A stretch of 64,000 nucleotides of DNA from Geminicoccus roseus DSM 18922 (GTDB taxonomy: Bacteria > Pseudomonadota > Alphaproteobacteria > Geminicoccales > Geminicoccaceae): NCBI RefSeq assembly GCF_000427665.1, contig NZ_KE386572.1:2318196-2382195 (forward strand), given 5' to 3'. Positions 1 to 64,000 of this stretch are shown piece by piece. The position numbers were made by a program, and so were the translations under genes. Positions within the stretch are counted from its first letter, which is position 1, and every line of letters starts with the position of its first letter. A model generated the notes under the pieces. It worked only from the letters and a program-made list of their open reading frames with translations, did no database searches and was not told the DNA's origin.

Positions 1-52
1 CGCCAACGGCCCGGCGATGGCGCTCGATCTACCGACAAGGACCAGACCAGCC

Positions 53-1069
53 ATGCGCGCTGCCGTGATGTACCAGCCGGGCGATATCCGCCTGGAAGAC
101 CTGCCCAAGCCCTCGCCCGGCAAGGGCGAGGTCCTGTTGAAGGTCGCGGCGGTCGGCGTGTGCGGCTCGGACATCCCGCGCATGCTGATCAAGGGTGCGC
201 ACCGGATGCCGATCGTCTGCGGCCACGAATTCTCCGGGGAGGTCGTCGAGCTCGGCGAAGGTGTCGAGGGCTTTGCCGCCGGCGATCTGGTGGGCGTCGC
301 GCCGATGCTTCCCTGCGGCGTCTGCGACCAGTGCGCCACCGGCAATTTCTCCCGATGCCGCGACTATGACTATTTCGGGAGCCGCCGCGATGGCGCCTAT
401 GCCGAGTTCGTCTGTGCGCCGACCGCAAACCTGCTGAAGGCGCGTCCGGGAACCGATTTGCGCGCCGTTGCGATGACCGACCCCGCCTCGATCGCGCTGC
501 ACGCGATCTGGAAGGCCAAGCCGACCCTGGGGGACCGCGGCGGCGTCATCGGCTGCGGGCCGATCGGCCTGTTCGCGATCCAGTGGATGAAGCTGATGGG
601 ATGCCGTGACATCGTCGCGGTGGATGTCTCGGAGCGCAAGCTCGAGCAGGCGCGCGAAGCCGGCGCCAGCCATACCTTCCTGGCCACGGCCGAGATCCCA
701 AGCGACCTGAAATGCGACCTCATCGTGGAGGCGGCCGGGCACCCGTCTTCCATCAACCTTGCCGCCAACCTGGCGGCACCTGGCGGGCATGTCGTCTTCA
801 TCGGGATTCCCGTCGGCGACGTCACCCTCGCCAACAAGACCTTCCAGCACTTCCTGCGCCAGGAGGTGTCGCTGCATGGCGCCTGGAACTCCTTCGGAGC
901 TCCCTATCCCGGTCCGCAATGGACAGTCACCCTGGACTATCTGTCCTCGGGCGCGCTGCGCTGGGAGTTCATGATCAGCCATGAGCTGAGCCTGGACGAG
1001 TTGCCGGGCATGTTCGGGAAGATCAAGGCGGGCGGGGAATTCTTCTCCAAGATCATGTTCCGGCCCTGA
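53..1069 (+). CDS. Zinc-dependent polyol/alcohol dehydrogenase (MDR family)
   Basis: Medium-chain dehydrogenase that would oxidise a secondary alcohol of a sugar alcohol or sugar phosphate with NAD(P). Catalytic zinc ligands are visible as Cys37 (GVCGSD) and His58-Glu59 (CGHEF). A structural zinc lobe follows with Cys88, Cys91, Cys94 and Cys102. The Rossmann motif GCGPIGLF lies in the second half. At 338 residues the length is normal. I place the start at the ATG at 53 because MRAAVMY is the usual N-terminus; an in-frame ATG at 17 would add 12 unlikely residues. It lies 46 bases before an FGGY kinase and a SorC regulator, so it probably feeds or drains the kinase substrate. The exact polyol cannot be read from the sequence. 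Confidence 0.88.
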   Translation: MRAAVMYQPGDIRLEDLPKPSPGKGEVLLKVAAVGVCGSDIPRMLIKGAHRMPIVCGHEFSGEVVELGEGVEGFAAGDLVGVAPMLPCGVCDQCATGNFSRCRDYDYFGSRRDGAYAEFVCAPTANLLKARPGTDLRAVAMTDPASIALHAIWKAKPTLGDRGGVIGCGPIGLFAIQWMKLMGCRDIVAVDVSERKLEQAREAGASHTFLATAEIPSDLKCDLIVEAAGHPSSINLAANLAAPGGHVVFIGIPVGDVTLANKTFQHFLRQEVSLHGAWNSFGAPYPGPQWTVTLDYLSSGALRWEFMISHELSLDELPGMFGKIKAGGEFFSKIMFRP

Positions 1070-1115
1070 GGCCCGTCTTGGCGGGCGAGGACGACCAAGA
1101 TCGGGGACGAGGCTG

Positions 1116-2633
1116 ATGGCGCTGCTGCTGGGACTGGATTTCGGCACCGGAGGCGTGCGGGCTGGCCTGTATGATCTGGCCGCATGCCGGATGCTGGGCG
1201 AGCAGGAAGCCGCCTATGCCACGGCCTACCCCCAGCCGGGCTGGGCGGAGCAGTCGCCAACGGACTGGTGGCAGGCCGCCGGTGCCGCCACCCGTGCCCT
1301 CCTGCGGGCCGCCGGTCGTCCCGAGGTGGCCGGGATCTGCGTGGCCACGACAGCCTCGACAGTCATGGCTTGCCGCGAGGACGGCACCCCGCTGCGGCCG
1401 GCCCTGCTCTGGATGGATTGCCGCGCCGCCGAGCAGGCGGATCGCACAGCGCGCTCCGGCCATCCGGTCCTGGCCTATGCCGGCGGGGGCGATGCCGCCG
1501 AATGGCTGGTGCCGAAGGCGATGTGGCTGAAGGAGCATGAGCCGGACAGCTACCGGCAGGCCGGCATCATCTGCGAATGCCTGGACTATGTGAACTTTCT
1601 GCTCGCCGGCCGCTGGGTCGGATCGCGGATGAACGCGACCTGCAAGTGGAACTACGATTCCGTCGCCGCGCGGTTTCATGACGATCTCTTCGCCGAACTC
1701 GGTATCCCTGAGCTGCCGGACAAGCTCCCCCGCGAGATCGTCCCGGTGGGCGGCGCGATCGGCCGGATCCAGGCATCGGCGATGGAGCATCTGGGGCTCG
1801 CCAATCGGCCCGTTCTGGCGCAGGGTGGGATCGACGCCCATATCGGCATGGTCGGTGCCGCCACCATGGCGCCGGGCGAACTTCTGATGATCGGCGGAAC
1901 CTCGGTCGTGCAGCTTTTCCAGCTCGCGGCCGGGCAGGCTGTTCCCGGCTTCTGGGGACCCTATCCGCATGCGCTGGTGGATGACCACTGGCTGGTCGAG
2001 GCGGGGCAGGTCTCGGCCGGGTCGATCCTTTCCTGGTATGCCAACGATATGTTCGGCCTGGACCGCCAGGGCATGGCTGAACTGGTAGAGGCCGCATCTC
2101 GCATCGAGGTCGGCGGCACCGGGTTGTTGACCCTGGACTTCTTCATGGGCAACCGCACTCCCTACCGGGATCCGCATCTGCGCGGTACCGTATTGGGCCT
2201 GTCGCTGGGGCATGACCGGGCAGACCTCTATCGCTCGGCGGTGGAGGGGGTGGCGCTCGGCTCCGCGAACGTGCTTCGGCGCATGGGCGAACTCGGCATC
2301 GATTGCCGGCGGATCGTGAGCGCTGGCGGGTTCGAGAAGAACCGGCTCTGGCTTCAGGCCACCGTCGATGCGATCGGGCTGCCGATGGAACTTGCCAGCG
2401 GGACCAACCTGTCGATTCTGGGGGCGGCCGCCTGCGCCGCGAACGGCGCCGGGCTTACCTCCGACCTCTTTGCGGCATCGGCGGCCGTCATGCCGGCGAC
2501 GGTAACCGTCGAACCCGACCTCACGGCGCACGAGCGGTATCAGGCCCTCCTGGAGGACTATCTCGAAGCGACCCGCCTGCTGGCGCCGCTGTCCCGGCGT
2601 CTGGCGGCAGCGCAGCGCACGGGCCACGCCTGA
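1116..2633 (+). CDS. FGGY-family carbohydrate kinase (xylulokinase-like)
   Basis: Cytoplasmic ATP-dependent sugar kinase of 505 residues, the normal FGGY length. The N-terminal phosphate-binding loop is GLDFGTGGVRAGLYD near residue 6. The catalytic-Asp segment is AQGGIDAHIGMVGA near residue 235, and the C-terminal nucleotide-binding loop is SAGGFEKNRLW near residue 407. The substrate is probably a ketose such as xylulose or a related pentulose, inferred only from family resemblance and the neighbouring polyol dehydrogenase. Its stop codon overlaps the start of the SorC regulator in an ATGA arrangement, so the two are translationally coupled. Confidence 0.88.
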   Translation: MALLLGLDFGTGGVRAGLYDLAACRMLGEQEAAYATAYPQPGWAEQSPTDWWQAAGAATRALLRAAGRPEVAGICVATTASTVMACREDGTPLRPALLWMDCRAAEQADRTARSGHPVLAYAGGGDAAEWLVPKAMWLKEHEPDSYRQAGIICECLDYVNFLLAGRWVGSRMNATCKWNYDSVAARFHDDLFAELGIPELPDKLPREIVPVGGAIGRIQASAMEHLGLANRPVLAQGGIDAHIGMVGAATMAPGELLMIGGTSVVQLFQLAAGQAVPGFWGPYPHALVDDHWLVEAGQVSAGSILSWYANDMFGLDRQGMAELVEAASRIEVGGTGLLTLDFFMGNRTPYRDPHLRGTVLGLSLGHDRADLYRSAVEGVALGSANVLRRMGELGIDCRRIVSAGGFEKNRLWLQATVDAIGLPMELASGTNLSILGAAACAANGAGLTSDLFAASAAVMPATVTVEPDLTAHERYQALLEDYLEATRLLAPLSRRLAAAQRTGHA

Positions 2634-3622
2634 TGACCGGCCCGTTGGTCCAGCGGGATGTCCATCTGCGGGACCTGTCGGCGGACGATCGCATCCAGCT
2701 GATGGTCCAGGTCGCCAAGCGCTACTATCACCAGGACATGACGATCAACGTGATCGCCAAGGAACTGGGGCTCACCCGCTGGCAGGCGAGCCGGCTGCTC
2801 ACGGATGCCCGGGACAGCGGGATCGTCCGGATCGAGATCGTCCCGCCAACCCCCCGCAGGCCCGACCTGGAGAGCCGGTTGCAGCGCCGCTTCGGGCTGA
2901 AGGACGCTGCGATCGTGCCGGTCGATCCCGAGGGCAGCGACGACCTGATGCTGGACAGCGTCGCCCAGGCGGCCGGCCGGTTCCTCGCGGGTCTGGACCG
3001 CTTCCCGCTGATCGGGGTGTCGTGGGGACGGACCATGAGCGCAGTGGCGCGCCGTCTGCCGCCGTTCTGGAACGACGGGGTTGAGGTAGTGATGCTGAAC
3101 GGCGCCATGAACGTGCGCGCCTCGGCCACGCGCACCAACAACGTCGCCGAACTGTTCGCGCGTGCCGCCAACGGTCATGCCACGCTGCTTCCCGTCCCGG
3201 CGATCCTGGGCAAGGCGGCGACCCGCGTGGCGCTGGAGCAGGATCCCACGATCGCGAGCGTCCTGGACCTGGGGCGCCGCTCCCAGCTGGTCTGCTTCGG
3301 CCTGGGCGCGCTCACCCCGGACTCGGTCCTGGTCCAGTCCGGCTTCGTCTCGGAGGGCGAGGCCCGCGACCTGCAGGCGAGGGGGGCCGTCGGCGACATC
3401 CTGAGCCGCTTCATCGATGCCGACGGAAAGATCATCGATCACGACCTCGACGACCGCACAATCGGTGCCAGCCTCGCCTCCTGCCGCGACCGCACCTATT
3501 CGATCGGCGTGGGCGCCGGCCCCGCCAAGCATGCGGTGACTCTCGCCTGCCTGCGCGCAGGCTACATCAACGTCCTGGTGACGGACGAGCAGACTGCCCT
3601 GTTCCTGCTGGAAGCGTCCTGA
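2633..3622 (+). CDS. SorC/DeoR-type transcriptional regulator
   Basis: A 329-residue sugar-sensing regulator. The N-terminal helix-turn-helix (roughly residues 38-66) reads INVIAKELGLTRWQASRLL. The rest is a SorC-type sugar-phosphate-binding domain, with the typical IGVSWGRTM segment near residue 124 and VCFGLGAL further on. I chose the ATG at 2633, which overlaps the kinase stop by one base; the frame stays open upstream only as an antisense-like extension inside the kinase gene. It probably controls the dehydrogenase-kinase operon in response to a phosphorylated sugar. The operator would lie upstream of the window. Confidence 0.85.
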   Translation: MTGPLVQRDVHLRDLSADDRIQLMVQVAKRYYHQDMTINVIAKELGLTRWQASRLLTDARDSGIVRIEIVPPTPRRPDLESRLQRRFGLKDAAIVPVDPEGSDDLMLDSVAQAAGRFLAGLDRFPLIGVSWGRTMSAVARRLPPFWNDGVEVVMLNGAMNVRASATRTNNVAELFARAANGHATLLPVPAILGKAATRVALEQDPTIASVLDLGRRSQLVCFGLGALTPDSVLVQSGFVSEGEARDLQARGAVGDILSRFIDADGKIIDHDLDDRTIGASLASCRDRTYSIGVGAGPAKHAVTLACLRAGYINVLVTDEQTALFLLEAS

Positions 3623-3633
3623 AAACCGTCACG

Positions 3634-3650
3634 CCGGGCCAATGGCCTGG
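3634..3650 (+). terminator. Possible hairpin terminator after the SorC operon
   Basis: A 7-bp stem (CCGGGCC with GGCCTGG, one G-T pair) and a 3-base loop begin 12 bases after the regulator stop. There is no clear T-run, so this is only a candidate. Confidence 0.35.
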
Positions 3651-3762
3651 ACGCACCCGTGGCATCCTGAAAATCAGATACGCCATCCGTGCGCAGAAGT
3701 TCACTCCTGCGCCCTGTTCGGCCGACGGTCGCACAGAAAAATTCAACTATTGGAAACTGGGG

Positions 3763-3838
<76 letters not shown>

Positions 3839-3985
3839 GCTCCGGGGGCGGGGTATCCAGGATGGATGGCTGGCTGTCAAGCGGCAACCGCGACGAAGGG
3901 GGTCTGGTGCGGGCCGGACGTTCCGATATAGTCCGGCCGACGCTCCCCCTGGGGCGTCTTTTGGGACAACGGGCCTGGCAGGACG

Positions 3986-4309
3986 ATGTACGCACTCGCG
4001 AATCTGATCGACACCGCGGTCAGCATCTACCTCACTTTGCTGTTCGCCTCGGTCATTCTCACCTGGCTCGTGCAGTTCAACATCGTCAATCCGCGCCAGC
4101 CGCTGGTCCACACCATCGGCACGTTCCTGTACCGGATCACTGAGCCGGCGCTGGCTCCCATCCGCCGGTTCCTGCCGAACTTCGGCGGGATCGACATCAG
4201 CCCGGTCATCCTGATCCTGATCATCCATTTCGCCCGCAACCTGATCGTCTACGACATCATCCTGCCGATGGCCTATCGCGGCGACGTCCAGGTGATCCCG
4301 GGCAGCTGA
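3986..4309 (+). CDS. YggT family inner-membrane protein
   Basis: A 107-residue membrane protein of the YggT family. Hydrophobic segments lie at about residues 8-30 and 75-97, with the family-typical stretch ITEPALAPIRRFLPNFGGID between them. The molecular role of the family is not settled; it has been linked to osmotic tolerance and cell-envelope or septum organisation. It starts at the ATG at 3986 and sits two bases before a DUF167 gene, a pairing (yggT-yggU) common in proteobacteria. Confidence 0.85.
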   Translation: MYALANLIDTAVSIYLTLLFASVILTWLVQFNIVNPRQPLVHTIGTFLYRITEPALAPIRRFLPNFGGIDISPVILILIIHFARNLIVYDIILPMAYRGDVQVIPGS

Positions 4310-4311
4310 GC

Positions 4312-4620
4312 TTGCCGGCCTGGCGCCCGCAGTCCGGGGCGGTGGAGGTGGCCGTGCGTGCCAAGCCCCGCTCCGGCCGCAACGGCATCGAGGGCCAGGT
4401 GCTGGACGCGGACGGGCAGGCATGGCTTGTGGTGCGGGTCACTGCCGTGGCCGAGGACAACAAGGCCAACCAGGCGGTGGCGGAGGAACTGGCCAGGGTG
4501 CTGGGGGTAGGCCGCTCGGCGGTCAGCCTCGTCGCGGGCGGCGCCGCGCGGCGCAAGCGGTTCCGGATCGAAGGAGAGCCGGCCCGACTGCTGGCCGCCC
4601 TGGAAGAGATCGGGCGATGA
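4312..4620 (+). CDS. DUF167 / YggU family protein
   Basis: A 102-residue small globular protein of the DUF167 family. The conserved core is visible as [14 protein letters not shown] near residue 12, the EDNKANQA motif near residue 46 and the final RKRFRIEG strand. No biochemical function is firmly known. The start appears to be TTG at 4312, directly after the yggT-like stop, which suggests translational coupling; an internal GTG would cut the first strand. It lies just upstream of folD and is probably in the same transcript. Confidence 0.8.
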
Positions 4621-4687
4621 TCCGGGAAAGCGTGGATGGTACCCGATCACCGCCCCCTTCGCGATGCCCAGCAGGAGAGACAGGTCC

Positions 4688-5575
4688 ATGACCAGGATCA
4701 TTGACGGCAAGGCTGCCGCCAGCCGTCTGCGCGAGAGGGTGAAGGAGCGGGTCGGCTCGTTCGTGGCCGGAGGTGGCCCGGTGCCCGGCCTGACCGTGGT
4801 GCTGGTGGGGCGTCATCCGGCGAGTCTCGCCTATGTCGGCACCAAGACACGGATGGCCGCGGAGGTGGGCATGAACGGCCGCCTGCTGGAACTGCCGGAA
4901 TCGACCACGACCGAGCAGTTGCTGGGCGTGATCGCCACCCTGAACGAGGCAGAGGATGTCCACGGCATCCTGGTGCAGTTGCCCTTGCCCGGCCATGTTG
5001 ACGAGAGCGCGGTGCTCGACGCGATCCGGCCCGACAAGGACGTCGACGGATTCCATCCACTCAATGTCGGGCGGCTGTTCTCGGCCTCGGGCGGGATTCC
5101 GGAGGACCTCCTGCTGCCCTGCACGCCCAAGGGCTGCCTGATCCTGCTGCGCGAGACGTTGGGCGACCTGCGCGGCAGGCGGGCAGTCGTGGTCGGCCGC
5201 TCGAACATCGTCGGCAAGCCGGTGGCAGCCCTGCTGCTTGCGGCCGACTGCACCGTCACCATCGCCCATTCGCGCACCACCGACCTGCCATCGCTTTGCC
5301 GTACCGCCGACATCCTGGTGGCGGCGGTTGGCCGCCCGCAGATGATCCGGGGCGACTGGGTCGCCGAGGGGGCGACCGTGATCGATGTCGGCATCAATCG
5401 GGTCGAGCAGCCGGACGGTGCCTCGCGCCTGGTGGGCGATGTGGCGTTCGACGAGGCGGCCGAGCGAGCCGGCGCCATCACTCCTGTTCCGGGCGGGGTT
5501 GGCCCGATGACGGTGGCCTGCCTGCTGGACAACACGCTGATTGCCGCCGGTGCGTCGCAAGGCATGCCGGCTTGA
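4688..5575 (+). CDS. folD: Bifunctional methylenetetrahydrofolate dehydrogenase / methenyltetrahydrofolate cyclohydrolase
   Basis: A 295-residue cytoplasmic enzyme that interconverts 5,10-methylene-THF and 10-formyl-THF. The catalytic domain has [13 protein letters not shown], with the conserved Lys after the Tyr, and the first signature [13 protein letters not shown]. The NADP-binding domain carries [16 protein letters not shown], and the terminal signature [13 protein letters not shown] is intact. The start is the ATG at 4688 with an AGGAG ribosome site about 10 bases upstream; an upstream in-frame ATG at 4664 lacks such a site. Confidence 0.97.
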
Positions 5576-5770
5576 CCTGTCTGGGCAGTGGTGCATGACG
5601 TGCTGCATTCTCCGGCTCTGGCCGGACGACGGGGCGTGAAACCCTGTCGCTCTGTCCAGAGATTGGATCAAACATGGCCGGCCGGTAGGATTGGACCGGC
5701 GGCGACGCTTGTCGTATCCGCACCTCCTGGTCACCCTGATCCGGCTCGTGGACCTGGAGATTTCCCCATC

Positions 5771-6439
5771 ATGTGTGCGCTCAAGGCTGTCGTCGTTCCA
5801 GTCACCCCGTTCCGGCAGAACTGCACCATTCTGTTCAACGATGAGAGCGGCACCGGCACCGTGATTGATCCCGGCGGTGACGTGCCGATGATCCTGGCGG
5901 CGATCTCGCGCCATGGCATCAAGGTCGAGCAGATCCTGCTGACCCACGGCCATGTCGATCATGCCGCCGGCGCCGACCTGCTGCGCGAGCAGTTGAACGA
6001 CAGCCGGGCGGAGGGCTCCACGCCGGTGCCGATCGTCGGCCCGGACCGGCGTGATGCATTCCTGCTGCAGGGACTTGCGGCGCAGGCCACGCAGTTCGGG
6101 ATCGAAGGCGCGCGCGATGTGGAGCCGGATCGCTGGCTTGCCGAAGGCGACCGGGTCGCCATCGCCGGGTTTGACTTCGACGTGCTGCATTGCCCCGGTC
6201 ACACACCGGGCCATCTGGTTTTCGTGGCGCCGCAACTCCACTTCGCGATCCTGGGCGATGTCCTGTTCAAGGGATCGGTGGGACGCACCGACTTTCCTTA
6301 TGGGAATACCCGGGCCTTGTTGGATTCGATCGCCGAGAAGATCCTGCCGCTCGGCGATGACATCGCCTTCATCTGCGGCCACGGCCCGGGCTCCACCATC
6401 GGGGCCGAGCGCCAGGGAAACCCGTTCCTGCGCGGCTGA
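5771..6439 (+). CDS. MBL-fold metallo-hydrolase (glyoxalase II-like)
   Basis: A 222-residue hydrolase of the short glyoxalase II-like (YcbL) branch. The metal motif THGHVDHAAG gives His59, His61, Asp63 and His64. Further ligands are expected from the CPGHTPGH, LGDVLFKG and ICGHGPGS segments, all present in the usual order. It lacks the extra C-terminal substrate domain of classical glyoxalase II, so the substrate is uncertain; a thioester or lactoylglutathione-like compound is plausible. The start at 5771 follows a GGAGA site. It is transcribed in the same direction as folD. Confidence 0.85.
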   Translation: MCALKAVVVPVTPFRQNCTILFNDESGTGTVIDPGGDVPMILAAISRHGIKVEQILLTHGHVDHAAGADLLREQLNDSRAEGSTPVPIVGPDRRDAFLLQGLAAQATQFGIEGARDVEPDRWLAEGDRVAIAGFDFDVLHCPGHTPGHLVFVAPQLHFAILGDVLFKGSVGRTDFPYGNTRALLDSIAEKILPLGDDIAFICGHGPGSTIGAERQGNPFLRG

Positions 6440-6526
6440 CCGCTGCCGACAGCACCGGCTTGTTCCGATCCGAGGTTGACCGAAAGCCGGTCCGATCACA
6501 GTGTGATCGACTAGCTCGGGCAGGAT

Positions 6527-7318
6527 ATGGACATGGGCGGTCGGTTCCTTTGCGTCTGCAGTGTCGTGGCGTCGCTGGCATCGGCATCCGCGAGCGCTGC
6601 GGATCTGCCGGTCGATCTCGAACTGGTCCTGGCGGTGGACGTTTCGGGTTCCATGGACCTGGACGAGCAGCGCCTGCAGCGGGCCGGCTACCTGCAGGCG
6701 ATCACCCACGGCAACGTTCTGGATGCCATCCTGTCCGGTCCACGCCAGCGGATCGCACTCACCTACATGGAATGGGCAGGACCGGGCGCGCAGTCGGTGG
6801 TGGTGCCCTGGCATCTGGTCGATGATGCCGAGGCGGCGGAGCGGTTCGCCGACCAACTGGCCGATGCGCCGCTCGGGCGGACCCGATACACCTCGATCTC
6901 GGCAGCCCTGCAGTTTGCCGCCAGCCTGTTCGACGGAAACGGCTTTGCCGGCGACCGGCAGGTCATCGACATCTCCGGGGACGGGCCGAACAATTCGGGC
7001 GCAGCGGTGACGCCGGTACGCGACGATCTGGCCGATCGCGGCATCGTGGTGAACGGTCTGCCGATCATGATCAAGAGTTCGCAGCTGCCGACCGTGACCG
7101 GCTTCGACCTGGATGTGTACTACGAGGATTGCGTTATCACGGGCCCCGGCGCATTCGTGGTGCCGGTACGGGCCCTGGGCGACTTCACCGACGCGATCCG
7201 CCAGAAGATGATGCTGGAGATCGCGCAGGTTCCGGGGCCTGTCCTAGTTGCGGCGCAAGCCCGGATCGACTGCGGGATCGGGGAGAAAATGCGCGGCAAC
7301 TGGTACCGCAGCCCCTGA
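6527..7318 (+). CDS. Exported DUF1194 protein with von Willebrand A-type fold
   Basis: A 263-residue protein with an N-terminal signal peptide (cleavage probably after ASASAA near residue 25), so it should be periplasmic or secreted. The metal-site motif DVSGSMD near residue 38 and the later DISGDGPNNSG segment are typical of DUF1194, a family related to vWA domains. No enzymatic residues are evident; binding of a partner protein is an inference from the fold. Two ATGs two codons apart at the start make the exact N-terminus uncertain but do not affect the signal peptide. Confidence 0.8.
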   Translation: MDMGGRFLCVCSVVASLASASASAADLPVDLELVLAVDVSGSMDLDEQRLQRAGYLQAITHGNVLDAILSGPRQRIALTYMEWAGPGAQSVVVPWHLVDDAEAAERFADQLADAPLGRTRYTSISAALQFAASLFDGNGFAGDRQVIDISGDGPNNSGAAVTPVRDDLADRGIVVNGLPIMIKSSQLPTVTGFDLDVYYEDCVITGPGAFVVPVRALGDFTDAIRQKMMLEIAQVPGPVLVAAQARIDCGIGEKMRGNWYRSP

Positions 7319-7324
7319 CCTTCG

Positions 7325-7365
7325 CCATCTCCAGCCGGGCGGGTCTACGGTCCGGCCGGAGATGG
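7325..7365. terminator. Bidirectional hairpin between convergent genes
   Basis: An 8-bp stem (CCATCTCC with GGAGATGG) continues, past single-base bulges, into a 5-bp inner stem (GCCGG/CCGGC). It sits exactly between the ends of the DUF1194 gene and efp. The symmetry would serve both transcripts. Confidence 0.5.
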
Positions 7366-7383
7366 GCGCGCGGGATACCCGCC

Positions 7384-7953
7384 TCAGTCCTTGGCGCGCT
7401 CCAGGTAGGAGCCGTCGTCCGTATTGATCACCACCCGGGTGCCGGTCGAGATGTGCGGCGGAACCGCGGTCTTCACGCCGTTGGAGAGCACCGCCGGCTT
7501 GTAGGACGAGGATGCGGTCTGGCCCTTGACCGTCGGTTCGGTCTCGACGACCTCCAGCGTCACGCGGCTGGGCAACTGGAATGCAATCGCCACGCCCTCG
7601 TGCAGGCTGAGCGAGACGGTCATGTTCTCCTGGAGATACGGCGCGCTGTCGCCGATGACGTCCTTCGCTACCTGGACCTGCTCATAATTGTCGGGGTTCA
7701 TGAAGTGGAACCCGTCCGTGTCCTCGTAGAGATAGGTATAGGGACGATCTTCGACATAGGCGCGCTCGACCTGCTCGGTCGTGCGGTAGCGCTCGGAGAT
7801 CTTCACCCCGTCCGAGATCCGGCGCAGGTCGAGCTGGGTTACGGGTGTGCCCTTGCCCGGGTGGATGTTCTGGGCGGTGAGCACCGTGTAGAGCCTGCCG
7901 TCGATGTCGACGACAGTGCCCTTGCGCAGGCTGCTCGCCAGGACCTTGACCAT
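7384..7953 (-). CDS. efp: Elongation factor P
   Basis: A 189-residue translation factor that rescues ribosomes stalled at polyproline. The N-terminal KOW-like domain carries the loop NIHPGKGTP, with Lys34 at the position that is modified in many bacteria. The two OB-fold domains follow, with the C-terminal signature [17 protein letters not shown]. The gene is divergent from epmA, whose product beta-lysylates that lysine in enterobacteria. The two start codons are about 130 bases apart, so a shared control region is likely. Confidence 0.97.
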
Positions 7954-8082
7954 GACCTGTCCTAATTCGCTACGTGTTCGAGGCGCACCGGCAGGTTCGC
8001 CGGGCGAGTTTTGTCGCGATTAGACGCAAGCGAGGTTGCGGTCCAGCCTCGCGTGACCCTGAAGGAAAGGCCTCTCCGTTCC

Positions 8083-9135
8083 ATGCCGACCTCTTCGCCC
8101 TGGTGGCAACCGCACATCCACGCCGACCGGCGCTCGTTTCTGCTCGGCCGCAATCGAATTCGCGATGCTCTGCGGCACTGGTTCGCTTCGCAAGGATTCA
8201 CGGAGGTCGACCCGTGCTGCCTGCAGGTCTCGCCGGGCAACGAAGCGCATCTCCACGCCTTCTCGACAGAAGCCCTAGCCACGGACGGTTGTTCCCTGGG
8301 GAGGCTGCACCTGCACACCTCTCCTGAGTTTGCCATGAAGAAGCTGCTGGCGGCCGGAAGCGGCGACATCGTCGCCTTCGCCCACGTGTTCCGCAACCGT
8401 GAGCGCGGACCATTGCACCATCCCGAGTTCACCATGATCGAATGGTACCGGACCCATGCGGATTACACCGCCCTCATGGCGGATTGCAGCGAGATCCTCG
8501 GCATGGCCGCCGAGGCCGCCGGGACGAGGCGGCTGACATGGCGGACCTGGTCGGCCGATCCGTTTCAGGCCCCGCTGCGGCTCAGCCTTGCCGAAGCGTT
8601 CGCGCGGGAGAAGATCGACCTGCTTGCTACTGTCGCTCCGGACGGCAGGACGGACCGCGACGCGCTGGCCGCGGCAGCCAAGGAAGCGGGGATCCGGCTC
8701 TCTGCGGATGATGGGTGGGGCGACATCTTCTCACGCGTCCTGGTAGAGCGGGTCGAGCCTGGCCTTGGCAGCGGCCGAGCCACGATCCTGTACGACTATC
8801 CCATCCCGGAAGCAGCACTCGCCCGCCCGAGCCCGAATGATCCGAGGGTTGCCGAGCGCTTCGAACTCTATGCTTGCGGTGTCGAACTCGCCAATGCGTT
8901 CGGCGAACTCACCGATCCGGAAGAGCAGCGTCGCCGCTTCGATGCCGACATGGACGAGATGCAGCGCATTTACGGCTACCGCTACCCGTTGGACGAGGAA
9001 CTCCTCAAGGCATTGCCGCTGATGCCAAGCAGCGCGGGCATTGCCCTGGGGTTCGACCGGCTGGCGATGCTGGCAACGGCGGCGCCATCGATTGAGCATG
9101 TGCAATGGGCGCCGGTTGCACAGGAATCCCGCTGA
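8083..9135 (+). CDS. epmA: EF-P lysine ligase EpmA (PoxA/GenX family)
   Basis: A 350-residue lysyl-tRNA synthetase paralogue without the anticodon-binding domain. It would attach (R)-beta-lysine to Lys34 of EF-P. Class II synthetase motif 2 is visible as FRNRERGPLHHPEFTMIEWY, and motif 3 as GIALGFDRLAML near the C-terminus. The segment HLHTSPEFAMKKLL is typical of the family. I chose the ATG at 8083, preceded by an AAGGAAAGG site, rather than a TTG 24 codons upstream. Its partner aminomutase EpmB is not in this window. Placement beside efp strongly supports the assignment. Confidence 0.93.
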   Translation: MPTSSPWWQPHIHADRRSFLLGRNRIRDALRHWFASQGFTEVDPCCLQVSPGNEAHLHAFSTEALATDGCSLGRLHLHTSPEFAMKKLLAAGSGDIVAFAHVFRNRERGPLHHPEFTMIEWYRTHADYTALMADCSEILGMAAEAAGTRRLTWRTWSADPFQAPLRLSLAEAFAREKIDLLATVAPDGRTDRDALAAAAKEAGIRLSADDGWGDIFSRVLVERVEPGLGSGRATILYDYPIPEAALARPSPNDPRVAERFELYACGVELANAFGELTDPEEQRRRFDADMDEMQRIYGYRYPLDEELLKALPLMPSSAGIALGFDRLAMLATAAPSIEHVQWAPVAQESR

Positions 9136-9489
9136 CCTGCATGCGCACCCAAGGGGGCATTCCGGAACATCCGCTGCAGCAGGGCTTGCAACTTTCATTG
9201 ATGAAGGATAAATTACAAAAAATACATAAAAGGCAGCCTTCGGCGACCATATTCTCGGAGACGCCTCTATGATGATTTACCTATTGCGGCATGCTCACCA
9301 AAACGACATGACGTTAATGCGAGATGAGCTCGCTCCTGTTTGAAGTAAATTAATCTAGGTTTCAGCATCGCTACACCATCTCGGGCACTCTTGCTTGAGA
9401 ATGACGTCTATTTCAGACGGCATTTTGTCATGCATCGGCTATGGCAGGAGAGCGTATGCTGATTAATACATAATCGGATTGTATCATCC
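9136..9489. other. AT-rich intergenic region before the acyltransferase
   Basis: About 350 bases that are visibly richer in A and T than the surrounding coding DNA. They hold the upstream region of the acyltransferase and a few short inverted repeats, such as CGTCT-ATTTC-AGACG near 9410. A 24-codon frame (9269-9343) begins MMIYLLRHAHQ after a GGAG, resembling the first residues of a histidine phosphatase. It may be a gene remnant, a leader peptide or chance. No RNA gene is recognised. Confidence 0.4.
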
Positions 9490-11508
9490 ATGGATATCTC
9501 GGTCCGTTATCGAGCCGACATTGACGGGTTGCGCGCGGTCGCCGTAACCAGCGTCGTCCTGTTCCATCTGGGGCTGGCGCAGGTTCCGGGCGGCTTTGTC
9601 GGGGTCGACGTCTTCTTCGTCATCTCGGGCTTCCTGATCACCCGGCTCATCTGTGCCGAGATGGATCGCGGCACGTTCTCGATCACCCGGTTCTACGAGC
9701 GGCGCGCGCGTCGGATCCTGCCGGCCCTGTTCGTGATGATGGCGGTCACGACAGCCCTGGCCAGCATCCTGATGGTCCCGGCCATCTTCCAGTTCTACGG
9801 TGCCTCGGTGGTCGCTGCGGCGCTGTCGGTGTCCAACGTGTTCTTCTGGCTGATGGGGGGGTACTTCACCGTCGCCTCCTCGTCGCGGCCACTCCTGCAC
9901 ACCTGGTCCCTGGGGGTCGAGGAACAGTTCTACATCCTGTTCCCGCTCCTGCTCCTGCTGTTCCGCCGCCGATCGACCCTGCCCTGGGGGACGATCATTC
10001 TGCCCGTCGTGGTGGCCTCCCTGCTGTTCTCGATCTTCCAGGTCCGCGAGGCTCCCCGAGCCGCGTTCTTTCTGCCCTTCGCGCGGTTCTGGGAACTGAT
10101 GATCGGTTCCATGCTGGCAGTCGGGATGATTCCCGGCTCGACCAGGCGCCTCGTGAACGAAGGGCTCGCCGGGTTCGGGTTGGCGCTCATTCTCGGCTCG
10201 GTGTTGTTCTTCGACGAGGCGATGCCCTTCCCGGGAGAGGCCGCTCTGCTGCCCTGTCTGGGCGCCGCGCTGATCATTCATGCGGGAAGCCAGGGATCCA
10301 CCTGGACTGGCAGGCTGCTCTCCGCGGGGCCGATGGTCTTCGTCGGCCTGATTTCCTATTCTCTTTATCTCTGGCACTGGCCCCTGATCGTGTTCGCCCA
10401 GAACTTCGTGCTCCAGCGCGACCTCCATCTGTTGGAGATGGGGCTGCTTCTGCTGGCGACCCTGGGGATCAGCATTCTGTCCTGGCGCTTCGTCGAACGG
10501 CCGTTCCGTCATGGGACCGCCAGGCCACCGATCATGGTGCTCAAGACCGCGACAGCCGGGATGGCGGCATTTGCTGTGCTTGGCTTCGGGGTCTGGCTGG
10601 GCCAGGGCTGGCCCGGGCGGTTCAGCGAGCCGGTGCAGCAGTTCGCCATGGCCGTCCATGACCGCAACCCGAAGCGAGAAGACTGCGACTCCCGTTCGCC
10701 CGAAGAAGTGCGCGCAGGGCGAGTCTGCCGGATCGGGGAGCACGGCGCCCGTCCCACGTTCGCGGTGGTGGGAGACAGCTTCGGCGACGCGATGATGCCC
10801 GGGATCGAAGCGGCCGCACGCCAGGGCGGGAAGGCCGGCATCGTGCTGACGCGCTCGGGATGCAACCCCTTGTTCGGCATCAGGCAGTCCGACCCCGAAT
10901 GCCGTGTCCACATGGATGCCGTCCTGGATTTCCTCGCCAAGTCGAAGGACGTCGAGGATGTCGTCTTTGTCGGCCGATGGACCAGGATCGCCGAGGGGAC
11001 CCGGTTCGGCGTCCGGCACATGGAGGATGCCTTCATCCTGGACGACCAGTCCCGGGAGCGCAGCCATGCCGAGAATCGACGGGTCTTCGCGCGGGCGGTC
11101 CATCGGATCCCCCGCCTGCTGCCTTCCAAGACGATCTATGTCACCGCATTCATCCCGGAGCAGTCGGTCAATGTTCCACAGGCAGCCTTCCTGGCAGCCT
11201 TGGCCGGCGAAACACCGGAGATCGGGGTCGATCGGAGGACGTTCGATGTCCGGCAGGCCTATGTTCGGCGCGTTCTTTCCGAGGCTTCGAAGGAGGACGG
11301 GATCCGGGTGCTAGACGTCGGAAATTATCTTTGTGATCGCGAGCAGTGCCGCGCGACCGAGGAGGGTCGGGCTCTTTACTTCGACGACAACCATGTCACC
11401 CGTTCAGCTGCCCTCAAATATCACCGAATCTTCAGGCCGGTTTTCGGGGAGGGCATCCGGGAAGCCTCGGCCGAGCGAGAACTCGGCGCCCCGAGCAGCA
11501 AGTTCTAG
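9490..11508 (+). CDS. Membrane acyltransferase with C-terminal SGNH domain (OatA-like)
   Basis: A 672-residue protein. The N-terminal half is an acyltransferase-3 domain with about ten membrane segments and the typical opening YRADIDGLRAVAV and FVGVDVFFVISGFLIT. The C-terminal, non-membrane half is an SGNH-type esterase/transferase with VVGDSFGDAM (the GDS serine) and a late DDNHVTRSAA (catalytic Asp and His). Such proteins O-acetylate or otherwise acylate surface glycans such as LPS O-antigen, exopolysaccharide or peptidoglycan; the acceptor here is unknown. The gene stands alone, between an AT-rich region and a minus-strand transporter, which may point to acquisition as an LPS-modifying gene. 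Confidence 0.88.
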   Translation: MDISVRYRADIDGLRAVAVTSVVLFHLGLAQVPGGFVGVDVFFVISGFLITRLICAEMDRGTFSITRFYERRARRILPALFVMMAVTTALASILMVPAIFQFYGASVVAAALSVSNVFFWLMGGYFTVASSSRPLLHTWSLGVEEQFYILFPLLLLLFRRRSTLPWGTIILPVVVASLLFSIFQVREAPRAAFFLPFARFWELMIGSMLAVGMIPGSTRRLVNEGLAGFGLALILGSVLFFDEAMPFPGEAALLPCLGAALIIHAGSQGSTWTGRLLSAGPMVFVGLISYSLYLWHWPLIVFAQNFVLQRDLHLLEMGLLLLATLGISILSWRFVERPFRHGTARPPIMVLKTATAGMAAFAVLGFGVWLGQGWPGRFSEPVQQFAMAVHDRNPKREDCDSRSPEEVRAGRVCRIGEHGARPTFAVVGDSFGDAMMPGIEAAARQGGKAGIVLTRSGCNPLFGIRQSDPECRVHMDAVLDFLAKSKDVEDVVFVGRWTRIAEGTRFGVRHMEDAFILDDQSRERSHAENRRVFARAVHRIPRLLPSKTIYVTAFIPEQSVNVPQAAFLAALAGETPEIGVDRRTFDVRQAYVRRVLSEASKEDGIRVLDVGNYLCDREQCRATEEGRALYFDDNHVTRSAALKYHRIFRPVFGEGIREASAERELGAPSSKF

Positions 11509-11540
11509 GCATCCCGCGTCAACGACCGCGGATGCTCCTG

Positions 11541-11571
11541 AAAAAAAGTGGCCGGATCTTTCGACCCGGCC
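11541..11571 (-). terminator. Intrinsic terminator on the minus strand
   Basis: Reading the minus strand, the stem GGCCGG/CCGGCC with a 10-base loop is followed after two bases by seven Ts. This is a standard Rho-independent signal. It faces the 3' end of the acyltransferase and lies about 500 bases beyond the stop of the Atm1-like gene. It could end that transcript or a separate minus-strand RNA. Confidence 0.6.
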
Positions 11572-12065
11572 GAGTAGATCAGGGAGGCTAAATGCCTGGA
11601 ACACGAACCGATGGTCCATGCGTCCGGCTGGGCCGGAGCGGACGAAAAGGGAGCTAGGCTCGCACCTTGCCGACCGCGGCAGCGCACTCCAGACCATGCT
11701 CTGCTGCACCGCGATATCGGGCGGCGCCCGGAGATTGGCAATCCCGGTTTATCGATAGCTGTCATGCATGATCAAACAGGATGGAACTGTCAGATAGCCG
11801 GGGACGTCGCCACTTCACCCGCCGCTCCCGCACGGCGAAGCGGATGGCACGGCAAGGATGACGCCGGAACCGGTCCGGCCGGCTCAACGCTATCGCCGGT
11901 TGCAGCCTATCTGCCTTTCGGGGGGGAGATGGTGAAGCTGCCGGCCCAGCCCGGTCCTGAGACCGCGGGGTCACATCCAGGGCCGCTGTCGGGACCTGCA
12001 CGTGCCGAAGGCCGGGAGGCACATGCCCCCTCCACGAAGGACGGCGCAGCTCCGCTCCTGCCGCT
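11572..12065. other. Gene-free stretch between the acyltransferase and the Atm1-like exporter
   Basis: About 500 bases with no frame that resembles a known protein on either strand. Open frames here have random-looking composition. With the minus-strand terminator at its left edge, this could be a long 3' untranslated region or a small-RNA gene. I do not recognise RNase P RNA, tmRNA, 6S or SRP RNA in it. Confidence 0.35.
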
Positions 12066-13880
12066 TCAGGACGAGGCGACCGCAGCCGCCGTGGATTGGC
12101 GAGCCCAGAGGTCGGCGTACAGGCCGCCACGCGCCAGCAGGTCGGCATGGGTGCCGCGTTCGACGATCCTGCCCTCGTCGAGCACCAGGATCAGATCGGC
12201 GTCCACGATCGTCGACAGGCGATGCGCCACCACCAGCGAACTCACCCCTGCCACCAGTCGGGCGAGATTGGCCTGCACGGCTTCCTCGGTCGCTGCATCC
12301 AGGGCGGACGTCGCCTCGTCCAGGATCACGATCCGCGGCCGCTTGAGGATCGCCCGCGCTATCGCCACCCGCTGCTTTTCCCCACCCGAAAGCTTCAGTC
12401 CGCGCTCCCCCACCAGCGTGGCATATCCGTCCGGAAGCGTGTGGATGAACTGGTCCAGTTCCGCGGCGCGCGCGGCTTCCTGGATCTCCCTCTTGGATGC
12501 CTCGGGACGGCCGAAACCAATATTGTAGCCGATGCTCTCGTTGAACAGCACCGTGTCCTGCGGGACCACCGCAATCGCGGCGCGCAGGCTGTCCTGGGTG
12601 GCCTCGCGGATGTCCTGGCTATCCACCAGCACCCGCCCGCTGGTCGGGTCATAGAAGCGGAACAGGAGGCGGGTGATCGTCGATTTGCCGGATCCGGTAG
12701 GGCCCACCAGCGCAACCTTCTGCCCGGGCAGGACGGTGAAACTGACATCGTGCAGAATTGCCCGCTGGTCGTTGTAGGCAAAGCCGACGTTCTCGAAGCG
12801 GACCTCGCCTGCTCCAGCTTGCAGCGGCCTGGCGCCCGGACGATCGGAGATCTCCGGAGTCTCGCCCAGCAGATCGATCAGCAGTTCCAGGTCGACCAGC
12901 GCCTGCTTGATCGACCGGTAGAGCTGTCCCAGCCGCTCCATGGGCCGGATCAGCTGGAGCAGATAGGTATTCACCAGGACGAGGCTGCCGATCGTCATGC
13001 TGCCGTTCTGCACGCGTCCCGCCGCCGAGAACAGGATCACCGCCATGCCGATGCCAAGGATCGTCACCAGGACGATTCCGGTAATGCTGCGGAAGGTCAG
13101 CGCCCGCACGGTCAGGCGCTCGACCTCGGCCAGGCTTGCATCGTAGCGCGCGGCGACATGGTCCTCGTTGCCGAAATACTTGACCGTCTCGTAGTTGAGC
13201 AGGCTGTCGATGGCTTCCCCGTGGGCGGCCGCACTGCGGCCCGCCGCCAGCTTCTGGTGGCTGCGCAGCCATTCCGAGCCCACCACGAGCACGACCAGGT
13301 ACACCGCCAGGGTCGCGAACAGCACCAGGGCGAAGAACGGCTCGACCCGCACCAGCATCACCGCCGCAACGAACAGGATCTCGATCAGGAGGGGAAGGAT
13401 CAGGAACACGACGTTGAACAGGACCTCGCGCAGGCCGGTCAGGCCGTTCGCGAGCACGCTGCCGATCTGCCCGGTGCGACGGTCCAGATGGAAGCGCAGC
13501 GACAGGCCATGCAGGTGCTCCAGCGCCTTCAGGCCGAAGCGGCGCCGTAGTCGTTGCTCGAGGGGGCCATAGAACATCCAGCGGAGCTCGTTGCCCAGGC
13601 GAGAGAACCATTGCAGCAGCACGTAGCCGGCGAGGATCGCGGCAGGTGCTGCGATGTCCGCATGCGCTCCGGCCAATTGGTCGACGAGTGCGGCAAAGAG
13701 CAGCGGCACCAGCGCGTTGATGCCTGCGGCGCTGGCCAGCAGGCCGATCGTGCCGGCGAAGCGCAGGCGATATCCAGGAAGATCGCGTGGCCAGAAGACC
13801 TTGAGGAGCTGGTAGACGGAGGGGATCTGTCGCTGGGAGGCGGCGCCCTCCTGAACGAGCGCCTGGAGGTCGCGGGACAA
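12066..13880 (-). CDS. Atm1/HMT1-type ABC exporter
   Basis: A 604-residue half-transporter fusing six membrane helices to an ATPase domain. The phrase NYETVKYFGNEDHVAARYD is characteristic of the Atm1/ABCB7 branch. That branch exports glutathione-linked sulfur species or metal-glutathione complexes across the inner membrane. Walker A is ALVGPTGSGKST, the signature is KLSGGEKQRVAIARAI and Walker B is RIVILDEATSALD. It would act as a homodimer. It is divergent from the MFS permease at 13982. Substrate is inferred from the branch only. Confidence 0.9.
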   Translation of the reverse strand: MSRDLQALVQEGAASQRQIPSVYQLLKVFWPRDLPGYRLRFAGTIGLLASAAGINALVPLLFAALVDQLAGAHADIAAPAAILAGYVLLQWFSRLGNELRWMFYGPLEQRLRRRFGLKALEHLHGLSLRFHLDRRTGQIGSVLANGLTGLREVLFNVVFLILPLLIEILFVAAVMLVRVEPFFALVLFATLAVYLVVLVVGSEWLRSHQKLAAGRSAAAHGEAIDSLLNYETVKYFGNEDHVAARYDASLAEVERLTVRALTFRSITGIVLVTILGIGMAVILFSAAGRVQNGSMTIGSLVLVNTYLLQLIRPMERLGQLYRSIKQALVDLELLIDLLGETPEISDRPGARPLQAGAGEVRFENVGFAYNDQRAILHDVSFTVLPGQKVALVGPTGSGKSTITRLLFRFYDPTSGRVLVDSQDIREATQDSLRAAIAVVPQDTVLFNESIGYNIGFGRPEASKREIQEAARAAELDQFIHTLPDGYATLVGERGLKLSGGEKQRVAIARAILKRPRIVILDEATSALDAATEEAVQANLARLVAGVSSLVVAHRLSTIVDADLILVLDEGRIVERGTHADLLARGGLYADLWARQSTAAAVASS

Positions 13881-13981
13881 GGAAGTCTCCTGGAGGCGGC
13901 GCGGCGGTCGGGATCGTGGTACGCCCGGCGTGCGGCGGCAAGGTGCCGGCCCCTGGGAAGCAGTGCCGGATCGGCTTCACG

Positions 13982-15163
13982 ATGTCCTTCTCCCTCCAAC
14001 GCAGTGCAGGTCCGGCCCTGGGCCCCCTGGTCCTCGCGGGGCTCGCCGCCCTTCTGACCGGCATCGGCCTCGGCCGCTTCGCCTATGCCGCCCTGGTGCC
14101 CGGGATGATCGGCGAGGGCCACGTGGATGTTGCCGGTGCCGGCTATCTCGCCGCTGCCAATGTCGGGGGCTACCTGATCGGCGCGGCCGGGGGAGGGCGG
14201 ATCGGCAGGCGGTTCGGAACCGTCCATGCCCTGCGCGGCTCGATGATCGGGACGGTGCTGGCGCTGCTGGCCTGTGCCGTTCCATTTTCTTTGGCATGGC
14301 TGATTGTGGCGCGCCTGGTAGCCGGCATTACCGGCGGCTTCCTGATGGTGCTGGCGGCACCGGCGGTGCTGGCGCGGATACCAGCGGAGCGGCGGGGAAG
14401 CGCTGGCGGCATCCTGTTCACCGGCATCGGCCTGGGCATCACGTTCTCGGGGGTGGTGGTGCCGCTGCTGGCCGACCTGGGGACTGGTCCCGCCTGGGCA
14501 GTGCTGGCGCTCCTGGGAGCCGGGCTCACCGTCCTGACCTGGAACGCATGGCCCGGCCAGCCGGTGGAGGCCGCGGCTTCCGGCGCGCCCGCAGCGGCAC
14601 CGCAGGCGCGACCGCGCCTGATGCTGCTGGGCGTGGCCTATGCCAGCGATGCCATCGGCTTCGTCCCCCACACGGTCTACTGGGTGGACTTTGTGGCGCG
14701 CGATCTCGGCTACGGGATCGGCATGGGCGGGATCCAATGGAGCCTGTTCGGCCTGGGCGCGGCCGCCGGCCCGGCCGTGATGGGCATGGTCGCGCAGCGG
14801 ATAGGCTTTGGGCGGGCGTTCGTCCTGGCGCTCGGCATCAAGGCTGCGGCGGTGATCCTGCCGGTGCTCTCGCCATCGGTTCCGGCGCTGGTGGTATCCT
14901 CGATCCTGGTCGGCGCCCTCACGCCGGCGTCTGCCTCCCTGGCCGCCGGTCGCATCACCGAACTGCTGCAGACGGACCGGCGCCAGCAGGCCTGGGCGCA
15001 GATGACCATGCTGTTCGCCCTCGTCCAGGCGCTGGGTGCTGTGGTCATGGCGGAACTCGCCGCAGCCACCCACCAGATGGCGCTGCTGTTCCTGCTGGGC
15101 GGCTCCCTCCTGGCTCTCGGCGCAGGAGCCGCAGAAATCCATCGGCGTCTTCTCGATCGGTGA
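13982..15163 (+). CDS. YbfB/YjiJ family MFS permease
   Basis: A 393-residue membrane protein with about twelve hydrophobic segments. The opening GIGLGRFAYAALVPGMI and the segment GYLAAANVGGYLIGA are typical of the YbfB/YjiJ branch of the major facilitator superfamily. Substrates of this branch are not established. I take the ATG at 13982; an upstream in-frame GTG at 13916 would add a non-membrane extension. A strong hairpin follows the stop. Confidence 0.8.
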   Translation: MSFSLQRSAGPALGPLVLAGLAALLTGIGLGRFAYAALVPGMIGEGHVDVAGAGYLAAANVGGYLIGAAGGGRIGRRFGTVHALRGSMIGTVLALLACAVPFSLAWLIVARLVAGITGGFLMVLAAPAVLARIPAERRGSAGGILFTGIGLGITFSGVVVPLLADLGTGPAWAVLALLGAGLTVLTWNAWPGQPVEAAASGAPAAAPQARPRLMLLGVAYASDAIGFVPHTVYWVDFVARDLGYGIGMGGIQWSLFGLGAAAGPAVMGMVAQRIGFGRAFVLALGIKAAAVILPVLSPSVPALVVSSILVGALTPASASLAAGRITELLQTDRRQQAWAQMTMLFALVQALGAVVMAELAAATHQMALLFLLGGSLLALGAGAAEIHRRLLDR

Positions 15164-15172
15164 TCATGCGAA

Positions 15173-15200
15173 CGGGTCCGCCACACTTGTGGCGGACCCG
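15173..15200. terminator. Perfect 12-bp hairpin terminator
   Basis: A perfect stem (CGGGTCCGCCAC with its complement) with loop ACTT lies ten bases after the MFS stop, between convergent genes. There is no long T-run on either side, but stem length and place fit a two-way terminator. Confidence 0.6.
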
Positions 15201-15226
15201 GCATCGCTTCATGAGCCGTCGCGAGC

Positions 15227-15403
15227 TTAAACCCGCGTGCCCCGGCCGCGGAAGAAGTACATCAGCAGGCTGACCACGAGCAGCACGAGGAAAATGAAGA
15301 ACAGTATCTGCGCGATGCCCGCAGAAGCCGATGCGATGCCGCCGAAACCAAACAGCCCAGCGACCAGCGCTATGACAAGGAAGATGAGCGCCCAGTAGAG
15401 CAT
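15227..15403 (-). CDS. DUF1328 small membrane protein
   Basis: A 58-residue peptide that is almost entirely two transmembrane helices (about residues 3-22 and 30-50) ending in RGRGTRV. The opening [20 protein letters not shown] matches DUF1328 proteins, which are widespread in proteobacteria and often respond to stress. Function unknown. The ATG at 15403 is the natural start although the frame is open further upstream. It converges with the MFS gene and is divergent from the Lin0512 gene. Confidence 0.85.
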
Positions 15404-15554
15404 GGTCCGCACCTCGGATTTTGTTTTCTCTACCAAGAAGAGTTCAGGACCCTGCTTGGTGCATGCCCTAATAAGTGGCGGCGCAGTCCATGGTTCCCGG
15501 TGGTCGATCCCGACAGATCGTGTCAAGCTCCGGGCGACACCAGGGAGAAATGAC

Positions 15555-15890
15555 ATGAATCGGTTGATGTTCGTCGAGCTCGGGATGGGTGCGGATCTCC
15601 AGGGGCAGGACCCGACCCGGGCTTCGGTCAAGGCGGTCAAGGACGCGATCGGCCACAACTATCTTCCGGCGATGCGTGCTCTGGTCGATGAGGGCCATAC
15701 CATGAAGGTTCATGTTCGCCTGGGTGTGCCGGCTGCCGCCGGGCAGGTTGACATGGAGACCGTGAAGGCCGCCTTGCCCCATGGCGAGGTGACGCTGGAA
15801 GTGGTGGAGGGCGGCATGCTCACCCCGTCCGGAACACCGGAACATGGCCACATCTGCATGGTGGTCGCCGCGATCGAGGTGGGCGTCTGA
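15555..15890 (+). CDS. Lin0512 family protein
   Basis: A 111-residue soluble protein. The opening [19 protein letters not shown] and the segment [14 protein letters not shown] are characteristic of the Lin0512 family, and the ending is a mixed alpha/beta fold. No function is known; some members are fused to or sit near cofactor-related genes. The start at 15555 follows a GGGAGAAA site. The gene is a single-gene unit with a strong hairpin about 65 bases after the stop. Confidence 0.8.
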
Positions 15891-15954
15891 AGCTTCTTCG
15901 AGCCTGATGGCCGGCCACCCCCAGACCAGCAGATATGGACCCAACTTCGCGACG

Positions 15955-15981
15955 CGAGCTGCAGCCTGTCGCTGCAGCTCG
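15955..15981 (+). terminator. Hairpin terminator after the Lin0512 gene
   Basis: A perfect 11-bp stem (CGAGCTGCAGC with its complement) and a 5-base loop CTGTC, followed by TTCAAAC. It lies 65 bases after the stop codon. Confidence 0.5.
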
Positions 15982-16392
15982 TTCAAACAATGAACCTCAG
16001 GCTCTCGTGGCTGATCCTGATTCTACCCGCGCGACGCGGCTCGCCTGTCCCGCAGCGTACTCCTGACGCCAAGAAGTCGACCAGCCACCCCCAACAGGAA
16101 GCACCGCTTCCTCGCCTGCCGGTTTACCCGCTCCTATGGTTCCTTTGCGGTCACGGCACCGAGGAGCAACCCACCTGCGGTCTCGGGCTACCAACTGATG
16201 TTCGTGATTGATCGGGCGGAGGGGCCGTCGCTGGGAGAGTTCATGCCCCGGTAGGGGACGCCGGCCTGACCCGGGGCCGGGCAAGTCCCAAACCGGCGTT
16301 CCGCTGCGTTGTCAGGGCTGGCTTCGCCGGCACTCAGTGCATAATGATATGGATGAGGCCGCTATCGGAATGACCCTCCAAGGGAACCCAGC
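15982..16392. other. Intergenic region upstream of the signalling trio
   Basis: About 400 bases with no convincing gene. The right part must hold the promoter of the MetOD1 gene, but no clear consensus is visible to me. Confidence 0.3.
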
Positions 16393-16923
16393 ATGAGCCC
16401 GCGACCCGCCAGCCCTGCCGATGCTCCCATCGATCTGGAGCGGGACGTCTTCCTGCGCATGCTGCTGAGGGAACTGTCCGGCACGCTTCAGGATGTGGTC
16501 GGCCTGGAGGAGGCCTCCGGCTATATCAGCGTCGTCGGCGCCGCTGTCGGTGCACATCTCGATGGAGTGTATCGCAAGGCGCTGCAGGTGGACCACCTCT
16601 CCCGCGAGCAGGTCGGCCAGGTCCTGGTCGATCTCAAGCAGCGCATCAACGGCGACTTCTACATCGCCGAGGAACGCGAGGACCGGATCGTCTTTGCCAG
16701 CCGGTCCTGCCCATTCGGGGCCTTCGTCGAGGGCCGGCCATCCTTGTGCATGATGACGTCCAACGTCTTCGGCTACATGGCGGCGGAAAATCTGGGCTAT
16801 GCGCGCGTTCAGATCGACAAGGCGATCGCGCGCGGCGACGATGGTTGCCTGGTCACGGTCTTCCTGCGTCCTTCAGAACAGAATGACGAGGCGCGAGAAT
16901 ATTTCCGGCGTGATGAGTTATAG
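16393..16923 (+). CDS. Methanogen output domain 1 (MetOD1) protein
   Basis: A 176-residue soluble protein that resembles the MetOD1 sensory/output domain. The key block runs [19 protein letters not shown], then a [12 protein letters not shown] segment, then [14 protein letters not shown]. Cys106, Cys119 and Cys152 stand in conserved positions and could hold a metal, an Fe-S centre or a redox switch; this is an inference. In other genomes the domain is found fused to or next to histidine kinases. Here its stop overlaps the GTG start of a HisKA_2 kinase by one base, so the two are translated together and probably work together. Confidence 0.7.
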
Positions 16924-17921
16924 TGGATCCGATCGCGCGCCTGTTTCAGGATCCCATCCTGCTGTTCGACCGCCACGGTGCTCTGCTGGAGATGAACCGG
17001 CCGGCGCGGACCCTGCTGGGGATTGTTCTGGCTCCGGGAAATGAGAGCCGGTTTGACCAGATCGAGGGCCTGCGAGCCCTGCTGACGCTGGCCTCAGGTG
17101 CTGGTGAGCCCGTCGTGGGCGGGCTCCGGCTGCAGACTGCCTCCGGGGAGGATTTGCGGGTTCGGGCACGGGCCGTCGTGACGCTCCGCTCCGGCGAGAG
17201 GCGCGAGTTCGCCGTCCAGCTCCTGAACAAGGCTAAGGACGAGTTTTCGATCCTCTCTCAGCGCGTGGTGGATCTCAATCGCGAGATCGTGGCCCGTCGA
17301 GGCACCCAGGCGCGCCTGGAGGATACGCTGGCGCACAACCAGGTCCTCTACCGCGAGCTGCAGCATCGGGTGAAGAACCACCTGCAGATGATGCTGGGGA
17401 TGTTCTCGGTTGCACGGCGTGAAGCCGAGGATCCGGGCCAACGGGCGGTGATCCGCAACCTCGAGCTGAAGATGCGGGCGATCGGCGAAGCTCAGCACCT
17501 GATGTATCTGTCCGACAGTTCCACCAGCGTCGCGGCGGATGCGTTGCTCAAGGCCCTGGGAGAATTCTTCCAGGCCCTGGCCGGAGAGGAGGCCCAGGTC
17601 ACCGTAGCCGCTCAGCCCATCCAGATCCCGAACGACATGGCGTTTCCGCTGGCGCTGATCGTCAATGAACTCCTGTCGAACGCCGTGAAATATGGCCTGA
17701 CGGATGGTCGTGGCAGAATCGAGGTCGTCCTCCGTCAGATCGGACCCGACCTGGAGCTTGAAGTGCAGGACAGTGGCACCGGGTTCGTGCCTCCGCCGCC
17801 TGGCAGGCGTTCCTCCGGGCTCGGCCTTGTTCGTGGCCTGTGCCGCCAGATTGGGGCGCAGCTGATCATTTCTTCAGGGGCTGGTGCGAGCGTGCTAGTG
17901 CGAATAGCCCTGCCGGCATGA
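16923..17921 (+). CDS. HisKA_2-family sensor histidine kinase
   Basis: A 332-residue soluble kinase with no membrane segment. The N-terminal part (about residues 1-100) looks like a PAS domain (PILLFDRHGALLEMNRPA). A short coiled linker leads to the phosphoacceptor helix ELQHRVKNHLQMML with His148. The ATPase domain has the N-box NELLSNAVKYGL and a short G-box region SSGLGLVRGL. The RVKNHLQ pattern places it in HisKA_2 rather than HWE. It starts with GTG inside the stop of the MetOD1 gene. The next gene is its likely receiver partner. Confidence 0.87.
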   Translation: MDPIARLFQDPILLFDRHGALLEMNRPARTLLGIVLAPGNESRFDQIEGLRALLTLASGAGEPVVGGLRLQTASGEDLRVRARAVVTLRSGERREFAVQLLNKAKDEFSILSQRVVDLNREIVARRGTQARLEDTLAHNQVLYRELQHRVKNHLQMMLGMFSVARREAEDPGQRAVIRNLELKMRAIGEAQHLMYLSDSSTSVAADALLKALGEFFQALAGEEAQVTVAAQPIQIPNDMAFPLALIVNELLSNAVKYGLTDGRGRIEVVLRQIGPDLELEVQDSGTGFVPPPPGRRSSGLGLVRGLCRQIGAQLIISSGAGASVLVRIALPA

Positions 17922-17955
17922 TACCGATCTCCGCGTAACGCGTCTGGCAGGCCGA

Positions 17956-18405
17956 ATGACGGGAGTGGATCAAGGCGGGGAGAAGCCGCCGGCAGCGCCG
18001 GACGGTGCAGTGGAGCTCAGCCCTGAGAAGGAGAGGCGAGGGCGCGTCCTGATCGTGGAGGACAACTGGCTGATTGCGGTTGAACTGGAGTCGGTTCTGG
18101 AAGAAGCCGGCTACGCGGTTGTGGGCTTGGCGATGAGTGCCGACGAGGCGGTCGAGATGGGGGCTGCCCAACGGCCGGACCTCGTTCTGATGGATATCCG
18201 GCTCCGCGGCGATCGCGACGGCATCGATGCGGCGACCGAACTGCGCGACCGCTACGACGTCCCCTCGGTTTTCACCACGGCGCATGGCGAGCCCGAAACC
18301 CGGGCGCGCGGCCAGGCCGCACGCCCGCTCGGCTGGATCATCAAGCCGATCACCGGCGCCGATCTCGTCCTGAGGCTGGACGAGATCCAGCGTGCCGGCC
18401 CCTGA
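17956..18405 (+). CDS. Single-domain response regulator
   Basis: A 149-residue receiver with no output domain. The acidic pair Glu35-Asp36, phosphoacceptor Asp80 (LVLMDIRL), Thr107/Thr108 (VFTTAHG) and Lys130 (IIKPIT) are all in place. An N-terminal extension of about 28 residues is probably disordered. Standalone receivers of this kind often act as phosphate shuttles or bind a protein partner. Here the partner kinase is 34 bases upstream. The gene converges with the aldehyde dehydrogenase gene, six bases apart. Confidence 0.88.
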   Translation: MTGVDQGGEKPPAAPDGAVELSPEKERRGRVLIVEDNWLIAVELESVLEEAGYAVVGLAMSADEAVEMGAAQRPDLVLMDIRLRGDRDGIDAATELRDRYDVPSVFTTAHGEPETRARGQAARPLGWIIKPITGADLVLRLDEIQRAGP

Positions 18406-18411
18406 TCCTGG

Positions 18412-19800
18412 TCAGAGCTTTTCGCGCAGATGGAAGGATTTCGGCCGGGTCAGATGGTCGTAGGCGAACTTCGACAACGACACGCCCCGGCCTGTGTCCT
18501 TCACGCCCGTCCATGCCAGGGCGGGATCAAGATAGTCGCACCGGTTCATGAACACGGTGCCCGTCTCCAGCCGGTCGCCAATTTGTTCGGCTGCCTCGGT
18601 GTCCGAGGTCCAAACCGCCGCCGTCAGCCCGTAGGGGCTGTCGTTCATCAGCGCCACCGCCTCTTCGTCGCTCTCCACCTTCATCACCCCGACGACCGGG
18701 CCAAAGCTCTCGTCGCGCATCACCGCCATCTGATGGTCGACCCCGACCAGCACCTGCGGCGCAAGGTAGGGCGAGCCAGGCTCGTCCATGGGGAACGCCC
18801 GGCTGTCCACGAGGGACCTGGCCCCCTTCCCGACCGCGTCTGCAATCTGGCTGCGCACGAAATCCGCGGCGCGTGTCTTCGCCATCGGGCCGATATTGGT
18901 TTCGGGATTGGTGGGATCGCCCAGGCGATAGCCGGCCGCGAAGCTCGCCAGGCCGTCGATGAAGGCGTCGTAGACCTGGGCGTGGACATAGAGCCGTTCG
19001 ATCCCGCAGCAGCACTGGCCGGAATTGAAGAACGCCCCGTCGCCGAGCGTCTCGATGGCATGCTGCAGGTTGGCATCGGGCCGGACATAGCCGGGATCCT
19101 TGCCGCCGAGTTCCAGCGTGGTCGAGATGAACGTCTCGCCTGCCGCCCGCGCCACCTCGTGGCCGCCGCCCACCGAGCCGGTAAAGCTGACATGGTTGAC
19201 CGCCCCGGACCGGATGATCTGGAGCGCGTCGGCGTGACCGACATGGAGGAACTGGAACACGCCCTCGGGTAGGCCGGCTTCCTTGAACGCCTGGGCGAAC
19301 CGCTCCGCCGTCAATGGCGTCTGGGCGCTGTGCTTCAGGATCACGGCGTTGCCGGCGAGGATGGACGGCACCACCGCGTTGACCGCCGTCAGGTACGGAT
19401 AGTTCCAGGGGGCGATCACGAACACCACGCCCACCGGCACCTTGCGGATGAAGCGGGTGAAGCCCGGCTTGTCGGTGAAGCCGGTATCGGCCAGGCCCTC
19501 GGGCGCCACCTCCATCATGTAGCGGGCACGTTCGGCGAACCCGCCCAGTTCCCCACCCGTCTGGGTGATGGGCCGCCCCATCTGCCAGGTGATTTCCTCG
19601 CCGATCGCGTCCTTGTGCGCCTGCATCGCCTCCACAAACCGGCCGGCGATCGCGATCCGCTCGGCGAGCGGCACCTGCCGCCATTTGGCCTGGGCTGTCC
19701 GCGCCGCATCCAGCGCGCGCTGGATCGCCGCACCTTCGGCGAGTTCGCGCTCGACATAGACGGACTGGTCGACGGGGGAGATGGTGCGCTGGACGGTCAT
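18412..19800 (-). CDS. NAD(P)-dependent aldehyde dehydrogenase
   Basis: A 462-residue ALDH-superfamily enzyme oxidising an aldehyde to an acid. The nucleotide-binding region has VIAPWNYPY near residue 128 and FTGSVGGG near 206. Glu230 (LELGGKD) is the general base and Cys264 in SGQCCCGIERL the expected nucleophile. The triple Cys followed by GIERLYV marks a subgroup whose substrate I cannot name. The ATG at 19800 gives the usual N-terminus (TISPVDQSVY); earlier in-frame starts only add unlikely sequence. It is not in an obvious operon. Confidence 0.88.
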   Translation of the reverse strand: MTVQRTISPVDQSVYVERELAEGAAIQRALDAARTAQAKWRQVPLAERIAIAGRFVEAMQAHKDAIGEEITWQMGRPITQTGGELGGFAERARYMMEVAPEGLADTGFTDKPGFTRFIRKVPVGVVFVIAPWNYPYLTAVNAVVPSILAGNAVILKHSAQTPLTAERFAQAFKEAGLPEGVFQFLHVGHADALQIIRSGAVNHVSFTGSVGGGHEVARAAGETFISTTLELGGKDPGYVRPDANLQHAIETLGDGAFFNSGQCCCGIERLYVHAQVYDAFIDGLASFAAGYRLGDPTNPETNIGPMAKTRAADFVRSQIADAVGKGARSLVDSRAFPMDEPGSPYLAPQVLVGVDHQMAVMRDESFGPVVGVMKVESDEEAVALMNDSPYGLTAAVWTSDTEAAEQIGDRLETGTVFMNRCDYLDPALAWTGVKDTGRGVSLSKFAYDHLTRPKSFHLREKL

Positions 19801-19931
19801 GACGGCCCGTTTTTCCTGGGATGCGTTAGGCAGACAAACTCTAGCTCCCCGCTCCCTCGCGCGCATCCCCTCTGCCGTGCCCAGCAGCAGGCTTGCTCTC
19901 CTCCCCGGGTGGCGCTAACAACGCGGCCGAC

Positions 19932-20007
19932 GCGCCCGTAGCTCAGCGGATAGAGCGCTTGCCTCCGGAGCAAGAGGTCGCAGGTTCGATTCCTGCCGGG
20001 CGCGCCA
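19932..20007 (+). tRNA. tRNA-Arg (anticodon CCG)
   Basis: A full 76-base cloverleaf with encoded CCA. The acceptor stem GCGCCCG pairs with CGGGCGC. The anticodon stem CTTGC/GCAAG encloses CTCCGGA, giving anticodon CCG for codon CGG. No integrase or repeated 3' end is seen beside it, so it is not an occupied attachment site here. Confidence 0.97.
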
Positions 20008-20246
20008 GCTCCTCCAGATCTAGCTCCTTTCTTGGTTGCCTGCCTGGGGCGGGATATCAGTCGCCCGGACACCGCCATTCGCGGCTCAGCCATGTGCCAA
20101 GGGCGGTCCCGTCCATCGGTGCCGGCTCGCGAACCGCGAGGGATGGCTCCCGCACCTCGCCGGGGATTTGGGTGTGGTCCTGCGCCGCCGGTTGCGGCAG
20201 CTTCTCCTTTCAGCCGGATGCATGACCCGGGGGAGGAACAGGGCAC

Positions 20247-21254
20247 ATGAGCGACTACACGTCCTTTGAAGTGGCGAACTTCCAGCTTGAGAAGGGCGGC
20301 GTGCTGCCGACGGCGCGGCTCGCCTACGCTACCCGCGGCAAGCTCAACGCCGCCCGCGACAACGCCATCCTGGTGCCGAGCTGGTACACCGGCACCCATG
20401 ACGACTGCGAGACCTATCTGCTCGGCGAGGGGCGGGCGCTCGACCCCGGCAAGTATTTCATCATCCTGACGAACCTTCTCGGGAATGGTCTTTCCTCGTC
20501 GCCCAGCAACAGTGAGGCTCCGGTGGAGCGCGGCCGCTTTCCCAAGGTCACTATCCAGGACAATGTCCGCCTGCAGCACCGGATGATCACCGAGCAACTC
20601 GGCATCGAGCGGCTGCGGCTGGTCACCGGCTTCTCGATGGGCGCCTGCCAGACCTTCCAGTGGGCATCGCAATACCCGGACATGGTGCAGAACGCCTGCC
20701 CGATCGCCGGCTCGGCCAGGACCGGCAACTACAACAAGGTGTTCCTGCTGGCCCTGCGTCGCGCCCTGCAGCTCGACCCCGCCTTCGCCGAAGGCTTCTA
20801 CGACCGCCCGCCGGTCAACGGCCTGCGCGCCTTCGCGGCGATCTATGCCGGCTGGGGCACGTCCGAGCCGTTCTACCGGGAGAGCGTGTTCGGCGCCCTG
20901 GGCTCGCGCAACACGGTGGAGCATGTCGCCGATTTCTGGGAGCCCTTCTTCATGCGCTGCGATGCCAACAACCTGCTCTCGCAGCTCTGGACCTGGGAGA
21001 ACGGCGACATCAGCGCGAACTCCACCTTCGGCGGCGACCTCGGTGCGGCCCTGGGGGCCATCAAGTCCCGCACGATCATCGTGCCGATCGACAACGACCG
21101 ATACTTCCCGCCGGTGGACAGTCACAATGAGGCTCGCCAGATCGCGCAGGCCAAGGTGGCGGTGGTGGCGTCGCCATGGGGGCACATGGCTGCGATGAAC
21201 CCAGGCGATTCAGGCCAGATCGATGCTCCCCTGAGGGAACTGCTGGCGGACTGA
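20247..21254 (+). CDS. MetX-like alpha/beta hydrolase
   Basis: A 335-residue alpha/beta-hydrolase fold protein of the homoserine O-acetyltransferase-like group. The nucleophile elbow is GFSMGACQT near residue 132. The late PIDNDRYFPP and SPWGHMAAMN segments supply the expected acid and His. The early SWYTGTHDD and LTNLLGNGLSSSPSN stretches are typical of the group. It is probably not the true methionine-pathway enzyme: metW is absent beside it and the lid region is short. Substrate unknown; acyl transfer or ester hydrolysis is expected. Confidence 0.8.
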   Translation: MSDYTSFEVANFQLEKGGVLPTARLAYATRGKLNAARDNAILVPSWYTGTHDDCETYLLGEGRALDPGKYFIILTNLLGNGLSSSPSNSEAPVERGRFPKVTIQDNVRLQHRMITEQLGIERLRLVTGFSMGACQTFQWASQYPDMVQNACPIAGSARTGNYNKVFLLALRRALQLDPAFAEGFYDRPPVNGLRAFAAIYAGWGTSEPFYRESVFGALGSRNTVEHVADFWEPFFMRCDANNLLSQLWTWENGDISANSTFGGDLGAALGAIKSRTIIVPIDNDRYFPPVDSHNEARQIAQAKVAVVASPWGHMAAMNPGDSGQIDAPLRELLAD

Positions 21255-21302
21255 CCTGCACCGCCCGCGTCGGTCTGGAAGCGGCGCGGGCGGGTTTCTC
21301 GG

Positions 21303-21658
21303 TCAGCCGGGCTGCGTGGCGCGCCAGGTCGCCAGCATCGCGTCGGCCGCGCAGATTCTGTCCTGCATGGTGGTGGCTCTCGAGGTCACCGAGATGCGCA
21401 CGATGTGCTGGCCGCACCACTGGGAGCCACCGGCAAAGCAGATCCCCTCCGCCTGGATCCGGGCAATCGTGGCGGCGGTCAGACGGCGGCTACTCCCACC
21501 GGATCGAAGCCACGCAGCACCCAGCCGAAGAAGTGTCGGCCCGTGATCGGACGCAGGCCGGGCTCCGCGTGGCGCACGAGCGCTTCGACGACATCCATCG
21601 CCGCCACGCCGTCGGCAGGCAGGTCAGAGGGAAAATGCTCGGACGGTTCCGCATACGT
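21303..21658 (-). pseudogene. Remnant of a PLP-dependent group II decarboxylase
   Basis: On the minus strand two pieces of one protein family are joined. From about 21658 the frame reads as the N-terminus (FPSDLPADGVAAMDVVE, then RPITGRHFFGWVLRGFDP). After a frame break near 21482 the remaining frame is the C-terminus (AEGICFAGGSQWCGQHIVRI, then SVTSRATT and a TGA at 21303). The whole middle of the protein, including the cofactor-binding Lys, is missing, and a TAG precedes the N-terminal piece. This is a gene reduced to its two ends by a large internal deletion. The original substrate was probably an aromatic or acidic amino acid. Confidence 0.75.
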
Positions 21659-21916
21659 CTAACATGGCTCCAACAGGTCGTCGTCGACCTTTGAGTGTGG
21701 CAGCGGATCGCCAGTTCGGCTGCTGAGCGCAGGGTCCCTAGACTAGTCCATCCGACATGCCGCTGACTTTCCTGCACCCGAGCCTATGGAACAGCGCCAT
21801 TCTAGAACGGCATCTTCTGGCGATCGCCTGCTCTCACAGGATGGGGAGCCTCGTTTCCAGACAATGGCATAGCGCTTGCTGTCTGCGGCCCGTTCGGACA
21901 GACAGAGGCCGACTTG
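21659..21916. other. Gap between two decayed genes
   Basis: About 260 bases with no recognisable gene; it probably held the start of the decarboxylase and the upstream region of the amidase. These lie on opposite strands and point away from each other. Confidence 0.3.
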
Positions 21917-23088
21917 ATGATTTCCCGTTTGCTTGGCCGCAGCGCCCTGAGCCTTTCGATCGGCGTGCTCGTCAGCAACGTCACCCCGCCCGCGATGGCT
22001 GCCGAGTTCGTCCTGGAGGAGGCGACCTCGCCTGCCATGCGCTGGCCCAGGCGTATCTGCGGCCGGTGCCCTGATCCCGAGGAGGTCGAACCTTCAGGAA
22101 TTCGCGAGGGGGAAACACCACCAGTTCGCTTGGTGGGCAGACCCTCATCCCTACGACCTGACCGGCACCCCGGGCGGCTTCAGCGGCGGGACCGGTGCAT
22201 CGATCGCCGCCAATTTCGGCATGGTCGGCACCGGCAGCGATACCGGGCACTCGATTCGTTCGCCGGCTTCAGCCCAGAGCTTGGTGGGCATCCGAACGTC
22301 CCGTGGCCCGATCACCCGCACGGTTGAGGATGCTGCCCGGATGCTCGGCGTGATGGCCGGCTACGACCCGGCCGATCCGATCACCGCGGCGGGTGTGGGA
22401 CGCCATCCGGAGAGCTATGTCGGGTATCTGGATGCCGATGCACTGCGCGGGGGCCCGGATCGGCGTCCTGCAGGACTTCCTTGGCTCCGAGGACATTCAC
22501 CAGCTGATCAACGCCGCGGCCAGGGAGGCTGCCGACCTCATGCGTTCGCTGGGCGCCGAGGTGGTCGACTTCTCGATCCCGGACCTTGCCGATCTGACCG
22601 CCGGTATGGGCACCAGCGACTACGAGACCCGGATCGCCATGAATGCCTATCTGGCCAGGAGCGGCGACGGCGCGCCCTTCACGACCCTGGACAGCGGCAA
22701 GGTCGACCCCGTCATCGAGAAGAGCCTGCGTTCCGCCGTCGGCAACGAGGGAGGCATGGAGGATCCGGCCTACCAGGCGATCTTCCGCAAGCGTGACGAG
22801 TTGCAGAAGGCGGTCCTGGCGGCGATGGCGGAGAACGACCTGGATGCCATCCTCTACCCGCACCAGCGGCGCCTGGTCGCCCCGGCAGGTGAGTCGCAAC
22901 TGGAGCGCAACGGCGCTCCGTCGAACGCGACCGGCTTCCCGGCGATCACCTTCCCGGGCGGCTTCGCGGAAGCCACCGACACGGCGCCGATCGGCATGGA
23001 ATTGCTGGGGCGGCTCTTCGCCGAGGGGGAGCTGAACGGGCTGGCCTATGCCTTCGAGCGGGGCGTGCCGCTGCTGGCGCAGGACTGA
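21917..23088 (+). pseudogene. Broken amidase (amidase-signature family)
   Basis: The frame starting at 21917 gives a signal peptide ([19 protein letters not shown]) and the first residues of an exported amidase. It then loses register. A fragment ALAQAYL appears in another frame. About 70 residues carrying the catalytic Lys are missing, and the frame breaks again around NLQEFARGG and SSLGGQTL. The core reads on as [16 protein letters not shown] and [14 protein letters not shown], but a stretch between [10 protein letters not shown] and PITRTVED is shorter than in intact relatives. A surplus G near 22446 shifts the frame into the intact C-terminal part ([11 protein letters not shown] to the stop at 23088). 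The gene cannot make an active enzyme. Confidence 0.8.
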
Positions 23089-23332
23089 CCAATTGTTCGC
23101 CGGCAGGGCAGCGCCCGCCTGCGGCGTCCTGGTCGGACAGCCGCACCACGTCACGGACTTGGTCCGGCATGCGCGCCAGGGGCGGAATAATTGGCCCCGG
23201 TCATCCGGCTTGACGCTCCCGCCATTTCCGAAAAGATGCCCTGGCCTCGGGGGAGCCGCTCGTCCGTCACCGCACGTGCGCGACATTCCAGCGAGGATCC
23301 AGGCAGGTGACGGACCAGGGTGGGAGCGGACA

Positions 23333-23845
23333 TTGCCGAACGCGATCAGGACCTATGTGCGGTGGGTAGACGCCTTCAACCGCACCGTAGGTCGGCTCGT
23401 CATGTATCTGATTTTCGTGATGATGGGGATTCTCTTATACTCTTCCATTTCTCGCACGTTCTTCAATGAGCCGATCAGCTGGGTCATGGAAATGGCCCAG
23501 TTCATCATGACGGGCTACTATCTTCTTGGTGGGGCCTATTCCATGCAGACGGACTCCCATGTTCGCATGGATCTGCTCTACGGTCGCTGGTCGCCCAAGC
23601 GGCAGGCCATCACTGACGTCATCACCATCTTCTTCTTGATCTTCTATCTGGTCTTCCTGCTGGTCGGGGCGATCTCCAGTACCGAGTACGCAATCAGCTA
23701 CGGCCAGAAGAACTATACTGCCTGGGCACCACCCCTGGCGCCGATCAAGATCATCATGTCGATTGGCATCTTTCTCATGCTGCTCCAGGCTATCGCGACC
23801 TTCTTCAAGGACTGGGCGCGGATGCGCGGGGAGACCTTGGCATGA
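23333..23845 (+). CDS. TRAP transporter small permease (DctQ-like)
   Basis: A 170-residue membrane protein with four hydrophobic segments. The family features are SRTFFNEPISWVMEMAQF, the short YYLLGGAY segment and the conserved VRMDLLYGRW. It is the small permease of a tripartite sodium-driven uptake system for an organic acid. The start is uncertain: I take TTG at 23333, with GGGAG seven bases upstream. No ATG is available before the first helix except one inside it. Its end overlaps the DctM start by four bases (ATGA). Confidence 0.85.
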   Translation: MPNAIRTYVRWVDAFNRTVGRLVMYLIFVMMGILLYSSISRTFFNEPISWVMEMAQFIMTGYYLLGGAYSMQTDSHVRMDLLYGRWSPKRQAITDVITIFFLIFYLVFLLVGAISSTEYAISYGQKNYTAWAPPLAPIKIIMSIGIFLMLLQAIATFFKDWARMRGETLA

Positions 23846-25167
23846 GCCAGGAATACATCTCCCTCCTGATGTTCTCGTCGCTGATGCTCCTGCTGCTCAC
23901 CGGGCAGCGCGTGTTCGGAGCGATCGGGTTCGTCGGTGCCGCGGCCGCGCTGCTCCTGTGGGGCGACGGCGCCACCGAAATGCCGTTCAGTTCCGCCATC
24001 ACGGTGATGAACTGGTATCCGCTGCTCACCCTGCCGCTGTTCATTTACATGGGCTACGTCCTGTCGGAATCGGGAATCGCCAGCGACCTGTACCGGATGT
24101 TCCATGTCTGGATGGGCCCGGTGCGTGGCGGGCTCGCACTTGGCACCATCGGCCTGATGGTGGTGATCTCGGCCATGAACGGACTGAGCGTCGCCGGCAT
24201 GGCGATCGGCGCCAGCGTGGCCCTGCCGGAGCTCCTGCGCCGCGGCTACGATAAGGTGATGGTCACCGGCATCGTCCAGGCCGGAAGCTCCCTGGGCATC
24301 CTGGTGCCGCCCAGCGTCGTGCTGGTGCTCTATGCGATGATCGCCCGCCAGCCGGTCCTGCAGCTTTGGCTGGCCGGCGTGTTCCCGGGGCTGCTGATGG
24401 CGGCGTTCTTCGCGATCTACATCTATATCCGCTGCCGCCTGCAGCCCCATTTAGGCCCGGCGCTGCCGGCCGAGGAACGCCGGGAGATCAGCCGGGCGGA
24501 AAAGCTGCAGCTCCTGCGGGCAGGTTTTCTGCCGCTCGCGATCTTCGCCTCGATGATGGGCCTGTTCCTGACCGGCGTGACCAGCCTGGTCGAGAGCGCC
24601 GCTGTCGGCGCCGCCGCCGCCACCGTGGCAGCACTCGTCAAGCGGCGGCTGACCTGGCCGGTGATGGAGAGCACCGTCCGCCAGACGCTCGGCATCAGCT
24701 GCATGTTCCTGTGGATCATCCTGGCCGCCTTGTGCTTCGGCGCCGTCTATGACGGCTTGGGAGCCGTGCGCGCCCTGGAGACGCTGTTCCTGGACCGGCT
24801 GGCGCTGGAGCCCTGGCAGGTCATGGCGCTGATGCTGCTCTCGTTCATCGTGCTCGGCATGTTCCTGGACGACACCGCGATGCTGGTGATCGTGGCGCCG
24901 CTCTACATCCCGATCGTGATCGAGCTCGGCTTCAACGCGATCTGGTTCGGCATCCTCTACACGATCACCTGCCAGATCGCCTACATCACCCCGCCGTTCG
25001 GCTATAACCTGTTCCTGATGCGCGCCATGGCGCCGCCCGAAATCACGCTGGGCGACATCTACCGATCGATCGTCCCCTTCGTGATGATCATGGTCCTTTC
25101 CTTGGGGATCATCATGGCCTTCCCACAGATCGCCTTGTGGTTGCCTGGCCTTTACTCCGGCGGATGA
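23842..25167 (+). CDS. TRAP transporter large permease (DctM-like)
   Basis: A 441-residue inner-membrane protein with about twelve hydrophobic segments, the size usual for DctM. Typical segments are MNGLSVAGMAIGASVALPEL, QAGSSLGILVPPSVVLVLYA and the late ITPPFGYNLFLMR. It forms the substrate channel with the DctQ-like protein and takes substrate from the DctP-like binding protein encoded downstream. Coupled by overlap to the small permease. Confidence 0.93.
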   Translation: MSQEYISLLMFSSLMLLLLTGQRVFGAIGFVGAAAALLLWGDGATEMPFSSAITVMNWYPLLTLPLFIYMGYVLSESGIASDLYRMFHVWMGPVRGGLALGTIGLMVVISAMNGLSVAGMAIGASVALPELLRRGYDKVMVTGIVQAGSSLGILVPPSVVLVLYAMIARQPVLQLWLAGVFPGLLMAAFFAIYIYIRCRLQPHLGPALPAEERREISRAEKLQLLRAGFLPLAIFASMMGLFLTGVTSLVESAAVGAAAATVAALVKRRLTWPVMESTVRQTLGISCMFLWIILAALCFGAVYDGLGAVRALETLFLDRLALEPWQVMALMLLSFIVLGMFLDDTAMLVIVAPLYIPIVIELGFNAIWFGILYTITCQIAYITPPFGYNLFLMRAMAPPEITLGDIYRSIVPFVMIMVLSLGIIMAFPQIALWLPGLYSGG

Positions 25168-25270
25168 CCGTCGTCTCCCAATCCAGGTGCTGCCATGTGG
25201 ATTGGGGAAGACCTGTGCCGTCGGTTGTGCTTCGATCGACGGCACGATGAACCTGAAAAGCGGGATCGAC

Positions 25271-26323
25271 ATGGCGAAGAGACGCGATTTCGTCACGAAG
25301 GCCGGACTGGCGACCGTTGCCGCGGTCGGCACCTCGACCATTGCAGCTCCTTATGTGAAGGCGCAGTCGCCGATCAAATGGCGGATGCAGACCTATGCCG
25401 GCCCCGCGCTGGCCGAGCACGTGATCAAGCCGTCGATCGACGCCTTCAACAAGGCTGCCAACGGCGAGATGGAGATCGAGCTCTACTTCTCCGACCAGCT
25501 GGTGCCGCAGGGCGAACTGTTCCGGGCGGTGCAGCGCGGCACCATCGACGCCTGCCAGAGCGACGACGACTCGATGGCGTCCCCGGTCGATGTCGCGATC
25601 TTCGGCGCCTATTTCCCGTTCGCCTCCCGCTACAGCCTGGACGTTCCCGCACTCTGGCACGGCTATGGCCTGAAGGAGATCTGGGAAGAAGCCTATGGCG
25701 AGGTCGACGGCGTCACCTGGCTGGGGACCGGCTCCTGGGATCCCTGCAACTTCGCCACCACCAAGCCGATCCGCAGCGTCGCCGACCTCAAGGGCCTGCG
25801 CGTGTTCACCTTCCCGACCGGCGGCCGGTTCCTGCAGCGCTTCGGCGTGGTGCCGGTGACCCTGCCTTGGGAGGACATCGAGGTCGCCATGCAGACCGGC
25901 GAGCTGGACGGCATCGCCTGGTGCGGCATGACCGAACTCTACACAGTCGGCTGGGCCGACGTGACCAAGTACTACCTCACCAACAACATCTCGGGCGCCT
26001 GGGCCGGCTCCTACTTCGCCAACACCGAGCGGTGGAACGAGGTCCCCGACCATCTCAAGACCCTGTTCCAGCTCTCCATGGACAGCTCGAACTACTATCG
26101 CCAGCACTGGTACTGGTGGGGCGAGGCGCATTACCGCGCGACGGGGGGTAAGCTGGAGCTGACCACCATTCCCGAAGGCGAATGGAAGCAGGTCCAGGAC
26201 GAGGCAATGGTGTTCTGGGACGAGATCGCCGCCACCAGCGACCGCAACGCCAAGGTGGTGCAGATCCTCAAGGACTATATCGCGGTCATGGAAAAGGCCG
26301 GCCCGCCCTACCGCTACGCCTGA
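25271..26323 (+). CDS. TRAP transporter substrate-binding protein (DctP-like)
   Basis: A 350-residue periplasmic binding protein. The N-terminus MAKRRDFVTKAGLATVAAVG looks like a Tat signal, with cleavage probably after YVKAQ. The mature protein has the conserved middle GLRVFTFPTGGRFLQRFG, and the residues that bind a carboxylate are expected in the RVFTFP region. I prefer the ATG at 25271; in-frame starts at 25187 and 25247 would place residues before the twin arginines that Tat signals rarely carry. Ligand unknown, though QMP order and the long helical C-terminus suggest a 2-oxo or aromatic acid. Confidence 0.9.
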   Translation: MAKRRDFVTKAGLATVAAVGTSTIAAPYVKAQSPIKWRMQTYAGPALAEHVIKPSIDAFNKAANGEMEIELYFSDQLVPQGELFRAVQRGTIDACQSDDDSMASPVDVAIFGAYFPFASRYSLDVPALWHGYGLKEIWEEAYGEVDGVTWLGTGSWDPCNFATTKPIRSVADLKGLRVFTFPTGGRFLQRFGVVPVTLPWEDIEVAMQTGELDGIAWCGMTELYTVGWADVTKYYLTNNISGAWAGSYFANTERWNEVPDHLKTLFQLSMDSSNYYRQHWYWWGEAHYRATGGKLELTTIPEGEWKQVQDEAMVFWDEIAATSDRNAKVVQILKDYIAVMEKAGPPYRYA

Positions 26324-26351
26324 GCCGGCGGCGGCATCGCCCGAACGCTCG

Positions 26352-26382
26352 GATCCTCCGGGGCAGGCCGCCCCGGAGGATC
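26352..26382. terminator. Perfect 12-bp bidirectional terminator
   Basis: GATCCTCCGGGG pairs perfectly with CCCCGGAGGATC across a 7-base loop. It lies between the ends of the DctP-like gene and the convergent DUF4242 gene. It lacks a T-run but is the only strong structure there. Confidence 0.6.
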
Positions 26383-26404
26383 TCGGACAGGCTAAACAGG
26401 ACGA

Positions 26405-26668
26405 TCAGGGCGTCAGGTCGAGGGCAGGAACGACCCGCTGGTAAGGCAGTCCGGCCTCGTCGTTGAGCTTCTGGACGGCGGCGGCCGATTCGGCCTCGAA
26501 CAGGCACATGCAGCGCCCGTCCTCCGGCGCGAAGGTCGACCGGATGTAGCGGATCTTGGTGCCGTCCGCCGACATCTCCTGCGCCTTGCCGATCGCAGCC
26601 TTCTGGGCATTGCCGAGGGCGTCCATCCCGATGCCCTGGAGATCGCGCTCCACCATGAAGACCGACAT
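26405..26668 (-). CDS. DUF4242 small protein (possible nickel-binding ferredoxin-like fold)
   Basis: An 87-residue protein with a single alpha/beta domain. The pattern FMVERDLQGI at the start, IRYIRSTFAPEDGRCMCLFE in the middle and GLPYQRVVPALDL at the end matches DUF4242 proteins. A Streptomyces member binds nickel, but that role is not transferable without the ligand residues. It is divergent from the LysR gene, with 146 bases between the starts, so the regulator may control it. Confidence 0.75.
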   Translation of the reverse strand: MSVFMVERDLQGIGMDALGNAQKAAIGKAQEMSADGTKIRYIRSTFAPEDGRCMCLFEAESAAAVQKLNDEAGLPYQRVVPALDLTP

Positions 26669-26750
26669 CCCGCTGATCCCTTGGTTGATCTTGATGGTCC
26701 GATAAGAGCGTGGATGAAGCCCTGGGAGAACGACCGGATGGGCATGGTTC

Positions 26751-26767
26751 GATAGCCGACGGTTATC
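26751..26767. promoter_or_regulatory. Putative LysR-type operator
   Basis: An imperfect palindrome, GATAGCCG-A-CGGTTATC (7 of 8 positions pair), contains the T-N11-A core used by LysR regulators. It lies in the gap between the divergent DUF4242 and LysR genes, 48 bases before the LysR start. Confidence 0.45.
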
Positions 26768-26814
26768 AACGGACCTGCTAGGCTCTCGGGCGAGGCCTTG
26801 GGAGTGGGCACGCC

Positions 26815-27693
26815 ATGGAGATGTACCAGATCCGCTATGCGCTTGCGGCGGCGCAGACGCTGAACTTCACCAAGGCGGCCCTGGCCTGCAACGTCTCCCA
26901 GCCGGCGCTGACCAAGGCGATCAAGATGATCGAGGCGGAACTCGGCGGGCAGTTGTTCCATCGCGAGGGCAAGCGGATCCTGCTCAGTGATTTTGGCCGC
27001 ACGCTGCTGCCGCATCTGCAGGGAATCGCCAGGGAAGCAGAGGCCACCCGCGCCCTGGCCGACAATTTCCGGCTGCTGAACCATGTTCCGGTAAGGCTGG
27101 GTGTCATGTCCACCATCGGGCCGGTGCGGCTGTCTCGCTTCCTGGCCACTTTCCAGCGACACTACCCGGGCGTCGAGGTAGCGGTCAGCGAGGCGCCCTT
27201 GAGTGACCTGGAGGAGCGGCTGGAAAGGGCCGATCTGGACTTGGCAATCCTGAACCGCCGCAACGGCCTGAACGCCTCTTTCAACGCCCAGGACCTGTAC
27301 CAGGAGCGCTACGTGGTGGTGTTCCCGCCCGACCACCGCATGGCCGCACTGAACGCGGTGAGCCTCGTGGACCTCGCCGACGAGCCTTATGTCGACCGGC
27401 TGAGCTGCGAGATGCGCGAGATGGTCCTCGCGGTCTGCCAAAGCCAGAGCGTGACGCTGTACGCTCGCTTCCGCTCCGAGCGGGAAGACTGGGTCCAGTC
27501 GATGGTGATGGCCGGCATCGGTTTTGCCTTCATGCCGGAATGCTCGGTGACCCTGCCGGGCCTGTTGCAGCGCCCGCTGATCAACCCCGAAATTATCCGG
27601 ACCATAGCGCTGGCCACGGTACCGGGCCGACCCTGCAGCCCCGCCACGGCCGCCCTTGTTCGGGCGGCCCGTGAATTCGAATGGCCGGGCTGA
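26815..27693 (+). CDS. LysR family transcriptional regulator
   Basis: A 292-residue regulator. The winged helix-turn-helix occupies residues 1-60 (ALAAAQTLNFTKAALACNVS then QPALTKAIKMIEAELGGQLF). The remainder is the periplasmic-binding-protein-like effector domain, with the usual RLGVMSTIGPVRL opening. The first base follows a GGAGTGGGC region. The effector is unknown. Likely targets are the divergent DUF4242 gene and possibly the TRAP operon beyond it. It converges with rpoH, ten bases apart. Confidence 0.92.
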   Translation: MEMYQIRYALAAAQTLNFTKAALACNVSQPALTKAIKMIEAELGGQLFHREGKRILLSDFGRTLLPHLQGIAREAEATRALADNFRLLNHVPVRLGVMSTIGPVRLSRFLATFQRHYPGVEVAVSEAPLSDLEERLERADLDLAILNRRNGLNASFNAQDLYQERYVVVFPPDHRMAALNAVSLVDLADEPYVDRLSCEMREMVLAVCQSQSVTLYARFRSEREDWVQSMVMAGIGFAFMPECSVTLPGLLQRPLINPEIIRTIALATVPGRPCSPATAALVRAAREFEWPG

Positions 27694-27703
27694 GAGCCTG
27701 AGT

Positions 27704-28600
27704 TCAGGCGAAGGCGCCCACGAGGATCGCCTCGTCGGCGGGGTCCTTGACCCGGCGCATCAGGGCGCTCTTCAGCTTCTGGAGAGCACGGTGCTCGATT
27801 TGGCGGACGCGCTCCTTGCTGATGCCCAGGCGACGGCCAAGTTCTTCCAGCGTCGAGCCTTCGTCGCGAAGCCGCCGCTCGCGGATGATGATCTGCTCGC
27901 GTTCGGAGAGTTCCGCCAGCGAACTGGCGATCCACTTGGTCCGGGTGCGGCTGTCATGGCCGTCCTGCAACGCCTCCTCCGGGGTCGGCCGCTCGTCGGC
28001 GATGAAGTCCTGGCCGGTGCTCTCGCCCTCGAAGCCGATCGGCGCATTGAGCGACTGGTCGGAGCCGGACAGGCGCTGCTCCATCGAAAGAACGTCGGCC
28101 AGCCCCACCGACAGCTCCTGGGCGATGCTGACGCGGTCATCGTCGTCGAGTTGCTGCTTGCGGCCGCCCTCGATCCGGGCCCGCAGCCGACGCAGGTTGA
28201 AGAAGAGCGATTTCTGCGCGGCCGTGGTGCCGGTGCGGACGATCGACCAGTTGCGCAGCACGAAGTCCTGCATGGCCGAGCGGATCCACCAGGCGGCATA
28301 GGTCGAGAAGCGGACATCGCGCTCCGGCTCGAACCGGGCCGCCGCCTGCATCAGGCCGACCATCCCCTCCTGGACCAGATCGGGCATGGGCAGGCCGTAG
28401 TTTCGGTACCGGCTTGCCGTGGCGACCACCAGCCGGAGATAGGATGTCACAAGTTCGTGAAGTGCGGCCTGGTCATTGTCTTCCCGCCACCGACGCGCCA
28501 GTTGCAGCTCATGGTCGCGATCCAGCATGGGGGCGGCCATGGCACCCTGCACAAAACGCCGGTCCGCACGCTGGGCCGACATGGTGTCGATCATACTCAT
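27704..28600 (-). CDS. rpoH: RNA polymerase sigma-32 (heat-shock) factor
   Basis: A 298-residue sigma factor. Region 2 is clear (PDLVQEGMVGLMQAAARFEP and RFSTYAAWWIRSAMQDFVLR). The RpoH-specific box QKSLFFNLRRLR follows. Region 4 has the helix-turn-helix STLEELGRRLGISKERVRQI. It directs RNA polymerase to chaperone and protease promoters. Many alphaproteobacteria have two RpoH genes; which one this is cannot be told here. It lies 67 bases downstream of lpxK on the same strand and may have its own promoter in that gap. Confidence 0.93.
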   Translation of the reverse strand: MSMIDTMSAQRADRRFVQGAMAAPMLDRDHELQLARRWREDNDQAALHELVTSYLRLVVATASRYRNYGLPMPDLVQEGMVGLMQAAARFEPERDVRFSTYAAWWIRSAMQDFVLRNWSIVRTGTTAAQKSLFFNLRRLRARIEGGRKQQLDDDDRVSIAQELSVGLADVLSMEQRLSGSDQSLNAPIGFEGESTGQDFIADERPTPEEALQDGHDSRTRTKWIASSLAELSEREQIIIRERRLRDEGSTLEELGRRLGISKERVRQIEHRALQKLKSALMRRVKDPADEAILVGAFA

Positions 28601-28667
28601 CAGGTGCCTCCGATCGAGAGCCCGTATCCATGAGGGCGACCATCACACCCCCAGACCGGCTGTCGCG

Positions 28668-29648
28668 TCAGCGCTCCGATGCAGGCGTGATCAATCCCTT
28701 CAACAAGGCCTGAACGCGCGGGCGGTTCCACCAACAAATTGTAACGGACAATGTAACGATTTCGCTTCGATCCGCGGGCGACAGTCGCACCAGGTCCTTC
28801 TCCGTGGTGACGAGCCGTGCCCGGTTGCGCTTTGCCACCGCACGCAGGTCGTGAAGCTCGCTGGCCGTGAATCGGTGGTGATCCGGAAAGGCTCTTGTCC
28901 CGACCACCTGCACGCCAGCGGCACGCAAGCTGTCGAAGAACTTTTCCGGACGTCCGATTCCGGCGAAGGCGAACGTCGTTCCCTCACGCAACGATACGAG
29001 CGCCTCGAGCGGATGGATCAGCCTTGCCGACAGAACCGGCAGTTCCGTCTTCGCCGCCAGGCCCTGGCGGTCCTCGCCGATCATCACCAGTGCGTCGGCC
29101 CGCTCCAGTGCATCGGGGAAGCGCTCGCGCAGCGGACCCGCCGGAAACACCTTGCCGTTGCCGATCCCGGCCGGGCCATCCACCACCAGCCAGGACATCG
29201 ACTTCGCCAGGCCCGGGTTCTGGAAGCCGTCGTCCATCAGCAGGATACGGGCGCCTGCCGCGACGGCCGCCCGCGCGCTCGCTACCCGGTCCGGCCCGGC
29301 CCAGACGACCGCCTCGCGGGCCAGCAGCAGGGGCTCGTCGCCCACCAGGCCGGCATCATGGCGCTGCGGGTCCACCCGCAGCGAGCCGGAAACGCTGCCG
29401 CCATAGCCGCGGGTGATCACGTGCGGCTCGATGCCGAACTCGCTGCGCAGGATCTGCGCGAGCGATCGGACGACCGGGGTCTTACCGGCTCCGCCAAGGG
29501 TGGGGTTGCCGATGCACAGGGTCGGAACCCCCAGCTGCAGGCCAGGCCGTTTCGCCCTAGCCGTCACGATCTGCCCGTACAACGCGCCAAGCGGGCCCAG
29601 GGCGGACGCGAGCGCACCCTCGCGAGCCCAGAACGCGGGTGCCTTCAT
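28668..29648 (-). CDS. lpxK: Tetraacyldisaccharide 4'-kinase
   Basis: A 326-residue inner-membrane-associated kinase that phosphorylates the 4' position of the lipid A precursor. The opening PAFWAREGALASALGPLGAL and the P-loop-like GNPTLGGAGKTPVVRSLA near residue 47 are diagnostic. ILLMDDGFQNPGL contains the catalytic Asp. The late FAFAGIGRPEKFFDSL and FPDHHRFT are also typical. The ATG at 29648 lies ten bases after waaA, in the usual waaA-lpxK order of alphaproteobacteria. Confidence 0.95.
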   Translation of the reverse strand: MKAPAFWAREGALASALGPLGALYGQIVTARAKRPGLQLGVPTLCIGNPTLGGAGKTPVVRSLAQILRSEFGIEPHVITRGYGGSVSGSLRVDPQRHDAGLVGDEPLLLAREAVVWAGPDRVASARAAVAAGARILLMDDGFQNPGLAKSMSWLVVDGPAGIGNGKVFPAGPLRERFPDALERADALVMIGEDRQGLAAKTELPVLSARLIHPLEALVSLREGTTFAFAGIGRPEKFFDSLRAAGVQVVGTRAFPDHHRFTASELHDLRAVAKRNRARLVTTEKDLVRLSPADRSEIVTLSVTICWWNRPRVQALLKGLITPASER

Positions 29649-29658
29649 GGCGGCCGGG

Positions 29659-30924
29659 TCACGTCTGGGCCGGCAGGACCGGCAGCAGCGCCTCCAGCAT
29701 CCGCTCGAGCACGCCGGCCCGCTCCGCCGCGAAGGTCGCCGCTGCCTGGCCCAGCCGCTCGATCTCCGGCCGGTTATCCAGGAGCCGGCCGACCTGCTCC
29801 GCCAGGGTCGTCTCGTCCCCGACCTGTACCGCGCCACCGGCGGCGATGAGCCCGCGGGCGATCTCGTCGAAGTTCCAGACATGCGGGCCCAGCAGCACCG
29901 CACAACCCAGCCGCGCCGGCTCCAGGGGGTTCTGGCCGCCGTGGCGGACCAGGGAGCCTCCCACGAAGACCAAGGGGCAGGCCCGGTAGAAGAGGCCGAG
30001 CTCTCCCAGGGTGTCGGCCAGATAGATGCCATGCGAGGCCAATGCCTCTCCCGCGGAACGCCGGGCTACCCCGATGCCAGCCGATCGCAGGGCATGGGTG
30101 ATCTCGGCCCCCCGGTTCGGGTGCCGCGGAGCAATAATGGTCACCAGATCCGGAAACGCGCTCCGCAGCGCCCGGTGGACCTGGAGCGCGGCTGCCTCCT
30201 CGCCCTCGTGGGTGCTCGCGGCCAGCCAGGCAGGCCGCCCGGCCAGCGACCGTTCCAGCACCTCCAATTCGACCGGATCGGCCGGCAGGGGAGGGGCCGC
30301 ATATTTCAGGTTGCCGGGCGTCACGACCCTGCGGGCTCCAAGCGCCGCCAGCCGGGTGGCGTCCTGTTGGCTTTGCGCCAGCACCAGCCGGAACGATCCG
30401 AGCAGTCTGGCGATCGATGCGCCCGCCCAGCGCCAACGGCGGAACGAGCGCTCCGACATCCGGGCATTGAGGAGCACGGTCGGAATGTCTTGGGCCGCGA
30501 GCATCGAGAGCATGTTGGGCCAGATCTCGCTCTCGACCATGATGGCGAGATCCGGGCGCCAGCGTTCCAGGAACCGGCCGACCACGTCGGGCAGGTCGAC
30601 GGGCGCAAAGCGGTGCAGCACGCCCTCGGGCAGCCGCTTGGCCATCAGGGCGGCGGAGGTGACGGTGCCGGTGGTCACCAGGAAACGCAGATCCGGTCGG
30701 GCTGCCAGCAGGCTGTCCAGGAGCGGCAGGATCGAGAGCGACTCGCCGACGCTGGCGGCATGAACCCAGACCAGCGGGCCCTGCGGACGGATCGAATCGT
30801 CGACGCCCAGCCGCTCCGGCCAACGCTCGGGATGCTCCTTGCCGCGACCGCGTCGTCGTTCCAGATGGCCGCGGACCAGTGGTGCTGCGATCGTCGTGGC
30901 GAGACGCCAGCAGGTGATCAGCAT
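29659..30924 (-). CDS. waaA: 3-deoxy-D-manno-octulosonic acid (Kdo) transferase
   Basis: A 421-residue inner-membrane glycosyltransferase (GT30) that adds Kdo to lipid IVA. The N-terminal anchor is followed by GPLVWVHAASVGE, whose Glu is the catalytic base in the family. Next come VESEIWPNML and the donor-binding block FVGGSLVRHGGQNPLEPA. The start at 30924 overlaps the stop of the DUF374 gene as ATGA, which fixes it; an open frame further upstream is antisense-like. Gene order supports the call. Confidence 0.95.
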   Translation of the reverse strand: MLITCWRLATTIAAPLVRGHLERRRGRGKEHPERWPERLGVDDSIRPQGPLVWVHAASVGESLSILPLLDSLLAARPDLRFLVTTGTVTSAALMAKRLPEGVLHRFAPVDLPDVVGRFLERWRPDLAIMVESEIWPNMLSMLAAQDIPTVLLNARMSERSFRRWRWAGASIARLLGSFRLVLAQSQQDATRLAALGARRVVTPGNLKYAAPPLPADPVELEVLERSLAGRPAWLAASTHEGEEAAALQVHRALRSAFPDLVTIIAPRHPNRGAEITHALRSAGIGVARRSAGEALASHGIYLADTLGELGLFYRACPLVFVGGSLVRHGGQNPLEPARLGCAVLLGPHVWNFDEIARGLIAAGGAVQVGDETTLAEQVGRLLDNRPEIERLGQAAATFAAERAGVLERMLEALLPVLPAQT

Positions 30925-31691
30925 CAGGCGCGAGCAGGACCGCCCAGCGGTTCCTTCGCCGGTGTCCTGCGCGGGGCCGGCGGGGTGGGCGACCGGCCGC
31001 AGCGCCGGTCCGCCTCGTCCATCAGCGCGTTCATCGCATCCTCGTACTGCAACTCCAGGCGCGCCAGTTCGTCCTTGTCGGCATCCTTGGGTACGCGGAT
31101 CGGCTCGCCCAGCATCAGCACCCCGCGGGTCCAGGGAGCCGGGATCAGCATCCTGTCCCAGTTGTCCAGCTGCTTGCCCCAGCGGCAGGAGCCGGTAGCC
31201 GGTATTACCGGGCAACCGCTGTGCTTGGCCAGGAGCATGATGCCGCCCTGCACCCGCTGCCGGGGGCCCTTGCCGCCGTCCGCGGCGATGGCGATACTCT
31301 GGCCGTCCTTCAGCGTCCGGCGGATCTCCCGGAACGCCTCGGTGCCGCCCGTCCGGCTCGACCCCATGATGGTCTTCACGCCGATCAGGTTCAGCGCGCG
31401 CGCCATCATGGCGCCGTCGCGGTGCGGGCTGCTCAGCGAATAGGCCGGCGTGGCCGGATCCTTGCCCGTCTCCCGCAGGACCCCCCGCCAGAGCAGCGGC
31501 AGGAACAGCAACCTCCCATGCCAGTAGCCGGCGAGCACGCCTTCGTTGCTCGCTATGATCGCCCGGGTTTCCGGGGGAGCATGGAATTCCATCCGCGTGG
31601 TCTTATGCAGGAATTCGACGGTGCCGGCGATCATGCCGGCGATCCGTCGCTGCGATGACGGAGCCTTGCCGATCTGCTTGAGCAGCCTCAT
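30924..31691 (-). CDS. DUF374 lysophospholipid acyltransferase family protein
   Basis: A 255-residue protein in the LpxL/PlsC-like DUF374 group. The segment LAGYWHGRLLFLPLLW holds the His that replaces the HX4D catalytic His. SSPHRDGAMMARALNLIGV and AADGGKGPRQRVQGGI are the other family blocks. It may add an acyl chain to a lipid A or phospholipid precursor; in alphaproteobacteria it is regularly found next to waaA, but its acceptor is not known to me. It lies six bases after msbA. Confidence 0.85.
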   Translation of the reverse strand: MRLLKQIGKAPSSQRRIAGMIAGTVEFLHKTTRMEFHAPPETRAIIASNEGVLAGYWHGRLLFLPLLWRGVLRETGKDPATPAYSLSSPHRDGAMMARALNLIGVKTIMGSSRTGGTEAFREIRRTLKDGQSIAIAADGGKGPRQRVQGGIMLLAKHSGCPVIPATGSCRWGKQLDNWDRMLIPAPWTRGVLMLGEPIRVPKDADKDELARLELQYEDAMNALMDEADRRCGRSPTPPAPRRTPAKEPLGGPARA

Positions 31692-31697
31692 TGCCCG

Positions 31698-33518
31698 TCA
31701 GGCCCGAAGCAGGGCGGGCACCGCCGTCCCGGGCAGGTCGGCGCCGGAGCCTTCCTCGAACTGAAGTTCGTAGAGGCGCGCATAGATCCCTCCGGCCTGC
31801 ACCAGCGACGCATGATCGCCCATCTCGACGATCCGGCCCTTGTCCAGCACCGCGATCTTGTCGGCATGCACGACCGTCGAGAGCCGGTGCGCGATCACGA
31901 TCGTGGTGCGGTTCTCCATCAACCGCTCCAGGGCATCCTGGATCTGCCGCTCGCTTTCCGTGTCGAGAGCCGAGGTCGCCTCGTCCAGCAGCAGGATCGG
32001 CGCCTTCTTGAGCATTGCCCGGGCGATCGACAGGCGCTGACGCTGCCCGCCGGAGAGGCGGATGCCCGAGCCACCGATCCGGGTATCGTAGCCTTCGCGC
32101 AGCGCCATGATGAAGTCATGCGCCGCGGCCGCCTTTGCCGCCTCCTCGATCTCCGCGTCGGTGGCGTCCAGACGGCCATAGGCGATGTTGGCCCGCACGG
32201 TGTCGTCGAACAGGCTGACCTCCTGGCTGACCAGGGCAATCTGCGCGCGCAGGGAAGCCTGGGTGACCTCGCGGATCTCGTGTCCGTCTACCGTGATCCG
32301 CCCGCCCTGGGGCTCCCAGAAACGCAGCAGCAGGTTGATCAGCGTCGACTTGCCCGAACCTGAGGGACCCACCAGCGCGACAGTGCTGCCGGCAGGCACA
32401 TCCAGGGTCAGGCCGGCGATGGCCGGCACTTCCGAATGGTAGGAGAAAGTCAGGTTGTCGAAGCGGACATGGCCCTCGACCGCCGGCAGCGCCACAGCAT
32501 CGGGCGCATCCTGGATGGCCGGGCGCCGGTCGATCACCGCATAGACCCGGTCGGCTGCGGCCAGGCCTTCCTGCAGGGAATTGTTGAGCTTGGCGATGCT
32601 CTTGAGGGGCTGGTAGGCCATCAGCAGCGCGGTGATGAAGCTGAAGAACGTGCCGGGCGTGGTGTTGCCGGCAAGCACCTGGCTGCCACCATAGCCGATC
32701 ACCGCCGCGATGGCGACGCCGCCCAGGGTCTCCATCACCGGAGCCGTCGCCGCCCGGATGCGCGCCGCCTTCAACTGCAGCGCATACTGTCCCTCGATCA
32801 GGTCGTGGATCCGCTCGATCTCGAACGATTCCCGGTCATACGCCTTCACCTGGCGTATCCCCTGGAACGTCTGCTCGAGGCGGCCGGTGATCCGACCCAT
32901 CTGCGCCTGCGCCTGGCCCACGACCTTACGCACCCGCTTGCCGAGCTTGGTGATCGGCCAGTAGGCGAGCGGGAAGCCGACGAAGGCGATCGTGGCGAGC
33001 GTCCAGTCCTGGTAGAACATCAGGGCCACCAGGAAGATCACCGACAGGCCATCGCGCGCCATGCCGGTCAGGACCGAGGTCAGGGCAACCCGGAGCGCCG
33101 CCACGTCGTAGGTGATCCGGGAGATCAGCCCGCCGGTGCCTTCGGTGACGAAGAAGCCCAGGTCGGAACGGATCGTGTGGCGGAACAGGCGGGCCTGGAT
33201 GTCGGCCACGACGCGATTGCCGGCGTCGGCCATCATCCGGTCCTGCACGAACGACGCGACGCCCTTGACCAGGGCCAGCGCCAGCACGGCCAGCGGCACC
33301 AGCGCCAGCATGGTGGCGTCCCTTTGCAGGAACACCTTGTCGAGGACCGGCTCGATCAGCCAGGCATTGCCGGCGGTGGTCGCGGCGACCAGCACCATGG
33401 CCACCGTGGCAATGGCGAGCTTGCCGACCAGCCCTCGGACATGTTCACGCAGGAGGCGGCGGAGCAGCGCTCGCCAGTGGCCTTCCGCTCGGTTGAGCGG
33501 TGGGGTCGCCTTCTTGAT
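31698..33518 (-). CDS. msbA: MsbA-type lipid A ABC exporter, start codon unclear
   Basis: A homodimeric flippase with six membrane helices and a C-terminal ATPase. Walker A is ALVGPSGSGKST, the signature LSGGQRQRLSIARAM and Walker B PILLLDEATSALD. The reading frame codes for a plausible N-terminal helix (REHVRGLVGKLAIATVAMVL) right up to the TGA of the upstream gene at 33522. The first ordinary start codon in frame is a GTG at 33404, which would remove part of helix 1. I give the extent to an ATC at 33518, the first possible unusual start; a CTG at 33467 is another option. Neighbouring lipid A genes support the function. Confidence 0.8.
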   Translation of the reverse strand: MKKATPPLNRAEGHWRALLRRLLREHVRGLVGKLAIATVAMVLVAATTAGNAWLIEPVLDKVFLQRDATMLALVPLAVLALALVKGVASFVQDRMMADAGNRVVADIQARLFRHTIRSDLGFFVTEGTGGLISRITYDVAALRVALTSVLTGMARDGLSVIFLVALMFYQDWTLATIAFVGFPLAYWPITKLGKRVRKVVGQAQAQMGRITGRLEQTFQGIRQVKAYDRESFEIERIHDLIEGQYALQLKAARIRAATAPVMETLGGVAIAAVIGYGGSQVLAGNTTPGTFFSFITALLMAYQPLKSIAKLNNSLQEGLAAADRVYAVIDRRPAIQDAPDAVALPAVEGHVRFDNLTFSYHSEVPAIAGLTLDVPAGSTVALVGPSGSGKSTLINLLLRFWEPQGGRITVDGHEIREVTQASLRAQIALVSQEVSLFDDTVRANIAYGRLDATDAEIEEAAKAAAAHDFIMALREGYDTRIGGSGIRLSGGQRQRLSIARAMLKKAPILLLDEATSALDTESERQIQDALERLMENRTTIVIAHRLSTVVHADKIAVLDKGRIVEMGDHASLVQAGGIYARLYELQFEEGSGADLPGTAVPALLRA

Positions 33519-33521
33519 GGC

Positions 33522-34112
33522 TCAGGCGCCCTGGTCTGGCGTGCCCGTGTACTTCCAGACGTAAGCCGGCGGCATGTTGTTCAGCACGAAGCCAGCCAGC
33601 TTCGCGTTCAGGCCGTAACGGCGATGCGGGATCGGAGAGATGGGCGAATAGCTGTACTGGAGCATCACGCCCTTGGGACCGACAATCTTCAGGCCGCCCT
33701 TGTAGATCGCCTCGCGGAAGCCGTCGGGCATGCCCACCATCGGCAGGCCGGAGATGATCGTGGAGACCTTGCGCACCCCGTGCTTGCTCAGGATCTGGGC
33801 AAGCTTGGTGGCATCGCCACGCACCACGGTGGCACCCATGAACCGGGTGCTGAGGTACTTGTGCAGCTTCTCGTCGAGCTCCACCACCACCAGCGCCTCG
33901 CGCGGGATGCCGGAGTCAACCAGGCCCTGGGTAATTGCGCCAGTGCCGCCGCCGAGTTCCACAATCTTCTCGCCCGGCTGCCAGACCACCTGCTCGGCGA
34001 TCTTCTTGGCCAGCGACTGCGACGAGGGAATGATCGACCCCATCGATTTCGGCGACCGGAGCCAGGTCTTGAAGAAGAGCTCGCTCTCTTTGAACAGCTC
34101 GATCCGTTGCAT
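33522..34112 (-). CDS. PmtA-like phospholipid N-methyltransferase (SAM-dependent)
   Basis: A 196-residue class I methyltransferase. The SAM-binding motif is IVELGGGTGAITQGLV near residue 45. The opening FFKTWLRSPKSMGSIIPSS and the later VSTIISGLPMV resemble the short PmtA enzymes that methylate phosphatidylethanolamine toward phosphatidylcholine. The ATG at 34112 with GAGGAG eight bases upstream is clearly the start. It ends immediately before msbA in the same frame. Substrate is inferred from family only; related rRNA methyltransferases share the motif. Confidence 0.75.
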   Translation of the reverse strand: MQRIELFKESELFFKTWLRSPKSMGSIIPSSQSLAKKIAEQVVWQPGEKIVELGGGTGAITQGLVDSGIPREALVVVELDEKLHKYLSTRFMGATVVRGDATKLAQILSKHGVRKVSTIISGLPMVGMPDGFREAIYKGGLKIVGPKGVMLQYSYSPISPIPHRRYGLNAKLAGFVLNNMPPAYVWKYTGTPDQGA

Positions 34113-34408
34113 CACGTCTCCTCGGACCGGCTTACGTGCCGGCCGCCTTTTTCCAGGCGACACCTCCGCTACCCGCGGGGTTCGGCAGATGAAATAGAAA
34201 CGACCCACCTTCAGGTCGAGGGCAGGGTCGCGGCGAGCGGTAAATAGGCATGACCACCCGCCTATGCAAAGTGGCTGATCGAGAAACTTCCATGAAATGT
34301 GGCTAATGCACAATTTTCACGCGCGAGTCTCGGAGTTCGGGCACCTTGCCTAGGTCCAAGACGTTTAAGCTCGGACCAGGGTTCCGGCCATAACAAGGAA
34401 AAGCGGCC
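34113..34408. other. Divergent intergenic region
   Basis: About 300 bases between the divergent PmtA-like and sugar-epimerase-like genes. It contains an inverted repeat, ATAGGC and GCCTAT ten bases apart (34244-34265), that may be an operator or small hairpin. Nothing else is recognised. Confidence 0.3.
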
Positions 34409-35155
34409 ATGCCTATCGTCCCCGGCTTCCAGCTCGTCGCCACGCGGTCGTTTCCCCCGCTGGCCGCACGCCTGCACGAGCTGGCGGAGCTGGGCTACGT
34501 CAAGGTCGAGCCGTATGACGCCCTGTTGCGCGATCCTGGCGGGCTCGCCTCGATGTTCAACCATGCCAACCTCACCTGCCCGAGCATCCATGCGGAGCTG
34601 CCGCGGTTTCGGACCGACGTGCAGCGGGTGATCGGGATGGCCGACATCCTGCGGGCCGGAACGGTGGTGATCCCGAAGCTCACCGTGGCGGACCATCCCC
34701 AGGATACGCCCGGCTGGATGCGCTTTGCGGCGGAACTGGCCGGCTATGCGATCAAGCTCAAGACCGCCGGCAAGCGGCTCGCCTGGCATAACCGGGAGTT
34801 GGAGTTCGCGCCTCTGCCGGATGGCAGCACGCCCATCGAGCACCTGTTCGAGGCCAGCCCAGACATCCTCTGGGAGATCGACCTCGCCTGGGTGGTTCGG
34901 GCCGGTCAGGATCCGACGGCCTGGATCGAGCGATGGCCGGAACGGATCGTCGCCGTCCACCTCAAGGACATCGCGCAGAGCAGCTCGGGCGCCGAGTGGG
35001 TCTGGGCCGATCTTGGACACGGGATGCTCGACTGGGACCTGATCGTGCCGGCGCTGAAGAAGGCGGGCTGCCAGCACTGGTACGCCGAGCACGGAGCGCC
35101 CCTCGACTTCGACCGCTGCGCCATGCGGGCCATCGAGACGATGCGGAGCTGGTGA
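34409..35155 (+). CDS. Sugar phosphate isomerase/epimerase (xylose-isomerase-like TIM barrel)
   Basis: A 248-residue AP-endonuclease-2-type barrel. Metal-binding residues are expected in LAWHNRELEF (His and Glu), EIDLAWVVRAG, VAVHLKDIAQ and the last HWYAEHGAP segment. Proteins of this fold isomerise or epimerise sugars or inositol derivatives. The substrate is unknown and there is no sugar gene next to it. The start is the ATG at 34409; an AAGGAAAAGC ribosome site lies just upstream. Confidence 0.85.
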   Translation: MPIVPGFQLVATRSFPPLAARLHELAELGYVKVEPYDALLRDPGGLASMFNHANLTCPSIHAELPRFRTDVQRVIGMADILRAGTVVIPKLTVADHPQDTPGWMRFAAELAGYAIKLKTAGKRLAWHNRELEFAPLPDGSTPIEHLFEASPDILWEIDLAWVVRAGQDPTAWIERWPERIVAVHLKDIAQSSSGAEWVWADLGHGMLDWDLIVPALKKAGCQHWYAEHGAPLDFDRCAMRAIETMRSW

Positions 35156-35273
35156 TGGAGCCGTCAACCGGCGGATGAGCAGGACGCTTGGTTGCCGGCG
35201 ATGATCCTTCCTCCCAGCCGGTGCTCGCATCGCCGCAAGGGTTTGGTCTCGTGGGCGCCCGGCTCCTGCGTCC

Positions 35274-36569
35274 CTATGCTTCCAGGGCGTCCAGGAAGGG
35301 AGAACGCGACAGGACCTCTGCGCCACTGCTCGTGATCAGGACCTGCTGCTCCAGCTTCACGCCCTCGGCTCCGCCCACCGCTCCGATATAGCTTTCCACC
35401 GACACCACCATGTTCTCCTCGAACACGCCGTCATAGCCCCAGTCGGCGAAGTCCTGGGCATAGACGATGGCAGGGTACTCATCGACCATGCCGACCCCGT
35501 GGATCAGGGTCATGTAGCGGTTGGCGACATAGGCTTCCGGGACCTGCCATGCCCGCTCGACGAAGTCGCGGAACCCGAGACCGGCGTGGAGCAGGCCGAT
35601 GTTGTGCAGCACCTGCTCCTGGGCGATCTCGTAGAGCGTCCGCTGCTCGTCCGAGGGGCGGCGCCCGGGGCAGAGTTGGGTGCGGGAGATGTCGGCGAGA
35701 TAGCCGTGGGGCCCGACCATGTCGGTGTCGAACCCGACCAGGTCGCCCGGCTGGATCACCCTCTCCGAGCATTCCTGGAACCACGGGTTGGTCCGCTCGC
35801 CCGAGGCCAGCAGCCGGCACTCAATCCACTCGCCCCCATGGGTGATGTTGGTGGTATGGAGGATGCTCCAGAGCTGGTTCTCGCTGATCCCGGGCTCCAG
35901 CGCCGCACGCATCCGGTCCACTGCTAGGTCGCACACTGACATGGCGTGGCGCAGGCAGGTCACCTCCTCGGGCAGCTTCACCATCCGCGCCTGTTCGACC
36001 ACCTCCTGGGCGTCGAACAGGGCGATGTCGCGCGCCATGAGCCGGGTCGTCCCGGCGGGATTGCAGCGGTCCACGGCGAGGCGCCGGTTGCCGCCACCAT
36101 GACGCTCGACCAGCCACGCCACTTCCTCCGCCCAGATCCTGGCCTTCTCCTCCAGGCGCGGCCCGGCGATGAAGTACGTCCAGCCGGTCCCGATCCGCAG
36201 CTCGTCTACGCTGGCAAGACCTTCGCCCAGATGGCGGCTGGCAGCGAACTCGAACAGCACGACCGGCCCCTCGGTGGCGACGAACACGTAGCGGCCGCCT
36301 TCCCGCATCGTCCAGATCGCCATGTTCCTGGCGCCCGTGGCATAGCGGATGTTGATCGGATCGGAGAGCAGGGCTCCTGCGTAGTCGCGCTTCTTCAGTT
36401 CTGCCCGCAGCCGCTCCAGCCGACCCTGCCGCAGTCGCTCCTCATCGATCTCGCCGATCCTCCGGATCAGGTCGGCATCCACCGGATCGACCTGCCACTC
36501 CGGCTGGCTGGGGGATGCCGTCCTGCCGGTACCGGCAATCCTGCTGGTGTAGGAGCGATCGTACGCCAT
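35274..36569 (-). CDS. M24-fold metalloprotein resembling DMSP lyase DddP
   Basis: A 431-residue two-domain M24 (pita-bread) protein. The N-terminal creatinase-like domain has NIRYATGARNMAIW near residue 73. The catalytic domain carries Asp281, Asp283, Asp293, His357, Glu392 and Glu407 as metal ligands. Asp363 (MVDEYP) sits where DddP has its catalytic base. As I recall the published DddP numbering (295, 297, 307, 371, 406, 421, and 377), every one is offset by exactly 14. HGGGNRRLAVD and ASGERTNPWFQE are also shared. It could cleave dimethylsulfoniopropionate, or be an Xaa-Pro-type peptidase. The ATG at 36569 is preferred. Confidence 0.8.
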   Translation of the reverse strand: MAYDRSYTSRIAGTGRTASPSQPEWQVDPVDADLIRRIGEIDEERLRQGRLERLRAELKKRDYAGALLSDPINIRYATGARNMAIWTMREGGRYVFVATEGPVVLFEFAASRHLGEGLASVDELRIGTGWTYFIAGPRLEEKARIWAEEVAWLVERHGGGNRRLAVDRCNPAGTTRLMARDIALFDAQEVVEQARMVKLPEEVTCLRHAMSVCDLAVDRMRAALEPGISENQLWSILHTTNITHGGEWIECRLLASGERTNPWFQECSERVIQPGDLVGFDTDMVGPHGYLADISRTQLCPGRRPSDEQRTLYEIAQEQVLHNIGLLHAGLGFRDFVERAWQVPEAYVANRYMTLIHGVGMVDEYPAIVYAQDFADWGYDGVFEENMVVSVESYIGAVGGAEGVKLEQQVLITSSGAEVLSRSPFLDALEA

Positions 36570-36743
36570 GTGCCCCCGCGCGTCCGGCCTCCTTCGCTCA
36601 TGCGCCGCCTGACACTTCCATGCAAGACGGGCCGCGGCGGTGCGGGTCAAAGGCAGATGGCGACGTTCGGCCGCTCGCCTTGCCATGGTCACGGCCCGAC
36701 CTCATCATCCTGATTGCCGAGCCAACAAACGGGAGGCCAGACG

Positions 36744-39700
36744 GTGGACGAAACACAAGGTTCGGAATTCGAGCCGCTGGCAGTGGTGGATCAACTCGTC
36801 ACCAGCCGGGTGCCGCCCGGTGAGCGCGACCTGGTGGAGGCCTTCGTCGAGCGCTTCTTCGACGGCGTCGCCGAGGAAGACATCGCTGCCCATGATCCGG
36901 CCGACCTCTACGGCCTGGCGATCAGCCATCTGGACCTCGCCCACGACCGCAAGCCGGGTGCCACCAGGATCCGGATCTTCAATCCCGGCATCGAGCGGCA
37001 TGGCTTCACCGCCGCCCACACCCTCGTCCAGATCGTCAACGACGACATGCCGTTCCTGGTGGACAGCGTGCATATCGCGGTCGGTCGGGCCGGCCTTGCC
37101 ATTCACCTGACCATCCACCCGGTGATCTCTGTTCGCCGCGACGCCGAGGGCCGGCTTGAGGGCATCGGCGAAGGTGGCCAATCCGAGAGTTTCATCCTGG
37201 TCGAGGTCGACCGTCGTACCGACCAGGACGCTCTTGACCGCCTGGAATCGGAGATCCTCCGCGGCATTGAGGACGTGCGCCGGGCGGTCCGCGACTGGAA
37301 ACCGATGCTGGCCCGGGTCGCCGAGGCTGCCGCGGGCCTGATCCATGTGCCAGGTGAGAACGCTTCGACGGAGAGCGGCCAGGGGCCTGTCGATGTCGAG
37401 GAGCCGGTGGCGTTCCTGCACTGGCTGGCCGACAACCATTTCACGTTGCTTGGCTATGCCGCCTACGATCTGGTCGAGGAAGAGGCGGGGCCGGAACTGA
37501 TGCGGGTGCCCGGCTCGGCGCTGGGCATTCTTTCGGCCAGCCAGGATGCGCGGGTGCCGTCTGATCGGCCGGTCATGTCGACCAGCTTCGCCGCCCTGCC
37601 GGTAGAGATACGGCGCAAGGCCTTCCGGCCGCTGCCGCCCATCACCGTCACCAAGGCCAACACCCGGGCCACCGTCCACCGCGCCTCCTATCTCGATTAC
37701 GTCGGCGTGAAGCGCTACGACGAGCATGGCGCCGTGATCGGCGAGCACCGCTTTCTCGGCCTGTTCACCTCGGTCGCCTACAGCCTGCCGCCCCAGGTCA
37801 TCCCGCTCCTGCGCGGCAAGGTGCGGGCTGTCACCGAGACGATGAAGCTGCCGCCCCATGGCCATGCCGCCAAGGCTCTCGCCCATATCCTGAGCTCGCT
37901 GCCCCGCGACGAGCTGTTCCAGATGGATGTGCCGCGCCTGCGGGAAACGGCCCGGGCCGTCCTGCAGATGCAGGATCGCTCGCGCCTGAAGCTGTTCCTG
38001 CGGCAGGACCGCTTCTCCCGGTTCTTCTCGGTCTTGCTCTACGTTCCCCGCGAGCGCTGGACGACCGCCATGCGCGAGCGGATCCAGCGGATCCTGCTGC
38101 GCCGGCTGAACGGGGTGGACTGCGAATTCCAGGCCCAGCTGGGCGACAGCCCGCTGGCCCTCATCCTGTTCATCATCCGCTCCCAGGACCCCGGCGAACT
38201 CTCGATCACCGCGGAGGACCTAGAGGCGGAGATCACCCAGGCGACGCGGCCCTGGGGAGAAAGCCTGCGCGATGCGCTGGTCGAAGCCCATGGCGAGGAG
38301 CGCGGGGTCCACCTGTTCAGCCGCTACGCGGCATCGTTCCCGGTCTCCTATCAGGAGCGCCACCAGCCGCGGGCCGCGGTCGCCGACATCGACCGGATCG
38401 ATGCGCTCCAGCAAGGCGGCGCCAGCCTGTCCGTGGCGCTGTCCCGGCCTCTGGAGATCCGCGGCAACCGGATCCGCCTGAAGCTGGCCCATGCCGGCCA
38501 GCGGGTGGCCCTGGCCGATGTCCTGCCGATCCTGGAGGATCTGGGCCTGCGCGCCCTGGCCGAGGACTCCTATCCCGTCGCCGGCCAGGATGGGCAGCCC
38601 TTCTGGCTGCACGACTTCGAGGCGGAGCCGGTGTTTGCGGGAACAATCGACCTGGATGTGGTCGGGCCCCATTTCGAGGAGGCATTCCGGCGGATCTTCG
38701 ACGGCGACATCGAGACCGACGGCTTCAACCGCCTGATCCTGGCTGCCTCGCTCAATGCCGACCAGGTCGTGATCCTGCGCGCCATCTGCAAGTATCAGCT
38801 TCAGGTCGGCCTGCCGTTCAGCCAGCCATACGTCGAGCAGACCGTGGTGGCCAATCCGGATGTGGCACGCGACTTGGTCGAGCTATTCCACGTCCGGTTC
38901 GACCCCTCCATCCAGGGCGACCGGCAGGCCGCGCAGGCGGAGCTGGTCGAGCGGATCACCCAAGGCCTCACCCAGGTCGCGGTTCTGGACGAAGACCGGA
39001 TCCTGCGCCGGTTCCTGGGCACCATCCAGGCCATGCTGCGCACCAACGCGTTCCGGCCGGGGCGGCGCTCGCTTTCCTTCAAGCTGGACAGCGCGGCCGT
39101 CCCTGGCATGCCGCAGCCGGCTCCCTGGCGCGAGATCTTCGTCTATGCGGCCGATGTCGAGGCCGTGCACCTGCGCGGCGGACCGATCTCGCGTGGCGGC
39201 ATCCGCTGGTCGGACCGCCGGGAGGACTTCCGGACCGAGATCCTTGGCCTGGTCAAGGCGCAGATGGTCAAGAACGCGGTGATCGTGCCGGTGGGGGCGA
39301 AGGGCGGCTTCATCGTCAAGCGCCCTCCCAAGAACACCGACCGCCAGGCGATCTACGACGAGGGGGTGCGCTGCTACCGGACCTTCCTGGACGGCATGCT
39401 CGACCTGACCGACGACATCCAGGGCGACACGACCGTGCCGCCCGAACGGGTGGTCCGCCACGACACCGACGATCCCTATCTGGTGGTTGCCGCCGACAAG
39501 GGCACCGCCACCTTCTCCGACATCGCCAATGCGCTGGCGACCGGCCGCTCGTTCTGGCTGGGCGACGCGTTCGCCTCGGGCGGTTCGGCAGGCTACGACC
39601 ACAAGAAGATGGGGATCACCGCCAAGGGTGCCTGGGAGTCGGTGCGCCGCCACTTCCGTGAGATGGGCGTCGACCCAGAACGGGACCCGATCAGCGTGGT

Positions 39701-41564
39701 CGGCATCGGCGACATGTCCGGCGACGTGTTCGGCAACGGGATGCTGCTCAGCCGCTCGATCCGGCTGGTGGCGGCGTTCGACCACCGCCACATCTTCCTG
39801 GACCCTGATCCAGATGCCGAACAAACATTCCGGGAGCGCCAGCGCCTGTTCGAGCTGCCGCGCTCGTCCTGGGACGATTTCGACCGCAGCCTGATCAGCA
39901 AGGGCGGCGGTGTCTTCTCCCGCCAGTTGAAGGCGATCCCGCTCTCGCCCGAGATCCGTGCGGTGCTCGGGATCGAAGCCGGCAGCCTCACCCCGTTCGA
40001 GCTGATGAGCGCCATCCTCAAGGCGCCGGTCGACCTGTTCTGGAATGGCGGCATCGGCACCTACATCAAGGCTGCCGCCGAGAGCCACCGGGACGCCCAG
40101 GACCGCGCCAACGATCCGATTCGCGTCAACGGCGAGGACCTGCGCTGCAAGGTGGTCGCGGAGGGCGGCAATCTGGGAGTGACCCAGCGCGGCCGGATCG
40201 CGTTCGCCCGCAAGGGCGGACGGATCGGCACCGACTTCGTCGACAACTCGGCCGGGGTCGACTGTTCGGACCACGAGGTCAACATCAAGATCCTGACCGG
40301 CTCGGTGGAGCAGGCCGGCGATCTCACCCGCAAGCAGCGCGACCTGATGCTGCGCGAGATGACCGACGAGGTCGCCGAACTGGTCCTGCGCGACAACACC
40401 CTGCAGAACCTGGCGCTCTCCACCACCGAGCACCGGGGACTGGAACTGCTCGACAGCCAGATCGGCCTGATCCGTTCCCTGGAGCGCAGCGGCCGGCTGG
40501 TGCGCCAGCTCGAGTTCCTGCCTTCCGACGACAATTTGGCCGAGCGCCGCCGAGATGGGGTCGGCCTGACCCGTCCGGAGCTGGCCGTGCTGCTGGCCTA
40601 TGCCAAGATGGACCTGTTCGACGCCTTGTGCGACGGCAGCACCATCGACGATCCCATGCTGGCCGGCGAACGCCTTCGCTATTTCCCGCGCCTGATCCGC
40701 AAGCGCTTCCCCGAAGCGGTCGCCAGGCACCGGCTGGGCCGGGAGATCGTGGCGACCCGGCTGGCCAACGGGATGGTCAACCGGGCCGGGATCTCGTTCG
40801 CTCAGGATCTCGCCAACGAGACCGGCGCCTCCTTCGACGAGATCGCCCGGGGCTACCTGATCGTGCGCGAGGGTTTCGAACTCACGCCGGTCTGGGGGGC
40901 AGTCGAGAACCTGCCGGCGAGTGTCGGGCGGCAGCAGATCGCGCTCCTCACGGATCTCACCCGCACCACCGCCGAGGCGGTCCGCTGGACGATCGTCCAT
41001 GACCTGAGCAACCGGCCGCTGCGGGAGACCGCCGAGCGGCTGCAGGCAGGAATCCGCACCTTGCGCGAGCAGATCGAGGGGCTGGCCCCGCCGGCGCTGA
41101 AGGAGACTTTGGCCGGACGCTGCCAGGAACTGCGCGGCCTGGGGCTGGACGCCGACGCCGCCAGCCGGCTCGCGGTCCTGCCGCTCACGACCGTGCTGCT
41201 CGACGCCCTCGATACCGCGTATAGCACCGGGGTGCCGGTCGAGCGCTCCACCGAGATCCGTCTGGCGCTGGACGAGACCCTAGACTGCCACCGCATCGAC
41301 GTGCTGATCGAGCGGATCAGCGTGCGCAGTTCCTGGGATCACGAGGCGAAGGCGGCGCTGCGCGACGAACTGGCGGAGATGGTGCGGCGGGCCGCCCACG
41401 ATGTCCTTGCCAAGCACGAGCCGCTGGACGCATGGCGGGAACGCCGGCGGAACGCCATCGAGCGCTATCTTGCGGTGCTGGCGCGTGCAGAAAACGAGCC
41501 GACCATCGACCCGGCCATCGTCGGCTCGGTGATCCGCTCGCTCGGCAGGCTCACGGCGGGCTGA
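36744..41564 (+). CDS. NAD-specific glutamate dehydrogenase, large (GDH-180-like) type
   Basis: A 1606-residue oxidative-deamination enzyme turning glutamate to 2-oxoglutarate with NAD. The N-terminal third has ACT-like regulatory domains (PFLVDSVHIAVGRAGLA, FLGLFTSVAYS). The catalytic core lies in the middle (GGPISRGGIRWSDRREDFR, VIVPVGAKGGFIVK). The NAD-binding part has VVGIGDMSGDVFGNGMLLS near residue 1000. A helical C-terminal part ends the protein. I start at GTG 36744, with GGGAGG seven bases before it, rather than TTG at 36714. The type is standard for alphaproteobacteria. Confidence 0.95.
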   Translation: MDETQGSEFEPLAVVDQLVTSRVPPGERDLVEAFVERFFDGVAEEDIAAHDPADLYGLAISHLDLAHDRKPGATRIRIFNPGIERHGFTAAHTLVQIVNDDMPFLVDSVHIAVGRAGLAIHLTIHPVISVRRDAEGRLEGIGEGGQSESFILVEVDRRTDQDALDRLESEILRGIEDVRRAVRDWKPMLARVAEAAAGLIHVPGENASTESGQGPVDVEEPVAFLHWLADNHFTLLGYAAYDLVEEEAGPELMRVPGSALGILSASQDARVPSDRPVMSTSFAALPVEIRRKAFRPLPPITVTKANTRATVHRASYLDYVGVKRYDEHGAVIGEHRFLGLFTSVAYSLPPQVIPLLRGKVRAVTETMKLPPHGHAAKALAHILSSLPRDELFQMDVPRLRETARAVLQMQDRSRLKLFLRQDRFSRFFSVLLYVPRERWTTAMRERIQRILLRRLNGVDCEFQAQLGDSPLALILFIIRSQDPGELSITAEDLEAEITQATRPWGESLRDALVEAHGEERGVHLFSRYAASFPVSYQERHQPRAAVADIDRIDALQQGGASLSVALSRPLEIRGNRIRLKLAHAGQRVALADVLPILEDLGLRALAEDSYPVAGQDGQPFWLHDFEAEPVFAGTIDLDVVGPHFEEAFRRIFDGDIETDGFNRLILAASLNADQVVILRAICKYQLQVGLPFSQPYVEQTVVANPDVARDLVELFHVRFDPSIQGDRQAAQAELVERITQGLTQVAVLDEDRILRRFLGTIQAMLRTNAFRPGRRSLSFKLDSAAVPGMPQPAPWREIFVYAADVEAVHLRGGPISRGGIRWSDRREDFRTEILGLVKAQMVKNAVIVPVGAKGGFIVKRPPKNTDRQAIYDEGVRCYRTFLDGMLDLTDDIQGDTTVPPERVVRHDTDDPYLVVAADKGTATFSDIANALATGRSFWLGDAFASGGSAGYDHKKMGITAKGAWESVRRHFREMGVDPERDPISVVGIGDMSGDVFGNGMLLSRSIRLVAAFDHRHIFLDPDPDAEQTFRERQRLFELPRSSWDDFDRSLISKGGGVFSRQLKAIPLSPEIRAVLGIEAGSLTPFELMSAILKAPVDLFWNGGIGTYIKAAAESHRDAQDRANDPIRVNGEDLRCKVVAEGGNLGVTQRGRIAFARKGGRIGTDFVDNSAGVDCSDHEVNIKILTGSVEQAGDLTRKQRDLMLREMTDEVAELVLRDNTLQNLALSTTEHRGLELLDSQIGLIRSLERSGRLVRQLEFLPSDDNLAERRRDGVGLTRPELAVLLAYAKMDLFDALCDGSTIDDPMLAGERLRYFPRLIRKRFPEAVARHRLGREIVATRLANGMVNRAGISFAQDLANETGASFDEIARGYLIVREGFELTPVWGAVENLPASVGRQQIALLTDLTRTTAEAVRWTIVHDLSNRPLRETAERLQAGIRTLREQIEGLAPPALKETLAGRCQELRGLGLDADAASRLAVLPLTTVLLDALDTAYSTGVPVERSTEIRLALDETLDCHRIDVLIERISVRSSWDHEAKAALRDELAEMVRRAAHDVLAKHEPLDAWRERRRNAIERYLAVLARAENEPTIDPAIVGSVIRSLGRLTAG

Positions 41565-41639
41565 CCCTGGCCGGCATTCGTCTCCAGAGTGCGGCCAGCC
41601 TCGTGGCTGGCCGCGCCATCCAGGGAATGTTCGTCTGCC

Positions 41640-42713
41640 ATGACCGCTCCGCAGAAGTTCGTGGTCGTCGGTGCCGGGATCATCGGCGCGTCGATCGCCT
41701 GGCACCTCGTCGCGTCCGGTGCGGAGGTGACGGTGATCGATGCAGGGGGAGGGGGCGGGATCGCCACGCCCAACTCGTTCGCCTGGATCAACGCGCACTG
41801 GCGCAATCCCGAGCCCTATCTGCGGCTGCGCATGCGCAGCATGGCCGAGTGGCGCCGCCTGGCAGCCGAGGTGCCGGCCCTGCCGCTTAGCTGGACCGGC
41901 TCGCTCGACTGGGACCTATCTCCTGCGGAGATCGATGACTGCGTCCGGCAGCAGAGCGCGCGTGGCTACGAGATCCGTTCGGTGGGCCGCCCCGAGGCCG
42001 CCGCAATCGAGCCGAACCTGGTCGACCCTCCCGAACGCGCGCTGCATGCCGCAGGCGAAGGCGCGGTAGAACCGCGCCGTGCCGCCCAGGTCCTTCTGGC
42101 CGATGCCGAACGCCGCGGAGCCATTTTCCGACGGAACGCGGCGGCGATCCGCCTCGTAATCCGCCATGGCCGCACCACCGGCATCCAGCTGTCGAATGGC
42201 GAACTGGCCGCCGATCGGGTGGTTCTGGCGGCCGGCGCCAGGACCGCCGAACTCACCGCCACCACCGGGGTATCCCTGCCGCTGACCACCCCGCCAGGCC
42301 TGCTGGTCCATGCCCATCCGCACATGAAGCTCCTGGAAGGGCTGGTGCTCACGCCGAACCTGCACATGCGGCAGACGGTGGATGGGCGGATCGTGGCGGG
42401 AGCGGATTTCGGGGGAAGCGATCCAGGCGACGCGGCGGATGATGAAGCGGCCGCCCTGTTCGCGCGGGTGAAGGCGATGCTCCGGGGCGGGGAGGCACTG
42501 ACGCTCGACCGTTACAGCGTCGGCTATCGCCCGACACCTGCCGACGGCTTCCCGGTGGTGGGCCAGCCTTCCGGTGATCCCGGCCTTTATCTGGCTGTCC
42601 TCCACTCCGGCATCACCCTGGCTCCCGTGGTCGGCTCGGTAGCCGCCGAGGAGATGCTGACCGGGCGGCGCGACCCGTTGATGGATCCCTACGCTGCGGC
42701 CCGCTTCGGCTGA
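41640..42713 (+). CDS. FAD-dependent oxidoreductase (DAO family)
   Basis: A 357-residue flavoprotein of the D-amino-acid oxidase/glycine oxidase group. The dinucleotide motif VVVGAGIIGASIAWHLV is at residues 8-24. The C-terminal FAD segment YSVGYRPTPADGFPVVG and the closing GLYLAVLHSGITLAP are conserved. It would oxidise an amine or amino acid and pass electrons to oxygen or a quinone. No substrate is apparent. The ATG at 41640 is preferred to an upstream in-frame start lacking the fold. Confidence 0.87.
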   Translation: MTAPQKFVVVGAGIIGASIAWHLVASGAEVTVIDAGGGGGIATPNSFAWINAHWRNPEPYLRLRMRSMAEWRRLAAEVPALPLSWTGSLDWDLSPAEIDDCVRQQSARGYEIRSVGRPEAAAIEPNLVDPPERALHAAGEGAVEPRRAAQVLLADAERRGAIFRRNAAAIRLVIRHGRTTGIQLSNGELAADRVVLAAGARTAELTATTGVSLPLTTPPGLLVHAHPHMKLLEGLVLTPNLHMRQTVDGRIVAGADFGGSDPGDAADDEAAALFARVKAMLRGGEALTLDRYSVGYRPTPADGFPVVGQPSGDPGLYLAVLHSGITLAPVVGSVAAEEMLTGRRDPLMDPYAAARFG

Positions 42714-42728
42714 GACGTCGTCATCCCG

Positions 42729-43994
42729 TTGTCACCGCCCGAACCTACCGAAGGCGGCGCCATTGCGCGCGAGGCCTGCTTGAGCGACCGAATTGCAGTG
42801 ACCGTCACGAGGCAGGGCGCAGCAGGGGAGGTGTTCCGGGCCTTCCTCAAGCTTGGCCTGACGTCCTTTGGCGGTCCGATCGCCCATCTGGGCTATTTCC
42901 GGGATGAACTGGTGGTCCGCCGTCGCTGGATCGACGAGGCGGGCTATGCCGACCTGCTGGCGCTCTGCCAGTTCCTGCCCGGCCCCGCCAGCAGCCAGGC
43001 GGGCTTCGCGCTGGGCCTCCTGCGCGGTGGGCCGCTGGGGGCGCTGGCCGCCTTCACCGCGTTCACCCTGCCGTCCGCGCTGATCCTGGTCCTGTTCGCG
43101 GCGGGGGCGTCGCTGTTCGATGGACAGGTGGGCCACGGCATCCTGCACGGGCTGAAGCTGGTCGCCGTGGCGGTGGTGGCCCAGGCGGTGTGGGGGATGG
43201 CCAGGAGCCTGTGCCCGGACCGCTCCCGCGCCGGAATTGCGGTGGCGGCCGTGCTGACCGTCACCTTCGCGGCAGGCGCGCTCGGCCAGGTCGCCGCCAT
43301 CCTGCTGGGCGGACTGGCGGGGCTGGCGCTGTGCCGGCACCAGGATGCCGCTCCCGCCAGGAATCTGGCCTTCCCGATCTCCCGGCCGGTCGGGGCCGCG
43401 GCGCTGGCCATGTTCTTCCTGTTGCTGGCGCTTCTCCCGCTGGCAGCGGCGAGCCTGCCCTTCCACGGCCTGGCCCTGTTCGACGCCTTCTACCGCTCCG
43501 GCGCCCTGGTGTTCGGCGGCGGGCATGTCGTCCTGCCTCTGCTGGAAGCCGAGGTGGTCGCCCCAGGCTGGATCGGCGCCGACGGATTCCTGGCAGGCTA
43601 TGGCGCCGCCCAGGCAGTGCCGGGGCCGCTCTTCACCTTTGCCGCCTATCTGGGCGCTGCCATGGAGCCGGCGCCGAACGGTATCGCCGGTGCATTCCTT
43701 TGTCTCGTGGCGATCTTCCTGCCGGGCTTCCTGCTGCTGGTGGGCGCCTTGCCGTTCTGGGATGCCTTGCGCACCCGCCCGATGGCCCGCGCCGCCATGC
43801 GCGGCGCCAACGCGGCGGTGGTCGGCCTGCTCGGCGCCGCCCTCTACGACCCGGTCTGGACCAGCGCCGTGCATGTGCCGGAGGATTTCGCGCTGGCGGT
43901 GCTGGGATTCGTGCTGCTCACCGTGGGGAAGGCGCCCCCATGGCTTGTGGTTGGCCTGACCGTTCTGGGCGGCATTCTTCTGCAGGTCATCTAG
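42729..43994 (+). CDS. chrA: Chromate efflux transporter (long-chain CHR)
   Basis: A 421-residue membrane protein with two homologous CHR domains. The first has GLTSFGGPIAHLGYF near residue 45 and CQFLPGPASSQ. The second has FGGGHVVLPLLE and AVPGPLFTFAAYLGA. This repeat is diagnostic of the CHR superfamily, whose characterised members export chromate. Related proteins may carry sulfate or other oxyanions. The start is uncertain (TTG at 42729, TTG at 42780 or a later GTG); it does not affect the domains. Confidence 0.88.
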   Translation: MSPPEPTEGGAIAREACLSDRIAVTVTRQGAAGEVFRAFLKLGLTSFGGPIAHLGYFRDELVVRRRWIDEAGYADLLALCQFLPGPASSQAGFALGLLRGGPLGALAAFTAFTLPSALILVLFAAGASLFDGQVGHGILHGLKLVAVAVVAQAVWGMARSLCPDRSRAGIAVAAVLTVTFAAGALGQVAAILLGGLAGLALCRHQDAAPARNLAFPISRPVGAAALAMFFLLLALLPLAAASLPFHGLALFDAFYRSGALVFGGGHVVLPLLEAEVVAPGWIGADGFLAGYGAAQAVPGPLFTFAAYLGAAMEPAPNGIAGAFLCLVAIFLPGFLLLVGALPFWDALRTRPMARAAMRGANAAVVGLLGAALYDPVWTSAVHVPEDFALAVLGFVLLTVGKAPPWLVVGLTVLGGILLQVI

Positions 43995-44059
43995 CCGGAG
44001 GACTCGACCTTGCCAGGCGTTCCACGCAGAGGTCGCTGGAACGTGGAAGGAGGCGGCTG

Positions 44060-44443
44060 ATGATCACCCGGATCGATCATTTCGTTTTGACGGTGCGCTC
44101 GCTGGACGCCACCTGCGACTTCTACCGGCGCGTCCTGGGCCTGCGGCGCGTGGACAGCCCCAACCGGCCGACCGCCCTCGTCTTCGGCGCGCAGAAGATC
44201 AACGTTCATGAGGCGGGCCACGAGTTCGAGCCGAAGGCGAGCAGACCAACGCCTGGCTCGGCCGACTTCTGCCTGATCACCGAGCAGCCCCTCGACACGC
44301 TGCGGGCCCACCTGAACGCCGAGGGCGTTTCCGTCGAACTCGGCCCGGTCTCCCGGACCGGTGCTCTCGGCCCGATGACCTCCCTCTATTTCCGCGACCC
44401 CGACCAGAACCTGGTCGAGGTCAGTGTGTATGAGGGAGGCTGA
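44060..44443 (+). CDS. VOC family (glyoxalase/dioxygenase-fold) protein
   Basis: A 127-residue protein with two beta-alpha-beta-beta-beta modules. IDHFVLTVRSLDATCDFYRR at the start has the first metal His, and SLYFRDPDQNLVEVSVY at the end has the final Glu. INVHEAGHEF in the middle adds a His. It could be a small isomerase, an antibiotic-resistance-like protein or a dioxygenase; no substrate is apparent. The start ATG follows GGAGG. Confidence 0.85.
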   Translation: MITRIDHFVLTVRSLDATCDFYRRVLGLRRVDSPNRPTALVFGAQKINVHEAGHEFEPKASRPTPGSADFCLITEQPLDTLRAHLNAEGVSVELGPVSRTGALGPMTSLYFRDPDQNLVEVSVYEGG

Positions 44444-44473
44444 CGAAAGGGTTCCTGGTCGAGATCAGGTTAC

Positions 44474-44698
44474 CTAGCGACCGAGCTTCGTCTTCAACTC
44501 GTCGATCATCTTGGACGCCTCGGCCTTGGTCATATCTTTGGAGGGAGCATCGACCTTGGCCTCCTCGCACAAGGTGGTCAGGTACGATGCCTGGGCCCCG
44601 GTCATCGGCTCCTCGCCCGACACCCAGTTGTCGGGATCCTTCTCGGTGTTGGAGCCGGGGTGCGAATCGAGCTTCGGGTTCTCGGTCTGGTCGGCCAT
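44474..44698 (-). CDS. DUF3072 small protein
   Basis: A 74-residue acidic soluble protein. The pattern PDNWVSGEEPMTGAQASYL followed by LCEEAKVDAP and KAEASKMIDELK matches DUF3072, a small family seen in soil and plant-associated bacteria with no known role. The ATG at 44698 is the best start. Confidence 0.8.
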   Translation of the reverse strand: MADQTENPKLDSHPGSNTEKDPDNWVSGEEPMTGAQASYLTTLCEEAKVDAPSKDMTKAEASKMIDELKTKLGR

Positions 44699-44783
44699 GG
44701 CATCCTCGTATGTTCCTGCTCCGTTCCAACGCTCCGGCAGGCGTGCGGGTTCCATGGCCGGCCCGTTCCGCCAGACTCCCCTG

Positions 44784-45365
44784 TCATCGCGCCGGCAGGA
44801 CCGCCTCGATCAGGGTGAAGGCTGCCTGGCCGGCCGTTTCCATGTAGGAGGGGTCGCGATGCAGCAGCACCACGGCGAACGAGCCATCGAGGAGGAGGAC
44901 GACCTGACGCGCAAGGCCTGATCCGTCCTGGATCCCCTCTGCCTCGAACGTCTGGCGCAGCCACGCCTCGAAGCGCTTCTTGTGCGCGGCTCCGATCTTC
45001 ATGGCCGGGTGTCCCGGAAGATTGGCCAGCTCCGCCGACGTGCGCAGGAAACCGCAGCCCTTCCAGCGCGGGTGGCGCGCCGAGCGGGCGAGGTTCTCGA
45101 AGATCGCCCGCACCTTGCTGGCCACTCCCCCGTCGGCCTCGGCGAACCAGCGTTGGAACAGAACCAGGTTCGGCTGGTCCCGTGCCTCCAGATAGGCCGC
45201 CACCAGATCGTCCTTGCTGGCGAAGTGATAGTAGAGCGTGCGCTTGGTCACCCCGGCCTTCTCGGCCACGGCGTCGACGCTGACGCCACGGATGCCCTGC
45301 CCATAGAACAGGCTGCTGGCCGCAGCGACGATCCGGGTGCGGGTGGGGACGGAGGTCTTCGGCAT
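44784..45365 (-). CDS. TetR/AcrR family regulator
   Basis: A 193-residue repressor-type regulator. The DNA-binding part (about residues 5-52) reads RTRIVAAASSLFYGQGIRGV and EKAGVTKRTLYYHFASKDDL. The rest is a helical ligand domain. The gene is divergent from the enoyl-CoA hydratase and has a likely operator at its own start, so it probably controls both. The inducer is unknown; an acyl-CoA would fit the neighbour. Confidence 0.9.
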   Translation of the reverse strand: MPKTSVPTRTRIVAAASSLFYGQGIRGVSVDAVAEKAGVTKRTLYYHFASKDDLVAAYLEARDQPNLVLFQRWFAEADGGVASKVRAIFENLARSARHPRWKGCGFLRTSAELANLPGHPAMKIGAAHKKRFEAWLRQTFEAEGIQDGSGLARQVVLLLDGSFAVVLLHRDPSYMETAGQAAFTLIEAVLPAR

Positions 45366-45375
45366 GATGAAAAGT

Positions 45376-45393
45376 ATACCGACCAGTGAGTAT
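45376..45393. promoter_or_regulatory. Putative TetR operator
   Basis: An 18-bp imperfect palindrome, ATACCGACCAGTGAGTAT, in which 12 positions are symmetric, contains the GACCAGT core seen in many TetR sites. It lies ten bases before the TetR start and about 60 bases before the enoyl-CoA hydratase start. Confidence 0.5.
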
Positions 45394-45452
45394 GCTCAAC
45401 CCGGTTCCGGACCTAGCTTCCCGTGCGATCGCAACCTTCTGGGGGAGCCGGC

Positions 45453-46259
45453 ATGACCGTGCTCGTGGAGATCCAGGACCGCATCGCCCTCGTGACGCTG
45501 GACCGTCCGGACAAGCTGAACGCCCTCAACTTCGCTACCATCGACCGCCTGCTCGACCTGCTTGACGCGTTCGAGGTCGACGACCGGATCGGCGCGGTGA
45601 TCCTGACCGGGGCCGGTGACCGGGCCTTTTCCGCAGGTGCCGACATCGCGGAGTTCGCCGTCAGCGTCCGCGCTGGAAGCGCCGTGGCGCTCCGGGACTT
45701 CGTCCGCCGCGGCCAGAGCCTGACCGCGCGCCTGGAGGCTTTCCCCAAGCCGGTCATCGCGGCGGTGAACGGGCTCGCCTTCGGCGGTGGCTGCGAGATC
45801 ACCGAGGCGGTGCATCTGGCCGTGGCCAGCGAACGCGCCCTGTTCGCCAAGCCGGAGATCCAGCTCGGCATGGTGCCGACCTTCGGCGGAACCCAGCGCC
45901 TGCCGCGCCTGGCCGGCCGCAAGCGGGCGCTAGAACTGCTGCTGACCGGGGATCCCTTCACCCCGGAGCACGCCCTGGAACTCGGCCTGGTCAACCAGGT
46001 GGTTCCCCATGGCGAGCTTCTGCCGTCTGCCCGCCATCTGGCCACGAGGATCCTGCGCCACGAGCCTTCGGCGATTGCCGGCGCCATTGCCGCGGTGACC
46101 CGCGGCCTGAACGCCAGCATCGCCGAAGGGTTGCAGATCGAGGCCGAGCAGTTCGCCCGGCTGGCGCCCACCAGGACTCTGGCCGATGGACTTGCGGGCT
46201 GGCTGGCCCGCAAGGAGATCAGCGCATCACGATCAGCGACATGTCATCCAGCCGGGTGA
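45453..46259 (+). CDS. Enoyl-CoA hydratase/isomerase family protein
   Basis: A 268-residue crotonase-fold enzyme. The oxyanion-hole segments are FSAGADIAEF near residue 63 and VNGLAFGGGCEITEA near residue 104. A Glu follows in FAKPEIQLGMVPTFGGTQRL, as expected for hydration of enoyl-CoA. Isomerase activity cannot be excluded. The ATG at 45453 gives the usual opening (MTVLVEIQDRIALVTLDRPD). It overlaps tail to tail with the next gene by about 40 bases. Confidence 0.88.
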   Translation: MTVLVEIQDRIALVTLDRPDKLNALNFATIDRLLDLLDAFEVDDRIGAVILTGAGDRAFSAGADIAEFAVSVRAGSAVALRDFVRRGQSLTARLEAFPKPVIAAVNGLAFGGGCEITEAVHLAVASERALFAKPEIQLGMVPTFGGTQRLPRLAGRKRALELLLTGDPFTPEHALELGLVNQVVPHGELLPSARHLATRILRHEPSAIAGAIAAVTRGLNASIAEGLQIEAEQFARLAPTRTLADGLAGWLARKEISASRSATCHPAG

Positions 46260-46749
46260 TCCCGGCATTGCCGCCATTCACCCGGACCCGAATGGTGTGC
46301 GTCCCTGCCACGGGCAGGTTGATGGTTCCGATGGTGGCGGCACTGACCCAGCCATCCAGGGTGAAGTTGCCCGAACTCGCCGTGCTGGTGCCGTTCCCCG
46401 AGCACAGGGCGTTGTCGCCATTGGACGGCGCGACGACCGTCTCCGGCGTGCCCCCCGCCGGGTTGACCAGGATGTCGATATTGACCCAGCGCGAGGGACT
46501 GCCCTCCACCGCGCATTCGGCATTGAAGAAGATCGCCACGCGCGTATTGCGCTGCGACGTCGTGAACTGGAACTGGGTGCCGCCTGCGGCACCGCCGTTG
46601 AAGTCGACCAGATAGGTGGCGCCGCCGTAGACGGCCGGGCTGGTCCTGGTCTGGGCGACCAGGACCTCGGCGCTCGCGGCGGATGCCCAGGAACATGCTG
46701 CGATGCCGGTGAGCAGCGACAGGATGGTCCGGCTGCGGTTCGTCGTCAT
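46219..46749 (-). CDS. Secreted protein of unknown function
   Basis: A 176-residue protein that I do not recognise. A signal peptide (RTILSLLTGIAACSWASAAS) suggests export, with cleavage after ASA. The mature part is rich in Gly, Thr and Asn, with alternating polar strands and a Cys pair (NAECAVEG and DNALCSGN) that could form a disulfide. It looks like a beta-sandwich, possibly a carbohydrate-binding type. It ends inside the tail of the enoyl-CoA hydratase. It stands alone. Confidence 0.65.
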   Translation of the reverse strand: MTTNRSRTILSLLTGIAACSWASAASAEVLVAQTRTSPAVYGGATYLVDFNGGAAGGTQFQFTTSQRNTRVAIFFNAECAVEGSPSRWVNIDILVNPAGGTPETVVAPSNGDNALCSGNGTSTASSGNFTLDGWVSAATIGTINLPVAGTHTIRVRVNGGNAGITRLDDMSLIVMR

Positions 46750-46886
46750 TTCCAGTCTCCCAGAGCTTTGTCTTCGGAACCAGGGCACTATAGGCCAGAC
46801 GAGAACTTCCACCTGTGATGTCGAGCACCTTCGACATGCTCACTCACTGGACGCTCGGCGGCCGGGGCGGGCCGGCAGGAGCGGGG

Positions 46887-47960
46887 TTATTCCGGCAAGA
46901 TGATCTTCCGGCTGCTTTCGCGCCGATGCTGGGTCCATTCCAGGATCAGCGTGTAGATCACCGCCAGCAGCGTCGGCCCGAGGAACACCCCCAGCAGCCC
47001 GAACGCCAGCGCCCCGCCAAGAACGCCGATCAGCACCAGCACGATCGGGGTCTGGGTGGCGCCGACCCGGTGAATCAGCCAGGGCCGGATCACGTTGTCC
47101 GAACTCGATACCGGGATGGCGCCCCACAGGATCATGAAGATCGCCCAGAAGCCCTCGTCCTGCTGGAACAGCCACAGGGCAGCGGGAATCCAGACCAGCG
47201 GCGGCCCGATCGGCGTCAGGGACATGATGGCGGTCAGGATGCCCAGGAAGGTCGGCGCCGGCAGGCCGGCGATCCAGTAGCCCAGTGCTGCGACCACGCC
47301 CTGGATCACGGCGGTGCCCAGCATGCCGTACACCACCCCTTTCACCGTGCTGCCGGCGACGTCCATCAGGTGGCGCGCCCGCGATCCCGCCAGCCGCTCC
47401 AGCCCGTCCTCGGCGCGCGCGGCGATCGCCTCGCCGTCACGGTAGAGAAAGTACATGATGAGCAGGCTGAACAGCAGCTCGATCAGGCCGCCACCTATCC
47501 CGATGCCGGCGGCAAAGGCCAGTTGCGCCACGTTCTCGGCATAGGGTGCCAGATAGCGAAGGACCGCCAGCCCGCCCTGGGCGGCGTCGCGCCATTCGGC
47601 CGCGACCAGCTCGCCGACCATCGGAATGCTCTCGATCCAGCTTGGCGGCGGCGGCAGGCCCGCGGCGAACACGGCACGCATCCAGCGGATGCCCAGCGTG
47701 ATCTGGTTGCCCATCGAGGGAACCAGCGCCGCCAGCGGCACCACCAGGATCAGCAGCGCGCTGAACACCATGACCAGCGAGGCCAGGCTGGGCGACAGGC
47801 GACGCTGCCGCAGCCAGCGATAGGCCGGCCAGGTCGTATAGACCAGGATCACCGCCCAGATCGACGCGGACAGGAACGGCTGCACGATCACGAAACAAGC
47901 GACCAGCAGGATCGCGAGGGCCGCGGTGCCGAGCACCTGTTCAAGGCTGAGCTGGTTCAT
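46887..47960 (-). CDS. AI-2E family permease (PerM-like)
   Basis: A 357-residue membrane protein with about eight hydrophobic segments and a central amphipathic region. Typical blocks are LAILLVACFVIVQPFLSASI, IPMVGELVAAEWRD and LTPIGPPLVWIPAALWLF. The family was named for autoinducer-2 export but most members probably carry other substrates, some sodium/proton exchange. Same strand as hutH with a gap of 97 bases. Confidence 0.87.
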   Translation of the reverse strand: MNQLSLEQVLGTAALAILLVACFVIVQPFLSASIWAVILVYTTWPAYRWLRQRRLSPSLASLVMVFSALLILVVPLAALVPSMGNQITLGIRWMRAVFAAGLPPPPSWIESIPMVGELVAAEWRDAAQGGLAVLRYLAPYAENVAQLAFAAGIGIGGGLIELLFSLLIMYFLYRDGEAIAARAEDGLERLAGSRARHLMDVAGSTVKGVVYGMLGTAVIQGVVAALGYWIAGLPAPTFLGILTAIMSLTPIGPPLVWIPAALWLFQQDEGFWAIFMILWGAIPVSSSDNVIRPWLIHRVGATQTPIVLVLIGVLGGALAFGLLGVFLGPTLLAVIYTLILEWTQHRRESSRKIILPE

Positions 47961-48057
47961 CGTCTCCGCCGGTTCCGGCAGCAGGATGGGTCGGTGATCC
48001 GGCAGCGCCGGTGATCGGGCAAAGCGGATATCGGCAGCTGCGGTTGCATGATCGTGA

Positions 48058-49566
48058 TCATATGGCAGCCAGATGGCCTACCCGCACCGCCTCGGCGACG
48101 CCGCTGATCTCCCGGCCAAGCTCGCGGTCGTCCTCCAGCTTGGGGCTGATCGCGCGGATCCGGGCGAACGCCTTCTCCAGCCGCGGCGAGGAGCGCAGCG
48201 GCCGGCGGAACTCGATGCCCTGCGCTGCCGCCATCAACTCGACCGCCAGGACGTGGGCCAGATTCTCCGCCATGTCGGACAGTCGCCGGGCGGCATAGGT
48301 GGCCATGCTCACATGGTCCTCCTGGTTGGCCGAGGTCGGCAGGCTCTCCACCGCCACCGGGTTGGCCAGGTGCTTGTTCTCCATCTGCAGCGCCGCTGCG
48401 GTCACCTGCGCGATCATGAAGCCGGAGTTGAGCCCGGGCGAGGGGGTGAGGAACGCCGGCAGCAGCGAGAAGCTCGGGTCGATCAGCAGCGCGATGCGCC
48501 GCTCGGAGATCGACCCGATCTCCGCCATGGCCAGGGCGATCCGGTCGGCCGCCATCGCCACCGGCTCGGCATGGAAGTTGCCGCCGGACAGGATCAGGCC
48601 GTCCTCCGGAAACACCAGCGGATTGTCGGAGACCCCATTGGCCTCGCGCTCCAGGATCCCTGCCGCATCGGACAAGAGGTCCCAGCACGCCCCCATGACC
48701 TGGGGCTGGCAGCGCAGGCAGTAGGGATCCTGCACCCGGTCGTCCCCGAAGCGGTGGCTCTCCCGGATCTCGCTGCCCTCCAGCAGCAGCGCCAGTTCGG
48801 CGGCGACGATGCCCTGGCCGATCTGGTTGCGCAGCTTCTGGATGCGCGGATCGAACGGCGTGTCTGATCCCTTGGCCGCGTCCACGGTCATGGCTCCTGC
48901 CAGGAGCCCGGACTTGAGCAGGGCCTGGGCCTGCCACCAGCCTGTGATCGCCAGGGCGGTCGAGACCTGGGTGCCGTTCAGCAGCGCCAGCCCCTCCTTG
49001 GCGCCGAGCGTCAGCGGCTGGAGCCCGATCCTTGCCAGCGCCTCGTCCGCCGGCAGCGTCTCGCCCTTCAGCCGGATCTGGCCGACCCCGATCAGCGCCC
49101 CGCTCATGTGCGCCAGCGGTGCGAGGTCGCCGGATGCGCCGACCGATCCCTTGGCCGGGATCACCGGCAGCGCGTCGTGGCGCAGCATGGTGAGCAGCGC
49201 CTCGATCGTCTCGACCTTCACCCCGGAATGGCCATGCGCGAGGGAGGCTGCCTTCAGCACGAGCACGAGGCGCACCACCAGGTCGTCCAGCGGCCGGCCG
49301 ACCCCGCACATGTGGCTCAGGACCAGCCGCTTCTGCAGTTCCTCGACCTGGGCCGGGGAGATCCGGGTCTGCGCCAGCTTGCCGAAGCCGGTATTGACGC
49401 CATAGGTCGCCGCATCGGCCGCCGCGGCATCCGCCACCAGCCTGGCCGCCGCCTCGATCTTCGGCCGGAACGATTCGTCCAGCACGAGGTCGAGGCCCGG
49501 AGCCGCAACCCAACGTGCCAGTTCATCCAGCACCAGCCTGCCCGGAATCAGCACCGGCATGCCCAA
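48058..49566 (-). CDS. hutH: Histidine ammonia-lyase
   Basis: A 502-residue enzyme making urocanate from histidine. The MIO prosthetic group forms from Ala144-Ser145-Gly146 in KGSVGASGDLAPLAHM. The N-terminal GVNTGFGKLAQTRI has the active-site Tyr/Asn region, and the C-terminal NQEDHVSMATYAARRL is also diagnostic. Related aromatic lyases share the fold, but SHMCGVG at residues 84-90 fits histidine lyase. No hutU, hutI or hutG lies beside it, which is unusual. The start may be the ATG at 49566 or at 49560. Confidence 0.93.
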   Translation of the reverse strand: MGMPVLIPGRLVLDELARWVAAPGLDLVLDESFRPKIEAAARLVADAAAADAATYGVNTGFGKLAQTRISPAQVEELQKRLVLSHMCGVGRPLDDLVVRLVLVLKAASLAHGHSGVKVETIEALLTMLRHDALPVIPAKGSVGASGDLAPLAHMSGALIGVGQIRLKGETLPADEALARIGLQPLTLGAKEGLALLNGTQVSTALAITGWWQAQALLKSGLLAGAMTVDAAKGSDTPFDPRIQKLRNQIGQGIVAAELALLLEGSEIRESHRFGDDRVQDPYCLRCQPQVMGACWDLLSDAAGILEREANGVSDNPLVFPEDGLILSGGNFHAEPVAMAADRIALAMAEIGSISERRIALLIDPSFSLLPAFLTPSPGLNSGFMIAQVTAAALQMENKHLANPVAVESLPTSANQEDHVSMATYAARRLSDMAENLAHVLAVELMAAAQGIEFRRPLRSSPRLEKAFARIRAISPKLEDDRELGREISGVAEAVRVGHLAAI

Positions 49567-49878
49567 CCTCCAGCTTCGCGGTTTCCCCTGCTCTTAGGCC
49601 TGCATCCGCACAGGCGCCATGGCCGTCCGCCGTGCGGCGGCGCTTTCGGGCGGTTGCAGCCGCATGGCGGGATTGCTGCGCATCATGGCCTGTCGTGGGC
49701 GCCCGGCAGCGGCGAGCGATAGCCGCTCCCGGATCGACATACTTCAGAAAGAAAAAATATTCGTAACAGTACTTCGGCCTGCTACTCGAAGCGGATCTTC
49801 AGTGTTAGCATCTGTGTCACAGAGGTGAGGTGAAAGCATCTGCCTCTACTGTCAGGTTTCCGATCCTAAGAGTAATCT
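49567..49878. other. Intergenic region between hutH and the hybrid kinase
   Basis: About 310 bases holding two divergent upstream regions. An AT-rich patch near 49745-49770 is the most promoter-like part. A 13-base perfect palindrome, TCTGTGTCACAGA (49811-49823), may be an operator. Confidence 0.35.
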
Positions 49879-52431
49879 GTGGCAGGTGGCTCAGCGTCAG
49901 CACTTTCAGCATGGTTGGCTGCCCAGCGACCGTGGCGGATGGCCCTGCTCAGCGGAGCGTTCACCCTTGCCCTGTGCGCCGGCCTGGGCTGGGTGCTGCT
50001 CGACCGGGATCGTGCGCAGATCCTGACAGCTGCCCAGAAGGATCTGGCTAGCACCAGTTCCACCGCTGCCGGAACAGTCCGCCGCACCCTGGGCACGCTC
50101 GATCTGGTGGTGTCCCTGGCGGTCGACGACTTCCAGTCGGGAACCCTCGGCCGGGAGGCGGTCTATCAGCAGCTCACCCGCCGGGCGAGCCAGGATGAGC
50201 AGGTCGAATCCCTCGCGACTCTGGTGATGGCGGACGCGGACGGCATCATCGTGCGCAGCCGTAATGATGATGCCGTTGGTCTCGATCTGAGCGACCGGAC
50301 CTATTTCAGGAAGCATTCCGACGCCGCCACTCCGGGGATGCTGATCGGCTCGCCGATCATCACCCGCATCGCTCCCTATCGCTGGATCGTGCCGATCAGC
50401 TGGGCGTTGCGGGACCCCGATGGTCGGCCAGCGGGCGTGCTGGCGGTGGCGGCGGGCCTGCATCTCTACGCGGGCGTGTTCGACGGGCTTCTCGACGCCC
50501 GCGACCAGACCATCAGCCTGGTGGACGGCGACGGGGTGCTCTACGCGCTCGATGGCCGGCACTGGCCAGATCCCGAGACCGCGCCCCGACCGCCGGCGGC
50601 CCTGGACGCCTGGCGTTCGCTTGACACGACCCATAACGGCCAGACGGTCACCGCCGATGCCGTGATCGCCTGGGCTCACGTGCCGGGTACCGGCCTGCAG
50701 GTCGTCACCTCGGAGCCGTTGGCCGATCGGCTGGGGCCATGGTGGCTGCGCCTGTACGTGGCGCTGGCGGTGATCCTGCTCCTGGCCCTTTCCACCGGCT
50801 ATCTCAGCTGGCTGCGGCAGCGCAGTGCCCAATCCCTGCGGGCGGCGGCGCAGGCGGCCGAGGCGGCGGCGAAGGAGGCCAGGCGGGCGCAGGCCGAGGC
50901 GGAGCATGCGGAGCGGGCGAAGTCGCAGTTCCTGGCGGCGATGAGCCATGAGATCCGCACCCCCATGACGGGCGTGCTGGGCATGGCGGAACTGCTTGCG
51001 GCCGAGCCCCTGCAGCCCCGCCAGCGCGGCTACGTCCAGGCGATCCGAACCTCCGGACAGCATCTTCTGGGCGTGATCAACGATATTCTGGACTTCTCGC
51101 GCTTCGATGCCGGCGGGTTGACGCTGGAGAAGGTGGACTTTTCGCTTCAAGGCTTCATCGAGCAGCTCCGCTCGATCATGGCGCCGCTGGCAACCGAGCG
51201 TGGCCTGACCCTGGACTTCGATCTGGACCCTCAGGCGCCGATGGTGGTGAGGGGCGATCCGACCCGGTTGCGGCAGATCCTGGTCAACCTGATCGGCAAT
51301 GGGCTGAAGTTCACGAGCCAGGGCGGCGTTCAGGTCCGGATCGGCTGCCGGAACGGTCCTGACGCCCTGTTGCTGTTCCGCTTCGAGGTCGAGGATAGCG
51401 GGATCGGTATCCCGGAGGATCGACAATCAGAGCTGTTCCAGCCCTTCATGCAGGCTGACCGCTCGACCGCCCGGAAATATGGCGGCAGCGGCCTGGGGCT
51501 GGCGATCTGCCGGCAGCTCGTCACCACCATGGGCGGAGAGATCGGCATCAGGAGCCGAATGGGGCAGGGCAGCACGTTCTGGTTCGAGGTGCTCCTGGCG
51601 CCAGGGGATGCCGTGGCGGTCACGGCGAGATCCAAGCTCGATCCCGCGATGATCCGGCCGCTGCGCATCCTGGTGGCCGAGGATGTCGAGGTGAACCGCG
51701 ACCTCCTTCAGGCAACCTTGTCCCGCCATGACCACACGGTCGTTTTCGCCGAGAACGGGGAGCAGGCGGTGTCGGCGGCGCAATCCCAACGCTTCGACGT
51801 GATCCTGATGGATGTGCAGATGCCGGCCATGGACGGGATCGAGGCGACCCGCCGGATCCGGGCCATGCCTCCTCCAGGCGGCAGCGTGCCGATCCTGGCG
51901 CTTACCGCCAACGTGATGGAGGCGGAGCGAGAACGCTGCCTTTCCGTGGGCATGAACGGCGTGCTGACCAAGCCCATCGCCTGGGATGAACTGTTCCGCG
52001 CTCTGGCCGCCATCGCCTCACAAGGCCAAGCGGGCGCCAGGGCGGATGATCCGCCGGCCATGCCGGCCCCCGATCCGGCAGGCCCTGGCGCCGTGCTCTT
52101 CGACCAGGCGCGGATCGAGGGGCTGGAAGTCATGGCGGGCCGGGCCAGGCTCGTGCGTTTCCTGGACGATGCGCTGGCCTCGGCGGAGCAGATCGCGGGG
52201 GAGATGGTCAGGCGAGCCGCCGATCCCGCCGAGGTCGCGAAGCTCGCCCATCGCCTGGCCGGCAGCGCGCCCAGCTTCGGGCTGGTGCAGATCGGGGAGA
52301 TCGCCCGCAGCATCGAGGACGAGGCCAGGAACGGCCGCGAACTCAGGGATCACCTGCTGCGACTAAACCAGGCGATCGGCCGGACGCGGGACGAACTGGT
52401 GCATCGGCAGTTCCTGAACGTGCCGGCCTGA
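49879..52431 (+). CDS. Hybrid sensor kinase with receiver and HPt domains
   Basis: An 850-residue membrane phosphorelay protein. Two membrane helices (about residues 21-41 and 290-312) enclose a periplasmic PDC/dCache-type domain with the RTYFRKHSD-like motif (SDRTYFRKHSDAATPGMLIG). A short coiled coil precedes the HisKA helix with His357 (AAMSHEIRTPM). The ATPase domain and a receiver with Asp645 (VILMDVQMP) follow, and then an HPt with His791 (LAHRLAGSAPSFG). No response regulator gene is adjacent, so its output partner lies elsewhere. The start is taken as GTG 49879; an ATG at 49939 would still keep helix 1. Confidence 0.88.
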   Translation: MAGGSASALSAWLAAQRPWRMALLSGAFTLALCAGLGWVLLDRDRAQILTAAQKDLASTSSTAAGTVRRTLGTLDLVVSLAVDDFQSGTLGREAVYQQLTRRASQDEQVESLATLVMADADGIIVRSRNDDAVGLDLSDRTYFRKHSDAATPGMLIGSPIITRIAPYRWIVPISWALRDPDGRPAGVLAVAAGLHLYAGVFDGLLDARDQTISLVDGDGVLYALDGRHWPDPETAPRPPAALDAWRSLDTTHNGQTVTADAVIAWAHVPGTGLQVVTSEPLADRLGPWWLRLYVALAVILLLALSTGYLSWLRQRSAQSLRAAAQAAEAAAKEARRAQAEAEHAERAKSQFLAAMSHEIRTPMTGVLGMAELLAAEPLQPRQRGYVQAIRTSGQHLLGVINDILDFSRFDAGGLTLEKVDFSLQGFIEQLRSIMAPLATERGLTLDFDLDPQAPMVVRGDPTRLRQILVNLIGNGLKFTSQGGVQVRIGCRNGPDALLLFRFEVEDSGIGIPEDRQSELFQPFMQADRSTARKYGGSGLGLAICRQLVTTMGGEIGIRSRMGQGSTFWFEVLLAPGDAVAVTARSKLDPAMIRPLRILVAEDVEVNRDLLQATLSRHDHTVVFAENGEQAVSAAQSQRFDVILMDVQMPAMDGIEATRRIRAMPPPGGSVPILALTANVMEAERERCLSVGMNGVLTKPIAWDELFRALAAIASQGQAGARADDPPAMPAPDPAGPGAVLFDQARIEGLEVMAGRARLVRFLDDALASAEQIAGEMVRRAADPAEVAKLAHRLAGSAPSFGLVQIGEIARSIEDEARNGRELRDHLLRLNQAIGRTRDELVHRQFLNVPA

Positions 52432-52625
52432 TCAGCCGGCAGCGAGCAGCTGCTTCTCGCGACCCTGGCCAGGGTCGGGACGAACGATGCCGTTGGGCCA
52501 GCTGGACGGATGCACATCTGGTCCCGCCACTTCCTGTGTGCGGCATGTCGCATCGTTCCACGGAGCCGCAGCTTGGCCGAGGCGGGCGCCGAGGCTCGCC
52601 TCAGGATTGGCTGCAGACCGGCCGG

Positions 52626-53267
52626 TCAGGCATAGGCCGCGTCGAAGAACGCCCGCTCCAGCGCGACCGAGCGGCGGAAGAAATCCTGGCACCGCTCCCG
52701 CTCCGACGGGCCGACCCGGTCGAGTTCGCTGCGCAGGAAGGTCACGAGGTCGCGGAAATCCGCATTGTCGTGCAGGGTGATCCACTCTGCATGGATGAAG
52801 TTCTGCGGCAAGGGCGACGGCGCTTGGCCGGCCCAGTCGAGATAGAGCCACTCCGCCACGGTCAGCACGGACAGCGCCGCCGCATAGCTGCAGGTCTGCG
52901 CCGCTTCCTGCATGATCGCCTTGAAGCCAGCGGTCGGTGCCTTGTCGGGAATGCGCGCGCGGTCCTCCGCCGTGATGCCGAGCGCGTCGAAGGAGCGCAG
53001 GAAGTAGGTGTTCTCCTCGCCCGAGACGAGGCCGATGAAGCGGCCGAGCCGGATCCGCGACTCGAACCGGTCGGAGCTGGCGACCGCTGCGCCCAGGAGT
53101 TGCAGGAAGCTGTCGAGGAAGCGGTGATCCTGGACCAGGTAGCTGCCCATCGCCGGATCGGCGATGCTGCCCTCGAACAACTCGGCCACGAAGCGGTGGC
53201 CCACCGCCGCGGACCAGTCGGGCTCGCTGGCTTCACGCAGTTCATCGCTGAATCGGATCGTCGACAT
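52626..53267 (-). CDS. tenA: TenA family protein (TenA_E subgroup)
   Basis: A 213-residue helical protein of the thiaminase II / heme-oxygenase-like fold. It would salvage the pyrimidine of thiamine from aminopyrimidine breakdown products. The region that holds the catalytic Cys in Bacillus TenA reads SVLTVAEWLYLDWAG here, with Glu and no Cys, as in the TenA_E subgroup. MGSYLVQDHRFLDSF and GEENTYFLRSFDALG are family blocks. The ATG at 53267 lies about 100 bases after a TPP riboswitch, which supports a thiamine role. Confidence 0.88.
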   Translation of the reverse strand: MSTIRFSDELREASEPDWSAAVGHRFVAELFEGSIADPAMGSYLVQDHRFLDSFLQLLGAAVASSDRFESRIRLGRFIGLVSGEENTYFLRSFDALGITAEDRARIPDKAPTAGFKAIMQEAAQTCSYAAALSVLTVAEWLYLDWAGQAPSPLPQNFIHAEWITLHDNADFRDLVTFLRSELDRVGPSERERCQDFFRRSVALERAFFDAAYA

Positions 53268-53365
53268 CGTTCCACTCCACGGTCGCTGGGCCGCCGGATC
53301 CAGGTGCATCGGGAGGAGCAGGGGCGGCCTTGGGCGCAGGAGCACGCGACGGTGACGACCACCAT

Positions 53366-53462
53366 TCCCTTCGCCAGCATGACCTGGATCAGGTTCGACG
53401 GGTCGCCATGCCGCCGTTCTGGCGCCGATGGCCTCTCAGTCCCCTGCCGGGACTCCCCTTGG
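53366..53462 (-). promoter_or_regulatory. TPP (thiamine pyrophosphate) riboswitch
   Basis: On the minus strand both halves of the THI element are present. First comes GGGGAGTCCC...GGGACTGAGAGG. After a variable arm follows ACCTGATCCAGG, then TCATGCTGGCGAAGGGA. These match the ligand-binding core that senses TPP. It would shut off tenA when thiamine pyrophosphate is plentiful. The expression platform should be between 53268 and 53365. The rest of the 53268-53630 gap shows no gene. Confidence 0.95.
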
Positions 53463-53630
53463 TCCCTTAAGCCTAGTAGGAGCGCAGGCTGAGGGAAAGC
53501 ATCCAGCGACGGCGGCGGGCAACTCTTCCGGCGGTACATGGAAGCAAGGAGCCGGTGCCGCTGCGCATCCGGCTTGCGCCCTGGCCGGGATCGGTCTTCA
53601 CCCCTTCAACACACGAAGCGGAGGCCATCC

Positions 53631-54395
53631 ATGTCCAACCTGTTTGATCTGACCGGCAAGGTCGCCCTGGTGACCGGCGCATCCCGCGGGCTGGGCTTCG
53701 CCATGGCCGAGGGTCTGGCCGAGCACGGCGCAACCGTCGTCCTGAACGGCCGCGATCCGGCCAGCCTGGAGGAGCGGGCGACCGCCCTGCGGGGGCGTGG
53801 CCTCAAGGCGGAGGCAGCCGCGTTCGACGTGAGCGATGCGAAAGCCGTGGCGGCGGGCGTGGCCGAGGTGGCCGGGCGGCATGGTCGCCTCGACATCCTG
53901 GTCAACAATGCCGGCATCCAGCACCGGGCCCCGGTGGCCGAGTGGACTGACGAGGATTTCGACCGGGTGATCTCGACCAACCTGTCGGCCTGCTTCCGGA
54001 TGGCGCGCGAGGCGGCCAAGGTGATGCTGGGGCAGGGCGGCGGCAGCATCATCAATACCGGCTCGGTCATCTCGATCCTGGGCCGGCCGGGCATCCACGC
54101 CTATGCCGCGGCCAAGGCCGGCCTGCACGGGATGACCAGGTCGCTCGCCGCGGAACTGGCCCGTCAGGGTGTGCGGGTCAACGCGATCGGGCCGGGCTAC
54201 TTCACCACCGAGATGAACCAGAAGCTCCTGGACGATCAGGCGTTCACCGCCTGGGTCGAGGCCCGCACCCCCGCCGGCCGATGGGCCGAGCCTGCCGAGC
54301 TGAAAGGGGCGGCGGTGTTCCTTGCCTCCGACGCGGCCAGCTACGTGCATGGACACGTGCTGATGGTCGACGGCGGGATCTCCACCAGCCTCTAG
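53631..54395 (+). CDS. SDR family oxidoreductase (gluconate 5-dehydrogenase-like)
   Basis: A 254-residue short-chain dehydrogenase. The cofactor motif TGASRGLGFAMAEGL is at residues 15-29, then NNAGIQHRAPV near 90. The catalytic residues are Ser in INTGSVISI and Tyr/Lys in YAAAKAGLHG. The opening FDLTGKVALVTGAS and PGYFTTEMNQ are like gluconate 5-dehydrogenases. The substrate is probably a sugar acid; this rests on similarity only. The ATG at 53631 is preferred to an upstream in-frame start. Confidence 0.87.
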   Translation: MSNLFDLTGKVALVTGASRGLGFAMAEGLAEHGATVVLNGRDPASLEERATALRGRGLKAEAAAFDVSDAKAVAAGVAEVAGRHGRLDILVNNAGIQHRAPVAEWTDEDFDRVISTNLSACFRMAREAAKVMLGQGGGSIINTGSVISILGRPGIHAYAAAKAGLHGMTRSLAAELARQGVRVNAIGPGYFTTEMNQKLLDDQAFTAWVEARTPAGRWAEPAELKGAAVFLASDAASYVHGHVLMVDGGISTSL

Positions 54396-54437
54396 GGCCG
54401 GATCTCCCCGGCTCGCCAAGCGGGCGGAGCAGGGGGT

Positions 54438-54464
54438 GGAGGTCCCGGTCACGGCGGGACCTCC
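54438..54464 (+). terminator. Hairpin terminator after the SDR gene
   Basis: A perfect 10-bp stem, GGAGGTCCCG with its complement, has a 7-base loop 43 bases after the SDR stop. No T-run. The region from here to 54718 shows nothing else. Confidence 0.5.
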
Positions 54465-54718
54465 GTGGCGCTGGCTGGCGGCGCAGAGAAGGGGAGCGAC
54501 GGGCCAGGCTCATGGCGGGCACAGGACAATGCCACCCGCTTTTGCCGAAGCGTCACCCAACCATTTTGGGGGAGGGCGAAGCTTCCGGAAGCCGCTCGGC
54601 CTCCAGCAGGTGCCGGCCAGCGCACCCACGGCCTGGCTGTGGTTTCTGAGACGGTTGTTCATCGCCCGTGAAAGCCTGAAGGTGGTCATTGCCAGGCAAA
54701 GCACCGCCGGCGACGACG

Positions 54719-55720
54719 ATGAGCAGCCCGCACCAGAACGCGCGAACGACGCCACTTGGTCGAGCCGCGATGGTTCGGCAAATTCGGGCAGAAGGCCGGC
54801 CGGCTCCTGAGGTGGCAACCGGCTTCGGCATCTCCAGCCGCACGGCGCGCCCATGGCTGGCCCGCTTTTCGGGCGGAAGGCGCAGCTGGTTTTGAGAAGC
54901 GCGCCTCCCGCCCGGGCTCGGATCAAGGAGCGGATGGGTTGTGGCCCTGATGGGCGGTGCAGCTGCGCCGGGAAGACCGCCTGACCGGCGAGGACATCGC
55001 CATCCGGCTCGGTCTCGCCTGCTCCACGGTCGCCGGATGGCTGACGCGGATGAGGCTCGGGCGGCTCGAAGCCCTGGAGCCTCGGCGGCCGGTACGGCGA
55101 CATCAGGGCGATCGGCCCGGTGAACTCCTGCAGCTCGACATCAAGGATCTGGCTCGGCGCGAGGGCGTCGGCCACCGCATCACCGGTGGTCGGCGCGGCG
55201 TCAACCGAGGTATAGGGCGACGACGTCCGGCACGGTGCCATCAATGGATACCACCCGGCTCGCCCATGTGGACGTCCCGCCAAACGGCGGTGGTCAGCCA
55301 CGCGGTTCCTCGTCCGTGCCCTGCACTGGTTCCGGGACCGCGGCGTGCGGGTGGAGCAGGTGATGACCGGCAATCGATGGTCGGTAGATTATCGACCGGA
55401 TCTCCAAGCAAGGCACGGCCAGGAGGCCTTGAATGGCGCCGGCCATCTTGCCCGCCTGATCCGCAAGGTCTTGCGGCTGCTCATAATTTGCCACCTCCGC
55501 ACCCGGCCCTACACGCCCAAGACCCACGGCAAGGCCGAGCGCTTCATGCAGAACCTGCTATGCAAACCGGCCTATGCCATCCCGTTCCGGTCCTCCGAGC
55601 AGCGAGCCGCCGATCTGCTCCGTTGGCTTGCCTGGTAAAATCAGCACAGAGCCCATGCTACCTCAGCCCAACGCTCACCCGCTCAGGTCCTCGCTGGAAC
55701 AAGCTGAGAAGAAATCACGG
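54719..55720 (+). pseudogene. Degenerate IS481-type transposase
   Basis: Pieces of one DDE transposase lie in order but in different frames. The N-terminal helix-turn-helix (SPHQNARTTPLGRAAMVRQI, then ISSRTARPWLARF) is near 54719-54880. A second helix-turn-helix with RPGELLQLDIKDL, which includes the first catalytic Asp, is near 54957-55160. The core GVRVEQVMTGN, with the expected Asp replaced by Gly, is near 55340. RTRPYTPKTHGKAERFMQNL, containing the catalytic Glu, is near 55500. Frame breaks and lost residues mean it is inactive. No terminal repeats were identified. Confidence 0.75.
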
Positions 55721-55749
55721 CTAGGCAGCAAGCTCGTCCGATCTTCTAC

Positions 55750-56610
55750 AGCTTCATGGTTTTCGGTCGGCTGATCAGTGATGTAAGACTGGGGGATCTG
55801 GCGAACGCCCATCTGTACTGGCTGTCAGACAGGGGCTAGGTGCGGATCAAGCCGCATCTACCGCATGGCCAGCCGGGACGGCCCCAGAGGACGATCGGCG
55901 GGATCCTGCACATGCTCAAGACCGGCTGGCGCCGCCGGGGTCTCCTGACCCTGGTCCCTCCGGGCGATGGATCCTCCGCCTCCTGCGGATCATGGCGGGA
56001 CGTCCGCCTGCCCACCGGCCGGCCATGACCATCCACAACCGCTACAACAGCCTCCTGGTCGCGGCTCCTTAAAAGATCGGTTCATCCATCGCGTGATGGA
56101 TGATGGGCACGTCGCGGATGGTGGCAGCGTCCGTTCCAGCAGATGGCTGGTAGCTACCCACTGCCAGAGGGACTCCCGATCGACAGCAGCCACATCAAGG
56201 CCCATCGCCCCGCGTCGGAGGGTTGGGCGGGCCGAATGGTGTCAGGCGACCGGCTGCTTGCGGGGCGGCCGGTTGCCTGTGCCCTGACGCCGGGCAACAT
56301 CGCCGACCTTCGCATGACCCTCCCGCTGCGCCGCATGGACCCACCACCTCGGCGGGTCATCGCCAACTAAGCCCCTGATGCCGACAGCCGGCGTGCCTGG
56401 CTCTAGCTCGGCACATCCACGCGGTCATTCTCTCACCGTCAGCCGTACCATCCCCTATCGGCTCGACCGCAAGGCGTACGCCCAAGGCAACCTGTCGAGC
56501 GGCCGTTCGGCCGGCGCAGGAACTGGCGGAGCATCGCCACGCGCTCGCCTCGCCCTGGACTGCCTGGCCATGCTCGCGCCCGTCGCCCTTGCCTCAGCAT
56601 GGGCCTGAAG
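55750..56610 (+). pseudogene. Degenerate IS5-type transposase
   Basis: Fragments in order and in different frames match IS5-family transposases. RIKPHLPHGQPGRP and TIGGILHMLKTGWRRRG are near 55843-55940. TIHNRYNS is near 56030. LPIDSSHIKAHRPASEGW, holding the first catalytic Asp, is near 56164. GNIADLRM comes next, and a tail that reads like YRLDRKAYAQGN and RNWRSIATR lies after 56450. A TAG interrupts the beginning. It sits directly after the IS481-like remnant, so this is a small graveyard of insertion sequences. Confidence 0.7.
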
Positions 56611-56756
56611 GAGTTCCCTGCCCGGGCGTCGTTGCCGGCACGGGCTCGATTTCCGGCGGAGGCTGCTGTTCATGCATGGGGCACCTGCCCCCGACAGCGT
56701 TCGCGCCGCCGCTTGGCAGCGGCGGGACGATCGTTGCCAGCGTCAGAAGGCCGGGA

Positions 56757-57242
56757 TCAGAGGGCGGCCAGCAGCTTGTCAGCGCCGGTCACTTCCATCA
56801 CGCCCGGGCTCTCCTCGACGTTGAGGATCTTCACCACGCCGTCCTCGAGCAGCATGGAATAGCGCAGCGAGCGGATGCCAAGCCCGGCGCCGGAGCCGTC
56901 CAGCTCCATGCCGATCGCCTTGGTGAAGGTGCCGTTGCCATCCGCCAGCATCTGCACCCGGCCCTGGACATCGTTGGCCTTGGCCCACTGGTCGAGGACG
57001 AAGGCGTCGTTGACGGCGACGCAGGCGATGGTCTCGATCCCCTTGGCCTTCAGTTCCTCGGCATGCTCCAGGAAGCTGGGCAGGTGGCGGGAGTGGCAGG
57101 TCGGGGTGAAGGCACCCGGAACCGCGAACAGAACCGCCTTCTTGCCGCTGAACAGCTGGGTGGTGGTGACGTCGTCCAGCCCGTCGGCCGTCCGCACCTT
57201 GAACTTGGCCTCAGGCAGCCGATCGCCCACACGGATCGCCAT
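56757..57242 (-). CDS. Peroxiredoxin, Prx5/AhpE-like type
   Basis: A 161-residue thiol peroxidase of the Prx5 branch. The peroxidatic Cys49 lies in PGAFTPTCHSRHLPSF. The following block KGIETIACVAVNDAFVLDQW and the end ESPGVMEVTGADKLL are typical. It reduces peroxides using glutaredoxin or glutathione; no second conserved Cys is seen. The ATG at 57242 is the family start; the frame is open further upstream without sense. Confidence 0.92.
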   Translation of the reverse strand: MAIRVGDRLPEAKFKVRTADGLDDVTTTQLFSGKKAVLFAVPGAFTPTCHSRHLPSFLEHAEELKAKGIETIACVAVNDAFVLDQWAKANDVQGRVQMLADGNGTFTKAIGMELDGSGAGLGIRSLRYSMLLEDGVVKILNVEESPGVMEVTGADKLLAAL

Positions 57243-57446
57243 GTCTTGTTCTTCCTGTCGTCGGGCCCCCGGAACGAGCCGGGAGCGCTCCTTGTCCACG
57301 ATGGGGCATGATCGCCCGTGGCGCAGAGATGGAACGCCCCGCTCGCCGGCGCAACTCCCCCTTCCATGCCCGACGGACGGGAGAAGACGCACGAAGCTGC
57401 GCACGAGCATCTTGGCGCATCGCGCATTGGCCCCTATCTCCGGGGT

Positions 57447-58022
57447 ATGGCTTCGCAGGACCAGACCAGCACCCACTTCACCGGCATGATGCTGATCGCC
57501 ATGCCCAGCATGGCCGATTCACGCTTCGCAAAGTCGGTGGTCTATGTCTGCTCGCACTCGGAAGAGGGCGCGATGGGCATCGTCGTCAACCAGGTCATCG
57601 ACCAGCTGCGCCTGCCGGCCGTGCTCCAGCAGCTCGGCATCGAGGGAGCCGGGCGACCGGAGGACCAGCCGGTGCATGTCGGCGGGCCCGTCGAGAGCAA
57701 TCGTGGCTTCGTCCTGCATTCCGCCGATTACCGGCTGGATTCGACCCTGCAGATCGACGAAACGTTCGCCCTCACCGCGACGGTCGAGATCCTGCGGGCG
57801 ATCGCCGAGGGCAAGGGCCCAAGCCGGCTCGTGCTGGCGCTGGGCTATGCCGGCTGGGCGCCGGGCCAGCTCGATGCCGAGGTCCTGGACAATGGCTGGC
57901 TTCTGGCGCCGGGCGATGCCGACATCGTGTTCGGCCGCGACGACGACGACAAGTGGAACCAGGCGCTGGCCAAGCTGAAGGTCGACCCGATCCTCCTGTC
58001 CGGGGCCAGCGGCCACGCCTGA
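57447..58022 (+). CDS. yqgE: YqgE/AlgH family protein
   Basis: A 191-residue soluble protein. The blocks TGMMLIAMPSMADSRFAKSV, GIVVNQ, VHVGGPVESNRGFVLHS and LGYAGWAPGQLDAEVLDNGW are characteristic of YqgE/AlgH. The function is not established. The ATG at 57447 is preferred. It is divergent from the peroxiredoxin gene, with about 200 bases between the starts. Confidence 0.92.
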   Translation: MASQDQTSTHFTGMMLIAMPSMADSRFAKSVVYVCSHSEEGAMGIVVNQVIDQLRLPAVLQQLGIEGAGRPEDQPVHVGGPVESNRGFVLHSADYRLDSTLQIDETFALTATVEILRAIAEGKGPSRLVLALGYAGWAPGQLDAEVLDNGWLLAPGDADIVFGRDDDDKWNQALAKLKVDPILLSGASGHA

Positions 58023-58045
58023 CGGGAGGCGGAAGCGATCCTTGA

Positions 58046-58066
58046 GGGCCCGCCCGTGGCAGGCCC
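58046..58066. terminator. Hairpin between convergent yqgE and the HlyD gene
   Basis: A 9-bp stem with one mismatch (GGGCCCGCC with GGCAGGCCC) and a 3-base loop lies midway between the two stops. It could act in both directions. Confidence 0.4.
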
Positions 58067-58082
58067 CCGGCCGTTCCAGCCC

Positions 58083-59456
58083 TCAGCGTTCACGCAGCGC
58101 CTCGGAGCGAGCGCGCAGGATCGGCTTCAGCAGATAGTCCATCACCGTCTTCTTGCCGGTCAGGATGTCCACCTGCGCGGTCATGCCCGGGATGATCTCC
58201 AGGGGCCGTTCCTCGGTCCCCAGATAGGCCCTCTCGGTCCGCACCCGGACCCGGAAGAAGGTCTCGCCGCGCTCGTCGGCCAGCGTGTCGGCGCTGATGT
58301 CCTCGACCCGGCCCTGCATCCCGCCATAGATCGAGTAGTCGTAGGCGGTGACCTTCACCGTTGCCGGCAGGCCCGGGCGCAGGAAGGCGATGTCGGAGGG
58401 GCGCACCATTGCCTCGACCAGCAGCGTGTCCTCGATGGGCACGATCTCCATGATCTCGCCGCCCGGCGGCAGCACCCCGCCCACGGTGTTGATCTTGATC
58501 TGCTTGATCAGGCCGCGGACCGGGGAGCGTACCTCGGTACGACGGACCTGGTCGGCGCCGGCTGACACCATTTCCTTGATGCTCTGCAGCTCGGTCCGCT
58601 TCAGGGTCAGCTCGCGCAAGGATTCCGAGCGGAACTCGCTCTGGACCGCCTGGATCCGGTGGTTGGCCTCCTGGAGGGCGGCCTCCGCCCGAGGCTTTTG
58701 CAGCCGTGCCTGGTCGAGCGAGGACTGCAGGTCCAGGACCTGCCGGCGCAGCCGCAGCACGTCCATCTTGGAGAAGATGCCCTTGGCGGCCAGCGGGGTC
58801 GCCATGTCGAGTTCCTGGGTCGCCAGTTCCAGGGAGGCGGCCAGGCTCTGCTCCTTGTTGGCAAGCTCGGTCAGCTCGTTCTCACGCTGCTCGACCTGCC
58901 GGCGGAGGACGGAGATCTGGTCGTTCAGCTGGTCCTGGCGCGACTGGAAGAGGCTGAGCTCGCTTCGCGCCAGCATCGGGGCATTGTCCATCACCTCGTC
59001 GGGAAACTCGAGCTCGCGCCCGTCGATCTGCGCCTGCAGCCGCTCGACTGAAGCAAGGAGGCCCCAGTAGCGGATCATGTTCTCCCGGTAGTCGCTGGCG
59101 GCCCGGACGTTGTCGATGCGCGCCACCACCTGGTCCTTTTCGACCAGATCGCCCTCCCGCACCAGCGTCGCGGCCAGGATGCCGCCTTCCAGGTTCTGGA
59201 CGATCTGCACCTGCCGGGAGGGGATGACCCGCCCCTGGCCATGGGTCACCTCGTCCAGGGTCGCCCACTGCGCCCACCAGAAGAACACCACCACGAACGC
59301 CACCACGCACCAGAGGATCAGGTGGCTGAACAGCCGCGGCTTCCAGCGCGAGGCGCCATGGGCGCCCGGGATGAAGGCCTGCTCCGGGCCGCCGCCGAGC
59401 GACCAGCCCTTGGGGGCGGGGACCGGGTTGCGCCCGGCCTGTCTGGTCGCCATCAA
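58083..59456 (-). CDS. Type I secretion membrane-fusion protein (HlyD family)
   Basis: A 457-residue adaptor with one N-terminal membrane helix (about residues 42-62, LILWCVVAFVVVFFWWAQWA). A lipoyl-like half (GRVIPSRQVQIVQNLEGGIL), long periplasmic coiled coils (about residues 120-290) and the beta-barrel end (GMTAQVDILTGKKTVMDYLL) follow. It links the ABC exporter to an outer-membrane channel. Its start overlaps the end of the ABC gene by four bases (ATGA). Confidence 0.94.
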   Translation of the reverse strand: MMATRQAGRNPVPAPKGWSLGGGPEQAFIPGAHGASRWKPRLFSHLILWCVVAFVVVFFWWAQWATLDEVTHGQGRVIPSRQVQIVQNLEGGILAATLVREGDLVEKDQVVARIDNVRAASDYRENMIRYWGLLASVERLQAQIDGRELEFPDEVMDNAPMLARSELSLFQSRQDQLNDQISVLRRQVEQRENELTELANKEQSLAASLELATQELDMATPLAAKGIFSKMDVLRLRRQVLDLQSSLDQARLQKPRAEAALQEANHRIQAVQSEFRSESLRELTLKRTELQSIKEMVSAGADQVRRTEVRSPVRGLIKQIKINTVGGVLPPGGEIMEIVPIEDTLLVEAMVRPSDIAFLRPGLPATVKVTAYDYSIYGGMQGRVEDISADTLADERGETFFRVRVRTERAYLGTEERPLEIIPGMTAQVDILTGKKTVMDYLLKPILRARSEALRER

Positions 59457-61726
59457 CGCTCTCCTCGGATCTGGCCGGACGACAACGCCTTGAGCACCTT
59501 CTCCTTCGGTCCGTCGGCGGCGACCTTGCCGTTGTCGATCACCAGGATGCGCTCGGCCAGGGTGAGCATCGACTGGCGATGGGTGACCAGCAGCACGGTC
59601 CGGCCGGCGATCTCCCGGGCAAGGCGCGCCTTCAGCCGGTTCTCGGCCCCGGTGTCCATGGCGCTGGTGGGCTCGTCCAGGATCAGCACGGGCGGATCCA
59701 GCAGCATGGCGCGCGCCACCGCCACCGCCTGGCGCTGGCCGCCGGACAGGGCCTCGCCCCGTTCGCCGACATGCAGGTCGTAGCCCATCGGGTGCCGGGT
59801 GGCGAACTCCTCCACGCCGGAAATCCGCGCCGCCCGCAGCACCGCCTGGTCGTCGACGAAGGCGGCGCCCAGGGTGATGTTGTCGCGCAGGCTGCCCTGG
59901 AAGAGATAGACGTCCTGCGGCACGCAGCCGATGCTGCGGCGCAGGTCCGCCGGGTCGAGCTGGCGCACGTCGGTGCCGTCGATCAGGACCGCGCCCTCCT
60001 GCGGCTCATAGAGGCCCAGCACCAGCTTCTCGATGGTGGTCTTGCCCGAGCCGATCCGCCCGATCAGCGCGACCCGCTCGCCCGCCGAGATCTTGAACGA
60101 CACGTTCTGCAGGGCCGGCAGCTTCTGGTTCGGGTAGGTGAAGGTGACGTTCTTGAACTCGATGTCGCCGCGCAGCGACGGCCGGTGCACGAACCGGCTG
60201 CCTTCCGGCCGCTCGGTCGGCAGCGCCATGATGTTGTTCAGGGTCTCCAGGGAGGTGCGCGACTGGTGGAAGCGGGTGAGCAGGGCGGCCACCTGCCCGA
60301 GCGGCGCCATTGCCCGGCTGCCGATGATGGTGCAGGCGATCAGGGCGCCCACGGTCAGTTCGCCCTCGGCGATCTTGTAGACCCCCATCACCACCATGCC
60401 GACATAGACGAGGTTCGCGGAGGTCGCGGCGAAATTGACGGTCAGCGACGAGAGGAACCGCGCCTTGTTGGCGGTCTGGGCGGTGGTCGCCACCAGCCGC
60501 TCCCAGCTGCGCTGCATCCGTCCCTCGGCGGCCACGCTCTTGATGGTCTCCAGGCCGTTGATGGCCTCGACCAGCAGGCCGTGCTTCATCGAGGTCTCGC
60601 GGAAGCTTTCCTTGACGATCCGGTCGAGCGGCAGCTGCATGAGCAGTCCTACCCCCAGCACCAGCGGCACGGCGATGCCCGGGATGATGACGAGGTCGCC
60701 GCCGATCAGGAACACGATCGCCAGGAACAGGACGATGAACGGCAGGTCGACCAGGGCAGTCACGGTGGCCGAGGTGAAGAAGTCCCGCAGCGTCTCGAAT
60801 TCCCGCAGGTTGCTGGCGAATGCGCCGGCCGAGGCCGGGCGGCTGGCCAGCCGGATGCCCATGACCTGCTCGAAGATCCGGCTCGCCATCACGACATCCG
60901 AGGCGCGCCCGGCGGTATCCACAAAATAGCCGCGCGCCGTCTTCAGGATGAAGTCGAAGGCGAAGATGATCAGGGCGCCGATCGCCAGCACCCATAAGGT
61001 TTCCAGCGCGTTGTTCGGCACGACCCGGTCGTACACGTTCATGACGAACAGCGGCGAAACCAGGGAGAAGACGTTGATCAGCAGCGCCGCGATCAGGACC
61101 TCGATATAGACCGGCCACTGCTTGAACAGGGTCGACCAGAACCAGTGGTCGCCGAAGCGCGGGGCTGGATTGCGCTTGTCCCGCTCGTTCAGCTCCAGCT
61201 CGGGCCGGGCGAAGAAGGCATGGCCGATATAGATCCGCTCCAGCTCGGCCAGGTTGATCTCGCGCACGCCCAGCCCGGTCTCCGGCACGATGATCCGGAC
61301 CTTGTCGTCGTCGCGGGAAATCAGCACGCAGCTGCGCCGGTCGCGCAGGAGCAGCACGCAGGGCAGCGCCAGCTCGTCGATGTCGCGCAGGCCGCGGCGG
61401 ACCAGCTTGGCGTCCAGCCCGGCGCGCTCGGCGGCGCGGGGGAACAGGGCGGGGGTGAGCCGCTCGTCCTCCAGGGGCAGGCCGGCCCGCAGCGCGTCCG
61501 CCGACGAGGCGCGATCGAGCAGATGGGTGAGGGCCACCAGGCTGGCCAAGAGCGGATCGTCGATCTGCGCCGTGGAGGTGCGGATCCGCCACTGGGGCTG
61601 CTGCGGCTTGGGCGCGTCCGCTGCACGCGCCGGCGGAACCGGGTCGGCCGCGGCATTCGGATCCGCGGTCGGGTCGGCCACCGTGCGTTCGGATCCACCT
61701 TCTGGCTGGATCTCCGTCATCATCAT
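59453..61726 (-). CDS. Type I secretion ABC exporter (LapB/LssB-like)
   Basis: A 757-residue transporter with an N-terminal C39-like domain (about residues 50-190) that lacks the protease Cys, so it probably only binds substrate. Six membrane helices follow, then the ATPase. Walker A is ALIGRIGSGKTTIEKL; the unusual GRIGSGK form is typical of the LapB/LssB branch, which secretes very large adhesins. The signature is ALSGGQRQAVAVARAM and Walker B VLILDEPTSAMD. It is divergent from the TolC-like gene. No obvious substrate is encoded in the window. Confidence 0.93.
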   Translation of the reverse strand: MMMTEIQPEGGSERTVADPTADPNAAADPVPPARAADAPKPQQPQWRIRTSTAQIDDPLLASLVALTHLLDRASSADALRAGLPLEDERLTPALFPRAAERAGLDAKLVRRGLRDIDELALPCVLLLRDRRSCVLISRDDDKVRIIVPETGLGVREINLAELERIYIGHAFFARPELELNERDKRNPAPRFGDHWFWSTLFKQWPVYIEVLIAALLINVFSLVSPLFVMNVYDRVVPNNALETLWVLAIGALIIFAFDFILKTARGYFVDTAGRASDVVMASRIFEQVMGIRLASRPASAGAFASNLREFETLRDFFTSATVTALVDLPFIVLFLAIVFLIGGDLVIIPGIAVPLVLGVGLLMQLPLDRIVKESFRETSMKHGLLVEAINGLETIKSVAAEGRMQRSWERLVATTAQTANKARFLSSLTVNFAATSANLVYVGMVVMGVYKIAEGELTVGALIACTIIGSRAMAPLGQVAALLTRFHQSRTSLETLNNIMALPTERPEGSRFVHRPSLRGDIEFKNVTFTYPNQKLPALQNVSFKISAGERVALIGRIGSGKTTIEKLVLGLYEPQEGAVLIDGTDVRQLDPADLRRSIGCVPQDVYLFQGSLRDNITLGAAFVDDQAVLRAARISGVEEFATRHPMGYDLHVGERGEALSGGQRQAVAVARAMLLDPPVLILDEPTSAMDTGAENRLKARLAREIAGRTVLLVTHRQSMLTLAERILVIDNGKVAADGPKEKVLKALSSGQIRGER

Positions 61727-62046
61727 TCCTCGAACGTCAAACCACGATCACGCCACTGCCGCAGCGGCTGCCGGCCCGCCTGTGATACTTAGGGCACAAG
61801 GCCAGCCATCGGCGTTCTACCACCGACAGGTTAGCTTTCCCTTCCCATTCTCGCTTCTTAAACACAAGCTGTCGCAGCGTTGCTCCTGCGCACCATTCCG
61901 ATCACGAGATCATGAGTGGCGGGCGGCGCAACAAGTGGGATTTCCATGGGTGGTGCCGTTGACGCGTGTTCACGGGAAAGACTATCCAGGGTTGAAAGGG
62001 TTGCAAGCCCTTTCCCGGATGAAGCGATTCAGGGCGGAATGATCGG
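61727..62046. other. Divergent region between the ABC exporter and TolC-like genes
   Basis: About 320 bases with two opposed upstream regions. A stem of 7 bp, GAAAGGG and CCCTTTC with loop TTGCAAG (61994-62014), lies about 33 bases before the TolC-like start and may be an operator or a leader hairpin. No gene is seen. Confidence 0.35.
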
Positions 62047-63735
62047 ATGCGAACGTACCTAGGACGGCTCCCGGCACGAGTGTGGGTCGGCTTGCTGACG
62101 ACCACGGCGCTCGTCCTGGTCGCCGGTTCGGGCGAGGCCGCGACGATCGCCGACACCGTCCGTGCAACCATCACCAGCAATCCGGAGATCGGGGTGGTCC
62201 GCAACGACCGCCTCGCCGTTGACCAGGAGCTGCAGCAGGCGCGCGCGCTGGGGCTGCCGACCATCGATCTGCGGGTGGCCGGAGGACCGGAATACACCAA
62301 CTCGGTCGGAACCCGGGCGCGTGACGACAGCAATGGCCGGTTCCGCAGCGATGCGTCCCTGACCCTGACCCAGCGCGTCTTCGACGGCGGCGCCACCCGC
62401 AGCGAGATCGACCGCCAGCTCGCGCGGGTCGACAGTGCCGCCCACCGGGTCCGGGAAGCGGCCGAGTTCATCGCCCTGGACGGAATCCAGAGCCATCTCG
62501 ACATCCTGCGCAATCAGGAGCTGATCGCGCTTGCCGACACCAACGTGGCGGACCATCGGCGGATCCTGGGCGAGGTGCGCGACCTCGAATCGGGCGGCAC
62601 CACCGGCATTGCCGACGTCCGCCAGGCCGAAGCCCGTCTCGCGGCGGCGGTCGACAGCCTGGAGCAGATCCGCGGTGATCTTGCCAATGCCGGGGCCACC
62701 TACCTGCAGGTGGTCGGCATGCCGCCGGTCGATCTGGAACTGGAGATCCCGCCGGTCGAGGCGCTGCCGTCCGGCATGGAAGCGGCGGCCCTGCGTGCCT
62801 CGACGTCCAATCCGACCGTGCTGATCGCGGCTTCCGACGTGGACGTGGCCGCCGCCGAGGTCCGGGCCGCCAAGGCCGGCTACTTCCCGCGCCTGAACGT
62901 CGAGGCCGGCGCCACCACGGCCGACAACGTGAACGGCCTGGACGGCAGCGACGTGAACGGCCAGGTGCTCCTGGTCATGCGCTACAACCTGTTCCGGGGC
63001 GGGGCGGATATCGCGCAGGAACGCGAGGCGTTCCACCGCCTGAACGAGGCCCGTTCGTCCCTGGCGCGGGTGCGGCGTCAGGCGGAGGAGGACGCGCGCA
63101 ACGCCTACATCACCCTGGCTACCGCCAGGGCCCGGGTGGCGACGCTGCGCGATCAGGTCGAGGCTAACCGCCGGACGCGCGACGCCTACGCAGATCAGTT
63201 CATCGTCGGTCAGCGCACGCTCCTGGACCTGCTCGACGCGGAGAACGAGCTGTTCGTTTCCCGGGTCAATCTGACCACCACGGAATACCAGGAACGGTTC
63301 GCGGTGTACCGCGCCATCACGGTGACTGGTGCGCTCCTGGATACGCTGGGAGTCGACCGGCCGCGCGAGGACATCAACATCGAGCGCACGCCGGAGATCG
63401 TCCACACGCCGGAACGGATCGCCGCAAAGACCCAGCAGCTCTACAGCCCGAGCGCTGAAGCGCGGCCCCTGCGCGGAGCAGAAGCCGGTGAGCCGTCCCC
63501 GCTGCCCGACAATCCCGGGCTGGCCGGCGCCATCGCTCCGGTGGAGGAGGCGACGGCCGATGCGGTGGTCGAGCCGGCGGCTCCTCCGGTCACGGCGGTC
63601 GACACGGGCGATCTGGCGGCGGTGGAGCCGACCGCCGGGCCTGTCACCCCTGCTGCCCCGGCCCCCGCGCCTGCCCAGGGCGGTGCGTCCTACGACGACT
63701 TTGGAAGCTTCTGGAGCGCGATCACCGGAGACTGA
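62047..63735 (+). CDS. TolC-family outer-membrane channel protein
   Basis: A 562-residue outer-membrane efflux protein. A signal peptide (VWVGLLTTTALVLVAGSGEA) is followed by two TolC repeats with long helices. The first repeat has LTQRVFDGGATRSEIDRQ and the second MRYNLFRGGADIAQEREA. The conserved AYADQFIVGQRTLLDLLDAE lies near residue 380. A Pro/Ala-rich tail of about 100 residues ends in SYDDFGSFWSAITGD. It is divergent from the type I ABC gene and is likely its outer-membrane partner. Confidence 0.93.
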   Translation: MRTYLGRLPARVWVGLLTTTALVLVAGSGEAATIADTVRATITSNPEIGVVRNDRLAVDQELQQARALGLPTIDLRVAGGPEYTNSVGTRARDDSNGRFRSDASLTLTQRVFDGGATRSEIDRQLARVDSAAHRVREAAEFIALDGIQSHLDILRNQELIALADTNVADHRRILGEVRDLESGGTTGIADVRQAEARLAAAVDSLEQIRGDLANAGATYLQVVGMPPVDLELEIPPVEALPSGMEAAALRASTSNPTVLIAASDVDVAAAEVRAAKAGYFPRLNVEAGATTADNVNGLDGSDVNGQVLLVMRYNLFRGGADIAQEREAFHRLNEARSSLARVRRQAEEDARNAYITLATARARVATLRDQVEANRRTRDAYADQFIVGQRTLLDLLDAENELFVSRVNLTTTEYQERFAVYRAITVTGALLDTLGVDRPREDINIERTPEIVHTPERIAAKTQQLYSPSAEARPLRGAEAGEPSPLPDNPGLAGAIAPVEEATADAVVEPAAPPVTAVDTGDLAAVEPTAGPVTPAAPAPAPAQGGASYDDFGSFWSAITGD

Positions 63736-63934
63736 TGCCGGCCGAGCGAGGAGGAGGCACGCGTCAGCTTTCTCGCTGGGCAAGAAGAGACTCCGGCCAT
63801 CGTCCCGGCTCGGCTCGGGCAGGCTGGACCGTTCCGTCGATCAGGGTTAAGCCGGCTTCCATCCGGGCGTCTGGTCCTTCCCGCACGGCGTGGGCAGGGC
63901 CTCGCCAGCCGACTGCCGAGGGTGAGGGTTCTGC

Positions 63935-64000
63935 ATGGTGATCAGGCCGGTCGCGTTGGTGATCCTCGATGGCTGGGGGGAGCGGGACGACCCGACCGAC
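63935..64000 (+). CDS. gpmI: 2,3-bisphosphoglycerate-independent phosphoglycerate mutase (5' end only)
   Basis: Only the first 22 codons are in the window. They read IRPVALVILDGWGERDDPTD after MV, where the LVILDGWG motif with the first metal-binding Asp is the hallmark of GpmI. The ribosome site GAGGGTGAGGG is just upstream. The gene runs off the right edge. The 63736-63934 gap holds its upstream region. Confidence 0.85.
   Translation, partial: MVIRPVALVILDGWGERDDPTD

Follow-up and report, generated by a model that had tools for sequence, protein, structure and literature searches.

The window studied here, a stretch of 64,000 nucleotides from Geminicoccus roseus DSM 18922, carries a gene, P0001, that a first-pass annotation read as encoding an M24 protein with the active-site layout of the DMSP lyase DddP. 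The question raised by this locus is whether such a layout makes the product a DMSP lyase or is a common property of a broader family of metalloenzymes and, in the latter case, which type of substrate would be the most plausible.

The P0001 gene and the active site of its product

P0001 is found alone between the genes of a TIM-barrel protein and of an NAD-glutamate dehydrogenase, with no betaine-type partners:

34409..35155, plus strand: xylose-isomerase-like TIM barrel protein, convergent neighbour (AP_endonuc_2, 35.4 bits)
35274..36569, minus strand: P0001, DddP-like M24 metalloenzyme gene (ORF read from 36569 to 35274, stop codon included; 431 aa)
36714..41564, plus strand: NAD-glutamate dehydrogenase gene, divergent neighbour (Bac_GDH_CD, 839.5 bits; start codon unsettled)

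The product carries Peptidase_M24 (104 bits) and Creatinase_N (39.9 bits) domains, both above their Pfam gathering scores, and is, judged from its sequence, a member of the M24 superfamily (pita-bread fold). A phmmer search matched it to RlDddP (4RZY) with an E-value of 1.2e-83 (37% identity across 390 alignment columns), the next group, proline dipeptidase, starting from 8.4e-20. DddP residues are given here in the numbering of 4RZY, which agrees with that of the RdDddP paper (PMC4108388). The six metal ligands named for DddP in that paper (Asp295, Asp297, Asp307, His371, Glu406 and Glu421) align with P0001 residues 281, 283, 293, 357, 392 and 407, and the two residues that it puts forward as catalytic, Tyr366 and Asp377, with Tyr352 and Asp363. 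The offset is 14 throughout, so that the ligand spacing and constant offset claimed in the first-pass annotation are correct by alignment to RlDddP. The constant spacing is explained by homology, and the agreement in layout, with the six ligands, Tyr366 and Asp377 all present, is beyond chance. The residues concerned are listed below with their conservation in the DddP-like rows aligned in this work:

36312..36314, minus strand: Trp86 (= DddP Trp95), an aromatic residue in the N-terminal domain (W in 136/163 rows)
35727..35729, minus strand: putative metal ligand Asp281 (= DddP Asp295), by alignment (D in 163/163 rows)
35721..35723, minus strand: putative metal ligand Asp283 (= DddP Asp297), the extra sixth ligand (D in 163/163 rows)
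35691..35693, minus strand: putative metal ligand Asp293 (= DddP Asp307), by alignment
35514..35516, minus strand: Tyr352 (= DddP Tyr366), substrate or base candidate according to PMC4108388 (Y in 163/163 rows)
35499..35501, minus strand: putative metal ligand His357 (= DddP His371), by alignment
35481..35483, minus strand: Asp363 (= DddP Asp377), candidate for the catalytic base (D in 139/163 rows, G in the other 24)
35394..35396, minus strand: putative metal ligand Glu392 (= DddP Glu406), by alignment
35349..35351, minus strand: putative metal ligand Glu407 (= DddP Glu421), by alignment

Residues outside the metal site, on which the first-pass annotation made its reading depend, are conserved in part: Tyr366 and Trp95 are kept but Trp379, invariant in DddP, is a Tyr in P0001. 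The position of Trp95 is occupied by Trp in all 11 rows of the P0001 clade and all 11 rows of core DddP, and Trp86 may take part in substrate binding. Among the other tryptophans invariant in the core, those at 248, 262 and 277 are conserved in P0001, unlike those at 115, 312, 313 and 379; a review (PMC5395565) states that one Trp contacts the sulfur of DMSP but gives its position no number. Furthermore, the DddP-invariant HNPF at 98-101 reads REGG in P0001, which alone in its clade has Arg and Gly in place of His98 and Pro100, the ten other rows having His and Pro.

A hallmark of M24 peptidases is the second His in HGxGxxxHE. This His is missing from P0001, which reads HGVGMVDEYP, one residue shorter than the HGMGIVSHEAP of L002, an ordinary M24 protein of the same genome; at the position of Asp283, L002 has a Gly. 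The missing His and the presence of Asp283 argue against P0001 being a plain peptidase.

The predicted model of P0001 (monomer, pLDDT 88.4) is nearest to DddP, four entries of which reach Z 47.0-47.2 (rmsd 2.0 over 403 residues), followed by Xaa-Pro dipeptidase (Z 36.1) and then, among others, by ectoine hydrolase and creatinase (Z about 34). By this predicted model, DddP is the nearest solved structure, with Z 47 against 36 for the next family. The N-terminal 40 residues had been said to differ from DddP. The sequence alignment does begin only at residue 42-44, but the structural alignment begins at residue 29, so that about the first 28 residues have no counterpart in DddP; the pLDDT is below 50 at residues 1-12 and 15-25.

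Ligand conservation and phylogenetic position

Relatives were gathered by whole-genome searches and from named contigs (up to 80 loci from contigs). As their selection relied on resemblance to P0001 or the DddP model, the counts below do not extend to remoter M24 proteins. A first alignment kept 133 of 146 matches, plus P0001 and RlDddP, after removal of exact duplicates and of matches spanning fewer than 340 query positions; the residue counts rest on 163 distinct DddP-like rows. All of these have the six ligands, Tyr366 and Trp277. The Asp/Gly change at position 377 is a single step on the 62-row tree described below, with P0001 on the Asp side together with all 11 members of its clade. The rows with Gly377 include loci of Halobacillus, Alkalibacillus, Pontibacillus and Alkalicoccus (L085, L087, L089, L092, L095 and other Bacilli), and their six ligands are intact.

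Since relatives from Bacilli and Mesorhizobium, with about 50% identity among the matches listed, share these ligands, the ligands by themselves are no predictor of DMSP cleavage. An identification of P0001 as a DMSP lyase from ligand spacing alone is thus ruled out, as the ligands and the Tyr occur family-wide. In the sequences aligned here, the DddP ligand set characterises a large family and is no signature of DMSP lyases. One ocean survey attributes about 65% of ddd genes to DddP (PMC10686828). If the ligands and the catalytic Tyr are shared more widely (Mesorhizobium, Streptomyces, Halobacillus), motif or ligand checks cannot tell DMSP lyases from their relatives, and too permissive a cut-off may inflate the counts of a survey.

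P0001 scores 359.5 bits (358.9 in the whole-genome search) against the NCBIfam DddP model NF043017, whose cut-off is 600. Matches above this cut-off occur in ten of 299 genomes, showing that the model does separate a core. Residues were compared between the P0001 clade (11 rows), the DddP core (11 rows) and 109 other rows, a duplicate row of the window protein being among the latter. P0001 is 36-41% identical to the 11 core DddP rows and 55-68% identical to its ten clade mates.

The main tree includes 62 of 165 rows (the 165 including the duplicate row of the window protein and one contained duplicate). An earlier tree included 69 of 135 rows plus L003, a peptidase-type protein whose branch length of 10 makes it too distant to serve as an outgroup; the trees are therefore in effect unrooted. 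The P0001 clade, which has 11 members in the family alignment (window copy included), is represented by ten rows in the 62-row unrooted tree with a support of 100/100, the bootstrap being not fully settled. It includes proteins from Prosthecomicrobium hirschii, an Acetobacteraceae MAG, a Hyphomicrobiales MAG, two Acidimicrobiia-type MAGs, Streptomyces sp. S3(2020) and three more genomes. This clade lies inside a 27-row set (98/97) that excludes DddP, itself placed in a clade of ten rows (100/98). A tree constrained to unite these two ten-row clades is worse by 61 log-likelihood units (p-AU 0.0056), a value to be taken as a guide since the grouping was defined once the tree had been seen. The tree is unrooted and the assayed divergent DddPs are not in it. 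On these sequence data, P0001 belongs to its own branch of the DddP-like M24 family, apart from DddP. With 359.5 bits against 600 and a clade of its own, its identification as DddP is not supported, so that the first-pass reading holds in part, for the metal site, Asp377 and Tyr366. The first-pass annotation had set a placement with peptidases outside the DddP clade against its reading; only the second half of this is found, since P0001 falls outside the DddP clade without grouping with peptidases, the sole peptidase-type row (L003) being too distant to root the tree.

The source genome has one DddP-like gene, besides two far weaker M24 matches. Such genes are present in four of the 31 genomes of the window's family, source genome included, but not in the genus-mate, and the other three sit on other branches of the tree; such patchiness would be expected after gene loss or lateral transfer. 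At a larger scale, DddP-like matches were found in 78 of 385 genomes of the class sample, often in several copies (at most four candidates being scored per genome), and in 20 of 369 genomes of a second class (around G494).

Genomic surroundings of P0001 and of its relatives

A Pfam scan of the 16 window proteins found no ddd or acu gene and no linked pathway. Genome-wide searches in the source genome covered DddP, YhdH/AcuI and MttB. A homologue of the general acrylate reductase YhdH/AcuI scores 431.7 bits (cut-off 297.25). A candidate acrylate-handling gene, for which the first-pass annotation proposed a check, thus exists in the genome, but it is about 0.4 Mb from P0001 and unlinked to it. 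As YhdH is also reported from E. coli, this homologue would give weak support to DMSP cleavage. There is no MttB gene near P0001: the four MttB genes of the genome are all elsewhere by coordinates, and the three of their regions that were read contain no DddP-like gene. Elsewhere in the window, an aromatic amino acid lyase family gene (48061-49566, minus strand; Lyase_aromatic, 603.9 bits) adjoins an AI-2E family transporter gene, and positions 59456-63732 carry an ABC exporter gene (ABC_membrane and ABC_tran) with, in divergent orientation, a gene for an outer membrane efflux protein; together they may form a type I secretion set.

The neighbours differ among members of the P0001 clade. MttB is directly upstream in L151, where a DAO+GCV_T dehydrogenase gene is next downstream on the other strand. 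Directly upstream in L077 are two permeases, an ATPase with a CBS domain and an OpuAC binding protein, as in betaine ABC transporters (the called genes overlap by one base, their starts coming from a heuristic). L070 and L074 have oligopeptide-type ABC transporter genes directly upstream and an ornithine-cyclodeaminase-family gene nearby, an OYE-type flavin oxidoreductase is among the neighbours in L070 and L150, and L149 has divergent hydantoinase A/B genes. No betaine link was found among the annotated neighbours of L069 (DUF4175, HlyD), L072, L149 and L152 (diacylglycerol kinase; contig edge). A gene of 3-hydroxyisobutyrate dehydrogenase type is directly upstream in L072, and such clusters occur in four of 42 representative loci (L072, L077, L106 and L108); in L072 (1721-2716) and L106 (9173-10129), which represent two distant branches, this gene adjoins the DddP-like gene. 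One may guess that such an enzyme could process a 3-hydroxy acid derived from acrylate.

In L088, L131 and L141 (Mesorhizobium/Aminobacter), mttB, the DAO+GCV_T dehydrogenase gene and the dddP-like gene are found together with, further on, a homocysteine S-methyltransferase gene. Among 93 loci, many of which are from Mesorhizobium, 44 have MttB-like, 44 DAO+GCV_T-like and 35 homocysteine-S-methyltransferase-like neighbours. The corresponding numbers among the 42 representative loci are six, six and two, besides SBP_bac_5-like (n = 7), OYE-like (n = 3), ornithine-cyclodeaminase-like (n = 2) and OpuAC-like (n = 1) neighbours.

A background rate was computed for MttB alone, not for transporters, dehydrogenases or other neighbours. 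The control set was made up of 12 genomes whose choice predates the observation of MttB (genomes of clade members, genomes with tandem copies and two genomes from the window's family), of the window's genome and of G014, which completes the members of this family that have a copy. Although likewise searched for MttB, the genomes of G318, G612, L088, L106, L108, L131 and L141 were left out, having been chosen after MttB was noticed or because of core DddP. At least 33 DddP-like genes are present in these 14 genomes (L153 has a further copy). MttB was found within 8 kb of 11 of the 33 listed, compared to 1.3 expected from random placement, and none of 20,000 simulations reached 11. Tandem copies not being independent, the count by genome is six of 14. 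Within 2 kb, MttB accompanies seven of the 33 genes (0.46 expected) in five of the 14 genomes. Two of the 14 (G382 and G011) are devoid of any MttB gene at the search threshold. The MttB frames found have no internal stop in every row except one, which has a TGA.

MttB is near core DddP in one of ten regions, L212 (G612:C13:53100-70400). This region contains the second DddP copy of G612 (796.2 bits, above the cut-off), with MttB and a DAO+GCV_T dehydrogenase nearby (features at about 7994-9109 and 10450-14390), the dehydrogenase being 73% identical to that of L157; betaine-type loci can thus harbour even core DddP. The loci L153-L157 carry DddP-like paralogues in tandem, L153 having five of them in about 15 kb, near MttB or DAO+GCV_T dehydrogenase genes.

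MttB members without pyrrolysine act on quaternary amines. Demethylases of this superfamily have been named for carnitine, gamma-butyrobetaine, choline and glycine betaine, and genes for glycine betaine demethylation are described as clustering with those of later demethylation steps in proteobacteria (PMC12478193, whose main text does not contain the word "peptidase"). The MttB-type neighbourhood of the family therefore points to onium compounds, and its recurrence offers a concrete set of candidate substrates for DddP-like proteins. Judging by titles and the beginnings of abstracts, we found no paper that ties DddP-like M24 proteins to MttB loci.

Candidate functions and comparison with known systems

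The reading that we favour, with a probability of about one half, is that P0001 is a dinuclear-metal DddP-type enzyme of a separate clade, for which a small onium (betaine-like) carboxylate would be a likelier substrate than a peptide. DddP has been proposed to eliminate the onium group from a metal-held carboxylate (PMC5395565, PMC4108388). From this mechanism and the neighbourhood of the family, we infer that P0001 acts on onium carboxylates; it would bind two metals, its chemistry would by analogy resemble that of DddP, and it is probably a lyase. The two metals would hold the substrate carboxylate, Asp363, with Tyr352, would remove a proton from the alpha carbon and the onium group (sulfonium or quaternary ammonium) would depart from the beta carbon. 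The neighbours of the relatives point to betaine-like compounds generally, not to DMSP particularly, and DMSP is one candidate substrate among several, possible but unproven. This reading is favoured by the conserved ligands, Tyr366 and Asp377, the DddP-nearest model, the loss of the second His, the 11 of 33 genes near MttB and the L151 and L077 loci. Against it count the lack of such neighbours at the window copy, the differing neighbours within the clade, MttB at only one of ten core DddP regions, the change of Trp379 and the loss, in P0001 alone of its clade, of His98 and Pro100.

That P0001 is a true, divergent DMSP lyase yielding dimethyl sulfide and acrylate in the cell seems improbable to us, although every proposed catalytic residue is present and the genome has a YhdH/AcuI homologue above the cut-off. 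Divergent DddPs can work: an enzyme of a scallop symbiont was active when assayed, and its closest relative (55% identity), O. doudoroffii DddP2, is reported as phylogenetically distinct from and more efficient than DddP1 (PMC10989825). DMSP activity may therefore not be confined to the core. However, P0001 is below the NCBI DddP cut-off in a clade apart from DddP, the YhdH gene is unlinked and of a kind also found in E. coli, the window proteins include no ddd or acu gene, and the Bacilli and Mesorhizobium relatives hold the same ligands. We likewise give a small chance to an M24-type peptidase or amide hydrolase (Xaa-Pro-like or dipeptidase), supplied in relatives by oligopeptide ABC transporters. 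Its M24 and Creatinase_N domains would fit, and the transporters beside L070 and L074, with the SBP_bac_5-type neighbours of the representative loci, could point to peptides, but oligopeptide-type ABC transporters are common anyway. In addition, P0001 has lost the second His and gained a sixth acidic ligand, and a review states that RlDddP has no measurable Val-Pro activity (PMC5395565). An ordinary Xaa-Pro peptidase was put second on account of its fold score (Z 36.1 against 47) and of the missing His.

It is doubtful that P0001 cleaves or hydrolyses another small nitrogen compound without beta elimination, as a creatinase or ectoine hydrolase would. These enzymes have the same fold and the MttB and DAO+GCV_T partners of relatives fit methylated amines generally, but DddP is clearly nearer, both by its residues and by its fold (Z 47, compared to 34). 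A bolder proposal, which we regard as a long shot, is that DddP-like proteins are general onium-carboxylate lyases of betaine loci (MttB, dimethylglycine-dehydrogenase-like), with DddP as one marine offshoot; the P0001 clade would then free a tertiary amine together with acrylate, as would be the case if trimethylamine were released from beta-alanine betaine, the nitrogen counterpart of DMSP.

Compared to known systems, P0001 shares with Xaa-Pro dipeptidase/prolidase the M24 fold (Z up to 36) but, as judged against the single ordinary M24 protein L002, differs by the absence of the second His and by the extra acidic ligand Asp283. Creatinase and the ectoine hydrolase DoeA are alike in fold (Z about 34), with an identity of just 16-19%. 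Its clade mates (P. hirschii, the Acetobacteraceae MAG, the Acidimicrobiia MAGs and Streptomyces sp. S3(2020)) are 55-68% identical to it and vary in their neighbour genes. With DddP (RlDddP 4RZY, 4S00 and 4S01; RdDddP 4B28), P0001 has in common the predicted fold (Z 47), the six ligands, Tyr366, Asp377 and Trp95, whereas it differs by its 36-41% identity, its separate clade, its score below 600 bits and the changes of Trp379 to Tyr and of HNPF to REGG.
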